A program made the translations under genes and the position numbers. A stretch of 64,000 bases of DNA from a virus: IMG/VR virus record IMGVR_UViG_3300038620_000126, positions 46,247-110,246 of that record; one strand, 5' to 3'. This document shows positions 1 to 64,000 of this stretch, piece by piece (the first letter of the stretch is position 1; every line of letters begins with the position of its first letter). The notes under the pieces are model-generated. The model was not told where the DNA came from. It worked only from the letters and a program-made list of their open reading frames with translations, and made no database searches.

Positions 1-119
1 TTATCTAAACTGTCATTTCCAATAGTATTTTTAATAAATTCAACAATGTTTATATCTCTATTGACTTCAGGGTTTCTTCGCTTTTCCGTTAAGTAATTTT
101 GAAAAGACTTTAAACGCAT
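1..119 (-). CDS. 5' part of a capsid-targeted paralog of the LRR protein (cut by window edge)
   Basis: The frame opens at ATG 119 and stays open to the window edge, so only 39 codons are visible. It begins MRLKSFQNYLTE, a short amphipathic leader like the capsid-targeting sequence of T4 internal proteins, with a predicted L-T-E protease site at residues 10-12. Residues 9 to 39 are almost identical to the start of the LRR protein at 419..2080, which points to a tandem duplication. A late promoter box lies just upstream at 133..142. Whether the leucine-rich part is also duplicated cannot be seen. The call as an injected internal protein is inference from the leader. Confidence 0.75.
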   Translation of the reverse strand, partial: MRLKSFQNYLTEKRRNPEVNRDINIVEFIKNTIGNDSLD

Positions 120-131
120 TTTTAATTTTTT

Positions 132-404
132 TTATTTATTTAAGTTATATTCTTTTATTACATTTTTAGTATCATAGTTAACATTATTAAAAATCTTATT
201 GTCATCTAAATCAAAAGCTTTAAGTTTTCCTTTTATATTATAACCGAATTGTTCTGAATGGGCATTTCTACCTGAACCCCCACGCCTCAAAAAAGTTAAT
301 TCTTTTTTATTGAGATTCATTTGTGATTTTAACCAATCAAGAAAAGGTTTATAATCTGTTTTCTTTTTTGATTTTACATAATCTTTGAATTTTTCTAGTT
401 CCAT
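132..404 (-). CDS. hypothetical protein, 90 aa, between the two LRR paralogs
   Basis: A small lysine-rich soluble protein starting at ATG 404. The start (MELEKFKDYVKSK) loosely resembles the capsid-targeting leaders of its neighbours but lacks the [ILV]-x-E cleavage site. No domain is recognised. Its TAA stop lies inside the late box of the next gene. No late box precedes it, and it begins 15 bases after the LRR gene stop, so it is probably cotranscribed with that gene. Function unknown. Confidence 0.6.
   Translation of the reverse strand: MELEKFKDYVKSKKKTDYKPFLDWLKSQMNLNKKELTFLRRGGSGRNAHSEQFGYNIKGKLKAFDLDDNKIFNNVNYDTKNVIKEYNLNK
133..142 (-). promoter_or_regulatory. late promoter box TAAATAAATA
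   Basis: TAAATAAATA on the minus strand, 13 bases before the ATG at 119. It resembles the T4 late promoter TATAAATA and recurs before most virion genes here. It overlaps the stop codon of the gene at 132..404. Confidence 0.65.
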
Positions 405-418
405 TAAACTGATTTTTA

Positions 419-2080
419 TTAAGTGTCAATAAATCCACTAACATCTATAACATTTTTAATTTCTTCTACTGTAAATTCTTTTTTATTATCCATGATCATA
501 AAACCACGGACCTTTTCGGGTGCGCCTTTAAGAGATGTTAAGTTATTATGAGAACAATCAAACACCTTTTCAACTTCTTTGGGGGCACCTTCAAGAGATG
601 TTAATTGATTATTAGAACAATCAAAACCTTTTCTGATATAATTAGGAGCACCTTCAAGTGTTTTTAATTTATTATCAGAACAATTATAGTCACCTCCAAA
701 GTTAAATCCTTTTTGCTCAAATCCAACTTCCTTCGGCCCCCCCTTTAAACTTGTTAATTTATTATCAGAACATACAAAATTTCCAATAATTTTTTGGGGA
801 CAACTTTCTAAAGATTTTAGTTTATTATTAGTACAGTCAAGATCACCACCTATTTCATTTGGTAAACCTTTTAATGTTTTTAGATCATTAGATTTACATT
901 TTACATTTGTCTTTACAGTTGAAATGCCTTCTAATGTTTTGAGTTCGTTTAAGTTACATACAAATTCACCATCAACTTTTTTGGGGCATCCTTCTAAAGA
1001 TTTTAATTTATTATTAGAGCAGTCAAATTTTCTTCCTACATATTCAGGAATTCCAATTCTTAGAAGAGATGTAATACCGATTGCTTTACAAATAAAACTT
1101 CCAGTAACATTACCAAATTTATACTTTTCTGTAATTCTATAAAAATCTGCTTTACTATTAAAAAATACATCTCCATCAACATTAATTACATTGTTTTCTT
1201 TTATTTCATATCTTCCACGTATTACTTTATTAAGTAAGTTGTTTATGTTACCCACAAAATCTATTATGTCGTAGGAATAAAGATTTTCAATAACATCTCT
1301 AGTAAAAAATATAGCCTGTTCGGGTTCATTGGGATGAATAAACCAGTCTTCACCTCTATCAATAAAACCTTCAATACCTAAATCCAAATAAATTTTTGTT
1401 TTAAGCTGCGCTCCACCAGTTTTCACTAAGTCAACATAATTATTTATAAAAAACCAAAGCATTGAAACCTTTTTCTGTTTTTTAATAACAAGTTTTAACT
1501 TACTCCACATTTGATCCATTTCATAATCATTTGGTTTTATATTTTCAATTAATTCACTGACTTTATTATAGTCTTTTTCTTGATTCACAACAACTTCTAA
1601 CAAGTCAAAAGCAGCCTGCGGAAGGTTATCTTTTAATATTTTCTTTGTTTTACAAATTTTATAGAATTCTTTAATATGTTTAAAAGCTTTTGAATTTCTT
1701 GTTAATATTTTTCCACTTTTAACTTTTTCTTGTTTGATCTTGAATAGATGAATTATGTTAGAACCCCTTGGAAAAAATGGGTAAATATCTTTTATTTTAG
1801 TTTTAACTGAACTGTTATCGCTACTTTCATCATATTTACTTAGTAATTCATTATAGTCTTCTTTATTAAATGGATATGCATAATATCCAGCAGGAGTATT
1901 ATATTCGGTAAAAGGGTTTACAAATGTTACAGTATCTTTTTGTCGAAATGAAATAAACCAATTATCCAAACTATCATTTCCAATAGTATTTTTAATAAAC
2001 TCAATTATGTTTATATCTCTATTAACTTCAGGGTTTCTTCGTTTTTCTGTTAAGTATTCATAAAAATTTAATAACTTCAT
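419..2080 (-). CDS. capsid-targeted leucine-rich-repeat protein
   Basis: A 553-residue protein. Residues 1-12 (MKLLNFYEYLTE) form a leader like the T4 capsid-targeting sequence, ending in L-T-E, the kind of site cut by a gp21-type protease. The last 190 residues or so hold about eight leucine-rich repeats of about 20 residues. Each has a Cys-x-x-N-x-L core (DCSNNKL, VCSDNKL, NCSDNKL and variants) followed by a T/K-S/T-L-E/K-G turn. LRR proteins usually bind other proteins. The middle part is not recognised. A late promoter box lies at 2098..2107. An N-terminal paralog lies at 1..119 and a decayed copy at 34226..34401. I infer packaging in the capsid and delivery to the host; the target is unknown. 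Confidence 0.8.
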   Translation of the reverse strand: MKLLNFYEYLTEKRRNPEVNRDINIIEFIKNTIGNDSLDNWFISFRQKDTVTFVNPFTEYNTPAGYYAYPFNKEDYNELLSKYDESSDNSSVKTKIKDIYPFFPRGSNIIHLFKIKQEKVKSGKILTRNSKAFKHIKEFYKICKTKKILKDNLPQAAFDLLEVVVNQEKDYNKVSELIENIKPNDYEMDQMWSKLKLVIKKQKKVSMLWFFINNYVDLVKTGGAQLKTKIYLDLGIEGFIDRGEDWFIHPNEPEQAIFFTRDVIENLYSYDIIDFVGNINNLLNKVIRGRYEIKENNVINVDGDVFFNSKADFYRITEKYKFGNVTGSFICKAIGITSLLRIGIPEYVGRKFDCSNNKLKSLEGCPKKVDGEFVCNLNELKTLEGISTVKTNVKCKSNDLKTLKGLPNEIGGDLDCTNNKLKSLESCPQKIIGNFVCSDNKLTSLKGGPKEVGFEQKGFNFGGDYNCSDNKLKTLEGAPNYIRKGFDCSNNQLTSLEGAPKEVEKVFDCSHNNLTSLKGAPEKVRGFMIMDNKKEFTVEEIKNVIDVSGFIDT

Positions 2081-2097
2081 TAAACAAACTTTTTAAC

Positions 2098-2107
2098 TAT
2101 TTATTTA
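2098..2107 (-). promoter_or_regulatory. late promoter box TAAATAAATA
   Basis: Exact TAAATAAATA on the minus strand, 17 bases before the ATG of the LRR gene. Confidence 0.65.
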
Positions 2108-2124
2108 GTAATTGCATTTTTAGT

Positions 2125-3684
2125 TTAGTTGTTAGTCATTTTCCACTTAATTTTATCAGTACTATAAATTTTTTCATATCCCATTTTTTTCATGATTTCA
2201 GATTCTGTATTATTACTTACAAAACTTTGATCTAGCTTAAATTTTTGTTGTATTCTTTTTTTAGAAAATGCAGATTTATGAATACGTTTATCACTTTTAT
2301 AATATGAATAATCTGGTTTAGTTTCATACACTTTTTGAAAACCTAACTTTTGATACATATCTCCTGTAAACATTGAACTATCAGAAAAACTAATAATTTT
2401 TTCTGGATTATAATTTTTAACAAAATAATTAAATAGCTTACTAGAACCACCAATAACATTTGTGTTAAGAATCGTAGCATATCGAGTAAGTTCCCAAACA
2501 TCTTCTTTGTTTTTTGATGTTGATATATTTCTAGTTCTTTTGCTAAAACTCATACAAGCTACCAGTCTTGTTTTATAATAAAGACCAAAATTTAATTCAT
2601 AAAAAGAATTTAAACCTTGAATGTGATTTAATTTATAAAACTTTTTGATTTCTTTTGGATTGACTTTTAACACACTACATTTTCTAGCATATACTTTATT
2701 TTCGGTTTTACCAATTGCATTTTTTATAAGCGACTTTACTATATCTGTTTTGTATTGCCAGTCATCTTCCCATACATGTATTAACCTGTATCCAGCTTTT
2801 TTGCAAAGATCTGTTTTTCTTTTATGGTAATATTTGTCATTTAAAAACTTATGTGAATGATAGTATAATCCATTGAATTCAATTGCTAATTTATAATTTG
2901 GTATTACAATATCAAGTTCATAAGGACTGATAAGTTTTTTATCATTAAAAAGTAATTCATTATAATTTATTAAAGAAGTAATATAATTTTTTAGTTGCAT
3001 TTCGCCCTTAGAAGTATATCTTTGACGTTTGTTATAACAAAGTGGAACACCATCATTTAACAACTTATTAACTTGATTTTTATTAATAGAAAATTGATTC
3101 TGTGTGCAACTACAATCATGACACTTTAATGTAATAGAGTTGGATTCATTTTTTAAAATTTTATAATTATCTTTTAATTTTTCATAATTATTTTTTACCC
3201 ATTCACTTAACACTTTTTCTTTTATATACTTTGATTGAGATGGTACTTTTGTGCCATATTTTTTAAGATTTGTGTTTTCTCTTTTTGCTTTAATTTCTTC
3301 AATTTGGTTGGGATTCTTAACTCCATACTTTTTAAGCAGTGTGTTTTCTTTAGATTCTTTAACCGAATTGTCTTGAGAAATATTAGTAACATTATAACGA
3401 TTTTGATTTGTTGCTTCTCTTTTTTTGTTTGTTATATTCTTTCCTTTTTTACGGCAATCTGAACTGCAAAATTCAGCAAATTTCTTTTTTTCGTTTATCC
3501 ACTTTGTTTTTAATCCACACCATTTACATGTTGGTAAAGACTTTAATCCGTTTTTATACAAATAAAACTTTTGTGAAGTTGTTAAATCTTCAGATTTTTC
3601 TACATCACTAAAGTAATCTTTTGTATTATCTTCAAAGTATTGTCTATGCTTTTTATATCTAAAATCCAGATTATCCATTTTCAT
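2125..3684 (-). CDS. homing-type endonuclease, Vsr-like / EDxHD fold
   Basis: A 519-residue protein. Residues 53-77 hold a C-x2-C...C-x3-C zinc-knuckle-like pair. Residues 118-150 hold two LKKYG-x-K-x-P-x-Q repeats typical of phage homing nucleases. Residues 228-309 carry a Vsr-like nuclease core: E228, E256-L-D258, I-E269-F-N, H276 and the W-E-D-D-W end. The C-terminal 200 residues form a further unrecognised domain found in such nucleases. It sits immediately downstream of the major capsid gene, and its promoter and first codons lie in a 154-bp direct repeat whose other copy ends the capsid gene. This suggests arrival by homing or recombination. The capsid gene is intact, so this is free-standing, not intron-borne. 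Two in-frame ATGs (3684 and 3678) are possible; the first is inside the repeat. Confidence 0.8.
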   Translation of the reverse strand: MKMDNLDFRYKKHRQYFEDNTKDYFSDVEKSEDLTTSQKFYLYKNGLKSLPTCKWCGLKTKWINEKKKFAEFCSSDCRKKGKNITNKKREATNQNRYNVTNISQDNSVKESKENTLLKKYGVKNPNQIEEIKAKRENTNLKKYGTKVPSQSKYIKEKVLSEWVKNNYEKLKDNYKILKNESNSITLKCHDCSCTQNQFSINKNQVNKLLNDGVPLCYNKRQRYTSKGEMQLKNYITSLINYNELLFNDKKLISPYELDIVIPNYKLAIEFNGLYYHSHKFLNDKYYHKRKTDLCKKAGYRLIHVWEDDWQYKTDIVKSLIKNAIGKTENKVYARKCSVLKVNPKEIKKFYKLNHIQGLNSFYELNFGLYYKTRLVACMSFSKRTRNISTSKNKEDVWELTRYATILNTNVIGGSSKLFNYFVKNYNPEKIISFSDSSMFTGDMYQKLGFQKVYETKPDYSYYKSDKRIHKSAFSKKRIQQKFKLDQSFVSNNTESEIMKKMGYEKIYSTDKIKWKMTNN

Positions 3685-3693
3685 ATGTTTTTG

Positions 3694-3703
3694 TATTTAT
3701 TTG
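3694..3703 (-). promoter_or_regulatory. late promoter box CAAATAAATA for the endonuclease gene
   Basis: One-base variant of TAAATAAATA, 9 bases before the ATG at 3684, inside repeat copy 1. The intact version is in copy 2 at 4444..4453. Confidence 0.5.
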
Positions 3704-3761
3704 ACCTTTGACGTTAAAGATAATAAAAAGAAAAGTATTTTACAAAAGTTTAAAAATAAAA

Positions 3762-3791
3762 AACCCGTTCAACAATAAAACTAAACTGGTT
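3762..3791 (-). terminator. decayed copy of the capsid-gene terminator
   Basis: Counterpart of the hairpin at 4506..4545, with substitutions that break about two of ten stem pairs. Probably weak or non-functional. Confidence 0.4.
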
Positions 3792-3909
3792 TTTAGGTTT
3801 AGTGGTGGTTAGATTAGAGGAAATCAACACTAGTGCTAGGCAATTTGAAAATTTGAACGATCTTAGAAAGGCTATTAACAATTTTTCTATTACTTTTATT
3901 TTAATTTGT

Positions 3910-3940
3910 TTGACAATTTACAACCATTTCTGTATATTTG
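3910..3940 (+). promoter_or_regulatory. host-like Bacteroidetes promoter TTG-N20-TATATTTG
   Basis: TTG at 3910-3912 and TATATTTG at 3933-3940 are separated by 20 bases, matching the Bacteroidetes -33 TTG and -7 TAnnTTTG elements. The same arrangement with identical spacing occurs at 27719..27749 and 50777..50807. It points right, into the small plus-strand genes at 4034..4424. The stretch 3831-4033 holds no gene that I can support besides this promoter. Confidence 0.7.
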
Positions 3941-4033
3941 AAGTTTAAATCACTTAAAACTTATTTAAGTGGTGGTCGCTATTTTTTAATTTCAAAATTA
4001 TTTTCAATTATGTAAAATCGAGTGAGAACAACT

Positions 4034-4255
4034 ATGAAGTACAACGCAAAGAATATTCTAGAAAAAATTAAAATCTTTTATTATAAATTAAAGGAGTGCT
4101 GGTTCATTTTGAAACAGCCTTATGAAGAAGAAAATCAACCTGAAGAACCAGACGTTATTGATTGGTTAGAAGTAATTGATAATCATATAGATTGTGCAAG
4201 ACACCATACAATGCAAGCAAAACAAAAAAATAGAAGCGCTAGAAAACTTACATAA
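4034..4255 (+). CDS. small accessory protein, 73 aa, probably the 5' part of a frameshifted gene
   Basis: Starts at ATG 4034 (an in-frame GTG at 4022 is possible) about 94 bases after a host-like promoter. It is acidic in the middle (EEENQPEEPD) and ends within an A7 run. The +1 frame continues without a stop into 4194..4424, and joining the two across the A run gives one smooth polypeptide. This suggests a one-base insertion in the run. It is one of few plus-strand genes in the area and lies on the segment between the two 154-bp repeats. Function unknown. Confidence 0.5.
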   Translation: MKYNAKNILEKIKIFYYKLKECWFILKQPYEEENQPEEPDVIDWLEVIDNHIDCARHHTMQAKQKNRSARKLT

Positions 4256-4424
4256 TAATAATGTAGTAAAAATATATCTATATAAACTATATGGTAAACG
4301 TCTAACTGATATAGCGACAAATCTTTATGATCCAGCATATACTACACTTGATAAAAACAATTCGGAGTTAATTGAAATAAAAAATCAACAATTTGACGCA
4401 CAAAAGAAAGAACAAAACTATTGA
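4194..4424 (+). CDS. 3' continuation of the small accessory gene in the +1 frame
   Basis: Encodes LHNNNVVKIYLYKLYGKRLTD and a polar tail, up to 76 residues if started at ATG 4194. It overlaps the end of 4034..4255 at an A7 run near 4222-4231. It may be the second half of one gene split by an extra A, or a separate overlapping gene. Frameshifting or transcript slippage at the run is also possible. Function unknown. Confidence 0.4.
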   Translation: MQDTIQCKQNKKIEALENLHNNNVVKIYLYKLYGKRLTDIATNLYDPAYTTLDKNNSELIEIKNQQFDAQKKEQNY

Positions 4425-4443
4425 CAATTTTCATATGTTTTTG

Positions 4444-4453
4444 TATTTATTTA
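4444..4453 (-). promoter_or_regulatory. orphan late promoter box TAAATAAATA
   Basis: Intact TAAATAAATA on the minus strand, 9 bases before an ATG at 4434 that opens only a 30-codon frame. It looks like a promoter left without its gene after the insertion of the segment to its left. Confidence 0.55.
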
Positions 4454-4505
4454 ACCTTTGACGTTAAAGATAATAAAAAGAAAAGTATTTTACAAAAGTT
4501 TAAAA

Positions 4506-4545
4506 ATAAAAAACCCGTTCAACGATAAAGCTGAACGGGTTTTTA
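4506..4545 (-). terminator. intrinsic terminator of the major capsid gene
   Basis: A ten-base-pair stem (AACCCGTTCA with TGAACGGGTT) at 4512-4521/4532-4541, followed on the minus strand by a T-rich run, 22 bases after the capsid stop codon. Confidence 0.85.
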
Positions 4546-4563
4546 AGTTTAGTGATGGTTAGA

Positions 4564-6384
4564 TTAAAGGAAATCAACACCACCAGCATCAGATGTTACG
4601 TCGAACGTAAGATAAGAAGTTTCTGGATACTTACCTGCCTCCGTGATAGCAGCGCGAGACTTAACTGCAATCTTTGGAGCCATAGTACCTTCAGCAATAG
4701 TGCTAATCGATTCTGCCATAAGGTATGGCATAAACTTAATTCCAGGTTCTTCATCGCTTCCCTTACGCATAACGCAAACGCGAGAATCATTCCACTGCAT
4801 GTTAGCATCACTATAAACAGTAACACCGAATACAGTACCATGAGGACTTACACTTGAGTTAGCTTGATCAAATGTATTTTGGAAGCTTGATGGCATGTAA
4901 CCAGCAACATCTACCATACTCTGAGTTAAACGTCCACTCATAACAGCGCAATTACCAGGTCCAATACGGTTGCGGTGATGCAAGAAACTTGCAACAGCAC
5001 CAATGGTTCTTGGAATTCTCCGTTGAATGGTTTCTTGGTTTTCATACAAGGTTGTGGTACCAGTGAAACCCAAAGCGTTTGCAGGTTGACCTGCACTAGT
5101 TGGGAACGTTGCTAGTGTATTATCTTTACCCGGGTAGGTTGAATAAACACCATTATTACCAATGTGTAAGTTGAAGTCCGATCCTTCAGTTTTGTAACTG
5201 TTAATATGGTTAGTCCAACCTAGTGCCATTGCGCGTCCAATCAGTGCTTTACTAAAGCTTTGAGTAAGCTCATTAACACAAGCACTTTCAGACATACCAA
5301 CAGCATCAATACCCCAAATGGATTGATAGTCTTGGATTTGTTCAGTCTTCAATGGTAAAGCAATTTGGAAAGTTTCTGCTTCTACCAAACGGCTGAACAT
5401 TTCCATGCCCAGTTCGCGATAATAGGTATTTTCACCAGTTTCGCGACTCATTGGGGAAGCATATGGACCTGCGTTAGCACCACTTGCATTACTGTTTGTG
5501 TATTGGCCAGCTTCAAAACCTTCAAAGTTAAGAGTAAAATCATCATTGTCTTGAGAACCAGCACCACTAAATCCGGGAATGTGGTTAGTAAGTGCAGTTG
5601 CCAGTTCTGCTCTAACGCCACCAAGCGCATTACTATCAGCAACAACACTACCACCACTAGTCGGATCAAACAACCGATAACTTGTAGTGGTTCCCGTAAA
5701 TACATCACTAATAGCCAAATTACCTGCGTTATTAGTGTATTGCACACGGAAAATTGGATCAGGAGTAATACGATGCTTACCTAAGAAAGTCAAGGTCATA
5801 ACTGTTTGGTTACTACCACTGCTTTCTTGAACTTCGTATTGCCGACCTTTAACCAAGCTATCAATAGTGCTTTGAGAAAGGTTATTGACAGCAATAACAT
5901 AAGGAGCATTTTGTTTGCCCTGACCACGAATTTGACCACCAGCATAATTGTACTCTAGATAAGGCAACATAATTGCAGGCTTATCCATAGGGATAACAGG
6001 GAAAAGATCAAAAGCTGGTGTTTCAGCAGCAACCTGAATTGATACAGGAAGGGCAGCAGGGAAAACATCACCAGACCCCGTGTTACCACGATAAAACACA
6101 TTTTGTGTAGAACCTTGTGGACCTGCAATTGAATTACCAGCACCATATTGTGCGGGGTTTGAAGGAGCTTGAACAGCACCAATACCATTAACATTACCCA
6201 AGGAAGCAGAAGTTTGACCAGCTTCGTTCAAAGGACCCATTGCACGTTTTGCATGGTTATGGCAATATTGGTACAGCCACTGCCTACGGGATTCAGATAG
6301 TTGACTAGTATCAATGTTCATACTTTGCAACACTGGATCCCATGTTTCTTTTAGTTTTTGACTACTGAAGTCTTTAATAAACAT
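4564..6384 (-). CDS. 23: major capsid protein, T4 gp23-like
   Basis: A 606-residue protein that forms the head lattice. The N-terminal 54 residues are a prohead delta-like region ending L-N-E54, followed by A-G-Q-T-S, the same context in which T4 gp23 is cut by the gp21 protease. A low-complexity linker follows (GIGAVQAPS and TGSGDVFP, about residues 68-110), then the HK97-type capsid core. It lies directly downstream of the fused protease-scaffold gene, matching the T4 order 21-22-23. It starts at ATG 6384 and has no good late box of its own, so it probably reads from upstream; a strong terminator follows. GC content is visibly higher than in flanking genes, as expected for a highly expressed gene. 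A short copy of its 3' end lies at about 3812..3830. Confidence 0.92.
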   Translation of the reverse strand: MFIKDFSSQKLKETWDPVLQSMNIDTSQLSESRRQWLYQYCHNHAKRAMGPLNEAGQTSASLGNVNGIGAVQAPSNPAQYGAGNSIAGPQGSTQNVFYRGNTGSGDVFPAALPVSIQVAAETPAFDLFPVIPMDKPAIMLPYLEYNYAGGQIRGQGKQNAPYVIAVNNLSQSTIDSLVKGRQYEVQESSGSNQTVMTLTFLGKHRITPDPIFRVQYTNNAGNLAISDVFTGTTTSYRLFDPTSGGSVVADSNALGGVRAELATALTNHIPGFSGAGSQDNDDFTLNFEGFEAGQYTNSNASGANAGPYASPMSRETGENTYYRELGMEMFSRLVEAETFQIALPLKTEQIQDYQSIWGIDAVGMSESACVNELTQSFSKALIGRAMALGWTNHINSYKTEGSDFNLHIGNNGVYSTYPGKDNTLATFPTSAGQPANALGFTGTTTLYENQETIQRRIPRTIGAVASFLHHRNRIGPGNCAVMSGRLTQSMVDVAGYMPSSFQNTFDQANSSVSPHGTVFGVTVYSDANMQWNDSRVCVMRKGSDEEPGIKFMPYLMAESISTIAEGTMAPKIAVKSRAAITEAGKYPETSYLTFDVTSDAGGVDFL

Positions 6385-6429
6385 AATTTTAGTTTTTTTT
6401 ATTTTTTGTTTTTTTGCGTTTTTTTGTTT

Positions 6430-8736
6430 TTAACGCGAACGGTACTTTAGATTTTCTTTTAATAGTTTGAGACCATCTTCATATCCCAATTCATTAGTGC
6501 TTTGCTCTTGTGCACTTTCATAAATACCGTTGTTACGACTTAGTCCTTGAAAGTTTTGCGATGATTTTGATTTTGTATCATTCACAATTGAATTAGACTT
6601 CCAGAACTTGTTAATTTTGTTTTGAGAATCGAAATTCCAAATTTTTGCCTGATTGTGAATTTGATTACGTTCACTCTCAGATAAGTTGTTCCAAACATTT
6701 ACATATTGCTTGGGCATATTTTTTATGTAGCTTGGGGCATTTTGATCGCTTTCATAAACCCTTCTACAAACTTCATAAATTTGATTTGGGTGATAAACTT
6801 GATTCTTAGCAATCTCATCTGAAACAATTTGCTTTTGTGCACTGGACAATCCATAGAAAAACTGTTTCTGATTTTCTGAAAGCATTCTAACAAATGGATA
6901 TAGTTCATCAACTGATTCTGAATAATGCCTTGAATAAGTTTGATTTGCTGCTTCTAATGCATTATCTACAGTTTCATCAATACTTTCAATTTCAATTGAA
7001 TCACCCAATTGATAGTGTTCCGTAATACCAGATTCATTCAGTGATTCTGCTATTGTTTCCGTATAATTAATGCTACTTTCAACACTAGGTTGTATTACAT
7101 CTTCCATGTAACTTCCAATTGCTTCAATATTTTCTTTTAGTTTATCTGAATAATTAATGCTACCTTCTAGGTATGGCTTAATTTCATCTTGTGTATAATC
7201 AATCAAATCATTAGTTCTTTCTGCAATGAATTCTGAATAATCTCTATTGCCTTGAATATTTTCACGAAGTTCTTCAGTATAATCAACAATGTGGTTTACA
7301 TGTTCTGCAATGTTTTCGCTATAATTAATAGCACTTTCAACATTGGGGCGAAGTTCACCGTCCATATATTCACGGTTGTTGTGTATACCTTCTCTTAATT
7401 CGTTTTGGGTATAATCAATAAGTTGATTGGTTGTTTGACCAATAGCTTCGGTATAACTAACTAGTTTATTGAATTTATTTTCAAGTGTATCAAAAGCATT
7501 TTTTATCTGCTTCGAATAGGCATTAATTTCATTTTTCAACTCTTTTATAGAGTTGTCATTTTCGAAAGTGTTGTTTTCTGCATAACCTGCAACACTATCA
7601 ATTTTATTTTCAATATCTTCAAACGCTTCATTAATTTTTCTACTATGTTCTTCCAAATAGTTTGAAATTTGTTCAATTTTGCGTTGTTGATATGAATTTT
7701 CTGGAACTTTAGAACGTAGGTTTTTAATTTCTTTTTCTACATTTCTAAAATTTTTGTTGTGGGCTTCTGCGAGCCTGTCAACTTTTTGCTTTAATTTGTT
7801 TGTGGTTTTTTCAGTTTCGTAACCCATTTCTTTTAGTTTATTTTTTGTTTTATTTATTTCATTTGTTTTATTTATTTCATAATTTAAATTTTCTTCTTCA
7901 GATTCATATTCTTCATCTTCAAAGTTTTCTGATTCAAAGTTTATACGATCTATCATTCTTTGAACCCTATTAACTTGTGATTCATTTAATGTATAGATAA
8001 TTTGATTTCCATAGTCAGAATCCAAACCAAAATCTTCATTTATAATGGTAAGGTCATCTGCATCATTTACAACACCCAATCTTGGTTCATAGTCAAAGCT
8101 TGAATAAAGTGAACTATAGTTTTTATTGTTCTTTTCAGCAAGTCTTTGAAGTTGATTATCAAGTGTTTTATAATATTCTCTATATTTTTGGCGGAGTTCT
8201 TCTCCCTCTTGAACTTGAGAAAGTTGAGCGCCCGAAAAACCGGGAACTGATACTAAATCATACGTAAAAATCTTTTTAATTTTTACTTTTTTATCATTTC
8301 CAACTTGACCTGCTGCTCTCGATGATATGTATAGCGGAACACCAGCATCAACTAAGTTTCTAGCCTGCTCCCCGTATATAGTGGGGAGTAAGCGAATTCT
8401 ACCTTCAATTGTATTATTTTTCTTATTATACCAAACATTTTCAACTTTATGAGATGCATTTTGAAGTGAAATATCAAAACCTTCTGGGTGATCCATTTCA
8501 CCCAACAAAGCATTCTTTTTAGCCCTTTCTTGAAGTTGCCCTAACTGGTTTAAGTATTCCTGTTTTTCATAAATTCGATTATTATCGTTTTCTTTATCAA
8601 GTTCTGCAAAAGTACCTTCTAAAATGTAGTCTTTTGTCTTTTTATTTTCATTGTTACCTTCATTTACAAGCTCAATGTTAGAACTACTTTTTTCCAGTAA
8701 AAAAATCCATTGGTTATCATTTGTCTTATTAGACAT
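6430..8736 (-). CDS. 21: prohead protease (T4 gp21-like) fused to a coiled-coil scaffold
   Basis: A 768-residue protein. Residues 37-175 are a T4 gp21-type prohead protease: E80-M-D-H83-P with the probable catalytic His, L-Y-I-S-S139-R with the catalytic Ser, then Y-D160-L-V-x-x-P-G-F. The rest is long coiled coil. About residues 430-590 carry repeats built on INYSE, IDYTQ and VDYTE cores every 15-30 residues, followed by a Gln/Asn-rich tail. In T4 the protease and the scaffold core gp22 are separate neighbouring genes; here one protein seems to do both. The protease would mature the capsid and cut the leaders of internal proteins, many of which end in [ILV]-x-E. A late box lies at 8753..8762. 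The fusion reading is inference from length and composition. Confidence 0.85.
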   Translation of the reverse strand: MSNKTNDNQWIFLLEKSSSNIELVNEGNNENKKTKDYILEGTFAELDKENDNNRIYEKQEYLNQLGQLQERAKKNALLGEMDHPEGFDISLQNASHKVENVWYNKKNNTIEGRIRLLPTIYGEQARNLVDAGVPLYISSRAAGQVGNDKKVKIKKIFTYDLVSVPGFSGAQLSQVQEGEELRQKYREYYKTLDNQLQRLAEKNNKNYSSLYSSFDYEPRLGVVNDADDLTIINEDFGLDSDYGNQIIYTLNESQVNRVQRMIDRINFESENFEDEEYESEEENLNYEINKTNEINKTKNKLKEMGYETEKTTNKLKQKVDRLAEAHNKNFRNVEKEIKNLRSKVPENSYQQRKIEQISNYLEEHSRKINEAFEDIENKIDSVAGYAENNTFENDNSIKELKNEINAYSKQIKNAFDTLENKFNKLVSYTEAIGQTTNQLIDYTQNELREGIHNNREYMDGELRPNVESAINYSENIAEHVNHIVDYTEELRENIQGNRDYSEFIAERTNDLIDYTQDEIKPYLEGSINYSDKLKENIEAIGSYMEDVIQPSVESSINYTETIAESLNESGITEHYQLGDSIEIESIDETVDNALEAANQTYSRHYSESVDELYPFVRMLSENQKQFFYGLSSAQKQIVSDEIAKNQVYHPNQIYEVCRRVYESDQNAPSYIKNMPKQYVNVWNNLSESERNQIHNQAKIWNFDSQNKINKFWKSNSIVNDTKSKSSQNFQGLSRNNGIYESAQEQSTNELGYEDGLKLLKENLKYRSR

Positions 8737-8752
8737 AGTTTTATTTTTTCTT

Positions 8753-8762
8753 TATTTATTTA
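8753..8762 (-). promoter_or_regulatory. late promoter box TAAATAAATA
   Basis: Exact TAAATAAATA on the minus strand, 16 bases before the protease-scaffold ATG. It probably also drives the capsid gene. Confidence 0.65.
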
Positions 8763-8770
8763 TTATAAAA

Positions 8771-8795
8771 TAAAAAAGCGGCTTTGTAGCCGCTT
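8771..8795 (-). terminator. intrinsic terminator
   Basis: AGCGGCT-ACAA-AGCCGCT hairpin followed by a T run on the minus strand, 40 bases after the gene at 8835..9233. It sits just before the late box of the next gene. Confidence 0.85.
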
Positions 8796-8834
8796 AGAAT
8801 TTGACTTTTAGTAAGTATTTCATTAAAGTGTTAA

Positions 8835-9233
8835 TTAATCATCATCTTCTTCACCCAAACCATATCTATCCTCTAACTCTTCCGCTGCTCCTTCTATTCC
8901 ATAACTATCTTTCATTTCAGCCGTTTCAATAACATGTTTCATAACTTTTTCTTTTAATGAACCACCATCTTTATCTTCTGCAGCATCTAACAGTGCCATT
9001 AAGTCATTTTCAAATTCTAAATCAAATTCATCTGCTGCATCTTTCATAGCATATTCAAGTGCATCATCTTTTACATTGTCTGCCACTGCGTCTGCTATAT
9101 CATCAATATCAAATTCGGAAAATGCTCTGTTAGAACTTAAATTAAATTCAAGTTCTTCATTTATCTTCTTTTTATTTTTTGAAATTTTATTTTCTTTGAT
9201 AAATTCATTAAATGTAGGTAGTTTACTTCTCAT
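8835..9233 (-). CDS. capsid-targeted acidic internal protein
   Basis: A 132-residue protein beginning MRSKLPTFNEFIKE, a capsid-targeting-like leader with an I-K-E cleavage site at residues 12-14. The remainder is strongly acidic (runs of DDIADAVAD and a GEEDDD end), like the small acidic prohead core proteins gp67/gp68 of T4 in composition, though no sequence match can be claimed. It has its own late box and terminator, so it is a single-gene unit. Its first 35 bases and its promoter are part of a 90-bp cassette repeated at 10014..10103. Confidence 0.75.
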   Translation of the reverse strand: MRSKLPTFNEFIKENKISKNKKKINEELEFNLSSNRAFSEFDIDDIADAVADNVKDDALEYAMKDAADEFDLEFENDLMALLDAAEDKDGGSLKEKVMKHVIETAEMKDSYGIEGAAEELEDRYGLGEEDDD

Positions 9234-9288
9234 AATTATTGTTTTTGTTATTTATTTAATAAAAAAAAATCCCACTTCAAAAGTGGGA
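9199..9288 (-). repeat. 90-bp terminator-promoter-leader cassette, copy A
   Basis: Identical to 10014..10103 except for one base (A versus T in the A run). On the minus strand it reads: terminator of the preceding gene, late promoter box, short A-rich leader, ATG and codons for the capsid-targeting start MRSKLPTFNEFI. Confidence 0.92.
9249..9258 (-). promoter_or_regulatory. late promoter box TAAATAAATA
   Basis: Exact TAAATAAATA on the minus strand, 15 bases before the ATG at 9233, inside cassette copy A. Confidence 0.7.
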
Positions 9289-9292
9289 TTTT
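9262..9292 (-). terminator. intrinsic terminator
   Basis: AATCCCACTT-TTG-AAGTGGGATT hairpin followed by a nine-base T run on the minus strand, downstream of the gene at 9335..10048. Confidence 0.88.
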
Positions 9293-9334
9293 ATAAAATG
9301 TTTAATTTATTTTTGTAGTTTAGTAAAAACTTAA

Positions 9335-10048
9335 CTACAGTATAGTTTCCATCATATTCTTAACATCTTTTTTGTTTTTAACAGGTTTATTGTAACCTGT
9401 AATTGCTTTAATATACTGTATAGAGTGTTTGTTATCAGGATCCAGTAAATCTTCAAGTCCAGGATCGCCCATTTTATATCTATTGTACAATTTACTTGAA
9501 AAATACATAAACGCATCACCAACTGCATTTTTTACTTTTGCTCTTATGGTGTTTACTTTATCTTTTATAATGTTATCTACATCGGGTTCATTTTTTATTA
9601 ATTTACTACTTACCTTTTTAACTGCATCATTAAGTGCAATAATAACTTCAGTTGCAACTCGTTTCTTAGCAAAGTCTTGAATAATACTTTCAACTTTATC
9701 TTCATTATCACCAAAAATTTCAGGCTTTGTTTTTTTATGCCGTTTTGCAATACTCTCAAAGAGATCGTTAAAAAAATCTATTGTTACTTTTTCAGTAAAG
9801 CTTTTAATAAGGTCATTCAATTTTTCAACTTTGTCTTCAGATCCACTTCTTTTAATTCTAGTTACTTCATCTTTATAAACTGATAATAAAGATACGTCAC
9901 CAGAATCAAGTGACTGTAACATATGCTTTGGTGCATGTTTTAGTAATGGATGATTAACTGCATCTTGTATAACATCTGGCATATCACTTTTAGCCATGTT
10001 TTGATTTTCAGTAATAAATTCATTAAATGTAGGTAGTTTACTTCTCAT
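9335..10048 (-). CDS. capsid-targeted internal protein, 237 aa
   Basis: Begins MRSKLPTFNEFITE, nearly the same leader as the protein at 8835..9233, with an I-T-E cleavage site at residues 12-14. The body is mixed charged and helical with no recognised domain, and it is unrelated to the acidic body of its neighbour although the leader DNA is 99% identical. It is a single-gene unit with its own late box and terminator. Likely packaged in the head; role unknown. Confidence 0.75.
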   Translation of the reverse strand: MRSKLPTFNEFITENQNMAKSDMPDVIQDAVNHPLLKHAPKHMLQSLDSGDVSLLSVYKDEVTRIKRSGSEDKVEKLNDLIKSFTEKVTIDFFNDLFESIAKRHKKTKPEIFGDNEDKVESIIQDFAKKRVATEVIIALNDAVKKVSSKLIKNEPDVDNIIKDKVNTIRAKVKNAVGDAFMYFSSKLYNRYKMGDPGLEDLLDPDNKHSIQYIKAITGYNKPVKNKKDVKNMMETIL

Positions 10049-10103
10049 AATTATTGTTTTTGTTATTTATTTAATTAAAAAAAATCCCACTTCAAAAGTG
10101 GGA
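10014..10103 (-). repeat. 90-bp terminator-promoter-leader cassette, copy B
   Basis: Second copy of the cassette at 9199..9288, offset 815 bases, one mismatch and no gaps. It joins the terminator of the gene at 10111..10740 to the promoter and leader of the gene at 9335..10048. Confidence 0.92.
10064..10073 (-). promoter_or_regulatory. late promoter box TAAATAAATA
   Basis: Exact TAAATAAATA on the minus strand, 15 bases before the ATG at 10048, inside cassette copy B. Confidence 0.7.
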
Positions 10104-10104
10104 C
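10076..10104 (-). terminator. intrinsic terminator
   Basis: Same TCCCACTT-TTG-AAGTGGGA hairpin with T run as at 9262..9292, just after the stop of the gene at 10111..10740. Confidence 0.85.
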
Positions 10105-10110
10105 TTTAAA

Positions 10111-10740
10111 TTATGGATTTAACCGTTTTCCGATTTCAATAGCAGAACGTTTTTCTGACATTGAAAGTCCACTGATAGTTATTAGCCTTTCGTTAGGAAT
10201 AATGGATTCGAATATAAAAGGACGGTTATTTACTGTAGAATGCATTTTTCCATCTTTACCGAATTTTGGGTAACCTACTTCTTTAATAACGCCCTTTTTA
10301 CCTCTACCCGGATAACCATCTCGACACTCATTAGTGCTAATTAGGTAATATTTACCTCCAGCGTCAGCAAAAGCTACAGAATCTTGTTTAAAGTATTCAC
10401 CCAGTTTTGTTAAGGTATCTAGTAAATCTCCCGTATTTTCCTTATCAACTACAAAAAAGGATTCTTCTAATTCTTCTGGTTTTTCGTCCTTTTTTGGAGG
10501 ATAATTTTTATAAAAAAGTCCTTTAATTGGCGTAACACCATAGTTCAAATACAATAGCCTTTGTTTTAGTGTTGAATTGCGGATTTTATTTTCTTCTTTT
10601 GTATAGGGATCTCCACTTTGACAATCATCAGTTTCACGAAACGCGGTTATAACACCGGTATCGTGATTTTTATAGTGTGTCCACAACCTAGATAATCCTG
10701 ATTCGTTAATCTGATCAGATTTGCTAATTTTCTTTGCCAT
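10111..10740 (-). CDS. phage protein of the DUF3293-like family, possible internal protein
   Basis: 209 residues from ATG 10740; an upstream in-frame TTG at 10773 is less likely. The pattern I-T-A-F-R ... E-N-K-I-R-N-S-T-L ... L-N-Y-G-V-T-P-I-K-G ... F-F-V-V-D ... Q-D-S-V-A-F resembles a widespread phage and bacterial family of unknown function that I recall as DUF3293. The start MAKKISKSDQINE ends in I-N-E, a possible prohead-protease site, and the gene sits among internal-protein genes, so it may also be packaged. No late box is visible right upstream. Family match is from memory of the motif order. Confidence 0.6.
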   Translation of the reverse strand: MAKKISKSDQINESGLSRLWTHYKNHDTGVITAFRETDDCQSGDPYTKEENKIRNSTLKQRLLYLNYGVTPIKGLFYKNYPPKKDEKPEELEESFFVVDKENTGDLLDTLTKLGEYFKQDSVAFADAGGKYYLISTNECRDGYPGRGKKGVIKEVGYPKFGKDGKMHSTVNNRPFIFESIIPNERLITISGLSMSEKRSAIEIGKRLNP

Positions 10741-10854
10741 TGTAACGCTGTTTTTTTGATTCAATCGACTCAACTGTTAAACATTGTTAAGATCAAACAA
10801 GTTCCATGAACTATCCAAGATTGATGAGTTTATGCTTCATTTTATAAAAACAGT

Positions 10855-11436
10855 TCAATTAACACCAAGAACTTTTTTGATATCCTTAACAATTTTTTTA
10901 ACTTTTTTGGGAACCTCTATTTTAATTTTGTCAACATCTAATTCACGTTCTACCTTTGCTGCTGTGTTTGTGTATAAAGTTTTCATTGTTTTAATATTTT
11001 TGTTAAGTTTACTGGAATTCACTGCTTCTGATGCTTCATCAGGATCAACAACATTAATAAAAACTTCATAAACGTTTTCATTTTTATGATAAATAACTTC
11101 ACTATAAAGAGCTGCTTTCTTTTTTTCAATTTTATCTAAAAACTCTTTTACTTTATCACCTTTAGATGATTCATCAATTAACTTTTTCGTTGATTTTTGA
11201 GAAAGAATTCCAACATAGCTGTATGCATGTTTGTTTCGCTCAAGTCTTAAATTTTCTTTTTCAACAGTTTTAATTTTGTATTGTTCTTCATAAATATTTA
11301 TAATACTTCTCATAATTAATGAAGCAAATTCTTCTGTAGGTGCTTTCATATTTGTAAGCACGCTATCATAAAGACCTTCTTTAACATTTTTATTTTCTTT
11401 AATAAATTGACTAAATGTAGGTAGTTTGTTTTTCAA
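10855..11436 (-). CDS. capsid-targeted internal protein, 193 aa, TTG start
   Basis: Starts with TTG at 11436, because only this start gives the leader MKNKLPTFSQFIKE with its I-K-E site and lies 13 bases from a late box. The leader DNA resembles the 90-bp cassettes at 9.2 and 10.0 kb. The body is lysine-rich and helical, ending in a basic tail; no domain recognised. Likely packaged in the head. Confidence 0.7.
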   Translation of the reverse strand: MKNKLPTFSQFIKENKNVKEGLYDSVLTNMKAPTEEFASLIMRSIINIYEEQYKIKTVEKENLRLERNKHAYSYVGILSQKSTKKLIDESSKGDKVKEFLDKIEKKKAALYSEVIYHKNENVYEVFINVVDPDEASEAVNSSKLNKNIKTMKTLYTNTAAKVERELDVDKIKIEVPKKVKKIVKDIKKVLGVN

Positions 11437-11448
11437 AGCTGTTTTTTT

Positions 11449-11970
11449 TTATTTATTTACTAGGAAAAATTCTACTGCATTTTTATAGTCTTTAGGAACA
11501 GAATTTTCAATTGTATCATGTATCCATTCCGATGCAAGCCATGTTAAAATTACTATTTTTACTTCAGATTTAGTTAGTTCTTCAAATTTCATTTTTCCCT
11601 TTTCAGTTTTAAAAGTTTGATTATAATCTATTATTTCATTTTTTATGTAAATGTAAAAATCTTTAATTTTATTTCTACTAACTTCATATTTTTTATCAAC
11701 TCTTTTTCGCATTATATCGTCTATTTCACTAAACATGTAGTCAAACGCCTCGCTGGGTTTTGGTAACTTTGAATCTTTTTTGTAGGTTTTTCCGTGTTTT
11801 GTTCGCTGCTTTTCTTTCATATGTTCTATATCATCAATAACAATAGAAGCGGTTTCTCTTAATCCACGTTTTATAAATCTTTTACTTTTATTTGTAATGT
11901 TAAAGGGGTTATCGTCGTATTCAAACGCTTCAAATAAAAATTCAGAAAAAGTTGGAATAAAGCTTGACAT
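11449..11970 (-). CDS. capsid-targeted internal protein, 173 aa
   Basis: Begins MSSFIPTFSEFLFEAFE, a leader variant with an L-F-E cleavage site followed by Ala, as in T4 internal proteins. The body is basic and helical (an arginine/lysine-rich stretch near residues 25-70) with no recognised fold; such composition would suit a DNA-associated core protein. It has its own late box at 11984..11993 and ends inside the late box of the next gene. Confidence 0.7.
   Translation of the reverse strand: MSSFIPTFSEFLFEAFEYDDNPFNITNKSKRFIKRGLRETASIVIDDIEHMKEKQRTKHGKTYKKDSKLPKPSEAFDYMFSEIDDIMRKRVDKKYEVSRNKIKDFYIYIKNEIIDYNQTFKTEKGKMKFEELTKSEVKIVILTWLASEWIHDTIENSVPKDYKNAVEFFLVNK
11450..11459 (-). promoter_or_regulatory. 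late promoter box TAAATAAATA overlapping a stop codon
   Basis: TAAATAAATA on the minus strand, 13 bases before the TTG start at 11436. It contains part of the TAA stop of the gene at 11449..11970. Confidence 0.65.
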
Positions 11971-11983
11971 TCCTAGTTTTTCT

Positions 11984-11993
11984 TATTTATTTA
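11984..11993 (-). promoter_or_regulatory. late promoter box TAAATAAATA
   Basis: Exact TAAATAAATA on the minus strand, 13 bases before the ATG at 11970. Confidence 0.65.
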
Positions 11994-12063
11994 GAACGTG
12001 AAACCAAAGCACATCGGTTTCTGTTCTTACAGTAGGAGGTTAAACATTAAACTTAGAAAAAAA

Positions 12064-12591
12064 ATGAAAGACAACGTAAAAAAGTTCCAAAAAAAATCCG
12101 AAGCTCTAGATTTTATTGTTGGGGACAATTCCCTTTTCACAATTAAAAACATAAAAACGGGGAATCGCTTAACTTATAGGGTTAAGCGCCCCAAAAAAAT
12201 TATTGATCAGAATAAAGAGCTTTACTTTGTTGAAGTTCTTAATTCTGAAAATTCGTATGAATATATTGGTTGCATGCAACTAAATCAAACCAATAATTTG
12301 TACTTTTTCAAACTAACAAAAAAGAGTCCTCGGCCATTAGATGATGCGGGTGTAAAGCCTATTCAGTGGCTTATAAAATACCTTCAAACAGACGGTAATG
12401 AACTTCACCCGTCATTGGAAATTTGGCACCACGGAATGTGTGGTAAATGTGGACGGGAACTAACCGTTCCCGAATCCATAAAAGTAGGATTTGGACCACA
12501 TTGCTATAAACTTGTTAAACCACAAGTTGAAGCAGAACTTAAATCTAAGCTCAAAAATTTGAGTAAAGAGCAAATAGAAACATTGCAATAA
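12064..12591 (+). CDS. Cys-rich phage protein with DUF6011-like zinc motif
   Basis: 175 residues from ATG 12064; the frame is open back to a GTG at 11998, but the ATG after an A-rich stretch is a better start. Near residues 122-147 it carries H-H-G-M-C-G-K-C-G-R-E-L-T ... P-E-S-I-K-V-G-F-G-P-H-C, the C-x2-C-G-R-x-L-T-x-P-E-S-I-x-x-G-x-G-P-x-C signature that I know from phage proteins of the DUF6011 type, probably a small zinc-binding fold. The N-terminal 120 residues look like a beta-rich domain. It is one of few plus-strand genes and converges on the gene at 12592. Function unknown, possibly early. Confidence 0.7.
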   Translation: MKDNVKKFQKKSEALDFIVGDNSLFTIKNIKTGNRLTYRVKRPKKIIDQNKELYFVEVLNSENSYEYIGCMQLNQTNNLYFFKLTKKSPRPLDDAGVKPIQWLIKYLQTDGNELHPSLEIWHHGMCGKCGRELTVPESIKVGFGPHCYKLVKPQVEAELKSKLKNLSKEQIETLQ

Positions 12592-14496
12592 TCAATTTCC
12601 CATCTTTCCAAAAAGCCCACCGTTTTCGCGAACATAGTTTCCAATCTTTTCTATTTCGCCTCGGTGGGTTCTTTTATATTGCTCAGAAGTTTCTGCACCT
12701 TCAATTATACCATTGTGAATGGATTCAATATAATTTGAAGGTGTTTGACTGTAATCCCGCTTTTCAATTCCATCGCCCCTGTCTTCAAATTCACCACGAC
12801 TGGGGTTTGCTTGTTCACCAGCAAATTTTTCACTTGGTAATGTTCTATAAAGTTTACCAGTTCCTCGGTTAAACATAGATTGAATTTCGGCGCCATCTCG
12901 TGGTCTTCCATGTGCAAGTTCAACTTGTACACTCATTGATGTTGGAAAATCTTCAGCCCCCAAATCATCTGAAAATTGAAATATAGCCTGTTCACAAATT
13001 AAGTTACCAATCATCATAATTGGATTCATTGGATTTCCAACAACTAAATGCCAATTACCAACTGGATTACCAGATATTAGTGATGGTAAAATAATAGCGT
13101 CTGGACGAGACTTTGCACTTTCCATATCAAGAAACATTTTAAGCCCACCACCAATCATGCTTTTAATTTTATTCATGGTTTCTTTGGGGTCTGAAGACGG
13201 ATCAAACATTGCTTGAAGATCCGTTTGTATAGAATCCGCAATATTTGAAACATCAGAACTTAAGGTTCTAAAGTATTCTTGATAATCACCAGCATAAAAA
13301 CTTGACCAATCACCAAGAAATGGAACTTGTGGAACATCAGGAAAAAATCTTACATCACCACCCCACCAAGGTGCATAATCATAACACAAAGCCAACATAT
13401 TAGCAAGAACATCAAGCATTCCAACTTTTGGACTGATATTACCTCCTGCTGTAAGATCAAATTGAAAATTAATTTTTAAATTTTGTTGTTCAAATTCAAG
13501 ACCTTTTTGCCGCTTTTTTGTGTTTTTAATAACATTTACGGGGCCATAAACAGCATTAGGATGGGTTTTTTCGTATGCATCTTTACCATAAATTTGTTGA
13601 GCCTTTTTTGATCTTTGTGCAAGATCGCCCGAACCAGATGCTTGTCCAGAATAAAATGCAGTAACAGTTCTCAATGCACCTGAATTCGAAACAGAACCTG
13701 GCAGATCCGAAAAACCCGGAATTTTACCATCCTCTTCCCATACGTCTGATTCAATATCCTCCCAATTGTACTTAGTTGAAAATTGCATTATTTCACTCAA
13801 CTTATTTTCAGTCTCTTCACCAAAATAAGTTACAGCTTTTGCAACAGGAGGCATATATTTAACACCTTGAATTTCTGCATTTTTGTTAGTTACTGTAACA
13901 GGGCCTAAAGCATCTGTTGTTGGGTAAAGAAATCTTCTTAGTGTTATTAATCGGTTGTTTGGTATTTCGCCAAAATATCTTGCATAAACAAAATCTTTAG
14001 GTTGATAAGCAAATATTGGCCCAACCTTATCACCAAGATTATCAGAGCTAAAATAGTTTAATATATTTTTTAGTGTTGGTTCAACATATTCTGGTTTTTG
14101 TATATCATTACCAGCTTCTTCTGAAGTATTATTGGGGTTTAGAAAGAAGTCATTAATTGAATGATAAGCATTTTTATCTTTTGCAAGACTAAAAATAGCA
14201 AAGTTGTTCATCATTGCTTTGCCACCCTTTACAACTACTCTGCCTTTTGCACCAGAACCCGAAACTTGATTCTTTACATCATCAAGACTATTAATTTGAA
14301 TTATTTTATAAACTTCACTTGAACCGTATTGTTCATATGCTCCCTCGAACACTTCTTCGGGTATAATTCGTGGATTGACTTCATTTTGAAGGTCTTCATA
14401 ACTATCAACATTTAATGCATCCCCATTAACACCCGGAAATACTACAGGCTCAAACGAACTATTGCTTTCTCGTGCTTGGCTAAGTGATCCCTGCAT
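12592..14496 (-). CDS. virion structural protein, possibly tail or baseplate
   Basis: A 634-residue protein. About residues 480-560 contain G-N-W-H-L-V-V-G-N-P-M-N-P-I-M-M-I-G-N-L followed by D-D-L-G-A-E-D-F-P-T and H-G-R-P-R-D-G-A-E-I-Q-S-M-F-N-x-G-x-G-K-L-Y. This pattern recalls tail or baseplate proteins of large myophages, including tube-cap type proteins, but the exact role is not certain. No portal motifs were found, although its size is portal-like. A late box of the AATAAATATA type lies at 14507..14516. Its 3' end abuts the convergent plus-strand gene. Confidence 0.65.
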   Translation of the reverse strand: MQGSLSQARESNSSFEPVVFPGVNGDALNVDSYEDLQNEVNPRIIPEEVFEGAYEQYGSSEVYKIIQINSLDDVKNQVSGSGAKGRVVVKGGKAMMNNFAIFSLAKDKNAYHSINDFFLNPNNTSEEAGNDIQKPEYVEPTLKNILNYFSSDNLGDKVGPIFAYQPKDFVYARYFGEIPNNRLITLRRFLYPTTDALGPVTVTNKNAEIQGVKYMPPVAKAVTYFGEETENKLSEIMQFSTKYNWEDIESDVWEEDGKIPGFSDLPGSVSNSGALRTVTAFYSGQASGSGDLAQRSKKAQQIYGKDAYEKTHPNAVYGPVNVIKNTKKRQKGLEFEQQNLKINFQFDLTAGGNISPKVGMLDVLANMLALCYDYAPWWGGDVRFFPDVPQVPFLGDWSSFYAGDYQEYFRTLSSDVSNIADSIQTDLQAMFDPSSDPKETMNKIKSMIGGGLKMFLDMESAKSRPDAIILPSLISGNPVGNWHLVVGNPMNPIMMIGNLICEQAIFQFSDDLGAEDFPTSMSVQVELAHGRPRDGAEIQSMFNRGTGKLYRTLPSEKFAGEQANPSRGEFEDRGDGIEKRDYSQTPSNYIESIHNGIIEGAETSEQYKRTHRGEIEKIGNYVRENGGLFGKMGN

Positions 14497-14506
14497 TTAA
14501 CTTTTT

Positions 14507-14516
14507 TATATTTATT
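14507..14516 (-). promoter_or_regulatory. late promoter box AATAAATATA
   Basis: AATAAATATA on the minus strand, 10 bases before the ATG at 14496, closest of all to the T4 TATAAATA form. Confidence 0.55.
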
Positions 14517-14532
14517 CTAATAACAAAAACAA

Positions 14533-14985
14533 TTAATTTTTTTCTACATTATCATTTAAGCTTGTTTCTACATTTTTTAATTTCTTTTTCATTTTTTCAG
14601 GAAACATTTCTAATTCTTCATTTACCACTTTAAGGGGGATTTCTCGCTTCTTTGCATAATATAATTTTATCTCGTATGAAGGTTCCCAATCACTTTTTTC
14701 TTTTTCTGATTTTACGGTTTTTGATTTTGCAAATATAAATTTAGGGGTTCTTTTAAATTTTCTTTTTAGGGTAAAGAACCATGCAAGTGTAGCTTTATCT
14801 GGCTTAACATGTTTATTGTTTAATGCATTAGATTGAAGGGGATAACCCTTAGCCAAAAATCGATTTAACATAAACCAATTTTTTGATAACTCACTAAAAG
14901 ACTTATTTTGAAAATTTTTAGGATTTTCAAAAAAATCTTTAATGTAAGCCATTAAATCATCGGACTTTTGATTTTGTTTTGCCAT
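14533..14985 (-). CDS. hypothetical protein, 150 aa
   Basis: A lysine-rich protein with an aromatic core (L-A-W-F-F-T-L-K-R-K-F near residue 90) and a long charged C-terminal tail. No family recognised. It lies between the structural gene and the sigma-like gene cluster with short gaps, so it is probably cotranscribed with 14998..16166. Function unknown. Confidence 0.6.
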   Translation of the reverse strand: MAKQNQKSDDLMAYIKDFFENPKNFQNKSFSELSKNWFMLNRFLAKGYPLQSNALNNKHVKPDKATLAWFFTLKRKFKRTPKFIFAKSKTVKSEKEKSDWEPSYEIKLYYAKKREIPLKVVNEELEMFPEKMKKKLKNVETSLNDNVEKN

Positions 14986-14997
14986 AGTTTTTATATA

Positions 14998-15585
14998 TTA
15001 AATGTGCAATGTCATGTCTTTAGGAGCTGGTATTTTTCCCCCAAAATAAGGATACAGGTCGTAAGTCAGTAACTTGTCATACCAACTTACAGGAAAATCC
15101 AATTCTTCATAGGATTCAAAATCATTAATATCATTAATATTGAATAATGGTTTGTTTATTCTAATTTTATATACTTTGAATCGAACTTTTTTTACTTCTG
15201 TATTAACTTCTATAACAAAGTTGTAAAGTTCATTAACATTGATACTAGTTAAATATTTATGAATAAAACTGTTACTTAATTCTTTGTTGTAGTAATAAGC
15301 AAATATATCTATTTTGTTGCCATTAGGTCGCCATCCGAATCTAAGAGATTTGTAGTGATGATGAATAAAAGCTACACCAAAAACTTTGTTTATTTGTGTT
15401 AACAAATATTGTTTTTCTTTATTCGAAAAATCAGATAGCACTTTATCACTTATTAAACAGTTTTCATCAAATCTAACAATTTTATGGTATATGAAATTAT
15501 TCTTAAAACTGTCAAGTAAAATTTTAAAGTTTATTTTAGATGAATTTGATCTATGGGTGTGTTCTTTTATAATATGTTTTGACAT
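14998..15585 (-). CDS. hypothetical protein, 195 aa
   Basis: A soluble, Tyr/Phe-rich protein overlapping the end of the sigma-like gene by 19 bases, which indicates translational coupling. A stretch R-F-G-W-R-P-N-G-N-K-I-D-I-F-A-Y-Y-Y near residue 90 looks like paired beta strands. No family recognised. Confidence 0.6.
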   Translation of the reverse strand: MSKHIIKEHTHRSNSSKINFKILLDSFKNNFIYHKIVRFDENCLISDKVLSDFSNKEKQYLLTQINKVFGVAFIHHHYKSLRFGWRPNGNKIDIFAYYYNKELSNSFIHKYLTSINVNELYNFVIEVNTEVKKVRFKVYKIRINKPLFNINDINDFESYEELDFPVSWYDKLLTYDLYPYFGGKIPAPKDMTLHI

Positions 15586-16166
15586 GATTGTTTTAGTGTT
15601 TCTGGTCTTTGTTTCAAAAAAGAATACAAGTTACTTAGCTTTTTAGAGACGGTGCTCTTATCTAAATGAAGTTTTTGAGATATTTCAGTTATCGTATAAT
15701 CGTTTTCAAACATTAAAGATAAAATATATGTAGAATTTTCTATATCAAATTTGGATCCCAAAAGTAATAATGTTAACTTTTCTTTGAATTCATTGTAATA
15801 ATAACTTTCTTCATCTGTTAAATGGTTTTCAAACTCGTTCATTTCAAGTAAAGCGCAGTAAACTGATGCGCTTTTATGTTTCAATACTTTTCTCTTTGTA
15901 CAGACAATAGCCCAGTTAATAAAATTCAACTTTTTCCAGTAATTAATAACATTGTGAAGATTTCCCATAAATTCTAAATAAGCATCACTTGTATCTTCAG
16001 TATTAAAGTTGTAATCTTTACAAATCTTATTTACAACCAAGTTTTTGTTATTATGTGGACTTCCTAGTGCATAATATAATTTGTTAAAGTTTTTATCAGT
16101 TTTTTCAAGTTTATAATTTTCAGCTAATTCATTAATATATTGAATTTTTTCTGTTTTTTTACTCAT
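15567..16166 (-). CDS. sigma-70-like factor, candidate late sigma (gp55 role)
   Basis: A 199-residue protein. Residues 145-185 form a helix-turn-helix of sigma region 4 type (Y-T-I-T-E-I-S-Q-K-L-H-L-D-K-S-T-V-S-K-K-L). Residues 75-120 (D-A-Y-L-E-F-M ... W-K-K-L-N-F-I-N-W-A-I) resemble a reduced sigma region 2. The length is close to the 185 residues of T4 gp55, the sigma that reads TATAAATA late promoters. The abundance of TAAATAAATA boxes upstream of virion genes here fits such a factor. No late box precedes it, as expected for a regulator made earlier. The late-sigma role is inference. Confidence 0.65.
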   Translation of the reverse strand: MSKKTEKIQYINELAENYKLEKTDKNFNKLYYALGSPHNNKNLVVNKICKDYNFNTEDTSDAYLEFMGNLHNVINYWKKLNFINWAIVCTKRKVLKHKSASVYCALLEMNEFENHLTDEESYYYNEFKEKLTLLLLGSKFDIENSTYILSLMFENDYTITEISQKLHLDKSTVSKKLSNLYSFLKQRPETLKQSCQNIL

Positions 16167-16196
16167 TTTTTGTTTTTAAATTATGTGTTTACATGG

Positions 16197-16206
16197 AATA
16201 AATAAA
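16197..16206 (+). promoter_or_regulatory. late-type box AATAAATAAA
   Basis: AATAAATAAA on the plus strand only 5 bases before the ATG at 16212; weaker than other boxes because of the very short spacing. Confidence 0.35.
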
Positions 16207-16211
16207 TTGAT

Positions 16212-16490
16212 ATGATCAAAGTTACAAAAACATATCTAGAAATAAAAGTCTGTAAAACAAAATATAGGCTTTTTCCTGCGTGGGTTAACAGCAAAAGACT
16301 TAAATGGCATGTTGACTTAGAAAGTAGACTTGTTCAGGTTTTAAATGGTAGGATGTGGAAAATACAATTTGATAATGATATACCTAGATTTCTTTATAAA
16401 AACAAAACAGTTTACATTCCCAAAAACCACTATCATAGATTGTTAAAAGGTGATGGGCACCTAGTAATTAAAATAAAAGAAATTAATTAA
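16212..16490 (+). CDS. hypothetical protein, 92 aa
   Basis: A small basic protein with alternating beta-prone segments (K-T-K-Y-R-L-F-P-A-W, G-R-M-W-K-I-Q-F) and a K-I-K-E-I-N end. It is divergent from the sigma-like gene and convergent with the gene at 16494. No family recognised. A small nucleic-acid-binding beta protein is possible but unproven. Confidence 0.6.
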   Translation: MIKVTKTYLEIKVCKTKYRLFPAWVNSKRLKWHVDLESRLVQVLNGRMWKIQFDNDIPRFLYKNKTVYIPKNHYHRLLKGDGHLVIKIKEIN

Positions 16491-16493
16491 CTT

Positions 16494-17372
16494 TTACTTA
16501 TCTTCTGGATAATCAAAGTCATCCAAATCAACATCATAATCCCAATACTTAACCTTATCAAACTTTTCTTTATCTCTTAATAATGTTCTAAACGATTGTG
16601 GAGCATACTTTTTTTGAAAAAATCTACACCACTCATCATGTGGATTACAAAAAGCACTTGCTTCATCTACTTCTTCTGAAAAGGTTACTTTTTGTGGTTG
16701 ATAGCGCGTTGAAATTTTGAATTCTGCAAAACCAGCAGGGGTTACATGTACATCTTCATTTGTGTGTTCAACCTTTTTCATGTACTTGCTGATTTTATCA
16801 ATAAGGAATGGTTCTTCATCTGTTCTGCTTTCAAACCCTATCATATAAACACTTAGTTGGCGAACTTTTTTAAGACTTTTTATATAAATAATATGATCTT
16901 CAAATGGTTTTATAACATTATAAATTTTTTCTGGAAGTTTATCTTTTGGGTTCTTAACTTTTACTAAATATTCATTAAGTGTTTCTGGTACATAACCCTC
17001 ACCAAGTACATGTTCATAATCTTCATAATTATCTTCTTCATCTTCGTCGTCATACATTTTATCATTATATCCAAGGGGTGTGAGTATATCACCACTTCCA
17101 GTTTGTCCAGTATAAAAATCACCAGATGGTGCTTGAACTGGCCCCATACCACCTACATTTGAAAGTGTTGCTTCATATTCACTAAGTTTCTTAGGCAGAC
17201 CTTTTCTATCGGTTTCTGCATATTCTCTAGCTGTATCCATAGATACACCATCTGCTATATTTTTAACTTTTTTAGCTAAGCTATCACTTAATTCATCAAG
17301 ATCCAATTCTCCTTGTTTATAAGCATATACCATTCCAAATAATCTTTGTTGTTCTTTACTCTTTGCTGGCAT
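16494..17372 (-). CDS. DUF3008-like phage protein with capsid-type linker
   Basis: A 292-residue protein. Residues 1-60 (M-P-A-K-S-K-E-Q-Q-R-L-F-G-M-V-Y-A-Y ... K-G-L-P) match the small DUF3008 domain found in T4-like phages. A predicted L-S-E site follows at 63-65, then a linker with GGMGPVQAPS and TGSGD (about 74-95) that closely resembles the linker behind the cleavage site of the capsid protein here. The rest is acidic, then a mixed domain. This arrangement suggests a head-associated protein processed by the prohead protease. A late box overlaps the upstream stop at 17387..17395. Confidence 0.7.
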   Translation of the reverse strand: MPAKSKEQQRLFGMVYAYKQGELDLDELSDSLAKKVKNIADGVSMDTAREYAETDRKGLPKKLSEYEATLSNVGGMGPVQAPSGDFYTGQTGSGDILTPLGYNDKMYDDEDEEDNYEDYEHVLGEGYVPETLNEYLVKVKNPKDKLPEKIYNVIKPFEDHIIYIKSLKKVRQLSVYMIGFESRTDEEPFLIDKISKYMKKVEHTNEDVHVTPAGFAEFKISTRYQPQKVTFSEEVDEASAFCNPHDEWCRFFQKKYAPQSFRTLLRDKEKFDKVKYWDYDVDLDDFDYPEDK

Positions 17373-17385
17373 TAATTACTTTTTT

Positions 17386-18234
17386 TTATTTATTATTTTT
17401 ATTTGATGACAAGTTATTTTCATCTAATTTTGAACTACCTAAATCTCTAGGCTTATCATTATACAATCTATCTTTATATAGGGGATATGGAGTTTCTGCA
17501 ACTTCTGGATCAACAAAAATTCTTGGTTTAATACCATCTTGCATTCTATGGCCAGAGTGTCTAGATTCTGTTGGATCAAAAGATGGTATATAAGATTCTA
17601 CTTCAAAATTAATCTCCATACTGATTTCATCTTCTATTGGATAACTAAACTCAGAACGGGTTTCTCTACTAAAGTCTTCTTGAAGCCCCATTTGAACAGG
17701 GATATTCATGTTTTCAAAATTTATGTAAAACTCTTGAACTTTATAATAATTTCTGTAAATCATTTCAAAAAGTTTAAAAACTTCAATATCTGTATTTGAC
17801 TTTATAGTAAGTGTAAATTGCAAATCAACTGGTAAAATTTTAACATAACTCATATAAGTTTCAAGTTTATATCCTTCATCTTGTTCAATTTCTATAGGTA
17901 CATTAGCACGAGCATATTCATTTGTCAATTTTTCGGAACTTATAGATAAACTGTTTAATGACAATATGCCACGTGGAAGAGCATCAATATTTCCTTCAAC
18001 TTTTTTTGCCATATCTTTATCGCAATAATGCATTTTGTAAAGATTGAAGTTGTTTCTAAGCCAGTTTTCATCTTTTGAAATAGAATAAAAAATAGGAACA
18101 TTAACTTCAACTTCTTTATCTTTCCAAACCTGATAATAAGACATGCGCTGCATGAGTTCAGCAAGCATTCCCACTATTATACTTCTAACAAATATATCGT
18201 CGGAGTTATGTCGCGATAGGTAAGGGTTTGGCAT
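17386..18234 (-). CDS. putative tail completion / sheath stabiliser protein (gp15-like)
   Basis: A 282-residue protein. Features in order: an N-terminal helical part, N-V-P-I-F-Y-S (near 46-52), then L-P-R-G-I-L-S-L-N-S (near 85), I-L-P-V-D-L-Q-F-T-L-T-I-K-S-N (near 133-147), and Y-Y-K-V-Q-E-F-Y-I-N-F-E-N-M-N-I-P (near 163-180). The order of interaction with a bulge, paired strands and a final F-E-V-E-S-Y resembles tail terminator and sheath-stabiliser proteins of T4-like phages (gp15, 272 residues), whose length it matches. The assignment is by pattern only. It is followed within 13 bases by the structural gene read before it at 18245, so the two may be cotranscribed. Confidence 0.45.
   Translation of the reverse strand: MPNPYLSRHNSDDIFVRSIIVGMLAELMQRMSYYQVWKDKEVEVNVPIFYSISKDENWLRNNFNLYKMHYCDKDMAKKVEGNIDALPRGILSLNSLSISSEKLTNEYARANVPIEIEQDEGYKLETYMSYVKILPVDLQFTLTIKSNTDIEVFKLFEMIYRNYYKVQEFYINFENMNIPVQMGLQEDFSRETRSEFSYPIEDEISMEINFEVESYIPSFDPTESRHSGHRMQDGIKPRIFVDPEVAETPYPLYKDRLYNDKPRDLGSSKLDENNLSSNKNNK
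17387..17395 (-). promoter_or_regulatory. late promoter box TAATAAATA
   Basis: TAATAAATA on the minus strand, 14 bases before the ATG at 17372; it overlaps the TAA stop of the gene at 17386..18234. Confidence 0.6.
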
Positions 18235-18244
18235 TTTGTTTATT

Positions 18245-19216
18245 TTAATATTTGAATGAAAGCATTACTAAATTGTCATCATTATTAAGTCTCATATTCA
18301 TAACATGCATTCTGGTTGTAGGCTGTATAGTAATTTCATCGTTGGTAGTATTATAAGCATCAGAATATACATCAAATACACCCCCCGTACTCGTGTCAAT
18401 TTCACTTGATTCAAAAGCACCAGATGCATTAATTAAAACAATATCTTCACTGCTTTCAGGATGACCCATAAGCCAAAATACTTCACCCTTTTCTAAACTT
18501 GTTTTATCAAGTTCAATATACTGTGGGGTTCCTGTTGTGTTTTTTACAAATACAACTCTACCATAGGAATTAGGTTGAATTGAAAGTGCACTTGCAGATG
18601 ATGCTGCACTTGTAACATCAACTACATTAAATTGATTTCCATTAACCTGCCCCCCATTGTTTGACCATATTTCACGCTTTGTAAATTGAACGTTATTTAA
18701 ACGCATAACTTGTGATAAAGTTCCACCATTTGCGGGTGCTTTGTAAAGGTCTAAATTTGGTGATATAGCCTGCATTAATGAATTGAGACTGTTGTTTCCA
18801 GATGGAAAATACATTTCCGCTAAGTAACCAGAACTATCTGAACTGATATTTGTATCAGTTGGATCACCAAATCTTGTTACTCCCTTAATATAGTTGTATT
18901 CCTGTGGATTTTGAGATGACCATTTTCCTTCACTTTGAAAAAACTTCAAAGTTTTTGCTGAACCCATCTCATTAATTTCAAAAGAATTTGTTTGGTTAGT
19001 ATTAATAATTAAAGGTTTGTTGTTTCCTGTGGCATTTATTGTTATACCCCCCTGATTAACACTTATATTCTTAATGGAAAGTTGATTAGAAACTATATCA
19101 AGATTATTTTCAAGATCATTTATATAGTTACTTATAGCTTGAAAATTTGAATTGTAAACATCAGGTATTTGGCTGGCAGATTGTGTTGGATCTAAATTTT
19201 TGAGAGTAATTGGCAT
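18245..19216 (-). CDS. virion structural, fibre-like protein
   Basis: A 323-residue, Asn/Ser/Thr-rich, beta-rich protein without charged clusters. The start contains V-Y-N-S-N-F-Q-A-I-S, an x-N-x-N-F-x-x-I motif also seen near the start of 19311..20411 and 51652..54186, typical of fibre proteins that trimerise from an N-terminal helix. A short coiled segment follows (near 30-50). It is preceded by a late box at 19229..19238. Probably a tail fibre or head decoration; exact role unknown. Confidence 0.6.
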   Translation of the reverse strand: MPITLKNLDPTQSASQIPDVYNSNFQAISNYINDLENNLDIVSNQLSIKNISVNQGGITINATGNNKPLIINTNQTNSFEINEMGSAKTLKFFQSEGKWSSQNPQEYNYIKGVTRFGDPTDTNISSDSSGYLAEMYFPSGNNSLNSLMQAISPNLDLYKAPANGGTLSQVMRLNNVQFTKREIWSNNGGQVNGNQFNVVDVTSAASSASALSIQPNSYGRVVFVKNTTGTPQYIELDKTSLEKGEVFWLMGHPESSEDIVLINASGAFESSEIDTSTGGVFDVYSDAYNTTNDEITIQPTTRMHVMNMRLNNDDNLVMLSFKY

Positions 19217-19228
19217 TGCTTTTTTCTT

Positions 19229-19238
19229 TATTTATTTA
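19229..19238 (-). promoter_or_regulatory. late promoter box TAAATAAATA
   Basis: Exact TAAATAAATA on the minus strand, 12 bases before the ATG at 19216; back to back with the plus-strand box at 19288..19297. Confidence 0.65.
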
Positions 19239-19287
19239 TGTATTTTCTTTAGTTATTTATTTTTTTAAATTTAATGTTTGTATTTTG

Positions 19288-19297
19288 AATAAATATA
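19288..19297 (+). promoter_or_regulatory. late promoter box AATAAATATA
   Basis: AATAAATATA on the plus strand, 13 bases before the TTG start at 19311. Confidence 0.6.
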
Positions 19298-19310
19298 AAA
19301 AACACAAAAA

Positions 19311-20411
19311 TTGTCTACTCCACGCCCCTTTATTATTAATCTTCCAGAAAGAGAAAGCCCCAATGAAGTTGAAAGTATAAATCCACAAGATAGTTATTCA
19401 TTTCTTTTTCAAAGAATAAATGAAAATTTTGAGCGTGTTCAGTTCTCATTAAATGATATAAGAGAATGGCAAAATCTTGCTTACGACTATCAAAATGGCC
19501 CCTTAGGTGTTTTGAACCTTCATTCAGATGTTGATCATTCTGTACCACCTAAAGATTATGATGTTTTAACATGGATTAACAACCAGTGGACTAACTTTAA
19601 TTTACTTAATTTAAATGGTGTTGGAATAGAAGCAAAAACATTAAATCAATTAAACAATGTTGAAACAGTTACACCAAAAGAAAATCAAGTTTTAATATAT
19701 GATCCAGACTTAGCACTTCAACAACAAAATACACTTAGAAATACTGGAACACCTAATAACAACGGCGATGTACTGTACGACGATGGAAATCCAATTCCAG
19801 ACACACTCTCTACAAACCCTAATGATCCAAATTTTGTTCAGCCTTGGATTTCTCGTTACTTACGTTTGTCTGATTTAATAGATGTAACTGCTAATATCAA
19901 CTTAACTGAAAACACATCTTTTGATAAAAATTCAAAACACTTACTTTTCTTTGATCCAACAAGCACTGAAAAACAAAACATAGGTAAAACAACTACAGGT
20001 ATATGGGACACCATTAAAGTTCCAAATTCGCGAATAACTCAAGTTCTTTCATCAGATAATATAAATGGTTTATATTGGTCAGAACTTACAACATCACTTA
20101 CAGGCGCTAAAAAACTATTTGAACTTGAAGATATGCTTCCAAATCCACTTGATATTGGAACAGAATCTTGTGGAACAGATACATTAGAATTCGGTCAAGA
20201 ATATAATCTTAAGGTTGTAGATAATCTTGGAAATGGAACACCATTCTATAAATTCACTTTAGATAATTCTGCACAAAAATGGAAATTAAATCAAAATGAA
20301 CGTTTAGTATTATGTACTAATGATAGATATCATGCAATTGGTGGTATAGAACTTAGTGCTTTTTCAGAAATAAATCTGGATTCATTAGCCGAAATAGTTA
20401 TACAAAATTAA
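19311..20411 (+). CDS. virion structural protein, fibre-like, TTG start
   Basis: A 366-residue protein read from TTG 19311, chosen because it directly follows a late box and an A-rich leader and no ATG lies near. The start has F-Q-R-I-N-E-N-F-E-R-V, the N-x-N-F motif shared with other fibre-like proteins here. The middle has repeated L-x-D-L-I/x-D-V patterns (for example L-R-L-S-D-L-I-D-V) common in phage fibre and needle proteins, and the end is a small beta domain. It is one of the few late genes on the plus strand. Exact role unknown. Confidence 0.65.
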   Translation: MSTPRPFIINLPERESPNEVESINPQDSYSFLFQRINENFERVQFSLNDIREWQNLAYDYQNGPLGVLNLHSDVDHSVPPKDYDVLTWINNQWTNFNLLNLNGVGIEAKTLNQLNNVETVTPKENQVLIYDPDLALQQQNTLRNTGTPNNNGDVLYDDGNPIPDTLSTNPNDPNFVQPWISRYLRLSDLIDVTANINLTENTSFDKNSKHLLFFDPTSTEKQNIGKTTTGIWDTIKVPNSRITQVLSSDNINGLYWSELTTSLTGAKKLFELEDMLPNPLDIGTESCGTDTLEFGQEYNLKVVDNLGNGTPFYKFTLDNSAQKWKLNQNERLVLCTNDRYHAIGGIELSAFSEINLDSLAEIVIQN

Positions 20412-20422
20412 TAAAATATTTG

Positions 20423-20494
20423 TCGAGTGGGCAGGATTCGAACCTGCGTGATCTAGCTCCCAAAGCTAGTGCCTGACCTCTAGGCTACCACTCG
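20423..20494 (-). tRNA. tRNA-Pro (UGG)
   Basis: A full 72-base cloverleaf on the minus strand: 7-bp acceptor (CGAGTGG with CCACTCG), D arm, anticodon stem CTAGC/GCTAG with loop TTTGGGA giving anticodon UGG, T arm with GGTTCGAATCC. CCA is not encoded. It lies between a plus-strand structural gene and a minus-strand internal-protein gene. Confidence 0.93.
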
Positions 20495-20531
20495 TAGAAA
20501 CATTTTTTACATACTAAAATTTTTAAAAACG

Positions 20532-21023
20532 TTATATCATTTTATCAATTTGCTTGTAAAGACTTGGAAATCTTTTATTTATATCAACCAAAAGAGAACG
20601 GTTTAAAGTATTAGAAAATATAGAATCTAAAAACTTAAGTAACTTTTTTTCTTTAGTAGATTCACTTTTAGTGTTTATTATAGTAGCTGCTTTTTTATAT
20701 AAATTTTCACTTTTTCTTCCATCTGGAAGCTCACCATTCATAAATCCATTTACAAACTCATGAAATCCCATATAATCTAACTCATGAAAAAGAACACGAA
20801 GTGCTATAATAGAATATTCATCTAAAGAATTTTTTTGTAAAGCATCAACAACATGTGTTACTTTTTTATACCTATTATCTATGTTTGGCTTGTGAAGTAT
20901 AGTATTGTAATATTTTACTATTTTGTCAACAATATTATTAGATTTAATTTTACTGTTATTTTCATTAATTCCACTTTGACTTTCATTAACAAATTGATTA
21001 AATGTGGGTAGTTTGCTTTTCAT
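20532..21023 (-). CDS. capsid-targeted internal protein, 163 aa
   Basis: Begins MKSKLPTFNQFVNE, a leader of the shared type with a V-N-E cleavage site at residues 12-14; its DNA still resembles the leaders at 9.2 and 10.0 kb. The rest is helical and lysine-rich with no recognised domain. A late box lies at 21039..21047. Its position 9 kb from the main internal-protein cluster shows the family is dispersed among tail genes. Confidence 0.7.
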   Translation of the reverse strand: MKSKLPTFNQFVNESQSGINENNSKIKSNNIVDKIVKYYNTILHKPNIDNRYKKVTHVVDALQKNSLDEYSIIALRVLFHELDYMGFHEFVNGFMNGELPDGRKSENLYKKAATIINTKSESTKEKKLLKFLDSIFSNTLNRSLLVDINKRFPSLYKQIDKMI

Positions 21024-21038
21024 AATCGTTGTTTTTTT

Positions 21039-21047
21039 TATTTATTA
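21039..21047 (-). promoter_or_regulatory. late promoter box TAATAAATA
   Basis: TAATAAATA on the minus strand, 15 bases before the ATG at 21023; its first bases are the TAA stop of the gene at 21045..23051. Confidence 0.6.
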
Positions 21048-23051
21048 GTAATTTCTACCAAACTTAGGTAAATTATATATTGGCTTAGCATTATCTAATA
21101 TCCATGCAAGGTGTGCATCTTTAACAGTGTTATAGTTTAAAAATGTGCTTTGTTTTTCAACCTCAATGGGTTGTTTCATTAATCTTATTGCTGTTTGCCA
21201 AAAGGGACCTGACCATAGTTTCCAACCACTCTCTAAACTGAAACTAAATTTATTAATTTCAACGGTGTTTTCATATATTTGTTTTAATTCAGTGCTTTGT
21301 TCACGAGCTTTAACATCAGGATATGCAGATGGTCTCCATAGCGAAAGTTGCAATTGTTCATAATCGTTTATTATTTGAAAAACCATTGCATACCATTGTT
21401 CTTCTGGAAGTAACTTTTCTCCAATATCCCATGTAAATTCTGAATTGTTTATAAAAGCTTTAACTATTTGTTGCTCAAACAAATAGATTTCTAATCCCAT
21501 TTTGTTATTTATATCACCAAATAGCTTAGACGGAATAACCTGTTGAATGCCGGTTCCTGTAAGATCCGATGGGATATTTACATCAATGTTACGGGTATCA
21601 ACCTCAAGTGTTTTATTATCTGTGTTAATAACTTCAAAGTAATCATTGCTTATACCAAAAAGTTTAATCCAGCCATTTACAGGAAACTTATGATTTTTAT
21701 TTAAGCTAACAACAATTTTTCCATCGTTTTTGGAAATCGAATTTATAAAATCCGACGGAAATTCATTGGGCTTATAATTTTTATTTAGTTCTTGCAATCT
21801 AAACCATGTTGTAAATGTAAGGTTTTGATCCTGATTCAGTGTTGCCTGTTTTTCATATTCAACTACTGGAACAGGTGCTTTAAATTGATTATAAACAGAA
21901 TAGTTTTGATAAACATTTTGGGTTATCGTAGTGTAGTTATTAATTAAGTGTTCATTAGTTATAACTAAATTATCTTCAACTGCACTTCTTTGTATAGTTT
22001 TTGAAAATGTTTCAATTTCTTGCTGTTTGGGGTTTGTAACATCTTCAATTTCTTCTGTTTTTTCTGGCTCTACAACATCTTCAGTTCCTGTTGTCTTTTC
22101 ATCAAGAAAATCTAAAACATTTTCGGGTTTTTTAACATTAGAACGTTCTTCATATTTCTTACAACTAAGTTTCCACCACCCTGGTTGAAGCATAAGCCAT
22201 CTATATAAATAAACTGATGTAACTTCATAGAGTCTGTTATTTAAGCTTGCATATATAAAGTCATGACGATTAGGCTGAGCACCAGCACCAAACACTTCTT
22301 GAAAATAATTATATTCTATTAAAAGCTCTAACTCCCCTTCAAAATCAATTCCAAAAGGATTAAAATTAAAACGGGATTCTGGGTACTCATTACTATCCGT
22401 TAAAACACGTATACATTGATTTTCAACGGTTTCATAAATACCATACTGTTTTAATATGTTATCTGTACTTTGGGCATCTGGCTCAACTTTAAAGTAAGAA
22501 ACATCTAAGCCATACATTTTATTTGTAAAATTGTTCAATGTTTGCCAACTATCCACAAAGCATTGAACATCATCAGGTTCTATTTTATTCATCTCTCCTA
22601 TTTCAATGGTTTGATCACCGAATACCAACGTATCAGTACAATCAACATAATAGCCACATGATATACATTCGTTTGGCTTTTCTGGTGGAACTTCTGGTTT
22701 ATCTTTGTTTAGTGTTTCTGCATCAATTTCATACGAATCCAATGTAAGTTCACCCGATAGGTTTTGCTTAAGAAGAATTTTAATTTCTAAATAAAACTTT
22801 TTACCTGTAAAATTAATGTTATAAAGTTTATAAAGTGGAATCCATGTTGAAAAGAAGTTATTATCCCATGAATATCGAAACTCAAAATTAAAAATTTCTT
22901 CTGGATTACTTAATGTTTTACCGTTTTTATCACTAAAATTAAACTTAATATCTTTAAATACTTTAATTGAATTAAAAGGTTCCTCAAATCCAAAAATAAA
23001 TTTATCACCTGTTTCTACAAACTTAACATTAAAGTTTATTTGTTTTATCAA
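21045..23051 (-). CDS. large virion structural protein, TTG start
   Basis: A 668-residue protein starting at TTG 23051 right after a late box. The N-terminal 110 residues look like a beta-sandwich. A Cys-bearing segment C-I-S-C-G-Y-Y-V-D-C (near 132-141) follows, then a Trp/Tyr-rich domain (Y-R-W-L-M-L-Q-P-G-W-W-K-L near 285), an acidic Glu/Pro/Thr linker (near 310-345) and a C-terminal beta domain with E-Q-W-Y-A-M-V-F-Q. It resembles tail or baseplate-associated proteins of large phages but no specific family can be named. Confidence 0.6.
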   Translation of the reverse strand: MIKQINFNVKFVETGDKFIFGFEEPFNSIKVFKDIKFNFSDKNGKTLSNPEEIFNFEFRYSWDNNFFSTWIPLYKLYNINFTGKKFYLEIKILLKQNLSGELTLDSYEIDAETLNKDKPEVPPEKPNECISCGYYVDCTDTLVFGDQTIEIGEMNKIEPDDVQCFVDSWQTLNNFTNKMYGLDVSYFKVEPDAQSTDNILKQYGIYETVENQCIRVLTDSNEYPESRFNFNPFGIDFEGELELLIEYNYFQEVFGAGAQPNRHDFIYASLNNRLYEVTSVYLYRWLMLQPGWWKLSCKKYEERSNVKKPENVLDFLDEKTTGTEDVVEPEKTEEIEDVTNPKQQEIETFSKTIQRSAVEDNLVITNEHLINNYTTITQNVYQNYSVYNQFKAPVPVVEYEKQATLNQDQNLTFTTWFRLQELNKNYKPNEFPSDFINSISKNDGKIVVSLNKNHKFPVNGWIKLFGISNDYFEVINTDNKTLEVDTRNIDVNIPSDLTGTGIQQVIPSKLFGDINNKMGLEIYLFEQQIVKAFINNSEFTWDIGEKLLPEEQWYAMVFQIINDYEQLQLSLWRPSAYPDVKAREQSTELKQIYENTVEINKFSFSLESGWKLWSGPFWQTAIRLMKQPIEVEKQSTFLNYNTVKDAHLAWILDNAKPIYNLPKFGRNY

Positions 23052-23061
23052 AGTTTTTTCT

Positions 23062-23072
23062 TATTTATTTTA
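23062..23072 (-). promoter_or_regulatory. late promoter box TAAAATAAATA
   Basis: TAAAATAAATA on the minus strand, 10 bases before the TTG start at 23051; it includes the TAA stop of the gene at 23065..24216. Confidence 0.55.
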
Positions 23073-24216
23073 TGTAACTTTTAACTTTTGAAATTTTGTT
23101 TTTAGTTTGCAACCTTTTCAGTTGATTAAAAATAGTTTTTTGATTTGAAAACATATGGGTTTTAAGACTTGGTCGCATCAAAAAATTGTAAAAGTAATAA
23201 TCATATGATGTTCCCGATCCTAATGTTTTAAGGTTTTTTGGTTTAGTAATTATAGCGGGTCTTTTACGATGGTGGATCAATCCATACATATAATGAATAA
23301 CAAAACTACTTTTAGTTATTGTATTTGAATTTAGATCAAAGCAATAAGATTGAATAGCTGGCATACTGTTTACATCATGTATTTCTCCTTTATGTGTGTA
23401 AATGTAAAGAATACTTTGAAATTTTTTATATGTTTTAATACTTATTATAGATGGTTTAGAACTATCTTCTCTGCCAATATATCCGTTTTGAAAATAAAAA
23501 TAAACTTCCTCTTTTTTAAGTGTGTTGTAAACAGAATCGGGATCAATTCCATAATTAACAATTTTAACTGCAGGGGTATCATTAAAACTATGAAACTTTT
23601 TTACATTGGATTCAATAAATCCTCTAGTATATTTTTGATCTGATAGTAGCCATTTTGTTTTAGCATTATTAGTTTTATAACTGTTAGACTGAATAGAACC
23701 AACTTCGTTTAAGTTAATTTTTCCATCAGCATTTAAATACTCTCCTACACATATTGCGCTAAAAAGTTCTGTACAATACAGAACATTAAATGAATAAAAG
23801 TTAGAATAAAGCCAATGGTTATAACTTGGCTCATCATGGTTTTCGTTTAATATACTAAAGTAAACCTCGGTTTTAGGGCCTGTGATTTCATGTTCTATGC
23901 GTTTTCTAGTATCATTAGAGCTTTTTAATTCGCGCTTTTCTATGGCGTTAAATAATTTTGAAAACGGTATTTTTTCACAGTAATAACTAAAAAAGTTTTC
24001 TAAAGCATCTGATTCAAAAAAGATTAAATCGTCTTCTTCTTTTTTAGATAGTTTAACTCCTCTAGTAGTCAATTCTATCAAATCAAAATAATACCTACAA
24101 TTTTTAACATTAGTAACTAATGGTTGCATTATTAGTTTATTACTAAGATAAGCAGAAATGCGCCTAGAATAATCTAACCATTCACTTATACTTTTACTTT
24201 CAAAATTTACAGACAT
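23065..24216 (-). CDS. hypothetical protein, 383 aa
   Basis: Read from ATG 24216; a TTG 12 bases upstream is in frame but less likely. The protein is mixed alpha/beta and Tyr/Phe-rich, with no signal or membrane segment and no motif I recognise. It follows the gene at 24237 by 20 bases and has no late box, so it probably belongs to an earlier-expressed operon with 24237..25013. Confidence 0.6.
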   Translation of the reverse strand: MSVNFESKSISEWLDYSRRISAYLSNKLIMQPLVTNVKNCRYYFDLIELTTRGVKLSKKEEDDLIFFESDALENFFSYYCEKIPFSKLFNAIEKRELKSSNDTRKRIEHEITGPKTEVYFSILNENHDEPSYNHWLYSNFYSFNVLYCTELFSAICVGEYLNADGKINLNEVGSIQSNSYKTNNAKTKWLLSDQKYTRGFIESNVKKFHSFNDTPAVKIVNYGIDPDSVYNTLKKEEVYFYFQNGYIGREDSSKPSIISIKTYKKFQSILYIYTHKGEIHDVNSMPAIQSYCFDLNSNTITKSSFVIHYMYGLIHHRKRPAIITKPKNLKTLGSGTSYDYYFYNFLMRPSLKTHMFSNQKTIFNQLKRLQTKNKISKVKSYIK

Positions 24217-24236
24217 ATAAATTATCAACGTTTAGT

Positions 24237-24833
24237 TTACAAAAGTTCTTTATAAAAGCTTTTAGCTAATTTATAAATTTTATTTTTGTTATAATTTATA
24301 ACAGTTGAATCTACCCGATCTACTAATATTTTCATTTGTTTTGTATTAGTTAAAGGTGAATTTTCAAAAATATCTCTAATATTTTTATCTAATTTCTGTA
24401 ATTCTTCTGCATCTTTTAGATCAAGTATAACTTTTCTGCTTTTGCGATTAAGTAAATGATTTAGCATGTTGTTATAATTTTGAAATTTAAGTTTTACGAT
24501 GTGAAGATTGTTTTTATAATCATTATTATCAATCCATAAATTAGAAAATGTTGCTAATCCTTTTTGATCTGTTTTATAAAGTTTAACAGATCCCTTTAAA
24601 TTTTTACCAATAAACTTTTTTAATTCATTCAAATACGGATAACCAACAAAAACAGGTATTATTTCACCATTAACTATAATGCATGTACATAGTACACATA
24701 TATTACCCCACATTTCCCAATTATCTCTATGTCTTAATAATACTTTAATAACGTTATCTAACTTTCTTTCTGAAAACTTAACTATTTCAAAAGTATCTTT
24801 AACACTGTTAACTTCTGGAACTTCAGAATACAT
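24237..24833 (-). CDS. hypothetical protein, 198 aa
   Basis: A lysine-rich protein with C-V-L-C-T-C-I-I-V near residues 47-55 in a hydrophobic strand and a helical C-terminal half. No family recognised. Likely in one operon with the genes on both sides. Confidence 0.6.
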   Translation of the reverse strand: MYSEVPEVNSVKDTFEIVKFSERKLDNVIKVLLRHRDNWEMWGNICVLCTCIIVNGEIIPVFVGYPYLNELKKFIGKNLKGSVKLYKTDQKGLATFSNLWIDNNDYKNNLHIVKLKFQNYNNMLNHLLNRKSRKVILDLKDAEELQKLDKNIRDIFENSPLTNTKQMKILVDRVDSTVINYNKNKIYKLAKSFYKELL

Positions 24834-24878
24834 ACAAGCATATTTCTCTCTATAATATACATCACATACTACTTCAAT

Positions 24879-25013
24879 TTATCTTTCAGATATTGTTTTT
24901 TGTTTCTCTGTTAAAAATTTTTCGATAACTTTTTGACCAAAGCTAGACTTTATAGAGTTTTCTAAAGCTTCTTTTAGAAGGGGATAATTTTCCTTTGCCT
25001 TTTCTAAGTCCAT
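24879..25013 (-). CDS. small helical protein, 44 aa
   Basis: ATG 25013 to TAA 24879, encoding MDLEKAKENYPLLKEALEN followed by a basic helix and the end T-I-S-E-R. Strongly helical and charged. It fills an otherwise empty 208-base gap. The start MDL and general make-up resemble the 57-residue protein at 50575..50748 but I do not claim homology. Confidence 0.5.
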   Translation of the reverse strand: MDLEKAKENYPLLKEALENSIKSSFGQKVIEKFLTEKQKTISER

Positions 25014-25041
25014 AATTGATAACTACTGTACCTTTACTAAA

Positions 25042-25557
25042 TTAAATTACCGAATACGTAAAATCTTCTGGTACACAAAAAGCTGTATCTAAGTTAAATA
25101 TAACTGTAAATTGATTTGCATTTCTAAAGCTATTTTCAAAACCAGTAAAGCTTTGTATTTTTCTTAAAATTTCATCTAAAAATGTATTATCAGAATTAAA
25201 ATCACTTCTTTCTACTTCAATAGGAAGTGCATTACAAAGAACCAATTTAACAGTTCCTTGTGGATTTTGCAAATCAAAGTTAAGATTTAGTGTAAAAATG
25301 AACTTTCCAAACCCCTTTTCTAATCCCGTTTCTGAACTGGGAAAATTGTAGTCTCTTTCATTATCTGCTAAAAACTTTTCAGTAACAAATATATGTTCAT
25401 TTTCTATAAGCCCAACACTAACTTCGGGTAAGTATATTCCACCTTTCCAACAGTCAGATTTTTCATCCCAACGCAAATTAAGAAGTTCGCCGTTCTTATT
25501 AAAAAAATGCCAGTTTTGATAGGGACGTAGTATAGGCTTTCCTTTTTTTCCTTCCAT
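25042..25557 (-). CDS. virion structural domain protein, 171 aa
   Basis: The N-terminal half reads N-W-H-F-F-N-K-N-G-E-L-L-N-L-R-W-D-E ... W-K-G-G-I-Y-L-P-E-V-S-V-G-L-I-E ... F-V-T-E-K-F. This pattern I associate with a small beta domain repeated in structural proteins of large phages; the name is unknown to me. The C-terminal half is another beta domain. A late-type box lies 24 bases upstream. Likely baseplate or tail fibre associated. Confidence 0.55.
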   Translation of the reverse strand: MEGKKGKPILRPYQNWHFFNKNGELLNLRWDEKSDCWKGGIYLPEVSVGLIENEHIFVTEKFLADNERDYNFPSSETGLEKGFGKFIFTLNLNFDLQNPQGTVKLVLCNALPIEVERSDFNSDNTFLDEILRKIQSFTGFENSFRNANQFTVIFNLDTAFCVPEDFTYSVI

Positions 25558-25581
25558 ATTTGTTATGTTATTATTTGTTAT

Positions 25582-25589
25582 TATTTATT
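25582..25589 (-). promoter_or_regulatory. late-type box AATAAATA
   Basis: AATAAATA on the minus strand, 24 bases before the ATG at 25557; back to back with the plus-strand box at 25598..25607. Confidence 0.45.
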
Positions 25590-25597
25590 CAATCAAA

Positions 25598-25607
25598 AAT
25601 AAATATA
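25598..25607 (+). promoter_or_regulatory. late promoter box AATAAATATA
   Basis: AATAAATATA on the plus strand, 11 bases before the GTG start at 25619. Confidence 0.6.
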
Positions 25608-25618
25608 AAAAAATAATA

Positions 25619-26149
25619 GTGCGAATAAAATCTTTCCAAGAATACAATAAAAGTAAATACTCTGAAAAATTTAACTGGGTTGTTGAAAGTGGAATTCCAC
25701 TTCAAGAATCATTTAGAATGCATTCAGAATCTTATTCACAGGTTTTGCGGGAAGCAAGAACTGCATACATTCGTGGTTACTATTTTCCCCAAAATGAAAA
25801 TGAAAGATTCATATTAGAAGACTTAGATACTGGAGAAAAAGCCGTTTACAATGGTGAGGAAGTAACGCTTGACTTGCCAGAAGAAACCCCAAGAGGGGAT
25901 GAAAAACAATTTCAAGTTTACGTTGACACTGGTAAAAAGGACAAAGAAGGAAATAAAATTGCTAAAAAAATTAAGTTTGGGAGTGCAGATTACGATATAA
26001 AAAATTGTGATGACGATGCCAGAAAGAGTTTTCTAGCTCGCCATCAATGTGATAAGGAAGATACCAGCGATAAAGATGCTGGATTTTGGAGCTGCAACAT
26101 TCACCGCTTTGCGGATGAACTTGGACTTGAGTGCGATAAGCCGTGGTAA
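25619..26149 (+). CDS. capsid-targeted protein with a conserved RKSFxARHxC...WSC motif, GTG start
   Basis: 176 residues from GTG 25619; the frame is open further upstream, but this start gives the leader MRIKSFQEYNKSKYSE next to a late box. Near the C-terminus it carries K-F-G-S-A-D-Y-D-I-K ... A-R-K-S-F-L-A-R-H-Q-C ... A-G-F-W-S-C. This F-G ... R-K-S-F-x-A-R-H-x-C ... W-S-C pattern is familiar to me from head-gene neighbourhoods of T4-like and cyanobacterial phages, where its function is unknown; Cys and His suggest metal binding. The leader suggests packaging in the head, although its cleavage site (Y-S-E) is atypical. Confidence 0.65.
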   Translation: MRIKSFQEYNKSKYSEKFNWVVESGIPLQESFRMHSESYSQVLREARTAYIRGYYFPQNENERFILEDLDTGEKAVYNGEEVTLDLPEETPRGDEKQFQVYVDTGKKDKEGNKIAKKIKFGSADYDIKNCDDDARKSFLARHQCDKEDTSDKDAGFWSCNIHRFADELGLECDKPW

Positions 26150-26155
26150 TTTCTA

Positions 26156-26554
26156 TTATTGAATCTCACGCTTTTTTATTTCCTCCATTATGTGTGAATA
26201 GTAAGAAGAAATTTGTTCATCTGTGCAATCTTTAAATGGATTGGGCGGTTCCATACCCAACTGCTGGTTTATAACTTCTTTTATCGTTTCTATTTGTTGT
26301 GGATAATCAAGTTCTTTTACCTCTTGAAGTTCACCCCCTTCCACTTTTTTAACAATACCTTGTAAACCGCCACGAGTTCCCCCAACAAAAAGAAGAACAT
26401 CACCTTCATTTAAGCGATTTTCTCCTTCCTTTAAGAAGAACCCTTCAAAGGCATAGCCATTACTTTTTTCGAGATTAACTTTGTCAATCTTTTTTGTCCA
26501 CTGCTTATTAGCTTTTTCATTGCCGTGGTGCTTAATGTAAATTACTGTTTTCAT
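26156..26554 (-). CDS. hypothetical protein, 132 aa
   Basis: A small acidic/basic mixed protein with a beta-rich core (E-G-F-F-L-K-E-G-E-N-R-L-N-E-G-D-V-L-L-F-V-G-G) reminiscent of a small barrel, and a helical C-terminal tail. Convergent with the plus-strand gene ending at 26149. No family recognised. Possibly an early accessory gene with its neighbour at 26593. Confidence 0.55.
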   Translation of the reverse strand: MKTVIYIKHHGNEKANKQWTKKIDKVNLEKSNGYAFEGFFLKEGENRLNEGDVLLFVGGTRGGLQGIVKKVEGGELQEVKELDYPQQIETIKEVINQQLGMEPPNPFKDCTDEQISSYYSHIMEEIKKREIQ

Positions 26555-26592
26555 GATTAAGTAGTTTAATGATTAAAGTATTGTACAAATTT

Positions 26593-27312
26593 TCAACCAG
26601 ATTGTAGTCTTTTAGAACTACTTTTATTATCTAGTCCGTCCTTAAAAATGGAAACGTTTTTCCCTGCTTCTTTCCCTTGTTTATAGGCAAATGCATTATT
26701 TACCTGTAAGCGTCTTCCTTTTCTAATGTTAAAGTTTTGAAATATCCATTCATTAACTTTATACTTAGATGCCAACACAATATCTTTGGGCTTATTGTCA
26801 TGATCTTTGTTCATTTCACTCATTAGTTCCTTAATACGAACATCTATTTCACTACAAGCTCCATACAGAAAGTTTTTCCTGTAATTGCCATAAGGAATTC
26901 CCATTTCTTTTGCATTTCTTTTCCAACTCTTTTTTACTGCATCTAACAGTTGTTGGCTAAGAGATTGAGTAATAAGTATAAAACGGTCAACTCGTTCAGG
27001 TGTCCCAATAAAAAGAATTGCTTTTCCACTTTTGCCGGACTTTTTAATACATCCACACAAACAATAATCTGATAATATGTTTGCAAGAATAGGAGCAAAT
27101 TCTCCATCCTGGGTTGTCTGAAAATTACTAACTGGATATTCAACACTTACAAACTCATTATCATCATTTTCAATAGTTTCATAATTTACCTCATGCTCCA
27201 TTGACAATTCAATAGCTTTTGAAGCAAATGCTTTGGCTTCTTCGGTAGAACCAGCAGATTCGGCACTTTGTGCATGTTCTTTAAGTTTTTTAATTTTTTC
27301 TTTTATTGTCAT
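26593..27312 (-). CDS. DUF2786-domain protein
   Basis: A 239-residue protein. Residues 1-45 (K-I-K-K-L-K-E-H-A ... E-E-A-K-A-F-A-S-K-A-I-E-L) fit the short helical DUF2786 domain, a common phage and bacterial accessory domain of unknown function. A larger alpha/beta part follows with A-I-L-F-I-G-T-P-E-R-V (near 98-108) and a basic C-terminus. It lies next to tRNA-Arg and a small gene under a host-like promoter, so it is probably expressed early. Confidence 0.7.
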   Translation of the reverse strand: MTIKEKIKKLKEHAQSAESAGSTEEAKAFASKAIELSMEHEVNYETIENDDNEFVSVEYPVSNFQTTQDGEFAPILANILSDYCLCGCIKKSGKSGKAILFIGTPERVDRFILITQSLSQQLLDAVKKSWKRNAKEMGIPYGNYRKNFLYGACSEIDVRIKELMSEMNKDHDNKPKDIVLASKYKVNEWIFQNFNIRKGRRLQVNNAFAYKQGKEAGKNVSIFKDGLDNKSSSKRLQSG

Positions 27313-27343
27313 GATTATGCAGTTTAAAGTTTGAAAAAAATAG

Positions 27344-27416
27344 AACCCCCGCCCAGATTCGAACTGGGATTAACGGATTAGAAGTCCGTGGTTTTATCCG
27401 ATTAAACTACAGGGGC
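27344..27416 (-). tRNA. tRNA-Arg (UCU)
   Basis: A 73-base cloverleaf on the minus strand: acceptor GCCCCTG with CGGGGGT, anticodon arm ACGGA-CTTCTAA-TCCGT giving anticodon UCU, T arm CCCAG-TTCGAAT-CTGGG. CCA is not encoded. It reads AGA, a codon expected to be frequent in such an AT-rich genome. Confidence 0.93.
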
Positions 27417-27435
27417 TTTATTTAAAATTAAACAA

Positions 27436-27462
27436 AGCGGGAAAGCCTATAACTTTCCCGCT
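27436..27462 (-). terminator. intrinsic terminator
   Basis: Ten-base-pair hairpin AGCGGGAAAG/CTTTCCCGCT with a 7-base loop, followed on the minus strand by a T-rich run, just after the gene at 27474..27686 and before tRNA-Arg. Confidence 0.85.
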
Positions 27463-27473
27463 GAGTGGCTTTG

Positions 27474-27686
27474 TTAGGAATTCAGGTGATTTTGAATAGC
27501 AGTCTTCAGGCTTTCCAAATCTTTTGTTTGTGGTGTGTCCACCTTTAGGCAGATGGTTTTCCCGCTAACAAGTTGAATAGTAAGAACTTTAGTTGAAAGC
27601 TCTGTTTCATAGTAAACCCGCTCTATATTGTTTGGATTTACCAATTCTTCTTCTCCGTTTACGGTCGTGACTTTTAAAAACTTCAT
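27474..27686 (-). CDS. small protein, 70 aa
   Basis: A short beta-rich protein (V-T-T-V-N-G-E-E-E-L-V-N-P, then V-L-T-I-Q-L-V-S-G-K-T-I-C-L) that looks like a small barrel. It sits between a host-like promoter at 27719..27749 and a strong terminator, so it forms its own early unit. No family recognised. Confidence 0.65.
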   Translation of the reverse strand: MKFLKVTTVNGEEELVNPNNIERVYYETELSTKVLTIQLVSGKTICLKVDTPQTKDLESLKTAIQNHLNS

Positions 27687-27718
27687 AGTAACTTGGATTA
27701 ATGTTTAACAATTCACTA

Positions 27719-27749
27719 CAAATATAAAACAAAACTTTAGCTGAGTCAA
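27719..27749 (-). promoter_or_regulatory. host-like Bacteroidetes promoter TTG-N20-TATATTTG
   Basis: On the minus strand TTG (27747-27749) and TATATTTG (27719-27726) are 20 bases apart, 33 bases before the ATG at 27686. Same elements and spacing as at 3910..3940 and 50777..50807. Confidence 0.75.
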
Positions 27750-27757
27750 GGACAAAT

Positions 27758-28117
27758 TCAAAAAATAAAACGCTTAATTTCTTCCGTGGTAGAAGAAAAC
27801 GGATTAGACGTTATTATTTGACTAATGGGGAATATAATTGATTCTGGCTTTTCTGTTGTAGAACTATTAGTTGTAAACCGAATAATTTCAATCTGCTGAT
27901 CGTTTATTTCAATATTATACGAAAATTCTTTATGTTTCCATTCTACATCAATTATTCCATCTCCAGGTGAAATCAATGGAGTAACAGTAGAATTTTCAAA
28001 TAGCGAATATAACAGTGATTTGGCTGTTTCTGTTAAGTGTGCAGGTGAATTGCATTTACCATTATACCAACCGTCTTCTAATTCTTCAATTTCATTTAAT
28101 TGTGATTCTATGCTCAT
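27758..28117 (-). CDS. small protein of a widespread DGW-x-G type family
   Basis: 119 residues. The pattern L-E-D-G-W-Y-N-G ... T-P-L-I-S-P-G-D-G-I-I-D-V-E-W ... Y-N-I-E-I resembles a common bacterial family with L-x-D-G-W ... P-x-I-x-P-x-x-D-G-x-I-x-x-E-W, of unknown function and often next to toxin-like or accessory genes. It lies just before dcd in a run of closely packed minus-strand genes. Family match is from memory. Confidence 0.55.
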   Translation of the reverse strand: MSIESQLNEIEELEDGWYNGKCNSPAHLTETAKSLLYSLFENSTVTPLISPGDGIIDVEWKHKEFSYNIEINDQQIEIIRFTTNSSTTEKPESIIFPISQIITSNPFSSTTEEIKRFIF

Positions 28118-28136
28118 TTTGTAATTTTTTTATAAA

Positions 28137-28724
28137 CTAGATATTATCTGGTTTATATATTTTTGGCAAAGTATCATTTTTTTTCGTATTGTAGTTTCCA
28201 TTATCATGATAACCATTAGGAAATATTAAATCAGTTTTGTGAAGATTGTTTATTCCTATATTAGCATATTCATCATCGGAATCAGTTGTAGAATAATACA
28301 AAAGTTGAGCAATTCTCATATTTGAATACACACGATAAGGCTTTATACAGTGCATTTCTAGTGTCCAATAACCACAAAATCCTTCATCACCAATTCCGGC
28401 TGTTACATGTACAGATAAGCCACCACGCCCAATAGTTGACCTTCCTTCAATCATTGGAACAAAAAAGTGTGTTTCTGTATATTCAACAGTTTTACCTAAA
28501 TACAATTCTTGTGGATTTAACACTAATCCACTTTCGGGGATTTCTATAATTTCGTAACTTGGATTATCTTTTAATGGATCAATAACCGTATCTGTATAAC
28601 GAATTAAGTATTTATCAAGTCTTACATCATAACTATTGTATCTTAATTGCGAATAATAAAAAGGCTCTATTTGAATATTTCCTTTTTTATGTTCTTTATG
28701 TATTTCTGTCCAGTTCAGTATCAT
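28137..28724 (-). CDS. dcd: dCTP deaminase-like protein
   Basis: A 195-residue protein of the dCTP deaminase/dUTPase fold that would turn dCTP into dUTP, feeding dTTP synthesis. Visible motifs in order: Y-N-S-Y-D-V-R-L near 29-36, E-G-R-S-T-I-G-R-G-G-L near 93-103, and H-V-T-A-G-I-G-D-E-G-F-x-G-x-W-T-L-E-M near 106-124. T-L-E keeps the glutamate typical of the deaminases, unlike plain dUTPases, and S-Y-D-V-R-L replaces the usual S-S-x-D-x-R. The C-terminal 40 residues extend beyond the family core. It overlaps the gene at 28696 by 29 bases. No late box; an early metabolic gene. Confidence 0.82.
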   Translation of the reverse strand: MILNWTEIHKEHKKGNIQIEPFYYSQLRYNSYDVRLDKYLIRYTDTVIDPLKDNPSYEIIEIPESGLVLNPQELYLGKTVEYTETHFFVPMIEGRSTIGRGGLSVHVTAGIGDEGFCGYWTLEMHCIKPYRVYSNMRIAQLLYYSTTDSDDEYANIGINNLHKTDLIFPNGYHDNGNYNTKKNDTLPKIYKPDNI

Positions 28725-29151
28725 AAAAATAATTATTAAAAGTTTTTTGTTTTGTGGCTTGCTTTAAAATTTTTCTTTTCAAATCTAACATTTTTAATTC
28801 TCTAGCAACTTCTTTAGCCCTTTCTAATGCACCTTCATGAGATGATGACGATGCGTTAAATCCGATAAGCGTCCAATTATCTAGTATGATTTTTGGATTA
28901 ATTGAATTCATAGTATCAGCATATATTTTACTTGTGTATTTAATGTTTTTTCCATTAGACGCATAAGTTATAGATTGATAAAGATTTCGAGAAAAGTGTA
29001 AGTTTAATTCACCGAGGTTACAATCTTTTAACATATTATTTGGATAAAGTGCAACAAAACCACAGTAACTATATGTAGTTACTTCAACTCCTTGTACTTC
29101 ACTACACTTAGGCACTTTTACAACAAACGGAATAAATTTAGAATTTTCCAT
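28696..29151 (-). CDS. hypothetical protein, 151 aa
   Basis: A soluble protein with a beta-rich N-terminal half and a basic helical C-terminal tail (near 108-140). It is translationally coupled to dcd by a 29-base overlap. No family recognised. Confidence 0.6.
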   Translation of the reverse strand: MENSKFIPFVVKVPKCSEVQGVEVTTYSYCGFVALYPNNMLKDCNLGELNLHFSRNLYQSITYASNGKNIKYTSKIYADTMNSINPKIILDNWTLIGFNASSSSHEGALERAKEVARELKMLDLKRKILKQATKQKTFNNYFYDTELDRNT

Positions 29152-29172
29152 AGGAAACTGATGGTTAGAATT

Positions 29173-29325
29173 TTACTTATTTCTAAAAAAATCTGTTACA
29201 CGATCAATTCCTTCAACAACAGCTACAGGCAAAGCAGCCGCAACCATAAATTTCCACTTATTGTTATCCCACCACTTTATAAAACTTGATGATTCTTTCT
29301 TATGTTCTTTTTTGGTATTTGGCAT
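29173..29325 (-). CDS. small protein with one hydrophobic segment, 50 aa
   Basis: ATG 29325 to TAA 29173. After a lysine-rich start, K-W-K-F-M-V-A-A-A-L-P-V-A-V-V-E-G (residues 25-41) forms one short hydrophobic helix, followed by a charged end. It may be a small membrane-active or membrane-anchored phage protein. It fills the gap between the fibre-like gene and 28696..29151. Confidence 0.5.
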   Translation of the reverse strand: MPNTKKEHKKESSSFIKWWDNNKWKFMVAAALPVAVVEGIDRVTDFFRNK

Positions 29326-29339
29326 AATTTTATGTTTTT

Positions 29340-31577
29340 TTATAATCCGTAATTTGTTATATCGAATTGAAGATTTTGCTTACTAGTACAGATTATATCA
29401 AAAAATCCACTTTTGTTTATAGGTTCAATAACACCTATGTTGGTTTGATAGTTTCCGTTTCCATCATTTTCTGTTAGCAATATAATAGAATTATTTTGGA
29501 ATTCAACAGGTGTTTTAATTTTTATCCGAACAAGCTGTCCAGTTGACCATGATTGATTATTATCATCTAAGTAAATATAAATGTTATTCGTTGCTGTAAG
29601 TTCGATATCAGATTCATGAATAATATAATTATTAAAGGGTTTAAGTGAAAATATATTTCTTGTAGTTGATATGCCTGTTACTGTATCAAGTTTAACTTGT
29701 TCAATATTTGAATAATGTTCTTTATCATTGTTAATACGTATTGTATTATTATCATTGCGATCAACAACAACACCACGACCACCTCTTATTGGGTCAAGGT
29801 TGTAGGTAATTTGTGCACTTGTTTCATTGTTTAGTATATTAATAATTTCTTGATAATTTCTTTCAACAAGTGACATAAGTTCACTAACATTTTCAAAGTT
29901 AGCACGATTTGCATCAATAAAACTTTCAAGTTTGTTAATCCTGTTAAGAACATCTTGTTGGGTTTCACCAGTTAACACTATATCTTTTAATGTTTCAACT
30001 TCTGTTCTTAATGAATCAATTTCACTTATACTTTCATTGATATCAGTAGTTGCTTTTTGTAAATATTTAGCTGCATCCATGTAAATGTCAAATGAAAATG
30101 TATTGTAATCATTAACATTTGTAACAATATCACTCTTAAATTGTGTTGTATCAAATCTAAGGTTTTGTTTTAGAGAATAAGAATTCCCATTTTGACGATT
30201 GCCACGAGTTCCTGCTGGCTTGTACTTTGTAAAACACTCAAATTTAAAACCAGTATTTCCAGATGGTCTGGGTTCCTCTAAAAATAAAACACCATACAAG
30301 TTGGTTGCAAAATTTTCAGGATTATCAGCTTCGTAAATATCATAGTAAATTGCTATTGCATTAAATTCAAAAGAACTTGACCCAGATGTTTGATTTAACT
30401 CAGGGAAACTTTCTAAACGCCTGTCTTGAAATAATCTATAGTTATTTTCATTGAAGTCAATTGTAATACCGTCTAAACGACTTCTAAGATACCAATCTTC
30501 TTTTTTGATATTTGTTGGAGCAGTCCATTCTTTGTAAATTAAGTCATTCGTAGCATCACCAAATTCTTTATCCGTATAATAAGCATATGGCCCACTTGAT
30601 GCAATATTATAGTTTGAATTTTGAAACCACCGAGAACCGTTTTGTGGCGTTGGAAGTGGATCACCCGGTGCATCAATTCCACCTTCATAATACTTAAAAG
30701 CAAGGGTGGGTGTTCCTTGTTGATTTAATGATTGTGCTGGGTTTAATCTATGGTCATAAAAAGCTTCATAAAAAAGTTCTGGTGTTGGGTTTTCATTTGC
30801 ATCTCTGCCCGCTATAAATGGGTTATTAGTATCTGATGGAATCACAAAACTTTCTTCATAAACATTTTCAACTGCTTGAGACTTGAACATTACATAAGGC
30901 GTAGAACCATGATCATTAGGAATATGAATGTAAACCTCTGTAAATGAATTATCAGAATGCATTACGTTATTAGTAACATCAATTTCCCCAACATACTTAA
31001 CAACTCTTTGGTACCAGTTTTTACTTAAACCAGAATCTGCCTCCTTTTCTTCTAAAAAACGTTTTTCACCATTTTGAAAAGCTTGGGAATCAGTGCTAAA
31101 TTCGGCGGGCGATGCTTCTTCAAAACGTATAGCACCAACTTCTTTTAATGCTTTGAAAAATATACGTTCTGCTGGTGATTCTAATTTGGTGTGATCAAAA
31201 TCTGGTTTTGAACGCGTTAAAACCTCAGCATTTAGTACATAATTTTGAAAGAATTCAGCAAATCTATAATTATGTCTTGTGTTACCAGGTGATGTACTAG
31301 CGCTTGAACCATCAGCCCAAAGATATCTACCCTCTACTGCATCGTAATGAAAATAGTTAGAACCATTGAAATCTCTGGTATCATACACCCACCTTGTTGA
31401 ATCATTAGGGTCTTGTTGAGCATTAACAAGCTTTGGAATATCTAAAGCAACAAACTTAGAAAAACGAAACTTTCTATTTGAATTGTTAAACGTAGCAGCT
31501 AAATCATTTTCAGTTGATTGAAAGGTATATAATGTTCCTTCTTGACCTTTAATTGGATATAATAGTGGTGTTATCAA
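29340..31577 (-). CDS. large virion protein with coiled coil, fibre-like, TTG start
   Basis: A 745-residue protein from TTG 31577 after a late box. It is Asn/Asp-rich and beta-rich through about residue 490. A coiled coil follows (near 505-595, with L-x-x-x-V-E-T-L-K-D and L-N-R-I-N-K-L-E-S-F-I), and then a C-terminal beta domain with N-N-I-Y-I-Y-L-D-D-N near 690. This layout suits a trimeric tail fibre or baseplate spike. It is divergent from the metalloprotease gene with paired late boxes between them. Confidence 0.6.
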   Translation of the reverse strand: MITPLLYPIKGQEGTLYTFQSTENDLAATFNNSNRKFRFSKFVALDIPKLVNAQQDPNDSTRWVYDTRDFNGSNYFHYDAVEGRYLWADGSSASTSPGNTRHNYRFAEFFQNYVLNAEVLTRSKPDFDHTKLESPAERIFFKALKEVGAIRFEEASPAEFSTDSQAFQNGEKRFLEEKEADSGLSKNWYQRVVKYVGEIDVTNNVMHSDNSFTEVYIHIPNDHGSTPYVMFKSQAVENVYEESFVIPSDTNNPFIAGRDANENPTPELFYEAFYDHRLNPAQSLNQQGTPTLAFKYYEGGIDAPGDPLPTPQNGSRWFQNSNYNIASSGPYAYYTDKEFGDATNDLIYKEWTAPTNIKKEDWYLRSRLDGITIDFNENNYRLFQDRRLESFPELNQTSGSSSFEFNAIAIYYDIYEADNPENFATNLYGVLFLEEPRPSGNTGFKFECFTKYKPAGTRGNRQNGNSYSLKQNLRFDTTQFKSDIVTNVNDYNTFSFDIYMDAAKYLQKATTDINESISEIDSLRTEVETLKDIVLTGETQQDVLNRINKLESFIDANRANFENVSELMSLVERNYQEIINILNNETSAQITYNLDPIRGGRGVVVDRNDNNTIRINNDKEHYSNIEQVKLDTVTGISTTRNIFSLKPFNNYIIHESDIELTATNNIYIYLDDNNQSWSTGQLVRIKIKTPVEFQNNSIILLTENDGNGNYQTNIGVIEPINKSGFFDIICTSKQNLQFDITNYGL

Positions 31578-31587
31578 TTTTTTTAAT

Positions 31588-31596
31588 TATTTATTT
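31588..31596 (-). promoter_or_regulatory. late promoter box AAATAAATA
   Basis: AAATAAATA on the minus strand, 10 bases before the TTG start at 31577; it faces away from the plus-strand box at 31602..31611, only 5 bases apart. Confidence 0.6.
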
Positions 31597-31601
31597 CTGA
31601 T

Positions 31602-31611
31602 TAAATAAATA
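31602..31611 (+). promoter_or_regulatory. late promoter box TAAATAAATA
   Basis: Exact TAAATAAATA on the plus strand, 12 bases before the ATG at 31624. Confidence 0.65.
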
Positions 31612-31623
31612 AAAAAATTAACA

Positions 31624-32700
31624 ATGCGTTTGAAGTCTTTTCAAGAATACATTAATTCGAGTTCCATTAATGAAGATATATTTAACATAGTTAGGCATCA
31701 AGAAGTTGAAAAATTACTCCAGCAGATAAAAGATTGGTGGAAAAATTTTGATTCATATAAAACTGTTAAAAATTATTGGGGAGAAAAGAAAGAAATAAAA
31801 AATAAAGATTATCAATTTTTTATGTTAAGGAAAAAAACAGAAGATAATGTTACTTTGCAGAAAACTGGTGGTTTAGTTAATGATAATAAAGAAGTTAAAG
31901 AATTTACAATTTCCATACCTAGTAACATTAAAAATAAACAATTGGATGAATTTGCCGGATTAAAAATTCATTTTAAAAGTGAAAAGGGTTATAAAAAAGG
32001 TGCTAAATACAATCCTAGAGAAAAGGTAGTTAAAGTTTATCAAGCAGACTTTAATAAAAGAAATCCCATAGCAATGCTATACACCGAAATTGTACACGAG
32101 CTTATGCATTTTCTTGACCATAAGCGTTATAAGGATTCAGATGAATTTTACAAAAACACATATAGTAATGTGGAAAATTTTGAAAAGTACATTAATTCAC
32201 CTAAAGAATTGTTTGCTTTTGCGGCTTCTAATTTTTCAACTGTTTATGAAGTAATTATGATGATGAACAAAAATAAAATAACTTTTAATCTCTTTATGAA
32301 GTTTGTATTTGGTTCTGATAACTATGAAAAATATTACAAAAGTCTTAATGATAGAAATAAAAAGAAAATTAAAAAAGAAATTTACAAAACTTATCAAAAA
32401 GTAGTTAATAATTATGAAGCTTACGGTTTTACCAACATATTTGAAAGAAGTCCAAAAGAAATATCAAAAGAAAGTAAACATGATGAAATACTGTTGCAGG
32501 GTTTAAAACAACTAATAAAAACAGATGCTAAAGACTTAGTTGAATGGAGACAAAAAAATTTAAATGATATTATTACTTTAATTGAAAAAAGATTTAAAAA
32601 TACTCCCGAAAATAAACCCGCCTTTCAAGATTTTGAGTCCGATAAAGATTTATCTAATGAATTTTCTAATGTTTTAGAAGAACTCAAATCCTTAAAATAA
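31624..32700 (+). CDS. capsid-targeted HExxH metalloprotease-like protein
   Basis: A 358-residue protein. The start MRLKSFQEYINSSSINE is a capsid-targeting-like leader ending in I-N-E. Residues 153-170 contain T-E-I-V-H158-E159-L-M-H162-F-L-D-H, a zinc HExxH motif, and S-P-K-E195-L-F-A-F-A downstream offers the third ligand, as in gluzincin-type peptidases. The C-terminal half is helical and basic. The paralog at 63184..64000 keeps H-E-V-L-H-Y-L-D, N-P-V-E-Y-F and K-T-Y-Q-K-V-x-x-N-Y-E-A-Y. It is first in a plus-strand run with two ADP-ribosyltransferase-like genes. I infer a protease delivered from the capsid; the substrate is unknown. Confidence 0.75.
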   Translation: MRLKSFQEYINSSSINEDIFNIVRHQEVEKLLQQIKDWWKNFDSYKTVKNYWGEKKEIKNKDYQFFMLRKKTEDNVTLQKTGGLVNDNKEVKEFTISIPSNIKNKQLDEFAGLKIHFKSEKGYKKGAKYNPREKVVKVYQADFNKRNPIAMLYTEIVHELMHFLDHKRYKDSDEFYKNTYSNVENFEKYINSPKELFAFAASNFSTVYEVIMMMNKNKITFNLFMKFVFGSDNYEKYYKSLNDRNKKKIKKEIYKTYQKVVNNYEAYGFTNIFERSPKEISKESKHDEILLQGLKQLIKTDAKDLVEWRQKNLNDIITLIEKRFKNTPENKPAFQDFESDKDLSNEFSNVLEELKSLK

Positions 32701-32715
32701 AAAAAAACAAAGTCA

Positions 32716-33579
32716 TTGAAAAATAACCAAAGAAAAATACCAAATTTTTCTGAATTTCTTAATGAAAAACAAAATAATAATTTTGAAAGGTTATATGAAT
32801 TTTTGAATACAGAAATGTTAGCGCTTAAAAATTATCTTACTTTAGACAAAGAAAAACAAAAAGATGATTTAGCTAATACATTTCCATTTTTATGGGAATA
32901 TTTTGCAAAGGAACATAATTACGATCCAAATAAAGTACAAGACTTTGATGATATAGATGAACTTACAAGTGAAGAGAAAAAAAAGTTCAAAGATTGGTTA
33001 TATAAACAAATTGTGAAACTTGGTGGTGGTCATTTACCAATAATGGATGCTGATATTCCAAGTTGGTTCTATTTTGATTATATAAAAATTGTTAAAAATC
33101 AATGGTTGGTTCATTTAACTGACTATCCATTTGAAATTGTAAAAGATGGTTTTACAAAAGGTGTAATGGCAGTAGATAAATTGGGATTAACTACAGCATT
33201 TGGGGGTAGTATAAAAGAATTTGGGGGCTATAACTTTGCTTATGATATTGATGATGTCGAAAGATACGGTAGGGCATCTAGAAACAGTATGAGAGATGAA
33301 TACAACTATGGTGATGAAGCAGTTTTCTTTAGGGGGTCAGGTGTAAAAGTATATCATTATGGTGATGAAGAAGATCAAGTTATATTTTTTGGTAAAAGTG
33401 TTACAAACAGAATAGCAGCTGTAAAAGATGATGAAGTTCCTGTGTGGGAAGATAGTAAATGGGCTTTAATATCTAATAAAACTGATAGGCCGATAGTTAA
33501 AAAAGATACATTAGGTGAGTTAGGTTATTGGCTCCAACAAAATGAACAACAGTATAAAAGTCATATTTCAAATAAATAA
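32716..33579 (+). CDS. capsid-targeted ADP-ribosyltransferase-like protein (H-Y-Q type), TTG start
   Basis: 287 residues from TTG 32716, chosen because it alone gives the leader MKNNQRKIPNFSEFLNE with an L-N-E site. Residues 131-148 (L-V-H133-L-T-D ... I-V-K-D-G-F-T-K-G) look like the H-x-T ... I-x-x-x-G-F start of PARP/Tpt1-type ADP-ribosyltransferases. Then G-Y-N-F-A-Y (171-176), A-V-F-F-R-G and D-Q221-V-I-F-F-G could supply the Y and Q/E strands. T4 also packages an ADP-ribosyltransferase (Alt) with such a leader, which supports the reading. The fold call is motif-level inference. Confidence 0.55.
   Translation: MKNNQRKIPNFSEFLNEKQNNNFERLYEFLNTEMLALKNYLTLDKEKQKDDLANTFPFLWEYFAKEHNYDPNKVQDFDDIDELTSEEKKKFKDWLYKQIVKLGGGHLPIMDADIPSWFYFDYIKIVKNQWLVHLTDYPFEIVKDGFTKGVMAVDKLGLTTAFGGSIKEFGGYNFAYDIDDVERYGRASRNSMRDEYNYGDEAVFFRGSGVKVYHYGDEEDQVIFFGKSVTNRIAAVKDDEVPVWEDSKWALISNKTDRPIVKKDTLGELGYWLQQNEQQYKSHISNK
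33570..33579 (+). promoter_or_regulatory. late promoter box AAATAAATAA containing a stop codon
   Basis: AAATAAATAA on the plus strand; its last three bases are the TAA stop of the gene at 32716..33579. The next start is ATG 33588, 8 bases on. Confidence 0.6.
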
Positions 33580-33587
33580 AAAAAATT

Positions 33588-34229
33588 ATGGAAGAAAAGT
33601 CTAAAGAAGATGTATTAAAAGTTTTAATGGATTATAAAGAAAACCCATCAGCAGGAGATACTGAAAAAATAAAAAATGCAAAAAAATTACTTCTTAATAC
33701 AGACGCAGGACAAGAAATAATTAAAAAATCACAAAAAGAAGTAAAAAAGTCAGTTAAAAAACGAAATGATGAAATATGTTGCTTCGGAACTAATAATAAA
33801 GCTGTTGTTTTTAGAGGGGGTTCAAATGTAGGATTTGAAAGTGATGCTGGTTGGACTTTAGATGCATTTACAGCTTCAAGATTTGCAGTTATGTTTGGAA
33901 ACCCAGAACCAGGTGTATATGAAGGTGAAATTGGTATTGGAATGGTGAATATTGAAGATATAGTGTTTTATGATGTAGCATTTGAAGATTACATAAAAAG
34001 TAAAAATCCTACAGTTATAGAACACGAAATAATAACAAAAAAATTAGGTGATGTGAAACCTTTAAGTGATATAGAATATATAACTGTTGAAGGTGATGAA
34101 GATGGTTTTCCTACAGAAGAATCAGAAGAAAAAATTAAATCAACAGTAAAAAAGTATGTTAAAAATATTAATGAATCGAAAAAAATTCTTACTTTTTTTG
34201 AATTCTTAAATGAAAGAAAACAACTATGA
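33588..34229 (+). CDS. ADP-ribosyltransferase-like protein with a capsid-targeting motif at its C-terminus
   Basis: 213 residues. After a helical lysine-rich part, A-V-V-F-R76-G-G, G-W-T-L-D-A-F-T-A-S97-R-F-A, and V-I-E145-H-E147-I-I occur in the order of the R, S-T-S and E-x-E motifs of arginine-type ADP-ribosyltransferases. The N-terminus has no leader. The last 18 residues (K-K-I-L-T-F-F-E-F-L-N-E-R-K-Q-L) look like a capsid-targeting leader with an L-N-E site, but at the wrong end. It overlaps the next start by ATGA. Enzyme family is inferred from the motifs; substrates unknown. Confidence 0.55.
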   Translation: MEEKSKEDVLKVLMDYKENPSAGDTEKIKNAKKLLLNTDAGQEIIKKSQKEVKKSVKKRNDEICCFGTNNKAVVFRGGSNVGFESDAGWTLDAFTASRFAVMFGNPEPGVYEGEIGIGMVNIEDIVFYDVAFEDYIKSKNPTVIEHEIITKKLGDVKPLSDIEYITVEGDEDGFPTEESEEKIKSTVKKYVKNINESKKILTFFEFLNERKQL

Positions 34230-34401
34230 AACTAAAATCTTTTGAAAACTACATAACAGAAAAACGAAAAAAACCAGATAAAAATATACAAGATAAATTT
34301 TTACCTTGAAGATGATTTTAATTGTATTGCTAATAAAAAAAGATTTTACAAAAGAAGATGTTAAAGCTGTTTCTGATGTTAAAGGTAAAATAATAGTTTA
34401 A
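34226..34401 (+). pseudogene. remnant of a capsid-targeted LRR protein
   Basis: ATG 34226 overlaps the previous stop (ATGA) and encodes MKLKSFENYITEKRKKPDK, then stops at 34307-34309. Another frame right after reads D-D-F-N-C-I-A-N-K-K, an LRR-type C-x-x-N core. After removal of one A from an A7 run near 34334-34340 it continues D-F-T-K-E-D-V-K-A-V-S-D-V-K-G, matching the C-terminus F-T-V-E-E-I-K-N-V-I-D-V-S-G of the LRR protein at 419..2080. So both ends of that protein survive while most repeats are deleted. Probably not functional, though the 27-codon leader frame is intact. Confidence 0.65.
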
Positions 34402-34461
34402 TAAAATAAATACTAAAAGTAAAAAATCAGTTGAAATTTCAAATGATTAAATTAATTAAAG

Positions 34462-35097
34462 TTACTTTTCATTTATAAAAAATGTAAACTCCCCATACTT
34501 TACACTTTTATCTTTAATAATAAGTTTAGGATGCAGGTTTGTAATGTGTCCTTCCTTTTTAAGATATATTCTAAAAACCAGTAAATCTCTAAAATTACTG
34601 TAACTATCTAAAGCACTGTAAAAGTTATCCGCTGTGTCATATAGTATTTCTTTAATATCTATGTTTTCGTCCAGTTCCAAAAATTCAAATTCCAAATTTT
34701 CAGGATCGTAATTTTCAATGTATATAGGAATATCGATATAACTATCATCATCGGTTAAGTTAAGTTTTGGATATGTTTTTTGATTGGCTCCAAATATTGG
34801 AAAAGGTATAACTTTAGGCTCTGATTCTACATTTTGATAATTTGCATTAATTATCATGTTTAAGGGAATATTCCGAGCAGTATTGCCATCATCAAATGAT
34901 ATATCAAGATAAACACGGTTAGAAGTATTTTTCAAAAACACGCTTTTGACAACACCACTCTGCTTAGATACGGCGGTTGATCCTTCGTTGTTTGTTATGG
35001 GAACAAGAAAGTCTCTGGAACCGTATATAGTTAATTCTTTTCCCTTAAAACTTTCATTAATAAAGTTATGTAAATCACCTTTAAAGTAGTTCTCCAT
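34462..35097 (-). CDS. baseplate-adjacent structural protein, 211 aa
   Basis: Begins M-E-N-Y-F-K-G-D-L-H-N-F-I-N-E ... G-K-E-L-T-I, related to the start of 37934..38755 (T-T-Y-F-K-G ... Y-L-L-N-E ... G-K-V-I-T-V), so the two are paralogs flanking the gp6-like gene. The rest is beta-rich. It starts 7 bases after the gp6-like stop and is probably cotranscribed with it. A small baseplate or fibre-attachment role is likely; exact function unknown. Confidence 0.55.
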   Translation of the reverse strand: MENYFKGDLHNFINESFKGKELTIYGSRDFLVPITNNEGSTAVSKQSGVVKSVFLKNTSNRVYLDISFDDGNTARNIPLNMIINANYQNVESEPKVIPFPIFGANQKTYPKLNLTDDDSYIDIPIYIENYDPENLEFEFLELDENIDIKEILYDTADNFYSALDSYSNFRDLLVFRIYLKKEGHITNLHPKLIIKDKSVKYGEFTFFINEK

Positions 35098-35104
35098 AGT
35101 AATT

Positions 35105-36769
35105 TTAATTTAGTGGTTCATTTATCTCACTAATGTAAATGTTAACAGAACTTTGAGTGTCAAAATTTGGAAGTTCTTCAAAGTAAATACCATTTCTGTC
35201 TGTCCAATCACCCCTAATAATTGGAACTTCTTTTTCTCCCAATATAATATTTCCATTTCTATCTAAACCAGGGGTTTCATTGGAATTTGGTTTTTCTGCT
35301 TTTAGTTCTTCATTTTCTTTTGAAATAAAATAAACATCAACCCAGTCTACACCTTCTATTCCTTCAATTACATCAATTAAATCGGATTTAGGAATTTTAG
35401 TTCTGCGTTTTCTATTTACAAAATAATCTGAAAGACGTTCTAAAATTTCATTTCGAATAAGATTAGCATCATTACCTTGAAATATTCCAAGTTCAATCGT
35501 TAAAACGTAACGCCTTAGTGTTGGATTAACAATTTTAATAACATTTGTAATAACTCGCTGTCCACTCTCTTCTATAAGATTTAAAAGCTTGGTTTTATTA
35601 CGTTCAGACAATTTGAAAGCATCTATCGGAACGGTAAAATAATTTGTATTTGTTCCCAAAAACTTATAAATATTGGGTATTAACATAACATATACAACGT
35701 TATCATTTTCAGGATTATTATCTTCTGTCTTAGTCCAAACATCAATAAAACTAAAAGTGTTCAACTTTTGAAAAAATGTTCTTATGTTAGTTTTATTTGC
35801 TAAAACGAAATTTCTGCTCTGCTTAGGAGCTATTATTCTAGTAAATTCTGGGTCTTCTGCATTAGCACCAAGGTTAATATCGTCTACCATACCAGCTTTA
35901 AAAAACTGATTCAAATCCACACCATTACCCTGTATATCAAAACCCTGATCCAAAAACTGAAAATTAACATTTTCTTTCTTTTGAAGATTTCCAGCTTGTC
36001 CATTAGTAACTAAGTAATCAATTTCTATGTTTGCTCCGGGCGGTGGACGTTTTCCAAAATTTCCAGTTCCAAAGTAAACATCTATTCCTTTATTAATACC
36101 AGTTTTAAGTAAAAATCCCTCTGCTTCTCGCGGTATATCATAAAGACTATCATACTTACTCCATTCTTTTCCATTAACTTTAACCCGCGTATATTGATGG
36201 TCTATTTGAACATTGGGTTTTACAGTTAGTGTGAAACTTTGAAGTTTTGTGCCATTTCCTGTTTTTTGTTGGGTTTCAAATTTACCTTCAACAAGTTTAA
36301 CATTAATAATTTCAGTAGGAACTTGTGGTAATGCTATTTGATCTGCATTAAGAATAACCGTATAAATTAACCCATTTCCAGCTTCTCCACCAAGCCTAAC
36401 TTTCGTATAATTTATTAAATAAGCATATTGACCCGTTATTTCAGATTGGGCACTTTTATCAAATACAATTTGAATTGTACCAGATGCAGACCTAGCATTT
36501 GTTGGGTTATGACCTGTAAGGCGAGCAAGCCCATAAATTGAGTGGTTTCTACGTGCTTCATTTATGTTAAGTTCAGCAACGGAGTCTTGAATAAAGTAAA
36601 ATATTAGTTGGGCCAAATTTAACATGACTTGAAAAAGTTGACCCCACGGACTTCCTTCAGTAAACGTTTGACTTGCTTGTCTATAACGTTCACGCAAAAA
36701 GTCTTTTGCATCTGTTATTAATTCAGTTACTTGAACCCGTGATTTAGAAAAGAATTTTTCAAATCTCAA
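35105..36769 (-). CDS. 6: baseplate wedge protein, T4 gp6-like (baseplate J family), TTG start
   Basis: 554 residues from TTG 36769 after a late box. Near residues 70-95 it has A-R-R-N-H-S-I-Y-G-L-A-R-L-T-G-H-N-P-T-x-A-R-S-A-S-G, the signature region of gp6/baseplate J proteins. The middle has beta domains, and the C-terminal third contains E-G-I-E-G-V-D-W-V-D-V-Y, again typical. T4 gp6 is 660 residues, so this is a shorter version. gp6 forms the inner ring of the baseplate. The small structural gene at 34462 follows at once. Confidence 0.82.
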   Translation of the reverse strand: MRFEKFFSKSRVQVTELITDAKDFLRERYRQASQTFTEGSPWGQLFQVMLNLAQLIFYFIQDSVAELNINEARRNHSIYGLARLTGHNPTNARSASGTIQIVFDKSAQSEITGQYAYLINYTKVRLGGEAGNGLIYTVILNADQIALPQVPTEIINVKLVEGKFETQQKTGNGTKLQSFTLTVKPNVQIDHQYTRVKVNGKEWSKYDSLYDIPREAEGFLLKTGINKGIDVYFGTGNFGKRPPPGANIEIDYLVTNGQAGNLQKKENVNFQFLDQGFDIQGNGVDLNQFFKAGMVDDINLGANAEDPEFTRIIAPKQSRNFVLANKTNIRTFFQKLNTFSFIDVWTKTEDNNPENDNVVYVMLIPNIYKFLGTNTNYFTVPIDAFKLSERNKTKLLNLIEESGQRVITNVIKIVNPTLRRYVLTIELGIFQGNDANLIRNEILERLSDYFVNRKRRTKIPKSDLIDVIEGIEGVDWVDVYFISKENEELKAEKPNSNETPGLDRNGNIILGEKEVPIIRGDWTDRNGIYFEELPNFDTQSSVNIYISEINEPLN

Positions 36770-36783
36770 TATAAGTTTTTCTT

Positions 36784-36793
36784 TATTTATTTA
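36784..36793 (-). promoter_or_regulatory. late promoter box TAAATAAATA
   Basis: Exact TAAATAAATA on the minus strand, 14 bases before the TTG start at 36769. Confidence 0.65.
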
Positions 36794-36835
36794 ATAAAAT
36801 ATTTAGAAGTTTAAAAGTACCTTTATCAAAAATAA

Positions 36836-36845
36836 AAATAAATAA
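36836..36845 (+). promoter_or_regulatory. late promoter box AAATAAATAA
   Basis: AAATAAATAA on the plus strand, 12 bases before the ATG at 36858. Confidence 0.6.
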
Positions 36846-36857
36846 AGAAAAAACAAA

Positions 36858-37850
36858 ATGAATATAAAATCATTTGAAGAATTTTTATTTGAAATGAAAA
36901 GGGGGCCTGAGGGGTATCAAGGAAATGGTTGGCAAACCGGTTTATTTGGGGGTGAAGTTGATACCCACAAATCAATGCATATTATAGGCAGAAACGTTAC
37001 ACATGCAGCAGACGATATAATTAACAGTTTAAAATCACAAGACAAAAAATTAGCAAGTACATTTGAAAGACTAATGGATAAAAATCCCGCTTACTTTTTT
37101 GAAATACTAAGTATAGTTTATCAAGTAGTTACAGGAGACTTAATTAGTAAAACATCTAAAAATATAACAACACCAGAAGAACTGGAAGAAGAAATACATG
37201 ATGCTGCAAATGAATTAACCGAATACATAAAAGATGCAATTGGTAAAACGGATTATTTACAAATTGAAAACAGGTACAAAAAAATAATTTACTATATTTT
37301 AGAAAACTTTGATTTTTCTAATACAGGAAAAGGAATAAGTTTAGAGGATATACAAATTATTCTTGATGGGTTTACATGGTATAATACAAGTAAGATAGCT
37401 CAAATGGATAAAGAATCTATGAGAGTTGCAACACGAGCTTATCATATTAAAACAAACTGGAAAGATTTAAGAAACACTCAAAAAGAACAAAATAAGTGGT
37501 TTGATCCTTGTATATTTTTTGGTAGGAAAGGGGAAAATAGAGATATAAAGTATTATATAGATAACTTTTCAATAGAAGAATTACAGGCTATGATAAAAAG
37601 CCGAAATGAAGCTGGTAGAGCTTTAATTGATAAAAGACGACTTCCAAAGTCATTAAAAAATATTCAAAAATATAGTAATGAATGGAAGAAGAGAGAAAAA
37701 ACCAGTCCGTGGTATAAACACTATAGAAAAAAAGAAGCTCTAAGAAGTACAAATGCAAAAAGAGGTTATAAAATTAAACCCAGATTTAATCCAATGATTG
37801 TAAGCAAAGCACTAAAAGATAGCGGACTAAGAAACCCACCAATGACATGA
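36858..37850 (+). CDS. capsid-targeted internal protein, 330 aa
   Basis: Begins MNIKSFEEFLFEMKRG, a capsid-targeting-like leader close to that of T4 internal proteins, with an L-F-E site at residues 10-12. A Gly-rich stretch with N-G-W-Q-T-G-L-F-G-G follows, then helical segments and a basic C-terminal tail (R-R-L-P-K-S-L-K ... K-R-G-Y-K-I-K-P-R-F). No enzyme motif is recognised. It stands alone on the plus strand with its own late box and a bidirectional terminator. Likely injected; target unknown. Confidence 0.7.
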   Translation: MNIKSFEEFLFEMKRGPEGYQGNGWQTGLFGGEVDTHKSMHIIGRNVTHAADDIINSLKSQDKKLASTFERLMDKNPAYFFEILSIVYQVVTGDLISKTSKNITTPEELEEEIHDAANELTEYIKDAIGKTDYLQIENRYKKIIYYILENFDFSNTGKGISLEDIQIILDGFTWYNTSKIAQMDKESMRVATRAYHIKTNWKDLRNTQKEQNKWFDPCIFFGRKGENRDIKYYIDNFSIEELQAMIKSRNEAGRALIDKRRLPKSLKNIQKYSNEWKKREKTSPWYKHYRKKEALRSTNAKRGYKIKPRFNPMIVSKALKDSGLRNPPMT

Positions 37851-37875
37851 AATGGCTTTATAAAAAGTTTAAAAT

Positions 37876-37909
37876 AAAAGTGGCTATCAATGAAAATAGC
37901 CACTTTTTT
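37876..37909. terminator. bidirectional intrinsic terminator
   Basis: Twelve-base-pair stem (AAAAGTGGCTAT/ATAGCCACTTTT) with an 8-base loop between convergent genes ending at 37850 and 37934; A and T runs flank both arms, so it can serve both strands. Confidence 0.88.
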
Positions 37910-37933
37910 AATTAATTACAAGTGTTTTTTTGT

Positions 37934-38755
37934 TTATACGCTAAAACTTTGTACGTCATCAACAAAGTAAACTTTGATAGTTTTAGTGACAGAAGATGAT
38001 CCAACAGGCACACCAGCAAGTGTTACGTCAAAAGTTGCAACTGCATTTCCATCGCTCCAGTCATTTCTACTTACAGACAATTCAAAACTATTTCCTGTAA
38101 AGTTATTACTATTGTAAATTGTATCAATAAAACTATTTGATAATGGATTGCTTTGAGTATCAGTAAAACTAGTGAGTGAAACAGATGGGGCAATTTCACC
38201 ATCAAAAAAGTCATTGTTATGAAAACGATCAACAACAAATTTAACTGAATAAGAATTTACGCCCACATAATCATTTGCTTCAGCATCAGAATGTGATTGT
38301 AAAATTTTATCAACTAAATCATTTTTCTTAAACTTATTTTGAACCACATAATATTCGGCTGGTTCGCTATCTAAAATAAGTGGAACAATTACATCAAAAT
38401 TACTACCAGATGAAAGTGATGTTCTAAGTTCATAAAAACTTCCATAATTAAAGTTGTTATCTGGATTAAAAACTTTAATTTGTGACTTTGAATCCTGAGT
38501 AAAATTTGCAAAGTTTACAGAACTGACTGTATATCCATTCGTAAAATGGAAATCGAATAAAAGTATATCACCATCATAATATGGCGTTATACTATCTACA
38601 GTTCCTGTAATTTCGTGTATTTCGTTTTTCTGCAATCCGTTAGAATCTTTAACAGAAAGTTGATTAATGTTTTCTGAATCTCCTACTGTTATGACTTTTC
38701 CATTAAGTTCATTAAGTAGATATTCAAAGATAGTTCCTTTAAAGTAAGTTGTCAT
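37934..38755 (-). CDS. structural protein, paralog of 34462..35097
   Basis: 273 residues starting M-T-T-Y-F-K-G-T-I-F-E-Y-L-L-N-E-L-N-G-K-V-I-T-V, sharing its first 30 residues or so in pattern with the protein at 34462..35097. Beta-rich, Ser/Asn-rich and probably extracellular in the virion. Preceded by a late box. Together with its paralog it flanks the gp6-like gene, suggesting a baseplate or fibre-network part. Confidence 0.55.
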   Translation of the reverse strand: MTTYFKGTIFEYLLNELNGKVITVGDSENINQLSVKDSNGLQKNEIHEITGTVDSITPYYDGDILLFDFHFTNGYTVSSVNFANFTQDSKSQIKVFNPDNNFNYGSFYELRTSLSSGSNFDVIVPLILDSEPAEYYVVQNKFKKNDLVDKILQSHSDAEANDYVGVNSYSVKFVVDRFHNNDFFDGEIAPSVSLTSFTDTQSNPLSNSFIDTIYNSNNFTGNSFELSVSRNDWSDGNAVATFDVTLAGVPVGSSSVTKTIKVYFVDDVQSFSV

Positions 38756-38772
38756 AGTGTTTTATTTTTTTT

Positions 38773-38781
38773 TATTTATTT
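38773..38781 (-). promoter_or_regulatory. late promoter box AAATAAATA
   Basis: AAATAAATA on the minus strand, 17 bases before the ATG at 38755. Confidence 0.6.
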
Positions 38782-38798
38782 GTTTTACTAAAAAGTCT

Positions 38799-39080
38799 TT
38801 ACTTTTTAATGCGACATATTTTTTCTACAAGATTTAATAAGTGAGATTCTTCTTTTTGCATCAAAAAGTAGAGTATAATAAGTATAAGTAAATATACAAA
38901 AATTATTGTCCAAAACAAAAACAAACTAAAGTTTATAAATTCAAAGTGTGTAGTTAAATACAGTACCACATAATTGAAGCCCATTCCAAAAATATAAAAA
39001 TAGAAGTACATTATTATGTACATGTAATAACGGATTTTAGATGTTTTAATTTCTTCTTTTAATTTTTTTATTTTATTCAT
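38799..39080 (-). CDS. small membrane protein, two transmembrane segments
   Basis: 93 residues from ATG 39080; an upstream TTG at 39104 is less likely. After a basic start (M-N-K-I-K-K-L-K-E-E) come two hydrophobic segments near residues 20-42 and 52-73, then a charged tail. A holin-like or superinfection-exclusion role is possible but nothing in the sequence decides. No late box. Confidence 0.6.
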   Translation of the reverse strand: MNKIKKLKEEIKTSKIRYYMYIIMYFYFYIFGMGFNYVVLYLTTHFEFINFSLFLFWTIIFVYLLILIILYFLMQKEESHLLNLVEKICRIKK

Positions 39081-39094
39081 TTTTATACATTTTT

Positions 39095-39844
39095 TTAAAA
39101 ACAATTACTAGTAAAGTTCATAATTTCTAAATTAATTTCATCTTCTGATATTTCGTACTTATCATCTACTTCAATAACTTTATTACCCATTTTTTCAAAC
39201 ATAGAGTTTATTGTATTCCCTCCTCCAAAAGATATTACATTAGGAGAAGAAACTATAAGATAGTGCCATTCAGTATGGGTATCCACTAAATATTGAATTT
39301 TTTCACGGTTAATGTTAATAGAATCACCATATTCTTCAACCACGTCATATATTTCTATATTATAATCTTCTGCATATTCTTTACACACTTTAACTTGTTC
39401 ACACATCTTATCGTAACTTTGCATATGATTAACTCTAGCGTATATTATGCATTTATTAGCTGTAGATTTTCCGGTTTGGTTATGGTTAAAATCATCAAAT
39501 GCTTTTTCAAAATTAACTTTTGCAAGTGCAAGTTTAGCTCCATCACATCTTATATACATATCATTTAATTTTCCTTTATTGAAATCGTGTTTTACTTTAT
39601 CATATGTAAAGTTACCATATTGCGCATAAACACTGATTGGCAAATAAAGTAATAAATCACCATTTTCTCTACTTGCATTGTATATGTTATAAAAGTCTAC
39701 ATACGCTGGTATATGTCTATAATTTTTATATTCTTTTGATGGTATTTTATTACGTTGACACCAACTATTAACAGTTGATGGTTTTTTGTTATTAAAGCGG
39801 GCGTACAATATGGGTCTAATATAAACTAGTTTTGTTGTGTCCAT
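39095..39844 (-). CDS. serine-recombinase-like protein with the catalytic Ser replaced by Asn
   Basis: 249 residues. The C-terminal part reads K-C-I-I-Y-A-R-V-N139 ... C-E-Q-V-K-V-C-K-E-Y-A-E-D-Y-N-I-E-I-Y-D-V-V-E-E-Y-G-D-S-I-N-I-N-R-E-K-I-Q-Y-L, the resolvase catalytic-domain pattern Y-A-R-V-S ... Q ... G ... D-x-x-S-G ... R. The nucleophilic serine that follows Y-A-R-V in active enzymes is Asn here. The N-terminal 110 residues contain two helix-turn-helix-like segments. HTH first and catalytic domain second is the IS607-type order. It is probably a DNA-binding protein without recombinase activity; what it binds is unknown. Confidence 0.6.
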   Translation of the reverse strand: MDTTKLVYIRPILYARFNNKKPSTVNSWCQRNKIPSKEYKNYRHIPAYVDFYNIYNASRENGDLLLYLPISVYAQYGNFTYDKVKHDFNKGKLNDMYIRCDGAKLALAKVNFEKAFDDFNHNQTGKSTANKCIIYARVNHMQSYDKMCEQVKVCKEYAEDYNIEIYDVVEEYGDSININREKIQYLVDTHTEWHYLIVSSPNVISFGGGNTINSMFEKMGNKVIEVDDKYEISEDEINLEIMNFTSNCF

Positions 39845-39875
39845 AATTTTTGGATACTAATTAATTGATATAAAA

Positions 39876-40340
39876 TTATGTTACTTGAAAAGCGGTTACA
39901 CCATTTTTAGTGTACATATTAATAATATCTGGATTATCATCAAATGCAATAATGTTGTAATAAGTTGAACAATCAAAACAACTATGAAGCCATTTTTCTT
40001 TTAGATCGGCTGATCTGGATAAATCGCTGTTTGGTCTCATGTACAAATTTTCATCGTTAATAGCTAAAATACCTTGGTTCATAAACCAATCATGAGTAAG
40101 GCTTCTTGCATCGTTTGATCGTCCAGTAAAATAGTATACGTTATTTAATTTATTTTGTGCTAACATGCAAACAAGAATTTGCCAGTACAAATTAAACATG
40201 GGATATTTTGGGTTGTCTTTAATACATTCTAAATTAAACTTATTCCATTCTTTTGAACGTTTATTTAAATACTTTTGTTCACGCCATGATGCATCTGAAA
40301 GTGTACTATCAATATCAAAAATGTAAATAGGCGACTTCAT
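39876..40340 (-). CDS. HAD-family phosphatase, polynucleotide 3'-phosphatase-like
   Basis: 154 residues. Motif I F-D9-I-D11-S-T, then Y-F-T-G-R near 70-74, a basic segment D-L-K-E-K-W near 112-117, and A-F-D-D-N-P-D near 132-138 form the HAD phosphatase signature. The order T-G-R ... T-H-D-W-F-M-N-Q-G ... M-R-P-N-x-D matches the 3'-phosphatase domain of T4 PseT, without the kinase half. It could repair 3' ends of tRNA or DNA during infection. A box-like AATAAATA lies at 40351..40359. Confidence 0.72.
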   Translation of the reverse strand: MKSPIYIFDIDSTLSDASWREQKYLNKRSKEWNKFNLECIKDNPKYPMFNLYWQILVCMLAQNKLNNVYYFTGRSNDARSLTHDWFMNQGILAINDENLYMRPNSDLSRSADLKEKWLHSCFDCSTYYNIIAFDDNPDIINMYTKNGVTAFQVT

Positions 40341-40350
40341 TAGTTTTTTA

Positions 40351-40359
40351 TATTTATTA
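40351..40359 (-). promoter_or_regulatory. late-type box TAATAAATA
   Basis: TAATAAATA on the minus strand, 10 bases before the ATG at 40340, overlapping the TAA stop of the gene at 40357. It is the only such box in the replication block and may be fortuitous. Confidence 0.4.
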
Positions 40360-41082
40360 ACTTGAATCTTTTATAGATTGGGACAAAGAAGATGTTACTT
40401 TTTTACTGTTCAAATCTTTCAGTTTATAATATGATATCTCTTTTTTAATTTCTTTAACAATAGAATTAATAGATTTATGAAAAGTAAAACTTATATTATA
40501 AAAAAAATCGTTTAATAATTTTGCAAACAACTTTGATATATAATAACTTTGCAAATCCATACTTATAGTGTTGTAAATGACATAACCAGATTCAAGACCA
40601 CTAAAAACAAGTGGATTATTGGTGTTGATAACTTCGCGACTTTCAGATATGGCGCTAACTAATTTGACACTTTCAATAAAACGTGAAAAGTTTTGATTTG
40701 TATTTTGTAACTTATTAACAGACTTTTCACAATTAATAAAGTAATCAAAATCTTTTTTATAATTATTCTTAAATAAATCTAATTTTTTTGTATCTGCACG
40801 TTTAGTAAATCTATCTACTATAATTAAACTGTTAGGAACAAGAACACCAAAGTTAATAACCAAGTTGTTATCAACTTGATTAAGTGAAATCTTTTCAAAA
40901 ATAAATGTTTCATAACACCTTTTTCTTGAAGATGGAGGTCGAAATGTAAATGAATAGTTTGGATCGACATTGTTTTGCGTCTGTATAAATAGATAGCTAT
41001 CTAGCCTAAGACTCACTTTTTTAAAAAATTTAATAAGATACTTTAAGTATTCAATATCGGTTTCAGGAGAATATGAATGCAT
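40357..41082 (-). CDS. hypothetical protein, member of a three-gene paralog family
   Basis: 241 residues from ATG 41082, overlapping the preceding stop in TGATG. Shares with 41082..41774 and 42268..42921 an opening Y-L-K-x-L-I/V-K/R-F-F, a middle Y-K-x-D-F-x-x-F and an end K-E-I-K-K-E-I-S-Y-Y-K-L-K. Close to 41082..41774 (R-C-Y, F-I-E-S). Probably an all-helical plus beta protein; no function known. Confidence 0.6.
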   Translation of the reverse strand: MHSYSPETDIEYLKYLIKFFKKVSLRLDSYLFIQTQNNVDPNYSFTFRPPSSRKRCYETFIFEKISLNQVDNNLVINFGVLVPNSLIIVDRFTKRADTKKLDLFKNNYKKDFDYFINCEKSVNKLQNTNQNFSRFIESVKLVSAISESREVINTNNPLVFSGLESGYVIYNTISMDLQSYYISKLFAKLLNDFFYNISFTFHKSINSIVKEIKKEISYYKLKDLNSKKVTSSLSQSIKDSS

Positions 41083-41774
41083 CACTCTTGTTCTTTTTTA
41101 GTTTTTTTCAATTTATAGTACAGTAGTTCACTTTTAACCTCTTTGACAAATAAATCTAAAGTTTTGTAAGACTTCAAATATGAAGTAATTTTAAAATAAT
41201 TGTTATTACTTTCTTTTAGTAATAAATCATCTTCTATTAGGGACTTAAACAAATAAGAAATTGATGAACTTTGCAGGTTAAAAACTAATGTGGTAGACAC
41301 ATAATAACCATATTCTCTTTTAAAATAAGTTCTGTTTTTTGTTTGTAAAATTTCTTTTACTTGATCTGAAACAACAACAACTGGAGTTGCGCTTTCAATA
41401 AAAGATAAAAAGTTTTGGTTTTTGGCTTCTGGTTTATTAGTTGTCTTTTGATGTTTAACAAAATTCTTAAAATCTTCTTTATACTTATTTGAAAGAAACT
41501 CAAGTTTAGTGTTATCCTTGATCGCCACATCAAAAGCGATAAAAAGAAGTTTATTAAATGTGCTTATCGAAAATTCAGTAGGTTTCCAACACTCGGAATA
41601 ACATCTTCTTTTGTTCACTGTTCCAAACGTATAAGAATATACTGGTATACTTTGAATTAAACTTGGATATTCCGGTTCCATTCTGTTAATTACTGCATTA
41701 AAGAATTTAACAAGACCTTTTAGATATACAGTATCAATTTCAGGAGCATTACTTTTACTGTTTGTGTTAGTCAT
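41082..41774 (-). CDS. hypothetical protein, second member of the paralog family
   Basis: 230 residues from ATG 41774. Pattern Y-L-K-G-L-V-K-F-F, K-R-R-C-Y, Y-K-E-D-F-K-N-F and K-E-V-K-S-E-L-L-Y-Y-K-L-K-K shows descent from the same ancestor as its downstream neighbour. The overlap with both neighbours indicates translational coupling. Function unknown. Confidence 0.6.
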   Translation of the reverse strand: MTNTNSKSNAPEIDTVYLKGLVKFFNAVINRMEPEYPSLIQSIPVYSYTFGTVNKRRCYSECWKPTEFSISTFNKLLFIAFDVAIKDNTKLEFLSNKYKEDFKNFVKHQKTTNKPEAKNQNFLSFIESATPVVVVSDQVKEILQTKNRTYFKREYGYYVSTTLVFNLQSSSISYLFKSLIEDDLLLKESNNNYFKITSYLKSYKTLDLFVKEVKSELLYYKLKKTKKEQE

Positions 41775-42234
41775 CACCTATATCTTCAAAATATTTTTTA
41801 AATAAATACAAACCATGTGAACGTTTTGCTTCAAGGGACTTATCAAAAGTTTCAAAGTCTTCTCTAGAAAGTTCTTTTTCTTTTTGTTTGCGTAGCCTTG
41901 ACCAATAATTATCACAATCTGGATGTGGTAGAGAGCCTATTTCAAAAGCATTAATTATATCACAAAGTATTTTTCTATCGTCTGAACGAAGCCCATCAGG
42001 TATTTCACCTTTTTGAATTTTCTGTTCCCTTACTGGATCATAAATAATTGGAGCATGTGAATTATTTTCACAATAACTTAAATGATCTTTCATAACTTTT
42101 GCTGCATACATACATATGCTTTCAACTGGAAACCTTTTTTCATAAGAAGTGCGGTCATACGTTTTTCCAGTAATAAGCTTTCTAAAAAACGCTTTTATAG
42201 AATCAACTACTAAATAAAGAGTGTTGCAAAACAT
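41767..42234 (-). CDS. hypothetical protein, 155 aa
   Basis: A soluble protein with a hydrophobic start, then a charged body with D-L-I-N-A-F-like helices and a C-terminal Y-L-F-K-K-Y-F-E-D. Overlaps the next gene by 8 bases. It separates two members of the paralog family. No domain recognised. Confidence 0.55.
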   Translation of the reverse strand: MFCNTLYLVVDSIKAFFRKLITGKTYDRTSYEKRFPVESICMYAAKVMKDHLSYCENNSHAPIIYDPVREQKIQKGEIPDGLRSDDRKILCDIINAFEIGSLPHPDCDNYWSRLRKQKEKELSREDFETFDKSLEAKRSHGLYLFKKYFEDIGDD

Positions 42235-42267
42235 AAAAATTATTGGTTTAGTTTTTTATAATAGATT

Positions 42268-42921
42268 TTATACTAAAACTTTATGTAACTTATGAGAAGA
42301 TCTTTTGACTCTTTCTTTTTTCACGTAATTTACCGTTTTAAAGAGCCTACTTTTTGTAATAAAATTGTTAAGATCAAGATATTCATCTGATAAAAATTCT
42401 TTACAAATTGATGCAGTAACCACGTCACTAAGAGCTAATGTAAACACTAAATAAAACTCTGTAGCTTTGCTTTTATTAAGATATTGATAATCTAAGTAAG
42501 AATTATTAAGAAGATGCAAATAATTTGAAGTTTTGTTTATGTTATTATCCTTATCACGTTTTTCCAGCAGATAACGCAAAAAACTATCAAAATCAGATTT
42601 ATAACGCTTTTTTATGTGCATTAAAACAGAACTGTTTCTCATCCAATCCAAGTTTACATAAATCTTTATAACCAAACTGCTACCAATTGAGTTAACAGAA
42701 ACAACCTTTGCTTTTTCATTTTGTAACAGGGAATAAGTTTTTTGTAAATGTTTTTCAGTGGTTTTAAGAAATTCTGAATCAGTTTTAAATACAAAATTTC
42801 TTAATAAACGCTTATCAACAAATCCCAAATGATTTGTTGTTCTAGCTAAAAACATCTTAAAAAAGCGAATTAGCTCTTTTAAGTAATTTTCATATTCTGA
42901 AGTCTTAGTTAATTTATCCAT
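42268..42921 (-). CDS. hypothetical protein, diverged third member of the paralog family
   Basis: 217 residues. Keeps the Y-L-K-E-L-I-R-F-F opening and Y-K-S-D-F-D-S-F-L-R in the middle but has lost the R-C-Y motif and has a basic tail (V-K-R-S-S-H-K-L-H-K). It follows the polymerase gene by 8 bases. If the polymerase C-terminal half once lay here it has been displaced. Confidence 0.6.
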   Translation of the reverse strand: MDKLTKTSEYENYLKELIRFFKMFLARTTNHLGFVDKRLLRNFVFKTDSEFLKTTEKHLQKTYSLLQNEKAKVVSVNSIGSSLVIKIYVNLDWMRNSSVLMHIKKRYKSDFDSFLRYLLEKRDKDNNINKTSNYLHLLNNSYLDYQYLNKSKATEFYLVFTLALSDVVTASICKEFLSDEYLDLNNFITKSRLFKTVNYVKKERVKRSSHKLHKVLV

Positions 42922-42929
42922 AATTTTAT

Positions 42930-44450
42930 CTAACTTTTATCGTTAAGCATTTTTTCCAATTTTTGAATTTCATTTTCTATCTCACCAGCACCACGCTTAT
43001 AACTATAACGCTTATCAAAGAGTTTACCAACAAAGTTTGAAAGGGTTGAATTATTTTCCTTGCTGAAAACAGCGCCGCCTGTGTACTGACTATTATTATT
43101 TAAAACTTTTTCTGAATTATCATTTTCTAAAAATGCAGTTAATAAATGTTTTTCAGGATTAAATTCTTCCCAATTACCAGTTTGTTCATTATAAAATTCA
43201 GTTGAATCTGGAGTTTCTAATTTTCCCAAGTAGGTGTCAACGCCTATATTGTACTGCAACATTATGGATGGATACATAGATGTAAAATCCATTGAAAATA
43301 TATTGTGTCGGATACCTAACTTAGGTTCCTTAACGTATGCACCACCATAACCCGCACTTACATCTTCTTTCTTCTTATTGGGGTCTTTTAAGAGTATTCG
43401 TTTTTGTTGATAATACTCTGAAAACAATAGTCTTTCAGCTATATAATTAGAGCTAAATGTTTGAAGTTGTGGTACTTTACTGGCATTTGTAAGAGATAAG
43501 AATGTTGAAAATGTGTTTAATTTTTCATCAATCATTTCAACAAAACAAGCATCAATGGCATTATAAAATATATACCATTTATAATCTTTTTCATACAATT
43601 CTGGAAGCGTACCAGAATATTTAACCTTGTTTATACCGAGAGCTGCGTTTGCTACCCAATCAAGCGAACCAGATTCTTTAACTTTAATCTTTTTATCCCA
43701 CTTTTGATAAACCTCCATATAGTCAAAAACTAAACGGTGGTTAGGTTGCTTACGCCAACCATGCCATGTGTTCGTTGGGCTTGCCTCTGATGCCAAATCT
43801 ATATCAAACTTTTTACAACGATTTACTAAATACTGCCAATCAAACTCTACAAAATTCCAACCAGTAAGACAGGGCATCTTTTTCACAAATTTATGTGTGA
43901 ACGCATAAAGCATGTTTTTCTCGTTTTCAAAATAAAGATACTTTAACTTCCATTCTTTATTTATACCAGCACTATTGTTGTTAATATGTTCATTTATGTT
44001 TTTCTGTATATCACTTATTTCATCTTCGTTCAATGGTTTTAAACCTAAAACAAAAATATGACCTTTTTGATTACATAATGCTATTGTTGTAACTGGCTGT
44101 TCCGCTTTTTCAGCATGTGGAAACCCTTCATCGCTAACACCAACCTCAATATCCACAAAATACATTTTAGGATAATTCATCGCATATATAGCTTCTTTAT
44201 CCTGATCTGATAAATTTTCAAGAAATTCAAACAAACGAAATTTGGAAAATGTTTGTTTAACCTCACGTTTTTTAACAGGTCTTCCATCCCATGATAAGTA
44301 TCCTTTAATCCTATTTTTATCATTTTGAGATGCATAAGCCCAATCATACTGTTCATTTGGGCTTAAAGTATATGAAAGTAAACGATTGTTACCATCACTA
44401 TCAAAATAAGATATATGCACTTTGTTACCATTATGTTCTATATCTAACAT
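42930..44450 (-). CDS. 43: DNA polymerase family B, N-terminal half only (exonuclease and motif A)
   Basis: 506 residues. Exonuclease motifs: Exo I V-D100-I-E102, Exo II N199-F-V-E-F-D204, Exo III Y296-N-A-I-D300. Polymerase motif A is S-M-D388-F-T-S-M-Y-P-S-I-M. The protein ends about 110 residues later in a basic helical stretch, before motifs B (K-x3-N-S-x-Y-G) and C (D-T-D-S). T4 gp43 has 898 residues. Splits at about this point are known in some T4-like phages, where a second gene carries the C-terminal half. No such half is in this window, so it lies elsewhere or is lost. Located in the early operon. Confidence 0.85.
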   Translation of the reverse strand: MLDIEHNGNKVHISYFDSDGNNRLLSYTLSPNEQYDWAYASQNDKNRIKGYLSWDGRPVKKREVKQTFSKFRLFEFLENLSDQDKEAIYAMNYPKMYFVDIEVGVSDEGFPHAEKAEQPVTTIALCNQKGHIFVLGLKPLNEDEISDIQKNINEHINNNSAGINKEWKLKYLYFENEKNMLYAFTHKFVKKMPCLTGWNFVEFDWQYLVNRCKKFDIDLASEASPTNTWHGWRKQPNHRLVFDYMEVYQKWDKKIKVKESGSLDWVANAALGINKVKYSGTLPELYEKDYKWYIFYNAIDACFVEMIDEKLNTFSTFLSLTNASKVPQLQTFSSNYIAERLLFSEYYQQKRILLKDPNKKKEDVSAGYGGAYVKEPKLGIRHNIFSMDFTSMYPSIMLQYNIGVDTYLGKLETPDSTEFYNEQTGNWEEFNPEKHLLTAFLENDNSEKVLNNNSQYTGGAVFSKENNSTLSNFVGKLFDKRYSYKRGAGEIENEIQKLEKMLNDKS

Positions 44451-44477
44451 ATAAATTTTATTTGTAAATTAAAAAAA

Positions 44478-44912
44478 TTATTTGTCATTGTTAATGAACA
44501 TAATATCTAAGGTATTGCATACAGGATCATCGGAATCACCATAATCTAAAGAACCTCTTATCTTACTAACTGTATTTTCATACTCGTTTCTTGGTATATT
44601 GTTTAGCAAATACTTAAACATTAAAATTGGACTGTTAAATCTTACTTCTGTTAATTCTGCTGGAACACCACCGTCATCACCAGATTCGAGATAAGGAACT
44701 TCACACAAACTAACATACCATGAACTACTCCCATATTGACATTCTGGGTCTTCTTTAATAACTATATGAAAAGACTTTTGACCAGCATCACTGAAAATAA
44801 TCCAATACCCCCTTTCAAAAAAACTTTCGGTTTTTAGGGTGATATTGGACAAGTATGATTCAATTGATGATGCTAATCGTCTAAAAACTTTTTGATTTAC
44901 TGTTTCAGCCAT
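44478..44912 (-). CDS. hypothetical protein, 144 aa
   Basis: Acidic protein with a Trp/Ser-rich beta region (G-Y-W-I-I-F-S-D-A-G near 34-43, S-S-S-W-Y-V-S-L near 63-70). Lies between the AAA+ ATPase and the polymerase fragment with short gaps, so it is an operon member. A polymerase-associated role is possible from position only. Confidence 0.6.
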   Translation of the reverse strand: MAETVNQKVFRRLASSIESYLSNITLKTESFFERGYWIIFSDAGQKSFHIVIKEDPECQYGSSSWYVSLCEVPYLESGDDGGVPAELTEVRFNSPILMFKYLLNNIPRNEYENTVSKIRGSLDYGDSDDPVCNTLDIMFINNDK

Positions 44913-44925
44913 AGTTTGTTATTTT

Positions 44926-46071
44926 TTAGAATCCAATATATGTATCGTTATCTATAACGTTGCTTTCTACTTCATTATTAAAAATTTCAGAAAGATAAGC
45001 ATCTCGGTTTAATTTTCCTTTACCAATACTATCACAAATTTCATTAACATTTTGTTTTGGTAATTTAGAAAATTTATGTCTAAACATTAGCCTACCGGGC
45101 CTCAAAAGAGCTTCATCTATTAAATTAAGATCTTGATTGAATGTAATTACAATTCTGCACTTAATAGCATCATTTAGAATGCCATCTGTAAGCTGCAGTA
45201 AATTATCTACCGCATCTGAATCTGGATTATGACTTCTCGATTTAATAGCATTATCGGCTTCTTCAATGAGCAAAACGGAATCCGTATTATTAGACAAAAT
45301 AGATATTAATTCTGGATCAGCAAGAGACTTACTAAACTTTGATGGAATAAAAATTATATTATTAACCTCATGTTGAAGGTCTTGAGCTATTTTTCGAAGC
45401 AAATAAGTTTTGCCAGTTCCAGGATTACCGTGAAATATGTATATTCCACTTTGCGTGGTTTTTAAGTTATTAACAACCCCATTATACTTTTCGGTAAAGT
45501 TTTTTCCGTAGTACAAATCCAAATCTGGAATATGTACTTTTTGTATTTTCATGTTATCTAAATCTAGACCATTATTAGATGTTTTTAGAAACATTATATC
45601 TGCACCATTAGAGTCATACGTTTGCACCACGTTCTCTAATATAAAGTTATCTAAAAGTTCAACTACATCATTAAATACATCCTGAGTTGCCATGATTTTT
45701 AACTCCCTAACAACCGAATCTTTTTGATTTTCAACATCGTTGCTTTTAATTTTGTAAACTGTTCTTTTTTCTGTACCGTAAATAAACGTAAAATAAAAAG
45801 AATCAAAGTAATGTTCTTCTACTACATCATGCACAAGTGCATCTTTTTTAAAAAATGCATCTATATCAGATCTAGAAAGTTCATAATTGTATTTACTTTT
45901 AAGCTCTTCAATAAAGTTTAAAATATCTGAATAAGCAAAATGATTATAAATCCTATAATAATAGGGGTTGTAACCGTAACTTTCAAAAAAGCTTAAAACA
46001 TCATTTTTGAAAGTGTGTTCATTATATTGACCAACAACTTGCTTCTGTTTGGGATTGCTTATGTTATTCAT
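44926..46071 (-). CDS. AAA+ ATPase
   Basis: 381 residues. A helical N-terminal region of about 200 residues precedes the AAA+ core: Walker A G-N-P-G-T-G-K-T (215-222), Walker B V-L-L-I-E-E (266-271), sensor 1 V-I-T-F-N (308-312) and R-P-G-R (324-327), the arginine motif of FtsH/BCS1/p97-like AAA proteins. It should remodel a protein or nucleoprotein complex, probably one linked to replication given its neighbours. It starts inside the end of the gene at 46064 by 8 bases. Confidence 0.78.
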   Translation of the reverse strand: MNNISNPKQKQVVGQYNEHTFKNDVLSFFESYGYNPYYYRIYNHFAYSDILNFIEELKSKYNYELSRSDIDAFFKKDALVHDVVEEHYFDSFYFTFIYGTEKRTVYKIKSNDVENQKDSVVRELKIMATQDVFNDVVELLDNFILENVVQTYDSNGADIMFLKTSNNGLDLDNMKIQKVHIPDLDLYYGKNFTEKYNGVVNNLKTTQSGIYIFHGNPGTGKTYLLRKIAQDLQHEVNNIIFIPSKFSKSLADPELISILSNNTDSVLLIEEADNAIKSRSHNPDSDAVDNLLQLTDGILNDAIKCRIVITFNQDLNLIDEALLRPGRLMFRHKFSKLPKQNVNEICDSIGKGKLNRDAYLSEIFNNEVESNVIDNDTYIGF

Positions 46072-46423
46072 TGTTTTCCTCCTCTTGATTAGTTTCTTTA
46101 GTATTGTTTGTGATTACGTTCAAACCTAAGTCTCCATTTTCATCACCAAATCTTACAGTAACAAACGTTTCACTTTCTAATGTTGTTCCAACATTCCAAT
46201 GTTCTGCAAAAGTTTTTCTAATATTTTCCCGAAGGGCATTTCTTCGATCTAAACGTTCTTGAATTACTTCACCATTTTGATCTAGCGGGTATTCCATTTT
46301 CACTAAAACCCGCGCCTGATAATCTTGCTTTGGTGTATACTTATTTGATTCATTTTTTAATTTCTCAAATACAACAATATCTGCCACGTGGGGATTTGCA
46401 TTGCTTTGTTTTTCTTCTGACAT
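46064..46423 (-). CDS. hypothetical protein, 119 aa
   Basis: A charged protein with Q-A-R-V-L-V-K-M-E-Y-P near 42-52 and a Glu-rich end (E-E-E-N-N-E). Its end encodes an AGGAGG-like run just before the AAA+ start, which may be chance. No family recognised; operon member. Confidence 0.55.
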   Translation of the reverse strand: MSEEKQSNANPHVADIVVFEKLKNESNKYTPKQDYQARVLVKMEYPLDQNGEVIQERLDRRNALRENIRKTFAEHWNVGTTLESETFVTVRFGDENGDLGLNVITNNTKETNQEEENNE

Positions 46424-46443
46424 AATAAATTTTGTTTTTTTGG

Positions 46444-47259
46444 TTAGTTAATTAAATTGGTTTTTGAAGGAGTGCTTTTAATTTTGAGCTTTCTAAGATA
46501 GCTAAGAAAGTCTTTTTTCTTCACTGCTATATCATGGTATGCATCCATACCATAAAATCCAAGCTTTTTGTTGTTTTCAATTGATTGTATTAAATACTTA
46601 ATACTTTCTTTATTTATTGGTATTATTTCATATACATTTACACGAAAATACGAATCGTTTTTTTCTACGTGGAAAAGAACAAAATATCTTTTATTTTTAC
46701 TATAAGAAATTTCTAACATGTAGAAAGTGCTAGATTTAGAAGAAAGAGAACTGTTTGTACCACTATAAAGTAAACAAAAGTCAAGAACTTCGTTATTATT
46801 GTAAAATGGATTAAATAGTTTATGTTCAATATTATTGTTATTAAACTCTGCAAATTTTTTAGAATTTTCTAAGTTTCTTTTTTCATCTTCAATTATATGG
46901 TAATAACTATTTATATACGATTTTGGATTAAAACTATAGTGGATTTTCAAAGAGCCATTAGTATATAACTTTGATAAAAAGTATTCGAAATCTTGTAAAT
47001 TTGACAATGATTCATACATGTTGTATGAAATGGGTTTTCTGCCTCTTTCGTTATTTGGATCTGCAATGCTTACAACATAATAAGCAACATCTTCAGGTGA
47101 TTTAAAATCAGAATCAAGTTCTGATAAAACTATATTTGGCTTTAAAGTTTTGTAAATATCGCCTATTCCAAAAGGTTTAAGATTTTTACAGTAACTGTAG
47201 TCTCTATTCAAAACATTTTTCAAGTGTTCTATGTTTTCGTCTATGTTCATAATTAACAT
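46444..47259 (-). CDS. hypothetical protein, 271 aa
   Basis: ATG 47259 or an in-frame ATG at 47250 could be the start. The protein is Asn/Tyr/Ser-rich with mixed helices and strands (Y-F-V-L-F-H-V-E-K near 197). No motif recognised. Operon member between the methyltransferase-like gene and the ATPase cluster. Confidence 0.55.
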   Translation of the reverse strand: MLIMNIDENIEHLKNVLNRDYSYCKNLKPFGIGDIYKTLKPNIVLSELDSDFKSPEDVAYYVVSIADPNNERGRKPISYNMYESLSNLQDFEYFLSKLYTNGSLKIHYSFNPKSYINSYYHIIEDEKRNLENSKKFAEFNNNNIEHKLFNPFYNNNEVLDFCLLYSGTNSSLSSKSSTFYMLEISYSKNKRYFVLFHVEKNDSYFRVNVYEIIPINKESIKYLIQSIENNKKLGFYGMDAYHDIAVKKKDFLSYLRKLKIKSTPSKTNLIN

Positions 47260-47269
47260 TCTTTAACAA

Positions 47270-48109
47270 TTAAAAAATTGATGTAGAATCAAAACTTTTA
47301 TCTTTGGTTAATTTGTAATCAGAATGGGCTTTTTCATATATATATTGTGCTCTAGGTGAAAGCCAAATATAAACATTATCAAACATGTTATAACTCACCC
47401 AATCATATTCTTTTAACTGAGAGTAGTCTTCATCTTCATAACTAACAAGAGCAATTGACCCTTTATTGTTTAACATTGTATCTATTAACCGTTCATAGTG
47501 TCCTCCATCACGTTCTTCTTCATGCTTATATTTTCCATTATTTCTGGGTTCTATTATAAACTGCGGATTAACCCAAAATAGGGTGTAATCAGAATCATAC
47601 CCGCCTAAACAATACAGGGGTGAACGCCATTCTATTTGAACTCTCATGTAACGTTCTTGTAAAGTTTGAATATTAGTATTGGGTTTTATCCAGTTAAGAA
47701 CAACCCAAAAAGCCCACGCCCACTCTGTATTAGCTTCATCAACATCTTTATTTTCATCTTCGTAAACATTATGCCAAAGTAAGTTAGATGCTTTAGTGAA
47801 TGTATCCCAATTAATTTCAGTATTCTTTATTAATTCTTCAAGTTCTTGTTTTTCTTTGTTTCCCCAATTTTGATAACATCTTGAAAAATTTACAAGTGAG
47901 CCATCAAAGTCATTACAAACTTCCACTTTTGATGGTTCGCGATTAAACATTATACTTGAAAACAAACCAAAACATTCAGTAAAATTAAAGTCCAACTTAT
48001 TTTTATATTCATCGCGTTTGGCATAATCAAAAAAATAATCAGAAGGTATAAACTTTCCAAAATGTTCGTTAATTTTTCTTTGATTATCAAAATATATTTC
48101 TGGTTTCAT
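47270..48109 (-). CDS. decayed D12/Dam-type adenine methyltransferase-like protein
   Basis: 279 residues laid out like a D12-class adenine methyltransferase. F-T-E-C-F-G-L-F-S (43-51) stands where motif I P-F-G-G-S-G is expected. It is followed by P-S-K-V-E-V-C-N-D-F-D-G-S-L-V-N-F (59-75), typical of the class, and Y-D-S-D-Y-T-L-F-W-V-N-P-Q-F (171-184) where D-P-P-Y should be. H-Y-E-R-L and S-I-A-L-V-S-Y-E-D follow in the right order. Both the cofactor glycines and the catalytic motif are changed, so it is probably inactive, perhaps a DNA-binding or regulatory relic. An intact methyltransferase lies just upstream. Confidence 0.6.
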   Translation of the reverse strand: MKPEIYFDNQRKINEHFGKFIPSDYFFDYAKRDEYKNKLDFNFTECFGLFSSIMFNREPSKVEVCNDFDGSLVNFSRCYQNWGNKEKQELEELIKNTEINWDTFTKASNLLWHNVYEDENKDVDEANTEWAWAFWVVLNWIKPNTNIQTLQERYMRVQIEWRSPLYCLGGYDSDYTLFWVNPQFIIEPRNNGKYKHEEERDGGHYERLIDTMLNNKGSIALVSYEDEDYSQLKEYDWVSYNMFDNVYIWLSPRAQYIYEKAHSDYKLTKDKSFDSTSIF

Positions 48110-48309
48110 AAGAATTTGTTTTTTATGTACTTTATTAATGAATTAATGAAAAAGTATGGCCAAAATAAAATTACAATAATTAAGTATGTAGCTATTACTA
48201 AAGTAGGATATGAAGCTTCCAGTTTTTTACGGACATCCTTTGATATAAAAAACACTATAATCGATGTATATATTATACCAATTAATAAGTAAATTTTTAT
48301 GTATATCAT
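48106..48309 (-). CDS. small membrane protein, 67 aa
   Basis: Two hydrophobic segments (near residues 4-22 and 37-58) joined by a charged loop and followed by K-Y-I-K-N-K. It overlaps the next start in ATGA. Function unknown. Confidence 0.55.
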   Translation of the reverse strand: MIYIKIYLLIGIIYTSIIVFFISKDVRKKLEASYPTLVIATYLIIVILFWPYFFINSLIKYIKNKFL

Positions 48310-48328
48310 AATTGTAGCATCTGTTATA

Positions 48329-49102
48329 CTAAAAAATTTGATTTGTGGCTGAACCTTGTTTTGTTGATTTTATTCTTTCCTCGGCAATGTTACAATATTC
48401 TTGAGCCATATCTATACCGATCCAATCCCTTCCTAATAGTTTTGCAGCTACTCCAGTTGTTCCTGAACCAAAAAACGGGTCTAATACGACACCTTCCTTA
48501 GTAGAATCAATGCATCTATAGGGCAATTCAACGGGGAAGGGGGCAGGATGATTATTGCTTCTTTCTTGTGAAAGTTTCCAAATATCAGTTAACTTATTTG
48601 CTCCCCTTTTCAGCTTAAAATCCTTTTTTGCAATCATGTAAATAACTTCATAGACTGGTAAGAAATAGCTGTTATTGAAATTAATTCCCCCATTTCTATG
48701 CCATATTATTATTTGTCGTAAAGGGAAGCCATCAATTATTTCCCTTCGATCTTGTAATAGACCATCTTGAACCCTCCATTTGTGGTTATAGAAGATTACC
48801 CCATCATCTCTTAAAACCCTCATCATTGAATTTAAGCAGTCACGTTGCCACTGGACATACTCATCATAAGGCATGTTATCATCGTAGTTTGAATAACCGT
48901 TAGTTAACTTAGGATTAATCCAACGTCCTTTATTTGAGTTTTTCCAAAAATTTCCACTAGAATTTTTAATATTATAAGGTGGTGATGTTACAATTACACT
49001 GATTGATTGTTCAGGTAATTGATTATCCATAAAATTAACACAATCTGAACAATGTACTTTGTTTATAAGACTAGAATTTACAAATTCTTTACTTTTACCC
49101 AT
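48329..49102 (-). CDS. DNA methyltransferase, beta class (N4-cytosine or N6-adenine)
   Basis: 257 residues. Catalytic motif IV V-T-S-P-P-Y-N (38-44) precedes motif I D-P-F-F-G-S-G-T-T (208-216), the beta-class order, and N-H-P-A-P-F-P-V-E-L-P (184-194) is the usual motif just before it. The target base and recognition site cannot be read from the sequence. It may protect phage DNA from host restriction. No restriction enzyme gene lies nearby. Operon member. Confidence 0.85.
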   Translation of the reverse strand: MGKSKEFVNSSLINKVHCSDCVNFMDNQLPEQSISVIVTSPPYNIKNSSGNFWKNSNKGRWINPKLTNGYSNYDDNMPYDEYVQWQRDCLNSMMRVLRDDGVIFYNHKWRVQDGLLQDRREIIDGFPLRQIIIWHRNGGINFNNSYFLPVYEVIYMIAKKDFKLKRGANKLTDIWKLSQERSNNHPAPFPVELPYRCIDSTKEGVVLDPFFGSGTTGVAAKLLGRDWIGIDMAQEYCNIAEERIKSTKQGSATNQIF

Positions 49103-49123
49103 AATAACTTATATACTTAAACA

Positions 49124-49645
49124 CTAACTAAGATTAATGTCAGTAGGTTGAAATGTTTCTGTATAATAGCAGTTACAAGTTGGAACAACCTGTGCTTTAC
49201 GAATTCCAATTAAATCTTCTTCACTCAAGTTTTCAATTTTTTTGTAAGAATTCTTTTTATTTATTGTTGTGTCTTTTACCTGAAGGTAAAAAGCATAGCC
49301 ACCATCTTCAAACTTCAATCCTTCGGGCTTTTTATTCGACAGATTACCTTTGCTTTTTTTATAAATAACCTTTTGCCTTTCTAAATAAACATTGTTGTAT
49401 AAATAATAGCTGTAAAAATTTTTTATAGAATCAACTGCTTTTTTGGCAATGTCCATATCATAAAACTCTATTAGCTCTCCCGATTTACTTTTAAGAGGAA
49501 ACGAAGAATTTTCAATTGTTGAATCAATAACTGATTCATTAAAATCCAAGTTAGTATTAGGATAGTTTAGATTATCTAATTCAAGTTGCGTAATATTTTT
49601 GTTTATTGTAACCACGATAACATAAGGTGGTGGATGAACGCGCAT
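49124..49645 (-). CDS. hypothetical protein, 173 aa
   Basis: A charged protein with a Gly/Tyr segment (D-G-G-Y-A-F-Y-L-Q-V-K near 111-121) and Cys-Asn-Cys-Tyr-Tyr near the end. No family recognised; member of the early operon. Confidence 0.55.
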   Translation of the reverse strand: MRVHPPPYVIVVTINKNITQLELDNLNYPNTNLDFNESVIDSTIENSSFPLKSKSGELIEFYDMDIAKKAVDSIKNFYSYYLYNNVYLERQKVIYKKSKGNLSNKKPEGLKFEDGGYAFYLQVKDTTINKKNSYKKIENLSEEDLIGIRKAQVVPTCNCYYTETFQPTDINLS

Positions 49646-49649
49646 AAGA

Positions 49650-50204
49650 CTAAATATTGAGTTTGTAATTGTTTTCTACAAGTCTTTTTTTAATAATATA
49701 AAACTTTTGTTTTTTTAGTTTGTTAACAATGTTACACAAAATTTTTTCTATTTTATAACAAATAGGATGAAAATGTATATCATCCGCATCTGTTCTTTCA
49801 TGCGAGATGTTTTCAATTGTTCTAATATAGTTTAAAAATTCAACATGTTCATTTTGCAAAATTTTATCATACTTTTTATCATTTGCCGACCGTTCATAAT
49901 ACTTGCCCTGATTAAAAAGATCATACAAAACAATAAAAACTTTAGAAAAAAGTTTTTTTAATTCTCTTGTCATATTTATAACTTCATTTTGTCCTACATA
50001 GTTGTCAGTTATGACATAATTTTTATACGTTTCTATTTCACGTAAAGTATTTTGAACACGATTTTTTAATTGCATTCTATACATAATAGCCATGCTGTTA
50101 GCATCAGGTATTTTGTCAACTTCTGTTAAAATAGAATAAAGAAGTGGTTCTAAATTAGACAAGTCATTATATGCCATGTCGGATTCTTGGTTGCTTAAGT
50201 ACAT
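49650..50204 (-). CDS. hypothetical helical protein, 184 aa
   Basis: Nearly all helical, with a basic C-terminal segment (N-K-L-K-K-Q-K-F-Y-I-I-K-K-R). No motif recognised. It starts 26 bases after the stop of the gene at 50231 and is part of the early operon. Confidence 0.55.
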   Translation of the reverse strand: MYLSNQESDMAYNDLSNLEPLLYSILTEVDKIPDANSMAIMYRMQLKNRVQNTLREIETYKNYVITDNYVGQNEVINMTRELKKLFSKVFIVLYDLFNQGKYYERSANDKKYDKILQNEHVEFLNYIRTIENISHERTDADDIHFHPICYKIEKILCNIVNKLKKQKFYIIKKRLVENNYKLNI

Positions 50205-50230
50205 TTTTAATGTTTTTTAACTGGTTAAAA

Positions 50231-50557
50231 TTATTCATTCGCTAACCAAATGAAAAAGTTAGTGTTAACAAAACTACTCATTCCAGCCTTTTCAATTTCA
50301 TCTTTAAGTATCCAAGCTAAAGTTGAAACGGCTTCATCTACACTAGAAACTGGAAGCACCGCTAACCATTCATCACTTAATTCTGAATTGATTGAATTTA
50401 GTTCAAAAAATTGATCGGTCTTTGTTTCTGGAAGATAATCGTTCTCTATATAACCAAAGTTAATTTTTTCTCTGACTTCGGCTAAGTTATAAAGAACATT
50501 GAACATCTCAGACGGAGTAGATGGTCTGATTTGTGAATAATCTTTTAGTTCTGACAT
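50231..50557 (-). CDS. hypothetical protein, 108 aa
   Basis: An acidic, compact protein with W-L-A-V-L-P-V-S-S-V-D-E-A and S-T-L-A-W-I-L-K-D-E-I-E-K-A segments, suggesting a small alpha/beta fold. Operon member, 17 bases after the 57-residue gene. Function unknown. Confidence 0.55.
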   Translation of the reverse strand: MSELKDYSQIRPSTPSEMFNVLYNLAEVREKINFGYIENDYLPETKTDQFFELNSINSELSDEWLAVLPVSSVDEAVSTLAWILKDEIEKAGMSSFVNTNFFIWLANE

Positions 50558-50574
50558 AATTTTTTAACTTAAGG

Positions 50575-50748
50575 TTAAGAATAAATCGAAAGCAGTTTAC
50601 CCATGTTTTCTTCCCACTTTTTTTGTTTTTGACTTTCATTGCCTTTGCGGTATTTCTTAACAAGATTTACCGCATCTTCTTTAGACTTTCCGAACACCTC
50701 CTTTACTGGATGTTCTTTAGACCTTTTAATTTGTTGAATCAAGTCCAT
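50575..50748 (-). CDS. small basic protein, 57 aa, first gene of the early operon
   Basis: ATG 50748 to TAA 50575; begins MDLIQQIKRSKEHPVKEV, then a lysine-rich helical body and W-E-E-N-M-G-K-L-L. It is the first gene after the host-like promoter at 50777..50807, 29 bases before its start, a position where phages often put host-takeover proteins. Function unknown. Confidence 0.6.
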   Translation of the reverse strand: MDLIQQIKRSKEHPVKEVFGKSKEDAVNLVKKYRKGNESQKQKKWEENMGKLLSIYS

Positions 50749-50776
50749 AATTTATAAGTTTTAGTTTTGACTAGTA

Positions 50777-50807
50777 CAAATATAATGCATTATTGAATAC
50801 CTGTCAA
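50777..50807 (-). promoter_or_regulatory. host-like Bacteroidetes promoter TTG-N20-TATATTTG
   Basis: On the minus strand TTGACA (TTG at 50805-50807) and TATATTTG (50777-50784) are 20 bases apart, 29 bases before the ATG at 50748. It is well placed to drive the long minus-strand operon down to about 40.4 kb. Confidence 0.78.
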
Positions 50808-50837
50808 TAGCAAAAGTGTAAAAAGTCAAATTACTTT

Positions 50838-51632
50838 TTAGTTAGTGATTCTGTAACTTACACCAAACCCTGCTTGAACACCTGGTTGTAGTCTTTGATT
50901 AAAGGGGTTGTAGTTTAGCCCCGCACCTACATAAGTGCCCAACTCTAAACGCTTAAAGAACCCGTCTTGTTTTTCAGATTCTGGGATTATACGCGCACCT
51001 TTTAATCTACCAACTCTAACATCGTCTTGAAGTGGTTTAACAAAAACTTCACGATATCCATCTTTTTCTCTTTGTCCAATTACTAAATCAACTTCAAACC
51101 GGCTTCTGCTTATATTGGATTCTATATTATTTAAACCATGTATTTCTGAAAAATAATATGTAGAATCATTTTCAAAAAGTTTTTTTCCTACGCCGTGCGA
51201 AATGTTAAATGAGCTGTTTCCTGTAAACACTCTGCTGGAATCCGAATTAGTGTAGTTCCAACTAATTTTATAACGATTAGAATCCAGTTTAACATAATCA
51301 GATTTTACATCTTTATATTGCGTGTCAGTAATAACTTTTGTTTTATTAATAGTTTTAACATTTTTTCCATCGTTCAATGACTTAATTTCATCATAAAGTT
51401 CTGGAAAATTATCTTTTATATCTTTTATACTTGATATATCATATGTTCCAGTTGAATATACGTCTTTTCCACCTTCACGTGTTTTTCTCAAACTATCTTT
51501 CAATGCTTTAACATTTTGCTTTTGTTTATTTACTTCATTCTCTTTTGATTTAAGTGAAGTAAATAAGAATATGTTAGCACCGACGGACAAAATTATTAGT
51601 CCCAAGCCGATATATGTTAATGTGTTTTTCAT
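50838..51632 (-). CDS. membrane-anchored protein with coiled coil
   Basis: 264 residues. Residues 5-29 form one N-terminal membrane segment, followed by a coiled coil (near 30-52), a middle domain and a C-terminal Gly-rich strand region (G-T-Y-V-G-A-G-L-N-Y ... G-V-Q-A-G-F-G-V-S-Y) that could be a small beta structure. The layout recalls accessory proteins of Bacteroidetes phages with one anchor and a periplasmic part, so a spanin-like lysis role is conceivable. Late box at 51645..51654. Confidence 0.55.
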   Translation of the reverse strand: MKNTLTYIGLGLIILSVGANIFLFTSLKSKENEVNKQKQNVKALKDSLRKTREGGKDVYSTGTYDISSIKDIKDNFPELYDEIKSLNDGKNVKTINKTKVITDTQYKDVKSDYVKLDSNRYKISWNYTNSDSSRVFTGNSSFNISHGVGKKLFENDSTYYFSEIHGLNNIESNISRSRFEVDLVIGQREKDGYREVFVKPLQDDVRVGRLKGARIIPESEKQDGFFKRLELGTYVGAGLNYNPFNQRLQPGVQAGFGVSYRITN

Positions 51633-51644
51633 GATTTTTTACTG

Positions 51645-51654
51645 TATTTATTTA
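51645..51654 (-). promoter_or_regulatory. late promoter box TAAATAAATA
   Basis: Exact TAAATAAATA on the minus strand, 12 bases before the ATG at 51632; its first three bases are the TAA stop of the fibre gene at 51652..54186. Confidence 0.65.
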
Positions 51655-54186
51655 ATCAGGAAGATTGGATATAGGAGTAGTATTACCAGAACTTAAGTCA
51701 TAAGCAGTTGCACCTGTTAGATATTTAAGATTAAAGTTTGGATAACCACCACTTAATCCAACGAACAAACCGACAGGTAGACTATTCACAAACGTTAAAC
51801 CCATATAAGCAGTTTCTGCAATATGATACACAGTACCAGATGATAATTCGTTAGAGAAAATTGGATTTTCAGCTCTATAGTAATCATTTTCTATATAGTC
51901 AGTATTAGATTGGTTAGCTAATTGGGTAAGAACAGGATCTCTATATACTCTAGCATTGGAACCATAAAATTTTTGAGCTTGTGCTGGAGCAGTAAAATCC
52001 TCAAATTCAAGTCTTGGAAATGTAAATTGATCTCTATCTACATTAATATTAGAAAACTGACTCCAAGCAGGAGAAGCTAAATATAAAGCTCCACTCCCAG
52101 CAAGTTTTTCTGTATTGGCAATTTCAATATCATACCCTTCTAAAATATTAAGAGCTTTTAAAGATTCCCAATAGTTTATACTACCACTACGACTAAAAAA
52201 CACAATACCAGATAAATCAAATCTAGAACAAGATAGTGGAGTATTATTACCATCATTTAGAATATTGTCCAAAGAAACCTGAATTTTTGACACTGGGTTT
52301 TCTATATTTATAAGTAAATAAGTTTTAATAAAATAAACATTTATTCCATCCGCTTTTTCGAAATAAACGTTAGGTGGGTTAGAGGAGTTTTGTCTTCTAT
52401 GAAGACCAATATCAGCTAATAAAAACGCATCTTTATCAAAGGGAATTTCAGTACCAGTTGGTGGATTTAATGGATAACCATCCACTCTATTAGAAAGTGT
52501 ATTTGGAGCAGCTTGTGGATCATAAGTGTCATATATTGAACCATTTTCATCAAGAAAATAAAGTTGTGTTTTTTCAAATGGTTTAACAATTGTTCCGTTA
52601 TTTTTTAAAGTATTAAAACTAACAGTTACAGTTTTAGGAAATGTAGCAGCTGGATTAAACTTATCACTTGGAAACCCCCAAAATTCACCACTAATATCTT
52701 TACTAACATTTTTAATACCAATTTCTTCAGTTAAAGTTTTTTCAACATGATCCGAATTATTCAAACCAATTTTTCCGAATTCAAAGAAACCTTGACCAGA
52801 AGAAAGTAAGTTAGTGTTTTCCTTATAAAAAAGCGGCCTTTCTTTTGATGATCCAGTAGTTTTTGAATTAACTAACGATTCATCACTAAAAATTCTTTTC
52901 GTGTTTGGACTATTACTAAAGTTATAATCATTTACTTCAAATAATAACTTTGATGCCTGTGAATCTTCAATACTAAAATACGTTGCATTACTATCTTCAG
53001 ACTTTACTTGAACAGCTCCATTAAACCGTATAAAATCAGTTGTTACATCTAAAACATTATCATAATTTGAATCTTGTTGAAAATACATTCTACCAAAATT
53101 AGACCAAACATCAAAAAGCCCGCTGTCACCCAAATTGGCATAAAAATAATTAGTAAGATCTTTAATAGTTGTTGGGCTTCCTACATTATTAACAAAGTAA
53201 CCAAAACCTTCATAATTTAACTTATCATAACTGGTAACATCTATGTCATAAGTATTGTTACTAGAGCCAGCCAAAAATAAGAAAGAACTATCTTTTAGTG
53301 CTGACGGTGGGTTGCTTGGATTATTTGTTAACGATGAATCTTGAGGGGGTTTGTAATTTCCACTACTAATTCCAGTATGAAATAAATGTTTTCCATTTGG
53401 ATCAGTCAAACTAAGACCTCCTGGTTCAGTAATATCAACTATAGAAAAGTTAAGATTTTGATGAAAAACAAATTCTATATCGTTTTGAATTGTAGTATTG
53501 CCCGATGGAGTTCCACTATATGGATTATCTTGAGCGCGGCTTTGAACCCTTAAAAGTTCACCTATATAATTTCCATTATCTTCAGCGATTGTAAAATTCA
53601 AAAATTCTTGATTATCTCTATCACTTAAATGTGATCTAAAACGCGTGTTAAAACTACTATTTAATTGATTGGCTATATTACCTCTAAAAGTATCTTCCCC
53701 CAAAATAAGTTGTCTAAATAAACTATTGTTATTATCCGTATAAGTGTTTAAAAAAACCGCATTATCAACCTTTGAACCCGAAACCAGTGCTTTTTCAAAA
53801 AACTGGTTAGCACCTGCTACAACACTAGCAAGATCAACTAGCAGCGCATATGTATCATTACTTTTATCATATTGATAAATTTTAGCACCTTTATTAATTA
53901 CAAAATCATCATCTTTAATAGTAGGAAAAGTGGTTGTAGATGGGTTCTGATCTTTATCAAAATAAAACCAAGTTAACCCATCCTCTCCAGATTCTCCTTG
54001 TGGCCCCTGTGGGCCTGTGGCTCCGGGTATCCCCCTATCACCCTTTTCACCTTTTTCACCTTGAGGTCCGCCTCCACATTGTAGAATTTGGTCAAAGTTA
54101 AAATTTACTTTATCTACAAAATTAGATATATTATCACCTTCATTTATATTTTTTATATTGGGAATACAGCGGTCGTCTTGAGCCAT
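51652..54186 (-). CDS. tail fibre or spike protein with a collagen-like stretch
   Basis: 844 residues. The start has F-V-D-K-V-N-F-N-F-D-Q-I-L, the N-x-N-F attachment motif. Residues 39-71 are a collagen-like Gly-x-y stretch (G-P-Q-G-E-K-G-E-K-G-D-R-G and on), which forms a trimeric rod in phage fibres. The rest is Asn/Ser-rich beta structure with no recognised enzyme motif. It lies directly downstream of the giant virion gene, as fibre genes often do. Probably binds the host surface. Confidence 0.7.
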   Translation of the reverse strand: MAQDDRCIPNIKNINEGDNISNFVDKVNFNFDQILQCGGGPQGEKGEKGDRGIPGATGPQGPQGESGEDGLTWFYFDKDQNPSTTTFPTIKDDDFVINKGAKIYQYDKSNDTYALLVDLASVVAGANQFFEKALVSGSKVDNAVFLNTYTDNNNSLFRQLILGEDTFRGNIANQLNSSFNTRFRSHLSDRDNQEFLNFTIAEDNGNYIGELLRVQSRAQDNPYSGTPSGNTTIQNDIEFVFHQNLNFSIVDITEPGGLSLTDPNGKHLFHTGISSGNYKPPQDSSLTNNPSNPPSALKDSSFLFLAGSSNNTYDIDVTSYDKLNYEGFGYFVNNVGSPTTIKDLTNYFYANLGDSGLFDVWSNFGRMYFQQDSNYDNVLDVTTDFIRFNGAVQVKSEDSNATYFSIEDSQASKLLFEVNDYNFSNSPNTKRIFSDESLVNSKTTGSSKERPLFYKENTNLLSSGQGFFEFGKIGLNNSDHVEKTLTEEIGIKNVSKDISGEFWGFPSDKFNPAATFPKTVTVSFNTLKNNGTIVKPFEKTQLYFLDENGSIYDTYDPQAAPNTLSNRVDGYPLNPPTGTEIPFDKDAFLLADIGLHRRQNSSNPPNVYFEKADGINVYFIKTYLLINIENPVSKIQVSLDNILNDGNNTPLSCSRFDLSGIVFFSRSGSINYWESLKALNILEGYDIEIANTEKLAGSGALYLASPAWSQFSNINVDRDQFTFPRLEFEDFTAPAQAQKFYGSNARVYRDPVLTQLANQSNTDYIENDYYRAENPIFSNELSSGTVYHIAETAYMGLTFVNSLPVGLFVGLSGGYPNFNLKYLTGATAYDLSSGNTTPISNLPD

Positions 54187-54207
54187 TGTTTATATTGTTA
54201 TTTTTAC

Positions 54208-54215
54208 TATTTATT
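54208..54215 (-). promoter_or_regulatory. late-type box AATAAATA
   Basis: AATAAATA on the minus strand, 21 bases before the ATG at 54186; overlaps the TAA stop of the giant gene at 54211. Confidence 0.5.
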
Positions 54216-57200
54216 CTTTTTCTAATTCAACGGAAAATGAAACAGCGTTTGTACTATTATCATTTAATCTGTAAGTTCCTGTAATTACTAGGTCTTCAGA
54301 TATTGAATTAATACTAACATTTTTATTGGGAATGAATCCATTTTGAAATTTTTGTGTATCAGAAATATTAGTTTGTACTAATTCTATTTGTTGATTTTGT
54401 TTTAGTGTTTTTGTAAACAAAATTAAATTCTTTAGAGTATATTCATTTACCACGTTAGCATCAAAGTATCTGCGAATATAGTCATCTATGCTACCATTAC
54501 TAGAAAAGTTCGACCAGTCTGGATTAATATAATTTTCAAAATAGCTTCTTGACTGTTCTACAAAGTTTTCTAACATTCTACGTTTTAAGTTAATCTTAAA
54601 ATTAAGTTGCAGCCCATTTCTTTGATGGAAAATATCATTACCTTCAAAAACTTTAGTGCTAATATTGTTTATATCATTGACTTCAGTTGATTTAAAGGTT
54701 TCAAAGTATAACCTTTTGGGTATTGCCATGCGTTTTGATCCCATATACGCCTTTTCTTCCACAAATTCACGGCTTCCAACTATTGGAATATCTTGTTTAT
54801 TAAGATTTGTCTTTCTATAGTAACCAGAATCCCAGTTAGAAAGCCAAATAGGCATTGACCTATTATTAATGGAATTTTCACCTACTAAAAAGTAGAAACT
54901 TGGAAAAACTTGGTTATTTGAAAGATTTAATATATTCTGGTTTTCATAGTTTATTCTTAAATACCATTCTTCAGGAATCTTTCCAATATTTTCATTATAA
55001 TTAATTTCAACATTTTCTAAAAATAATTGATTTTTTGAAAATTCAATGTTATCATTTTTGAACCTGTTAAGACTTGTTTTAAGCTCTTGAAATGTTGTAT
55101 CAAAAGTTTCATTTATTGTTTCAATATTAAAAGTGGTCAGCGGGTTTTCATCAAATATTGCTTCAGTATAATTATTAAATTCAACTGGTGTTTGATAAAG
55201 ATTAGGATAAACATTCAAAAACTTAGTAAACATGTAATCAACAGATACTGGTAAATCATAAGAACAGAAACTCAATAAATTATAAAATATAGGTTCATAG
55301 TATCCACTGAACCGATTAAAGTTTTTAGGTTTGCTTAAATCAAAACTTTCTAAATTATAACCTATTGTATCTTTAAGTTGAAGCTCACCGGGTTTATTTG
55401 TATCTTTAACAACATTAACATCTTCATTTTTTGTAAATGTGTCGTATTTTACAAATTCAATGAGAAACTCGTTAGTTGTTTTAATTTGATTTCCATTATT
55501 ATCCCAATCATAGCTTTCATAACCCACAAGTGGATTTCCGTTATTTACCATTTCAGCAATACTGGAATATGATAAGTCTTTTATTACATCCTGAAAATAA
55601 CTAACACCTCCATATTCATAAAAGTAACTTGTTTCATCAACATTGAAGTTACCGAATAATGAATTTTTTACTATCCATGGAGATGAATAGATAAACTGAT
55701 CTTCAACATTAATAACAGCAGAACTAGCTACAGATGGTTCAAACCCTATTGAAAAAGTGTTAATTTCATTTATAGGTAAATGGTAAGGCAAACTACCTTC
55801 GCGAAGAACTGGATCATAAAAACTAATTATAGAACTAGATGGATTAGGATACAACGTTTTACCAGAATTTTGAAGATGACCATTAAATTTTGGACTAAAG
55901 TTATTAGAACTTTTATCAAATTTTGGAAAGTTATTATCAGGATTTGCGTATATTCGTTCATAATAACGAAGTGAATCATTTTGCTCTAAAAGCCCCCAAT
56001 TATTATTAACTAAACTAAAGTCTGATTTGTAACTATTATAAATGTTATACCAACGAGACCCTATTCTTCCAGTAGATTCCGAATCAAATATTATTAAAGA
56101 ACTGTAGTCATTAACTTTATTTGATTTATCTAAAATTTCTTTTGTTCCACCTACATAAAATGGAAAGTTTTCATATTTGCCAATGTTTACTTGTTTTAAC
56201 TGTTTACCAACAAAGCTTTCAGTTTCGCTTAACATCGTGGGTATTTGCTCATAATCAGACTGCGTTAAATCAAGTTTATCATTTATCCAAACACCATAAG
56301 TAAAAAATGGAGCTTTTTGGTTTGCAGGTGGTGGTCCATAAGTAGAAAAAAGTTCATTACCCTGTGAACTATAACTAATTTGTGAAAGATATGAATCATA
56401 TATAAACGGTATGCCATATTCATAATGAAAAATATTATTATTAAAATGATCTTTTTTCCATTTTAAATCATTAAGACTATAAAGTGCAGTATATGTAGGA
56501 GTGAATTTATATTCATTAAAATCTTTAATAACTTCATCATAGTTTCCTTTCAAAAGTTTATAATCTTCTAAGTAAACATCTATTAACATTACAATTGTTT
56601 CGAATGCTTTATTTTCTATAAACCTAATACTATAAGGGGTGTTAAATTCATTACCACTATTTTTATTAAAACGCATAAGAACCGAGAACTTGTAGTTATC
56701 AAAGCGATTTGAATCAGCAACAATTGGTATGTCGTCTAAATTAAAATTTACAGGGGTACTCGTATCGGCTCTTTCTTTTATTTCAAGGCGACCCCCTCTA
56801 AAAAATGTAAATGACGTTCCAAAATTTGAATTATATTCAAACAAACTAAACCTTTGTTGACGTTCATTTAACTTAAACTTTTCTTTCTTTTTGTACGAAA
56901 CTTTTGGTAAAGTATTAGTGCCCAAGTCTCTAAGTTCTACACTACTAACATTGTAGTAAAAGTTTCTCGAAACGGACTGCCCAATATTATGATAGTTTGT
57001 ATCAAACTTCTCATTAGTGTAAATTTGTGGATTAAAAAATTCTAACATTTCATTTTCCACATTAATTATATTTGAAACTTCACTAGAGAGAACTAAATTA
57101 CTATTAATGTTTATAAAATCTCGAACAATATTAAAAGTTTTAGGTCCAGTTTTAGTTATTTTATGTTCAACTTTAACACCTAAACTAGTATCTTCAAGTA

Positions 57201-60200
57201 ATGGTGGAAATATATTATCTAAAACAGCACCATTAGCAACGTTTATGATAAAGTTCAAACCTTGACCAGAAGAAGGAATTTCCCTTTCATTTAATTTAAG
57301 ATTATTTTTAACAACTTTATTAACATTTGAGTATTCACTATTTTTGTGATCAATTCCATAAATTATTAATAAAAGAAACCTTCCTTTATTATCGCTAAAT
57401 CTTCCATACTTATTATAAACTTTATAAGTGATTGGTTTAAGAGTCTGGCTTGTATTCCATGAATTACTTTTGTTTTGATAATCTGATATACTTACAACAG
57501 GATAAAATCTATTTACTTGAGAAGATACTGGTTGATTTGAAAAATTAGTTGCATCCCAATTATAAGCAGAGTTTAACCTGTAACCTTCTTTTTTATATAC
57601 AAGTGCATTTTCATTAGGATTTTCATAATCTGGATTTATCAAATTAGGAACTTTAAGCCTCATTCCAAAGTAGTTTTTAGTATCAAAAGTATCATAATGT
57701 TTTGGATAATATGACTGGCCTAATCCAACAGGTTCACCATTAAAAATACCATAGTTATTTTTAATGGGGGTGTTATCAGTGGATGATTCGGAATAATAAA
57801 TATAAGAATCTCTAAGTTTTACACTTAATTTATCACCCGCGTTTATTGTATTGAGGTCATCATCTGTAATATTAGTAATATATAAACTTCCATAGTTAAT
57901 ATAAGCAGGTGCAAAATCCCAACTAAAAGGTTGATTTCCTAAATCAATTCGGGATATATTATCATTCAACTGATTAATGTTAATTTGAAAATTAAAAGTT
58001 TTAACTTCAGTTTCTGAAATTTCAAAAGAAGTTAAATCATAATCTAAAGGTGGTTCATTTTCGGGGTTTGAATTGTTGTCATTTGAGCTGGGTGGTCTTT
58101 GGTACTCATAATCCAAAGAAACACTTAAATATCCATTATTAACATCTGTTTGTGTTACTTCGTAAGATATATTTTTATCTAAAACATCTACTTTATTTTT
58201 TTCACCATAAACCGGAATGGTGGCATAAGGCGTGTTAGATATAACATATGGATGCAAAACAGGTAAAGGAACTTGATTAAAGTTATAATCACCTTGTTGA
58301 ACGAGTACAGGAACCTTTAGTGTTTGTTTTTGTGTATCTTCTTCATAGTTTAAGTTAAATCCAATAGACTGCGTGCTATTTGGATTAGTAAGACTTATTA
58401 AAGCGGGATTATAAACACTAATTTCACCAAAAAGAATCTTGTAAGTTTTTTCCTGTGAATTTTGAATATTAATTTCAAAACACTTAAATGCTTTATTAAC
58501 TGGAACGCCGTTTTCAATTACATGTTCATAAACAATACCTTTATCAACTATATCATAAAAACTGCTATTGAAATTTTCTAAAAATTCAAGTTCCAAAAAG
58601 TCTGGCATCAAATTGTAAAAAGTTGAACCACCACTCTTTTCATAGACATTAAAGGGTTTGATGCCTACAACAATATCTAAAAATCCAGTTTGACTATTAA
58701 ATTCATCTTCTGTTTCTAAAACAAAATTTGGAAGATTTACTTCATAAAACTTTTTTCCATTAGAGTCAAATTTAACAGTAGTTTCAACGTGTGATAATTG
58801 ACTGTTAAGATTAACACTAACTGGGTGATTCGGGTTAAGTCCTGTTGGATATTGGTTTGCGTTGTTCAGTACAAAATCTTGACTTACATCTTTATTATTT
58901 GAACTCGTATAAAGAATATTAGGATAATTAACATTCTGCTCTTTTTCAGTTAGTTCAAATGATATTGGTTTTTGGGGAACTTCATAGTCATCCCTGGGGC
59001 CTGTTACACCGTCATGTAAAATTTTAATACTAGGCTCATACCAAATTTTAATATCTGATATACAGTCTAATACAACTTTATTTTCATTATTTTTAGTATC
59101 GTAATAAACATTCCTAATTTCTAAGTTTGCGGTAGATCCAAATTCATCATAACTATAACTAAAAGTTCCACCGATTAAATCAGTTATATCTTGTACATCA
59201 ACTTCACTAACATTAAGATAAACCAAACAATGATGCGGGTTATCATTAACCCACCTTCCATTAGGAGTGTTTGGTTGAAATTTTTTTCCATTTTGTTTTA
59301 CTTGTGTTTCTATCAGGTCTTGTAACGGAACACTTAAATTTGAAAAATCAAATTCTTCACTTGAATTATCATAAGTATAATCAAATCTAGTGTACGGAAA
59401 TTCGAACTCAATATTATCTAAAGTAAACTCAAAAGTTTTTTCATCTTTTGATTCTACATCTTCAACAGTAAAATAATCAAGAAAATAATCATAATATGGA
59501 TTAAGATAATTATGAATACTAAAGTCTTTATTAAAGTAACTTACGTTTTTATCAGATAGTCCATAAGTTTCAGGGGTGCCTTCTAAATAATACCATTCAT
59601 GGGTAAACTTGGTTGGATCATTATCACTAAGATCAAACGAAGGTGAAAAGTTTTGTGGGCCAAACGCATCATTGGCATTAAGACGATATGGATTTCCTCT
59701 AACATCTTTTCCACCTTTTAAGCGCCACTTCGCTATACTAGGCGACAACTTACCCAATGGAAATAGTTCAGTATTAAATAGTTCTTTATAATGTTCATAC
59801 TCAGATGATAAATTTAATGAAATTAAACTATCATACTTAGCATTAACTGTATTTTCTATATTTGTAGATTCATTAGGAACTAATCCTTTAATACCAATAA
59901 AGTCCTTTAAGTCTTCTTCAAATTCAATTGTGTTTTCATCAAACACATAAAAGTCTAAGTCATTAGAATTAACAACATTGGCAAATTGAGATGGGTTAAA
60001 AGTTTTCAACTTAAATTCACTGCTTTGAGTATCTTGTTCAAACAAAGGTAGTTTTTTAGAAATCCATTCGTACTTTATGAAATATTTTTCATTTTCATCA
60101 AGCGTTAAAAATGGATAAAATGATTTAAATTCATTTCTGTTTATTAAATCAGATAACAAAGTAGTATAAAACTTTTCAAAAGATATAAACATTATATTCT

Positions 60201-63144
60201 TTTCAAAACGAAGAATATCACCCTTTTCAAAATAATTAATTATGTAATAAGAAGCTCTTTCTTTTTTATTGGTTGGGCTAAGTTCAAATTTATAAACCGT
60301 ACCATCATCTTTAATTGCAACAGCACCATCGTACTTATAATTGGGTTCAACATCATCTACTAAAATAACATACTTTCCAGAATTTGGAATTTCAACTTCA
60401 AAATTTGCAGAACTAAAAGTTATACTAGGATTTGTAATAGATGGTGGGTTTGTAGTATCTTCGGACGGACTATTAGCACTAAACTCTTTAACTAAGTTAA
60501 AATTTCTAAGAATTTTTCTACTTAAAATATTTAAAAAATCAGCATAACGCTTAGTTGATGCATCTAAATACAACCTATCAAAAATCTTAGGATTACTAGT
60601 GGTAAGACCTGCTTCATTAAGCTGATCTAAAATATACTTTACATCTTTTGTTGTTCCATTTGTTAAAAGATACTTGGCGTTAAGTATAACTGGGTTTCCA
60701 CTTTTAACAGTAAACTCTTTTACGGGTAAACCATCTTCATCATAAGTTCCAACAAATGCATTCTTTCTGAACGTTTTATTTAACCCTCTGGCAATTCGCC
60801 CAAGCGTGGTTAAGTTGGGATTAGGAGAACCAGAAAAAACATTTGTACTAATAGAACTATCAATAAGTTCTTGTGCTAATGTTGCATTAAAAAAATCAAT
60901 AAAAGTTATACCACTGGGAGCATATCCATCTAATTCTCTAGAATTAAAGGTTTTTCCATTGTATTCAATAGTTGATGATGTATTACCATTATCTAAAACA
61001 ATATAAACATCTCCGGGAATTATCTGACCCGAACGTACATTAAAAAATTCTTTATATTCATTTAAGTAATTAGTTGAATATTGTGTAGATAAATAACGAT
61101 TATCAAAATCCACTAATGGGTAAAATGAAAAAATTCCAAACAATGGATTAAACGGATTAGCCCAATTAAATGTATTAGAATTATCAATTAAAATTTCATC
61201 ATTTTCATTACCTACTACAATAATTTTTTTATCTATGTTGTTAAAACTTTCAACATTAAACTGTGCATCAAAAATTTCGTCATTAAGATTATCCACAAAA
61301 GCAACAATAGGACGCCACCCCGATTTGCATTTTACATATCCATTAGGATTAATTTGAGAAGCAACATCACCATCTACAATCAGTTTATTTTCTCCCCGGA
61401 TTTCACCACCACTTAACTTATTATTTGATGAAATTAAATTTCCAGTTTCATCAATAATTTCAATAGAGTACTGGTTTCCTATACTACCAACATCAGAGTA
61501 AATATAAACCACATTATCTTGAGCATAGCTATTGATAGTAAATCCAAAATTTGGATTATTTGAAATTGCATTTGAAAGTGCAATTGCTATTTGTTCTTTA
61601 TTGCCTTCAGGGTGAAAATAAAAACCATCTGTACTAGTTCCAGGTACATGACTTTCTACATTCGGTAACCTATCTGCATATACTCTACCAATTTCCCGCT
61701 TCGAGTTTTTTACAATAATTTGAGTTCCATTTTTTAATTCACCCTCAACAGAAACTTTAACGTTGGCTCTGGTAGAATCCGTATAAAGCCTTCCAGTTTC
61801 TGAATTAGTAAAAGGCTCAACACCAAAGAATTCATCTAATACAACCCCCTCCCGCAAAAGTTCATATTCATTACTTTCAACATTATTAATTTTGTAAAGA
61901 TTGCGATTTTTACTTTTAACATATCCAATAGCATTGGTGTTCTGAAAATCTTGTTTATTCCACAAATAACCTTTAGACTTTTCAGAATTATATGGAAGCG
62001 TAAATGTTTTAGAATCTATTACTTGATTTTTTGCACTAGGGTTAAAAGGATTAAAATCCTTAACAGAGTAAAGCTCTTTTATTTTGTTTAAATCAGGTTC
62101 TATTTCACCCAAATCAAAGTCATCAACATACATCCCAAAATAACGATTAATTTCATAGTTTTCAGCATTTGGATCATTAAAAAGAAATTCAAGATTAATG
62201 ATATTGGGGCATATAACACCATTTCTTTCAAAACCATTTGTTACAAATTGATCAAATTCAGTAACAGACTTTTCGGATTTAAGATAATCAGTAAAATCTT
62301 CACCAACTTGAGAAAGTTTACCATCACTTAATTTTATACCTCCATAAAAAGCAAGTTCATCTTCCTTAAAATTAAAGAACAAAGGAGAATCTGGAAAATT
62401 TTCATTTGTTTTAAAATTACGAATATAAGAACCGATTGAACTGTTTTCACTAAGGTCAAAATTAGCTATTATTTCAGCATCTTCAATATAGTTCTTAAAA
62501 TATTCATAACTTATTACATTTTCTAACTGATTATTTTCATCAGTATCTACAACTTTCACATTTATAACTTCTGGGCTATAATTTGGATTAGCCGAAGCCA
62601 CGAAAGTATTACCTTCAGTTATGGTATTGTCGTCATAAGATATTTGCCCCCTTACAACCTTATAGGTTTTTCCCTCAATTAATGAACCCGATTCAACATT
62701 TGCAAATGGGTTATTAGTAATGGGATCTCGAACTTTAAATATAACAAAGCGGGAAGGTATATTCTCTTTTAACCAGATAGGAGCAAATATGGAAAAATCT
62801 TCATTGTACCCCTTTTCTGGGTAAGTTACACCATAATTATAAAAATCCTCGAACTGTAAAAAGTAATTTTGCTTAACGGTTCCTATATCATCATTTTCCC
62901 GAAACACATCGAAAACAAATTCTGACGGGGTATCACCAAACTTAAAAAAACTAGCAACATCTAAATGATAATCTGAACCAGGATTAATTCGAACCCGTTT
63001 ATATTCATCTTTACTAAGTTCAGAATTTGCAGAAAAGGAATTAAACCATAAACGGTTATGGCTATCAACAGTCAATTTTAAATTACCTGATAACTTCGGA
63101 TTAGTACGAATTAAAGACTTACTAGTTTTTTCTTCTAATTTCAA
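54211..63144 (-). CDS. giant virion protein, 2977 aa, TTG start
   Basis: One uninterrupted frame of 8.9 kb from TTG 63144, 10 bases after a late box. The protein is Asn/Asp/Tyr/Phe-rich, low in Cys and Trp, and beta-rich throughout, with many N-G, D-N and Y-D-F motifs, typical of a large extracellular fibre or whisker component. No membrane segment, signal or enzyme motif is seen. No internal repeat stands out on reading. It would be one of the largest proteins of the virion, and it is followed by the collagen-like fibre gene. Exact role unknown: a tail-side fibre, baseplate-anchored arm or tape-like part are options, though the beta-rich make-up argues against a helical tape measure. Confidence 0.7.
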   Translation of the reverse strand: MKLEEKTSKSLIRTNPKLSGNLKLTVDSHNRLWFNSFSANSELSKDEYKRVRINPGSDYHLDVASFFKFGDTPSEFVFDVFRENDDIGTVKQNYFLQFEDFYNYGVTYPEKGYNEDFSIFAPIWLKENIPSRFVIFKVRDPITNNPFANVESGSLIEGKTYKVVRGQISYDDNTITEGNTFVASANPNYSPEVINVKVVDTDENNQLENVISYEYFKNYIEDAEIIANFDLSENSSIGSYIRNFKTNENFPDSPLFFNFKEDELAFYGGIKLSDGKLSQVGEDFTDYLKSEKSVTEFDQFVTNGFERNGVICPNIINLEFLFNDPNAENYEINRYFGMYVDDFDLGEIEPDLNKIKELYSVKDFNPFNPSAKNQVIDSKTFTLPYNSEKSKGYLWNKQDFQNTNAIGYVKSKNRNLYKINNVESNEYELLREGVVLDEFFGVEPFTNSETGRLYTDSTRANVKVSVEGELKNGTQIIVKNSKREIGRVYADRLPNVESHVPGTSTDGFYFHPEGNKEQIAIALSNAISNNPNFGFTINSYAQDNVVYIYSDVGSIGNQYSIEIIDETGNLISSNNKLSGGEIRGENKLIVDGDVASQINPNGYVKCKSGWRPIVAFVDNLNDEIFDAQFNVESFNNIDKKIIVVGNENDEILIDNSNTFNWANPFNPLFGIFSFYPLVDFDNRYLSTQYSTNYLNEYKEFFNVRSGQIIPGDVYIVLDNGNTSSTIEYNGKTFNSRELDGYAPSGITFIDFFNATLAQELIDSSISTNVFSGSPNPNLTTLGRIARGLNKTFRKNAFVGTYDEDGLPVKEFTVKSGNPVILNAKYLLTNGTTKDVKYILDQLNEAGLTTSNPKIFDRLYLDASTKRYADFLNILSRKILRNFNLVKEFSANSPSEDTTNPPSITNPSITFSSANFEVEIPNSGKYVILVDDVEPNYKYDGAVAIKDDGTVYKFELSPTNKKERASYYIINYFEKGDILRFEKNIMFISFEKFYTTLLSDLINRNEFKSFYPFLTLDENEKYFIKYEWISKKLPLFEQDTQSSEFKLKTFNPSQFANVVNSNDLDFYVFDENTIEFEEDLKDFIGIKGLVPNESTNIENTVNAKYDSLISLNLSSEYEHYKELFNTELFPLGKLSPSIAKWRLKGGKDVRGNPYRLNANDAFGPQNFSPSFDLSDNDPTKFTHEWYYLEGTPETYGLSDKNVSYFNKDFSIHNYLNPYYDYFLDYFTVEDVESKDEKTFEFTLDNIEFEFPYTRFDYTYDNSSEEFDFSNLSVPLQDLIETQVKQNGKKFQPNTPNGRWVNDNPHHCLVYLNVSEVDVQDITDLIGGTFSYSYDEFGSTANLEIRNVYYDTKNNENKVVLDCISDIKIWYEPSIKILHDGVTGPRDDYEVPQKPISFELTEKEQNVNYPNILYTSSNNKDVSQDFVLNNANQYPTGLNPNHPVSVNLNSQLSHVETTVKFDSNGKKFYEVNLPNFVLETEDEFNSQTGFLDIVVGIKPFNVYEKSGGSTFYNLMPDFLELEFLENFNSSFYDIVDKGIVYEHVIENGVPVNKAFKCFEINIQNSQEKTYKILFGEISVYNPALISLTNPNSTQSIGFNLNYEEDTQKQTLKVPVLVQQGDYNFNQVPLPVLHPYVISNTPYATIPVYGEKNKVDVLDKNISYEVTQTDVNNGYLSVSLDYEYQRPPSSNDNNSNPENEPPLDYDLTSFEISETEVKTFNFQININQLNDNISRIDLGNQPFSWDFAPAYINYGSLYITNITDDDLNTINAGDKLSVKLRDSYIYYSESSTDNTPIKNNYGIFNGEPVGLGQSYYPKHYDTFDTKNYFGMRLKVPNLINPDYENPNENALVYKKEGYRLNSAYNWDATNFSNQPVSSQVNRFYPVVSISDYQNKSNSWNTSQTLKPITYKVYNKYGRFSDNKGRFLLLIIYGIDHKNSEYSNVNKVVKNNLKLNEREIPSSGQGLNFIINVANGAVLDNIFPPLLEDTSLGVKVEHKITKTGPKTFNIVRDFININSNLVLSSEVSNIINVENEMLEFFNPQIYTNEKFDTNYHNIGQSVSRNFYYNVSSVELRDLGTNTLPKVSYKKKEKFKLNERQQRFSLFEYNSNFGTSFTFFRGGRLEIKERADTSTPVNFNLDDIPIVADSNRFDNYKFSVLMRFNKNSGNEFNTPYSIRFIENKAFETIVMLIDVYLEDYKLLKGNYDEVIKDFNEYKFTPTYTALYSLNDLKWKKDHFNNNIFHYEYGIPFIYDSYLSQISYSSQGNELFSTYGPPPANQKAPFFTYGVWINDKLDLTQSDYEQIPTMLSETESFVGKQLKQVNIGKYENFPFYVGGTKEILDKSNKVNDYSSLIIFDSESTGRIGSRWYNIYNSYKSDFSLVNNNWGLLEQNDSLRYYERIYANPDNNFPKFDKSSNNFSPKFNGHLQNSGKTLYPNPSSSIISFYDPVLREGSLPYHLPINEINTFSIGFEPSVASSAVINVEDQFIYSSPWIVKNSLFGNFNVDETSYFYEYGGVSYFQDVIKDLSYSSIAEMVNNGNPLVGYESYDWDNNGNQIKTTNEFLIEFVKYDTFTKNEDVNVVKDTNKPGELQLKDTIGYNLESFDLSKPKNFNRFSGYYEPIFYNLLSFCSYDLPVSVDYMFTKFLNVYPNLYQTPVEFNNYTEAIFDENPLTTFNIETINETFDTTFQELKTSLNRFKNDNIEFSKNQLFLENVEINYNENIGKIPEEWYLRINYENQNILNLSNNQVFPSFYFLVGENSINNRSMPIWLSNWDSGYYRKTNLNKQDIPIVGSREFVEEKAYMGSKRMAIPKRLYFETFKSTEVNDINNISTKVFEGNDIFHQRNGLQLNFKINLKRRMLENFVEQSRSYFENYINPDWSNFSSNGSIDDYIRRYFDANVVNEYTLKNLILFTKTLKQNQQIELVQTNISDTQKFQNGFIPNKNVSINSISEDLVITGTYRLNDNSTNAVSFSVELEKE

Positions 63145-63154
63145 TATTTTTTAT

Positions 63155-63164
63155 TATTTATTTT
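63155..63164 (-). promoter_or_regulatory. late promoter box AAAATAAATA
   Basis: AAAATAAATA on the minus strand, 10 bases before the TTG start of the giant gene at 63144. Confidence 0.55.
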
Positions 63165-63183
63165 AGTTTTTATTGGAATAAAA

Positions 63184-64000
63184 TTAAAGGTTCTTAAGTT
63201 TATGAAGAACTTTCTTCATTTTTTGGTTGATATCAATATCTGCATTTCTTACAAAAAATCCATTATTATTAAGACGATATTCAATATCTTCTATTATTAT
63301 ATCTTTATGATCAGCTAACCAATGTTGTAGTTCATCATTATCTGTGCTTATCATTTGGTTTAGCCCTTTATATATAATATAGTCATTTATTGGAATTTCT
63401 TGTGCTTTACGTAAATCACTGCGTTTTCCATAAGTATAATATGAAATAAGTTTATAAGCTTCATAGTTTTCTTTAACTTTTTGATATGTTTTATAAAGTT
63501 GTTTATTAAATTTTTTTAAATATTTGTTTCCTAAGGCGTTATAAGTATTATCTGGAAAAATGCTTAATACAGCTTTCTTAAAGTTTTTGAATGTAAACTT
63601 TTCTTTGGGATCCATCATAAGACTTCTTAAAGCGGCAATAAATGCTGCCCCACTATTAGCAAAATATTCAACTGGATTATTAATATAATCTGAAAGAGAA
63701 AGTTTGTTTTGATCTTTATAGAGATAACCTTGTGATTTCATAATCTCTTTATTGGGGTATCGAATTTTATCTAAGTAATGTAAAACTTCATGTGTAAGTG
63801 TAGAGTTATCATAATCAAGTTTCATATTATTTGTATCTATGTTTCTAATAACATTTCCATAAATTCCAATAATATTTTTATCAATACTAAAACTTCCAAA
63901 CTCACGGAATGACTCCTTAGTAAAAAAAACTATTTTTAACGGTTCTTTTTCATTAGTTCTAAAAACACTAAATATTGAATTAGAATCAACTTTATCAAAA
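63184..64000 (-). CDS. HExxH metalloprotease-like protein, paralog of 31624..32700 (5' end outside window)
   Basis: The frame is open from the right edge to the stop at 63184; an ATG at 63825 is internal and would cut the fold, so the true start lies beyond the window. Shortly after it comes T-L-T-H-E-V-L-H-Y-L-D, a zinc HExxH motif, then Y-I-N-N-P-V-E-Y-F-A-N with the likely third ligand. The C-terminal part K-T-Y-Q-K-V-x-E-N-Y-E-A-Y and K-G-L-N-Q-M-I matches the protein at 31624..32700. Because the paralog has a capsid-targeting leader, this one probably does too. Substrate unknown. Confidence 0.72.
   Translation of the reverse strand, partial: FDKVDSNSIFSVFRTNEKEPLKIVFFTKESFREFGSFSIDKNIIGIYGNVIRNIDTNNMKLDYDNSTLTHEVLHYLDKIRYPNKEIMKSQGYLYKDQNKLSLSDYINNPVEYFANSGAAFIAALRSLMMDPKEKFTFKNFKKAVLSIFPDNTYNALGNKYLKKFNKQLYKTYQKVKENYEAYKLISYYTYGKRSDLRKAQEIPINDYIIYKGLNQMISTDNDELQHWLADHKDIIIEDIEYRLNNNGFFVRNADIDINQKMKKVLHKLKNL

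Follow-up and report, generated by a model that had tools for sequence, protein, structure and literature searches.

Does a DNA polymerase gene that ends soon after motif A encode a working part of a larger enzyme, and if so, where is the rest of that enzyme? We asked this of a gene in a 64,000-nucleotide stretch of viral DNA (the window), which comprises positions 46247 to 110246 of a virus record that is linear and 110,246 bp long. The gene is exactly the minus-strand open reading frame (ORF) listed first in Table 1, running from an ATG start to a TAG stop, and its product is referred to here as P0001. Pfam models identified the exonuclease domain PF03104 and DNA_pol_B (PF00136), the latter over model positions 16 to 147 of 453 only, and the exonuclease motifs and palm motif A were located individually. 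An earlier sequence-only reading of the locus, which had described an exonuclease and motif A in a gene that stops before motifs B and C, is confirmed on this point. The best PHROGs match, phrog_2062, is a family of 502 positions that corresponds to the N-half alone and was already in PHROGs; it aligns with P0001 from end to end (residues 2 to 504 of 506 against positions 6 to 498, E = 3.4e-74). The gp43 family phrog_262 (856 positions) is matched in its first 496 positions only.

Table 1. Features of the P0001 gene (positions in the window) and unsplit polymerases of relatives (positions preceded by the sequence handle).
Feature	Coordinates	Strand	Extent	Evidence
P0001, split family B DNA polymerase, N-terminal half	42930..44450	-	506 aa	ORF, PF03104, partial PF00136, phrog_2062, RB69 gp43
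Exo I motif, MYFVDIEVG	44139..44165	-	residues 96-104	D100, E102 invariant, 27 sequences
Exo II motif, TGWNFVEFDWQ	43833..43865	-	residues 196-206	N199, D204 invariant, 27 sequences
Exo III motif, YIFYNAIDACFV	43539..43574	-	residues 293-304	Y296, D300 invariant, 27 sequences
Motif A (palm), DFTSMYP	43269..43289	-	residues 388-394	D388, S391, Y393, P394 invariant, 27 sequences
First fingers helix, with R481 and K485	42936..43046	-	residues 469-505	AlphaFold2 model; R481, K485 invariant
Unsplit polymerase	L046:8459-11125		889 aa	
Unsplit polymerase	L058:8519-11368		950 aa	
Unsplit polymerase	L261:8354-11146		931 aa	
Unsplit polymerase	L010:7956-10940		994 aa	

In an alignment of 27 sequences, the catalytic residues of Exo I to III and motif A are invariant, as are R481 and K485 of the last helix; the ORF and the alignment revealed no lost catalytic residue, frameshift or internal stop. 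TAG ends 9 of the 79 ORFs of at least 150 amino acids. We considered read-through of this codon and rejected it: the frame closes 7 codons further on, so recoding cannot add motif B. The next ATG lies 8 bp past the stop on the same strand.

We then searched the whole 110,246-bp record for a C-half bearing motifs B and C and found none with PF00136, phrog_262, two C-half profiles or a motif scan. The P0001 gene is the sole match to PF00136 and phrog_262 on the record. Profile A2, built from five C-halves, and profile A4, built from six including that of Flavobacterium phage MaF61, gave zero matches even at an E value of 10; the A4 search is valid because 14 of 20 other records matched it at 1e-99 or better. 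The motif B and C search proposed in the sequence-only reading, run here as a six-frame scan of the whole record, turned up neither a motif C nor a plausible candidate for motif B; the lone K-x3-N-[SAGC]-x-Y-G match sits in an unrelated ORF of 634 amino acids. A nucleotide pattern for motif B matched once, at 10787, and was dismissed as chance, the reversed control pattern having also matched once. The claim that no matching half lies nearby, made for 42 kb downstream and 19 kb upstream, thus extends to 89.2 kb and 19.6 kb, where the record ends.

The record is a linear fragment. Among 37 genes common to MaF61 and G002, the relative of highest identity, with the polymerase excluded, 17 are on the record and 20 are absent. 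The absentees include the tail sheath, DnaB helicase, both ribonucleotide reductase subunits, ligase, clamp loader (annotated "sliding clamp" in MaF61), primase and thymidylate synthase. In G002, the C-half lies 16 kb downstream of the N-half, and the block between them carries reductase, ligase and topoisomerase-like genes and a clamp-like protein (functions judged by eye from the sequences); none of the genes in this block has a homolog on our record. The corresponding stretch 16 kb downstream of P0001 is present and contains no match to profile A2 or A4. Because these 20 genes and the inter-half block of G002 are missing, the record most likely represents roughly half of the phage genome, and the missing C-half says little.

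The terminase gives the same picture. The TerL ORF (record positions 21150 to 23057; L003:2150-4057, outside the window) is missing 109 residues at its start, everything up to Walker A. In their place stands the C-part of a VidaL-like intein (PDB 6vgv, E = 8.7e-5; TIGR01443 above cut-off), whose final residues, "...GILSHN", immediately precede the Walker A threonine. TerL probably holds an atypically split intein, and its N-part, like the polymerase C-half, was not found on the record. Directly ahead of this truncated gene are four tandem paralogs of approximately 120 amino acids (44 to 80% identity; record positions 19689 to 21126, L003:689-2126).

To place P0001 among relatives, we turned to IMG/VR. 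Neither P0001 alone nor the MaF61 polymerase alone retrieved a close relative, and alignments were needed; with these, 193 stretches were found to encode N-half relatives, of which 80 were kept. All 80 ORFs stop 82 to 125 residues after motif A. The N-half is also a separate gene with the same end point in Sphingomonas phage PAU, Chryseobacterium phage MA9V-1, Tenacibaculum phages, Lak megaphages and other huge phages, and split pairs are present in PAU, MA9V-1, pT24, PTm1, Lak-C1 and the LR75650x huge phages. A scan of GTDB for the N-half gave only two clear phage-type relatives, both in Bacteroidetes-labelled bins. The split proposed in the sequence-only reading is therefore borne out by the end-to-end phrog_2062 match and by a stop at the same place in every N-half relative examined. 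It is a family-wide trait, neither decay nor an oddity of this phage. Among the papers searched, none was found to describe the pattern across the clade; Iyer et al. (PMC7824862) discuss a Pol III-like protein that is split in these phages and describe the family B enzyme as classic.

Separation of the halves is likewise ordinary for this family. We located the C-half in 30 of 50 IMG/VR records with an N-half, on the same strand and 7.2 to 23.8 kb downstream in 27 of them and more than 100 kb away in the other 3. A second scan yielded 47 loci with a gap of 1.0 to 7.1 kb, and in Lak-C1 and five huge-phage assemblies PF00136 places the C-half from 10 kb to hundreds of kilobases away. With C-halves at 1 to 7 kb, 7 to 24 kb or more than 100 kb, the expectation that the halves of a split polymerase usually lie close together fails here. 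Among the 20 records in which no C-half was located, 11 stop no more than 17 kb beyond the N-half on its downstream side; others run on for 20 to 214 kb with no C-half, as here. In several relatives (L031, L026, L249:5971-8777 and records G010, G029 and G037) the C-half has a further break close to motif C, giving a three-piece polymerase, in some cases with intein-like sequence. Motif C is a second site, with intein-like sequence in PTm1, Lak-C1 and LR756500.

These comparisons bear on two ways in which the locus could mislead, decay and an assembly break, both of which the sequence-only reading had named; intact catalytic residues, a stop at the family's end point and an ATG 8 bp on speak against both. 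A decaying remnant, in a phage that has lost its C-half and replicates with another polymerase, would account for the lack of a C-half across 110 kb. It is very unlikely, however, given that the exonuclease, motif A and fingers residues are all intact in a frame free of frameshifts and internal stops, that P0001 ends where the family ends, and that little can be read from an absence on a fragment that lacks about half of the conserved genes. The contig could instead be misjoined right after the gene, the true gene being whole or its C-half nearby, and the unsplit genes of the nearest relatives in the tree would agree with this. Such an artefact is highly improbable: the gene closes with a stop codon of its own where the family is split, the next ATG follows on the same strand, neither G+C content nor gene density shifts across the region, and structural genes shared with relatives flank the polymerase half on both sides.

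The break can also be placed on a known structure. The N-half profile aligns with RB69 gp43 as far as residue 505, and the C-half profile picks up at residue 526, which puts the break at the tip of the fingers, between their two long helices. An AlphaFold2 model of P0001 (mean pLDDT 83.7) ends in the helix of residues 469 to 505, and its best Foldseek matches are RB69 gp43 structures (E = 1.5e-22). The model is least confident around motif A (residues 360 to 391), where, in our reading, the other chain would supply the rest of the palm sheet. R481 and K485 align with RB69 R482 and K486, which are known triphosphate contacts, so that the active site would span both chains. No N-intein was found at the end of P0001: the family match covers residues 2 to 504 of 506, and the 37 residues leading up to the end form the fingers helix. 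Splicing is not expected at this break because there is no intein there.

Could the N-half act alone, as a proofreading or repair exonuclease? Its exonuclease domain is complete, and a related polymerase fragment of 388 residues has been solved by itself (1noy). Yet motif A and the dNTP-binding R481 and K485 are invariant, which a pure exonuclease would not need, and both halves are kept in relatives, making a stand-alone exonuclease extremely unlikely.

We conclude that, very probably, a Bacteroidetes-type jumbo phage encodes its family B replicative polymerase in two genes, with P0001 as the intact N-terminal subunit, the C-half in the missing part of the genome and two chains that associate without splicing around one active site. 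Against this stand the absence of a C-half from the record, the unsplit polymerases of MaF61 and L261, and the empty site at 16 kb where G002 has its C-half. In the proposed enzyme, the N-half chain would contribute the exonuclease, the N-terminal domain, half of the palm and the first fingers helix, and the break falls at the fingers tip, between the two long helices. The C-half chain, from its own gene, would contribute the second fingers helix with motif B, the remaining palm with motif C, and the thumb; in this phage that gene presumably sits in genome sequence that the record does not cover. Motif A and R481/K485 from the N-half and motifs B and C from the C-half would form the shared active site. 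The chains most likely associate without splicing; we infer both their binding and their activity.

Association into one replicative polymerase is most likely because of a precedent: according to PMC2988022, which cites Petrov 2010, 43A and 43B of Aeromonas phage 25 co-purify with polymerase activity. The split gp43 of Aeromonas phages 25 and 44RR resembles P0001 in that a T4-type polymerase is made as two polypeptides, but 43A and 43B are adjacent, with only untranslated sequence or a gene for a homing endonuclease between them, while here there is no C-half on the record. None of the four ORFs downstream of the P0001 gene (40357 to 42921) belongs to an endonuclease family. Jumbo phage MIJ3 also has a split family B polymerase, with a split intein and an HNH endonuclease between the halves (PMC6892783), neither of which is found at the P0001 break.

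Closer counterparts share both the N-half family and the break point: PAU gp105/gp110, MA9V-1 ORF135/ORF138, pT24 BPT24_165/168 and PTm1 ORF-236/239/241. In these phages, other genes lie between the halves and the N-half has no intein, as here, but the C-half is known, 1 to 4 kb away. The PTm1 C-half is cut again by the intein-containing ORF-239, annotated "intein-containing split DNA polymerase precursor." Lak megaphages and the LR756500 to LR756504 huge phages have the same N-half family and break point, with halves that are often widely separated (by 228 kb in Lak-C1 and 282 kb in LR756504); they differ in that some are broken a second time, at motif C, where there is an intein.

The genes around the polymerase half were surveyed as well. 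The sequence-only reading had placed an unrelated paralog family downstream; this holds for two adjacent ORFs of unknown family (40357-41085 and 41082-41777; 34% identity, no good Pfam match) and not for 42268-42921, which has no blastp similarity to them. Also adjoining are genes for an AAA+ ATPase (44926-46071), an N6/N4 DNA methylase (48329-49102) and a PNKP-like HAD phosphatase (39876-40340). The ORF at 39095-39844 weakly matches phrog_6620 (E = 1e-10), which carries a transposase annotation, and an ORF of 2977 amino acids (54211-63144), probably structural, is partly similar to a 2022-amino-acid ORF of G002.

In trees of the N-half, P0001 groups with the unsplit polymerases of MaF61 (one uninterrupted ORF of 994 amino acids) and L261, its nearest neighbors (support 100/98), inside a mostly split clade; unsplit L046 and L058 fall elsewhere in the same clade. 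A single split without re-fusion, modeled by holding all split rows together, was rejected (p-AU 1.4e-5, with the caveat of long branches). Because the nearest relatives are unsplit and unsplit genes recur within the split clade, break or fusion at the fingertip appears to have happened more than once, in trees with long branches and few fused genes. We lean slightly toward repeated switching between one and two chains at this point, in which case either G000 has newly split from a fused ancestor resembling MaF61 and L261, or the genes of MaF61, L261, L046 and L058 have re-fused. If so, the fingertip is a point at which a replicative polymerase tolerates both breaking and rejoining, and the halves may drift more than 100 kb apart.

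Two unlinked genes for one replicative polymerase raise the questions of how the chains meet and how fidelity is kept. A regulatory role of separate expression in replication can likewise be tested, as can the reasons for which the break persists in most of a large phage clade. In annotation, many genes labelled "DNA polymerase" in jumbo phages are half-genes, whose partner should be sought up to hundreds of kilobases away.
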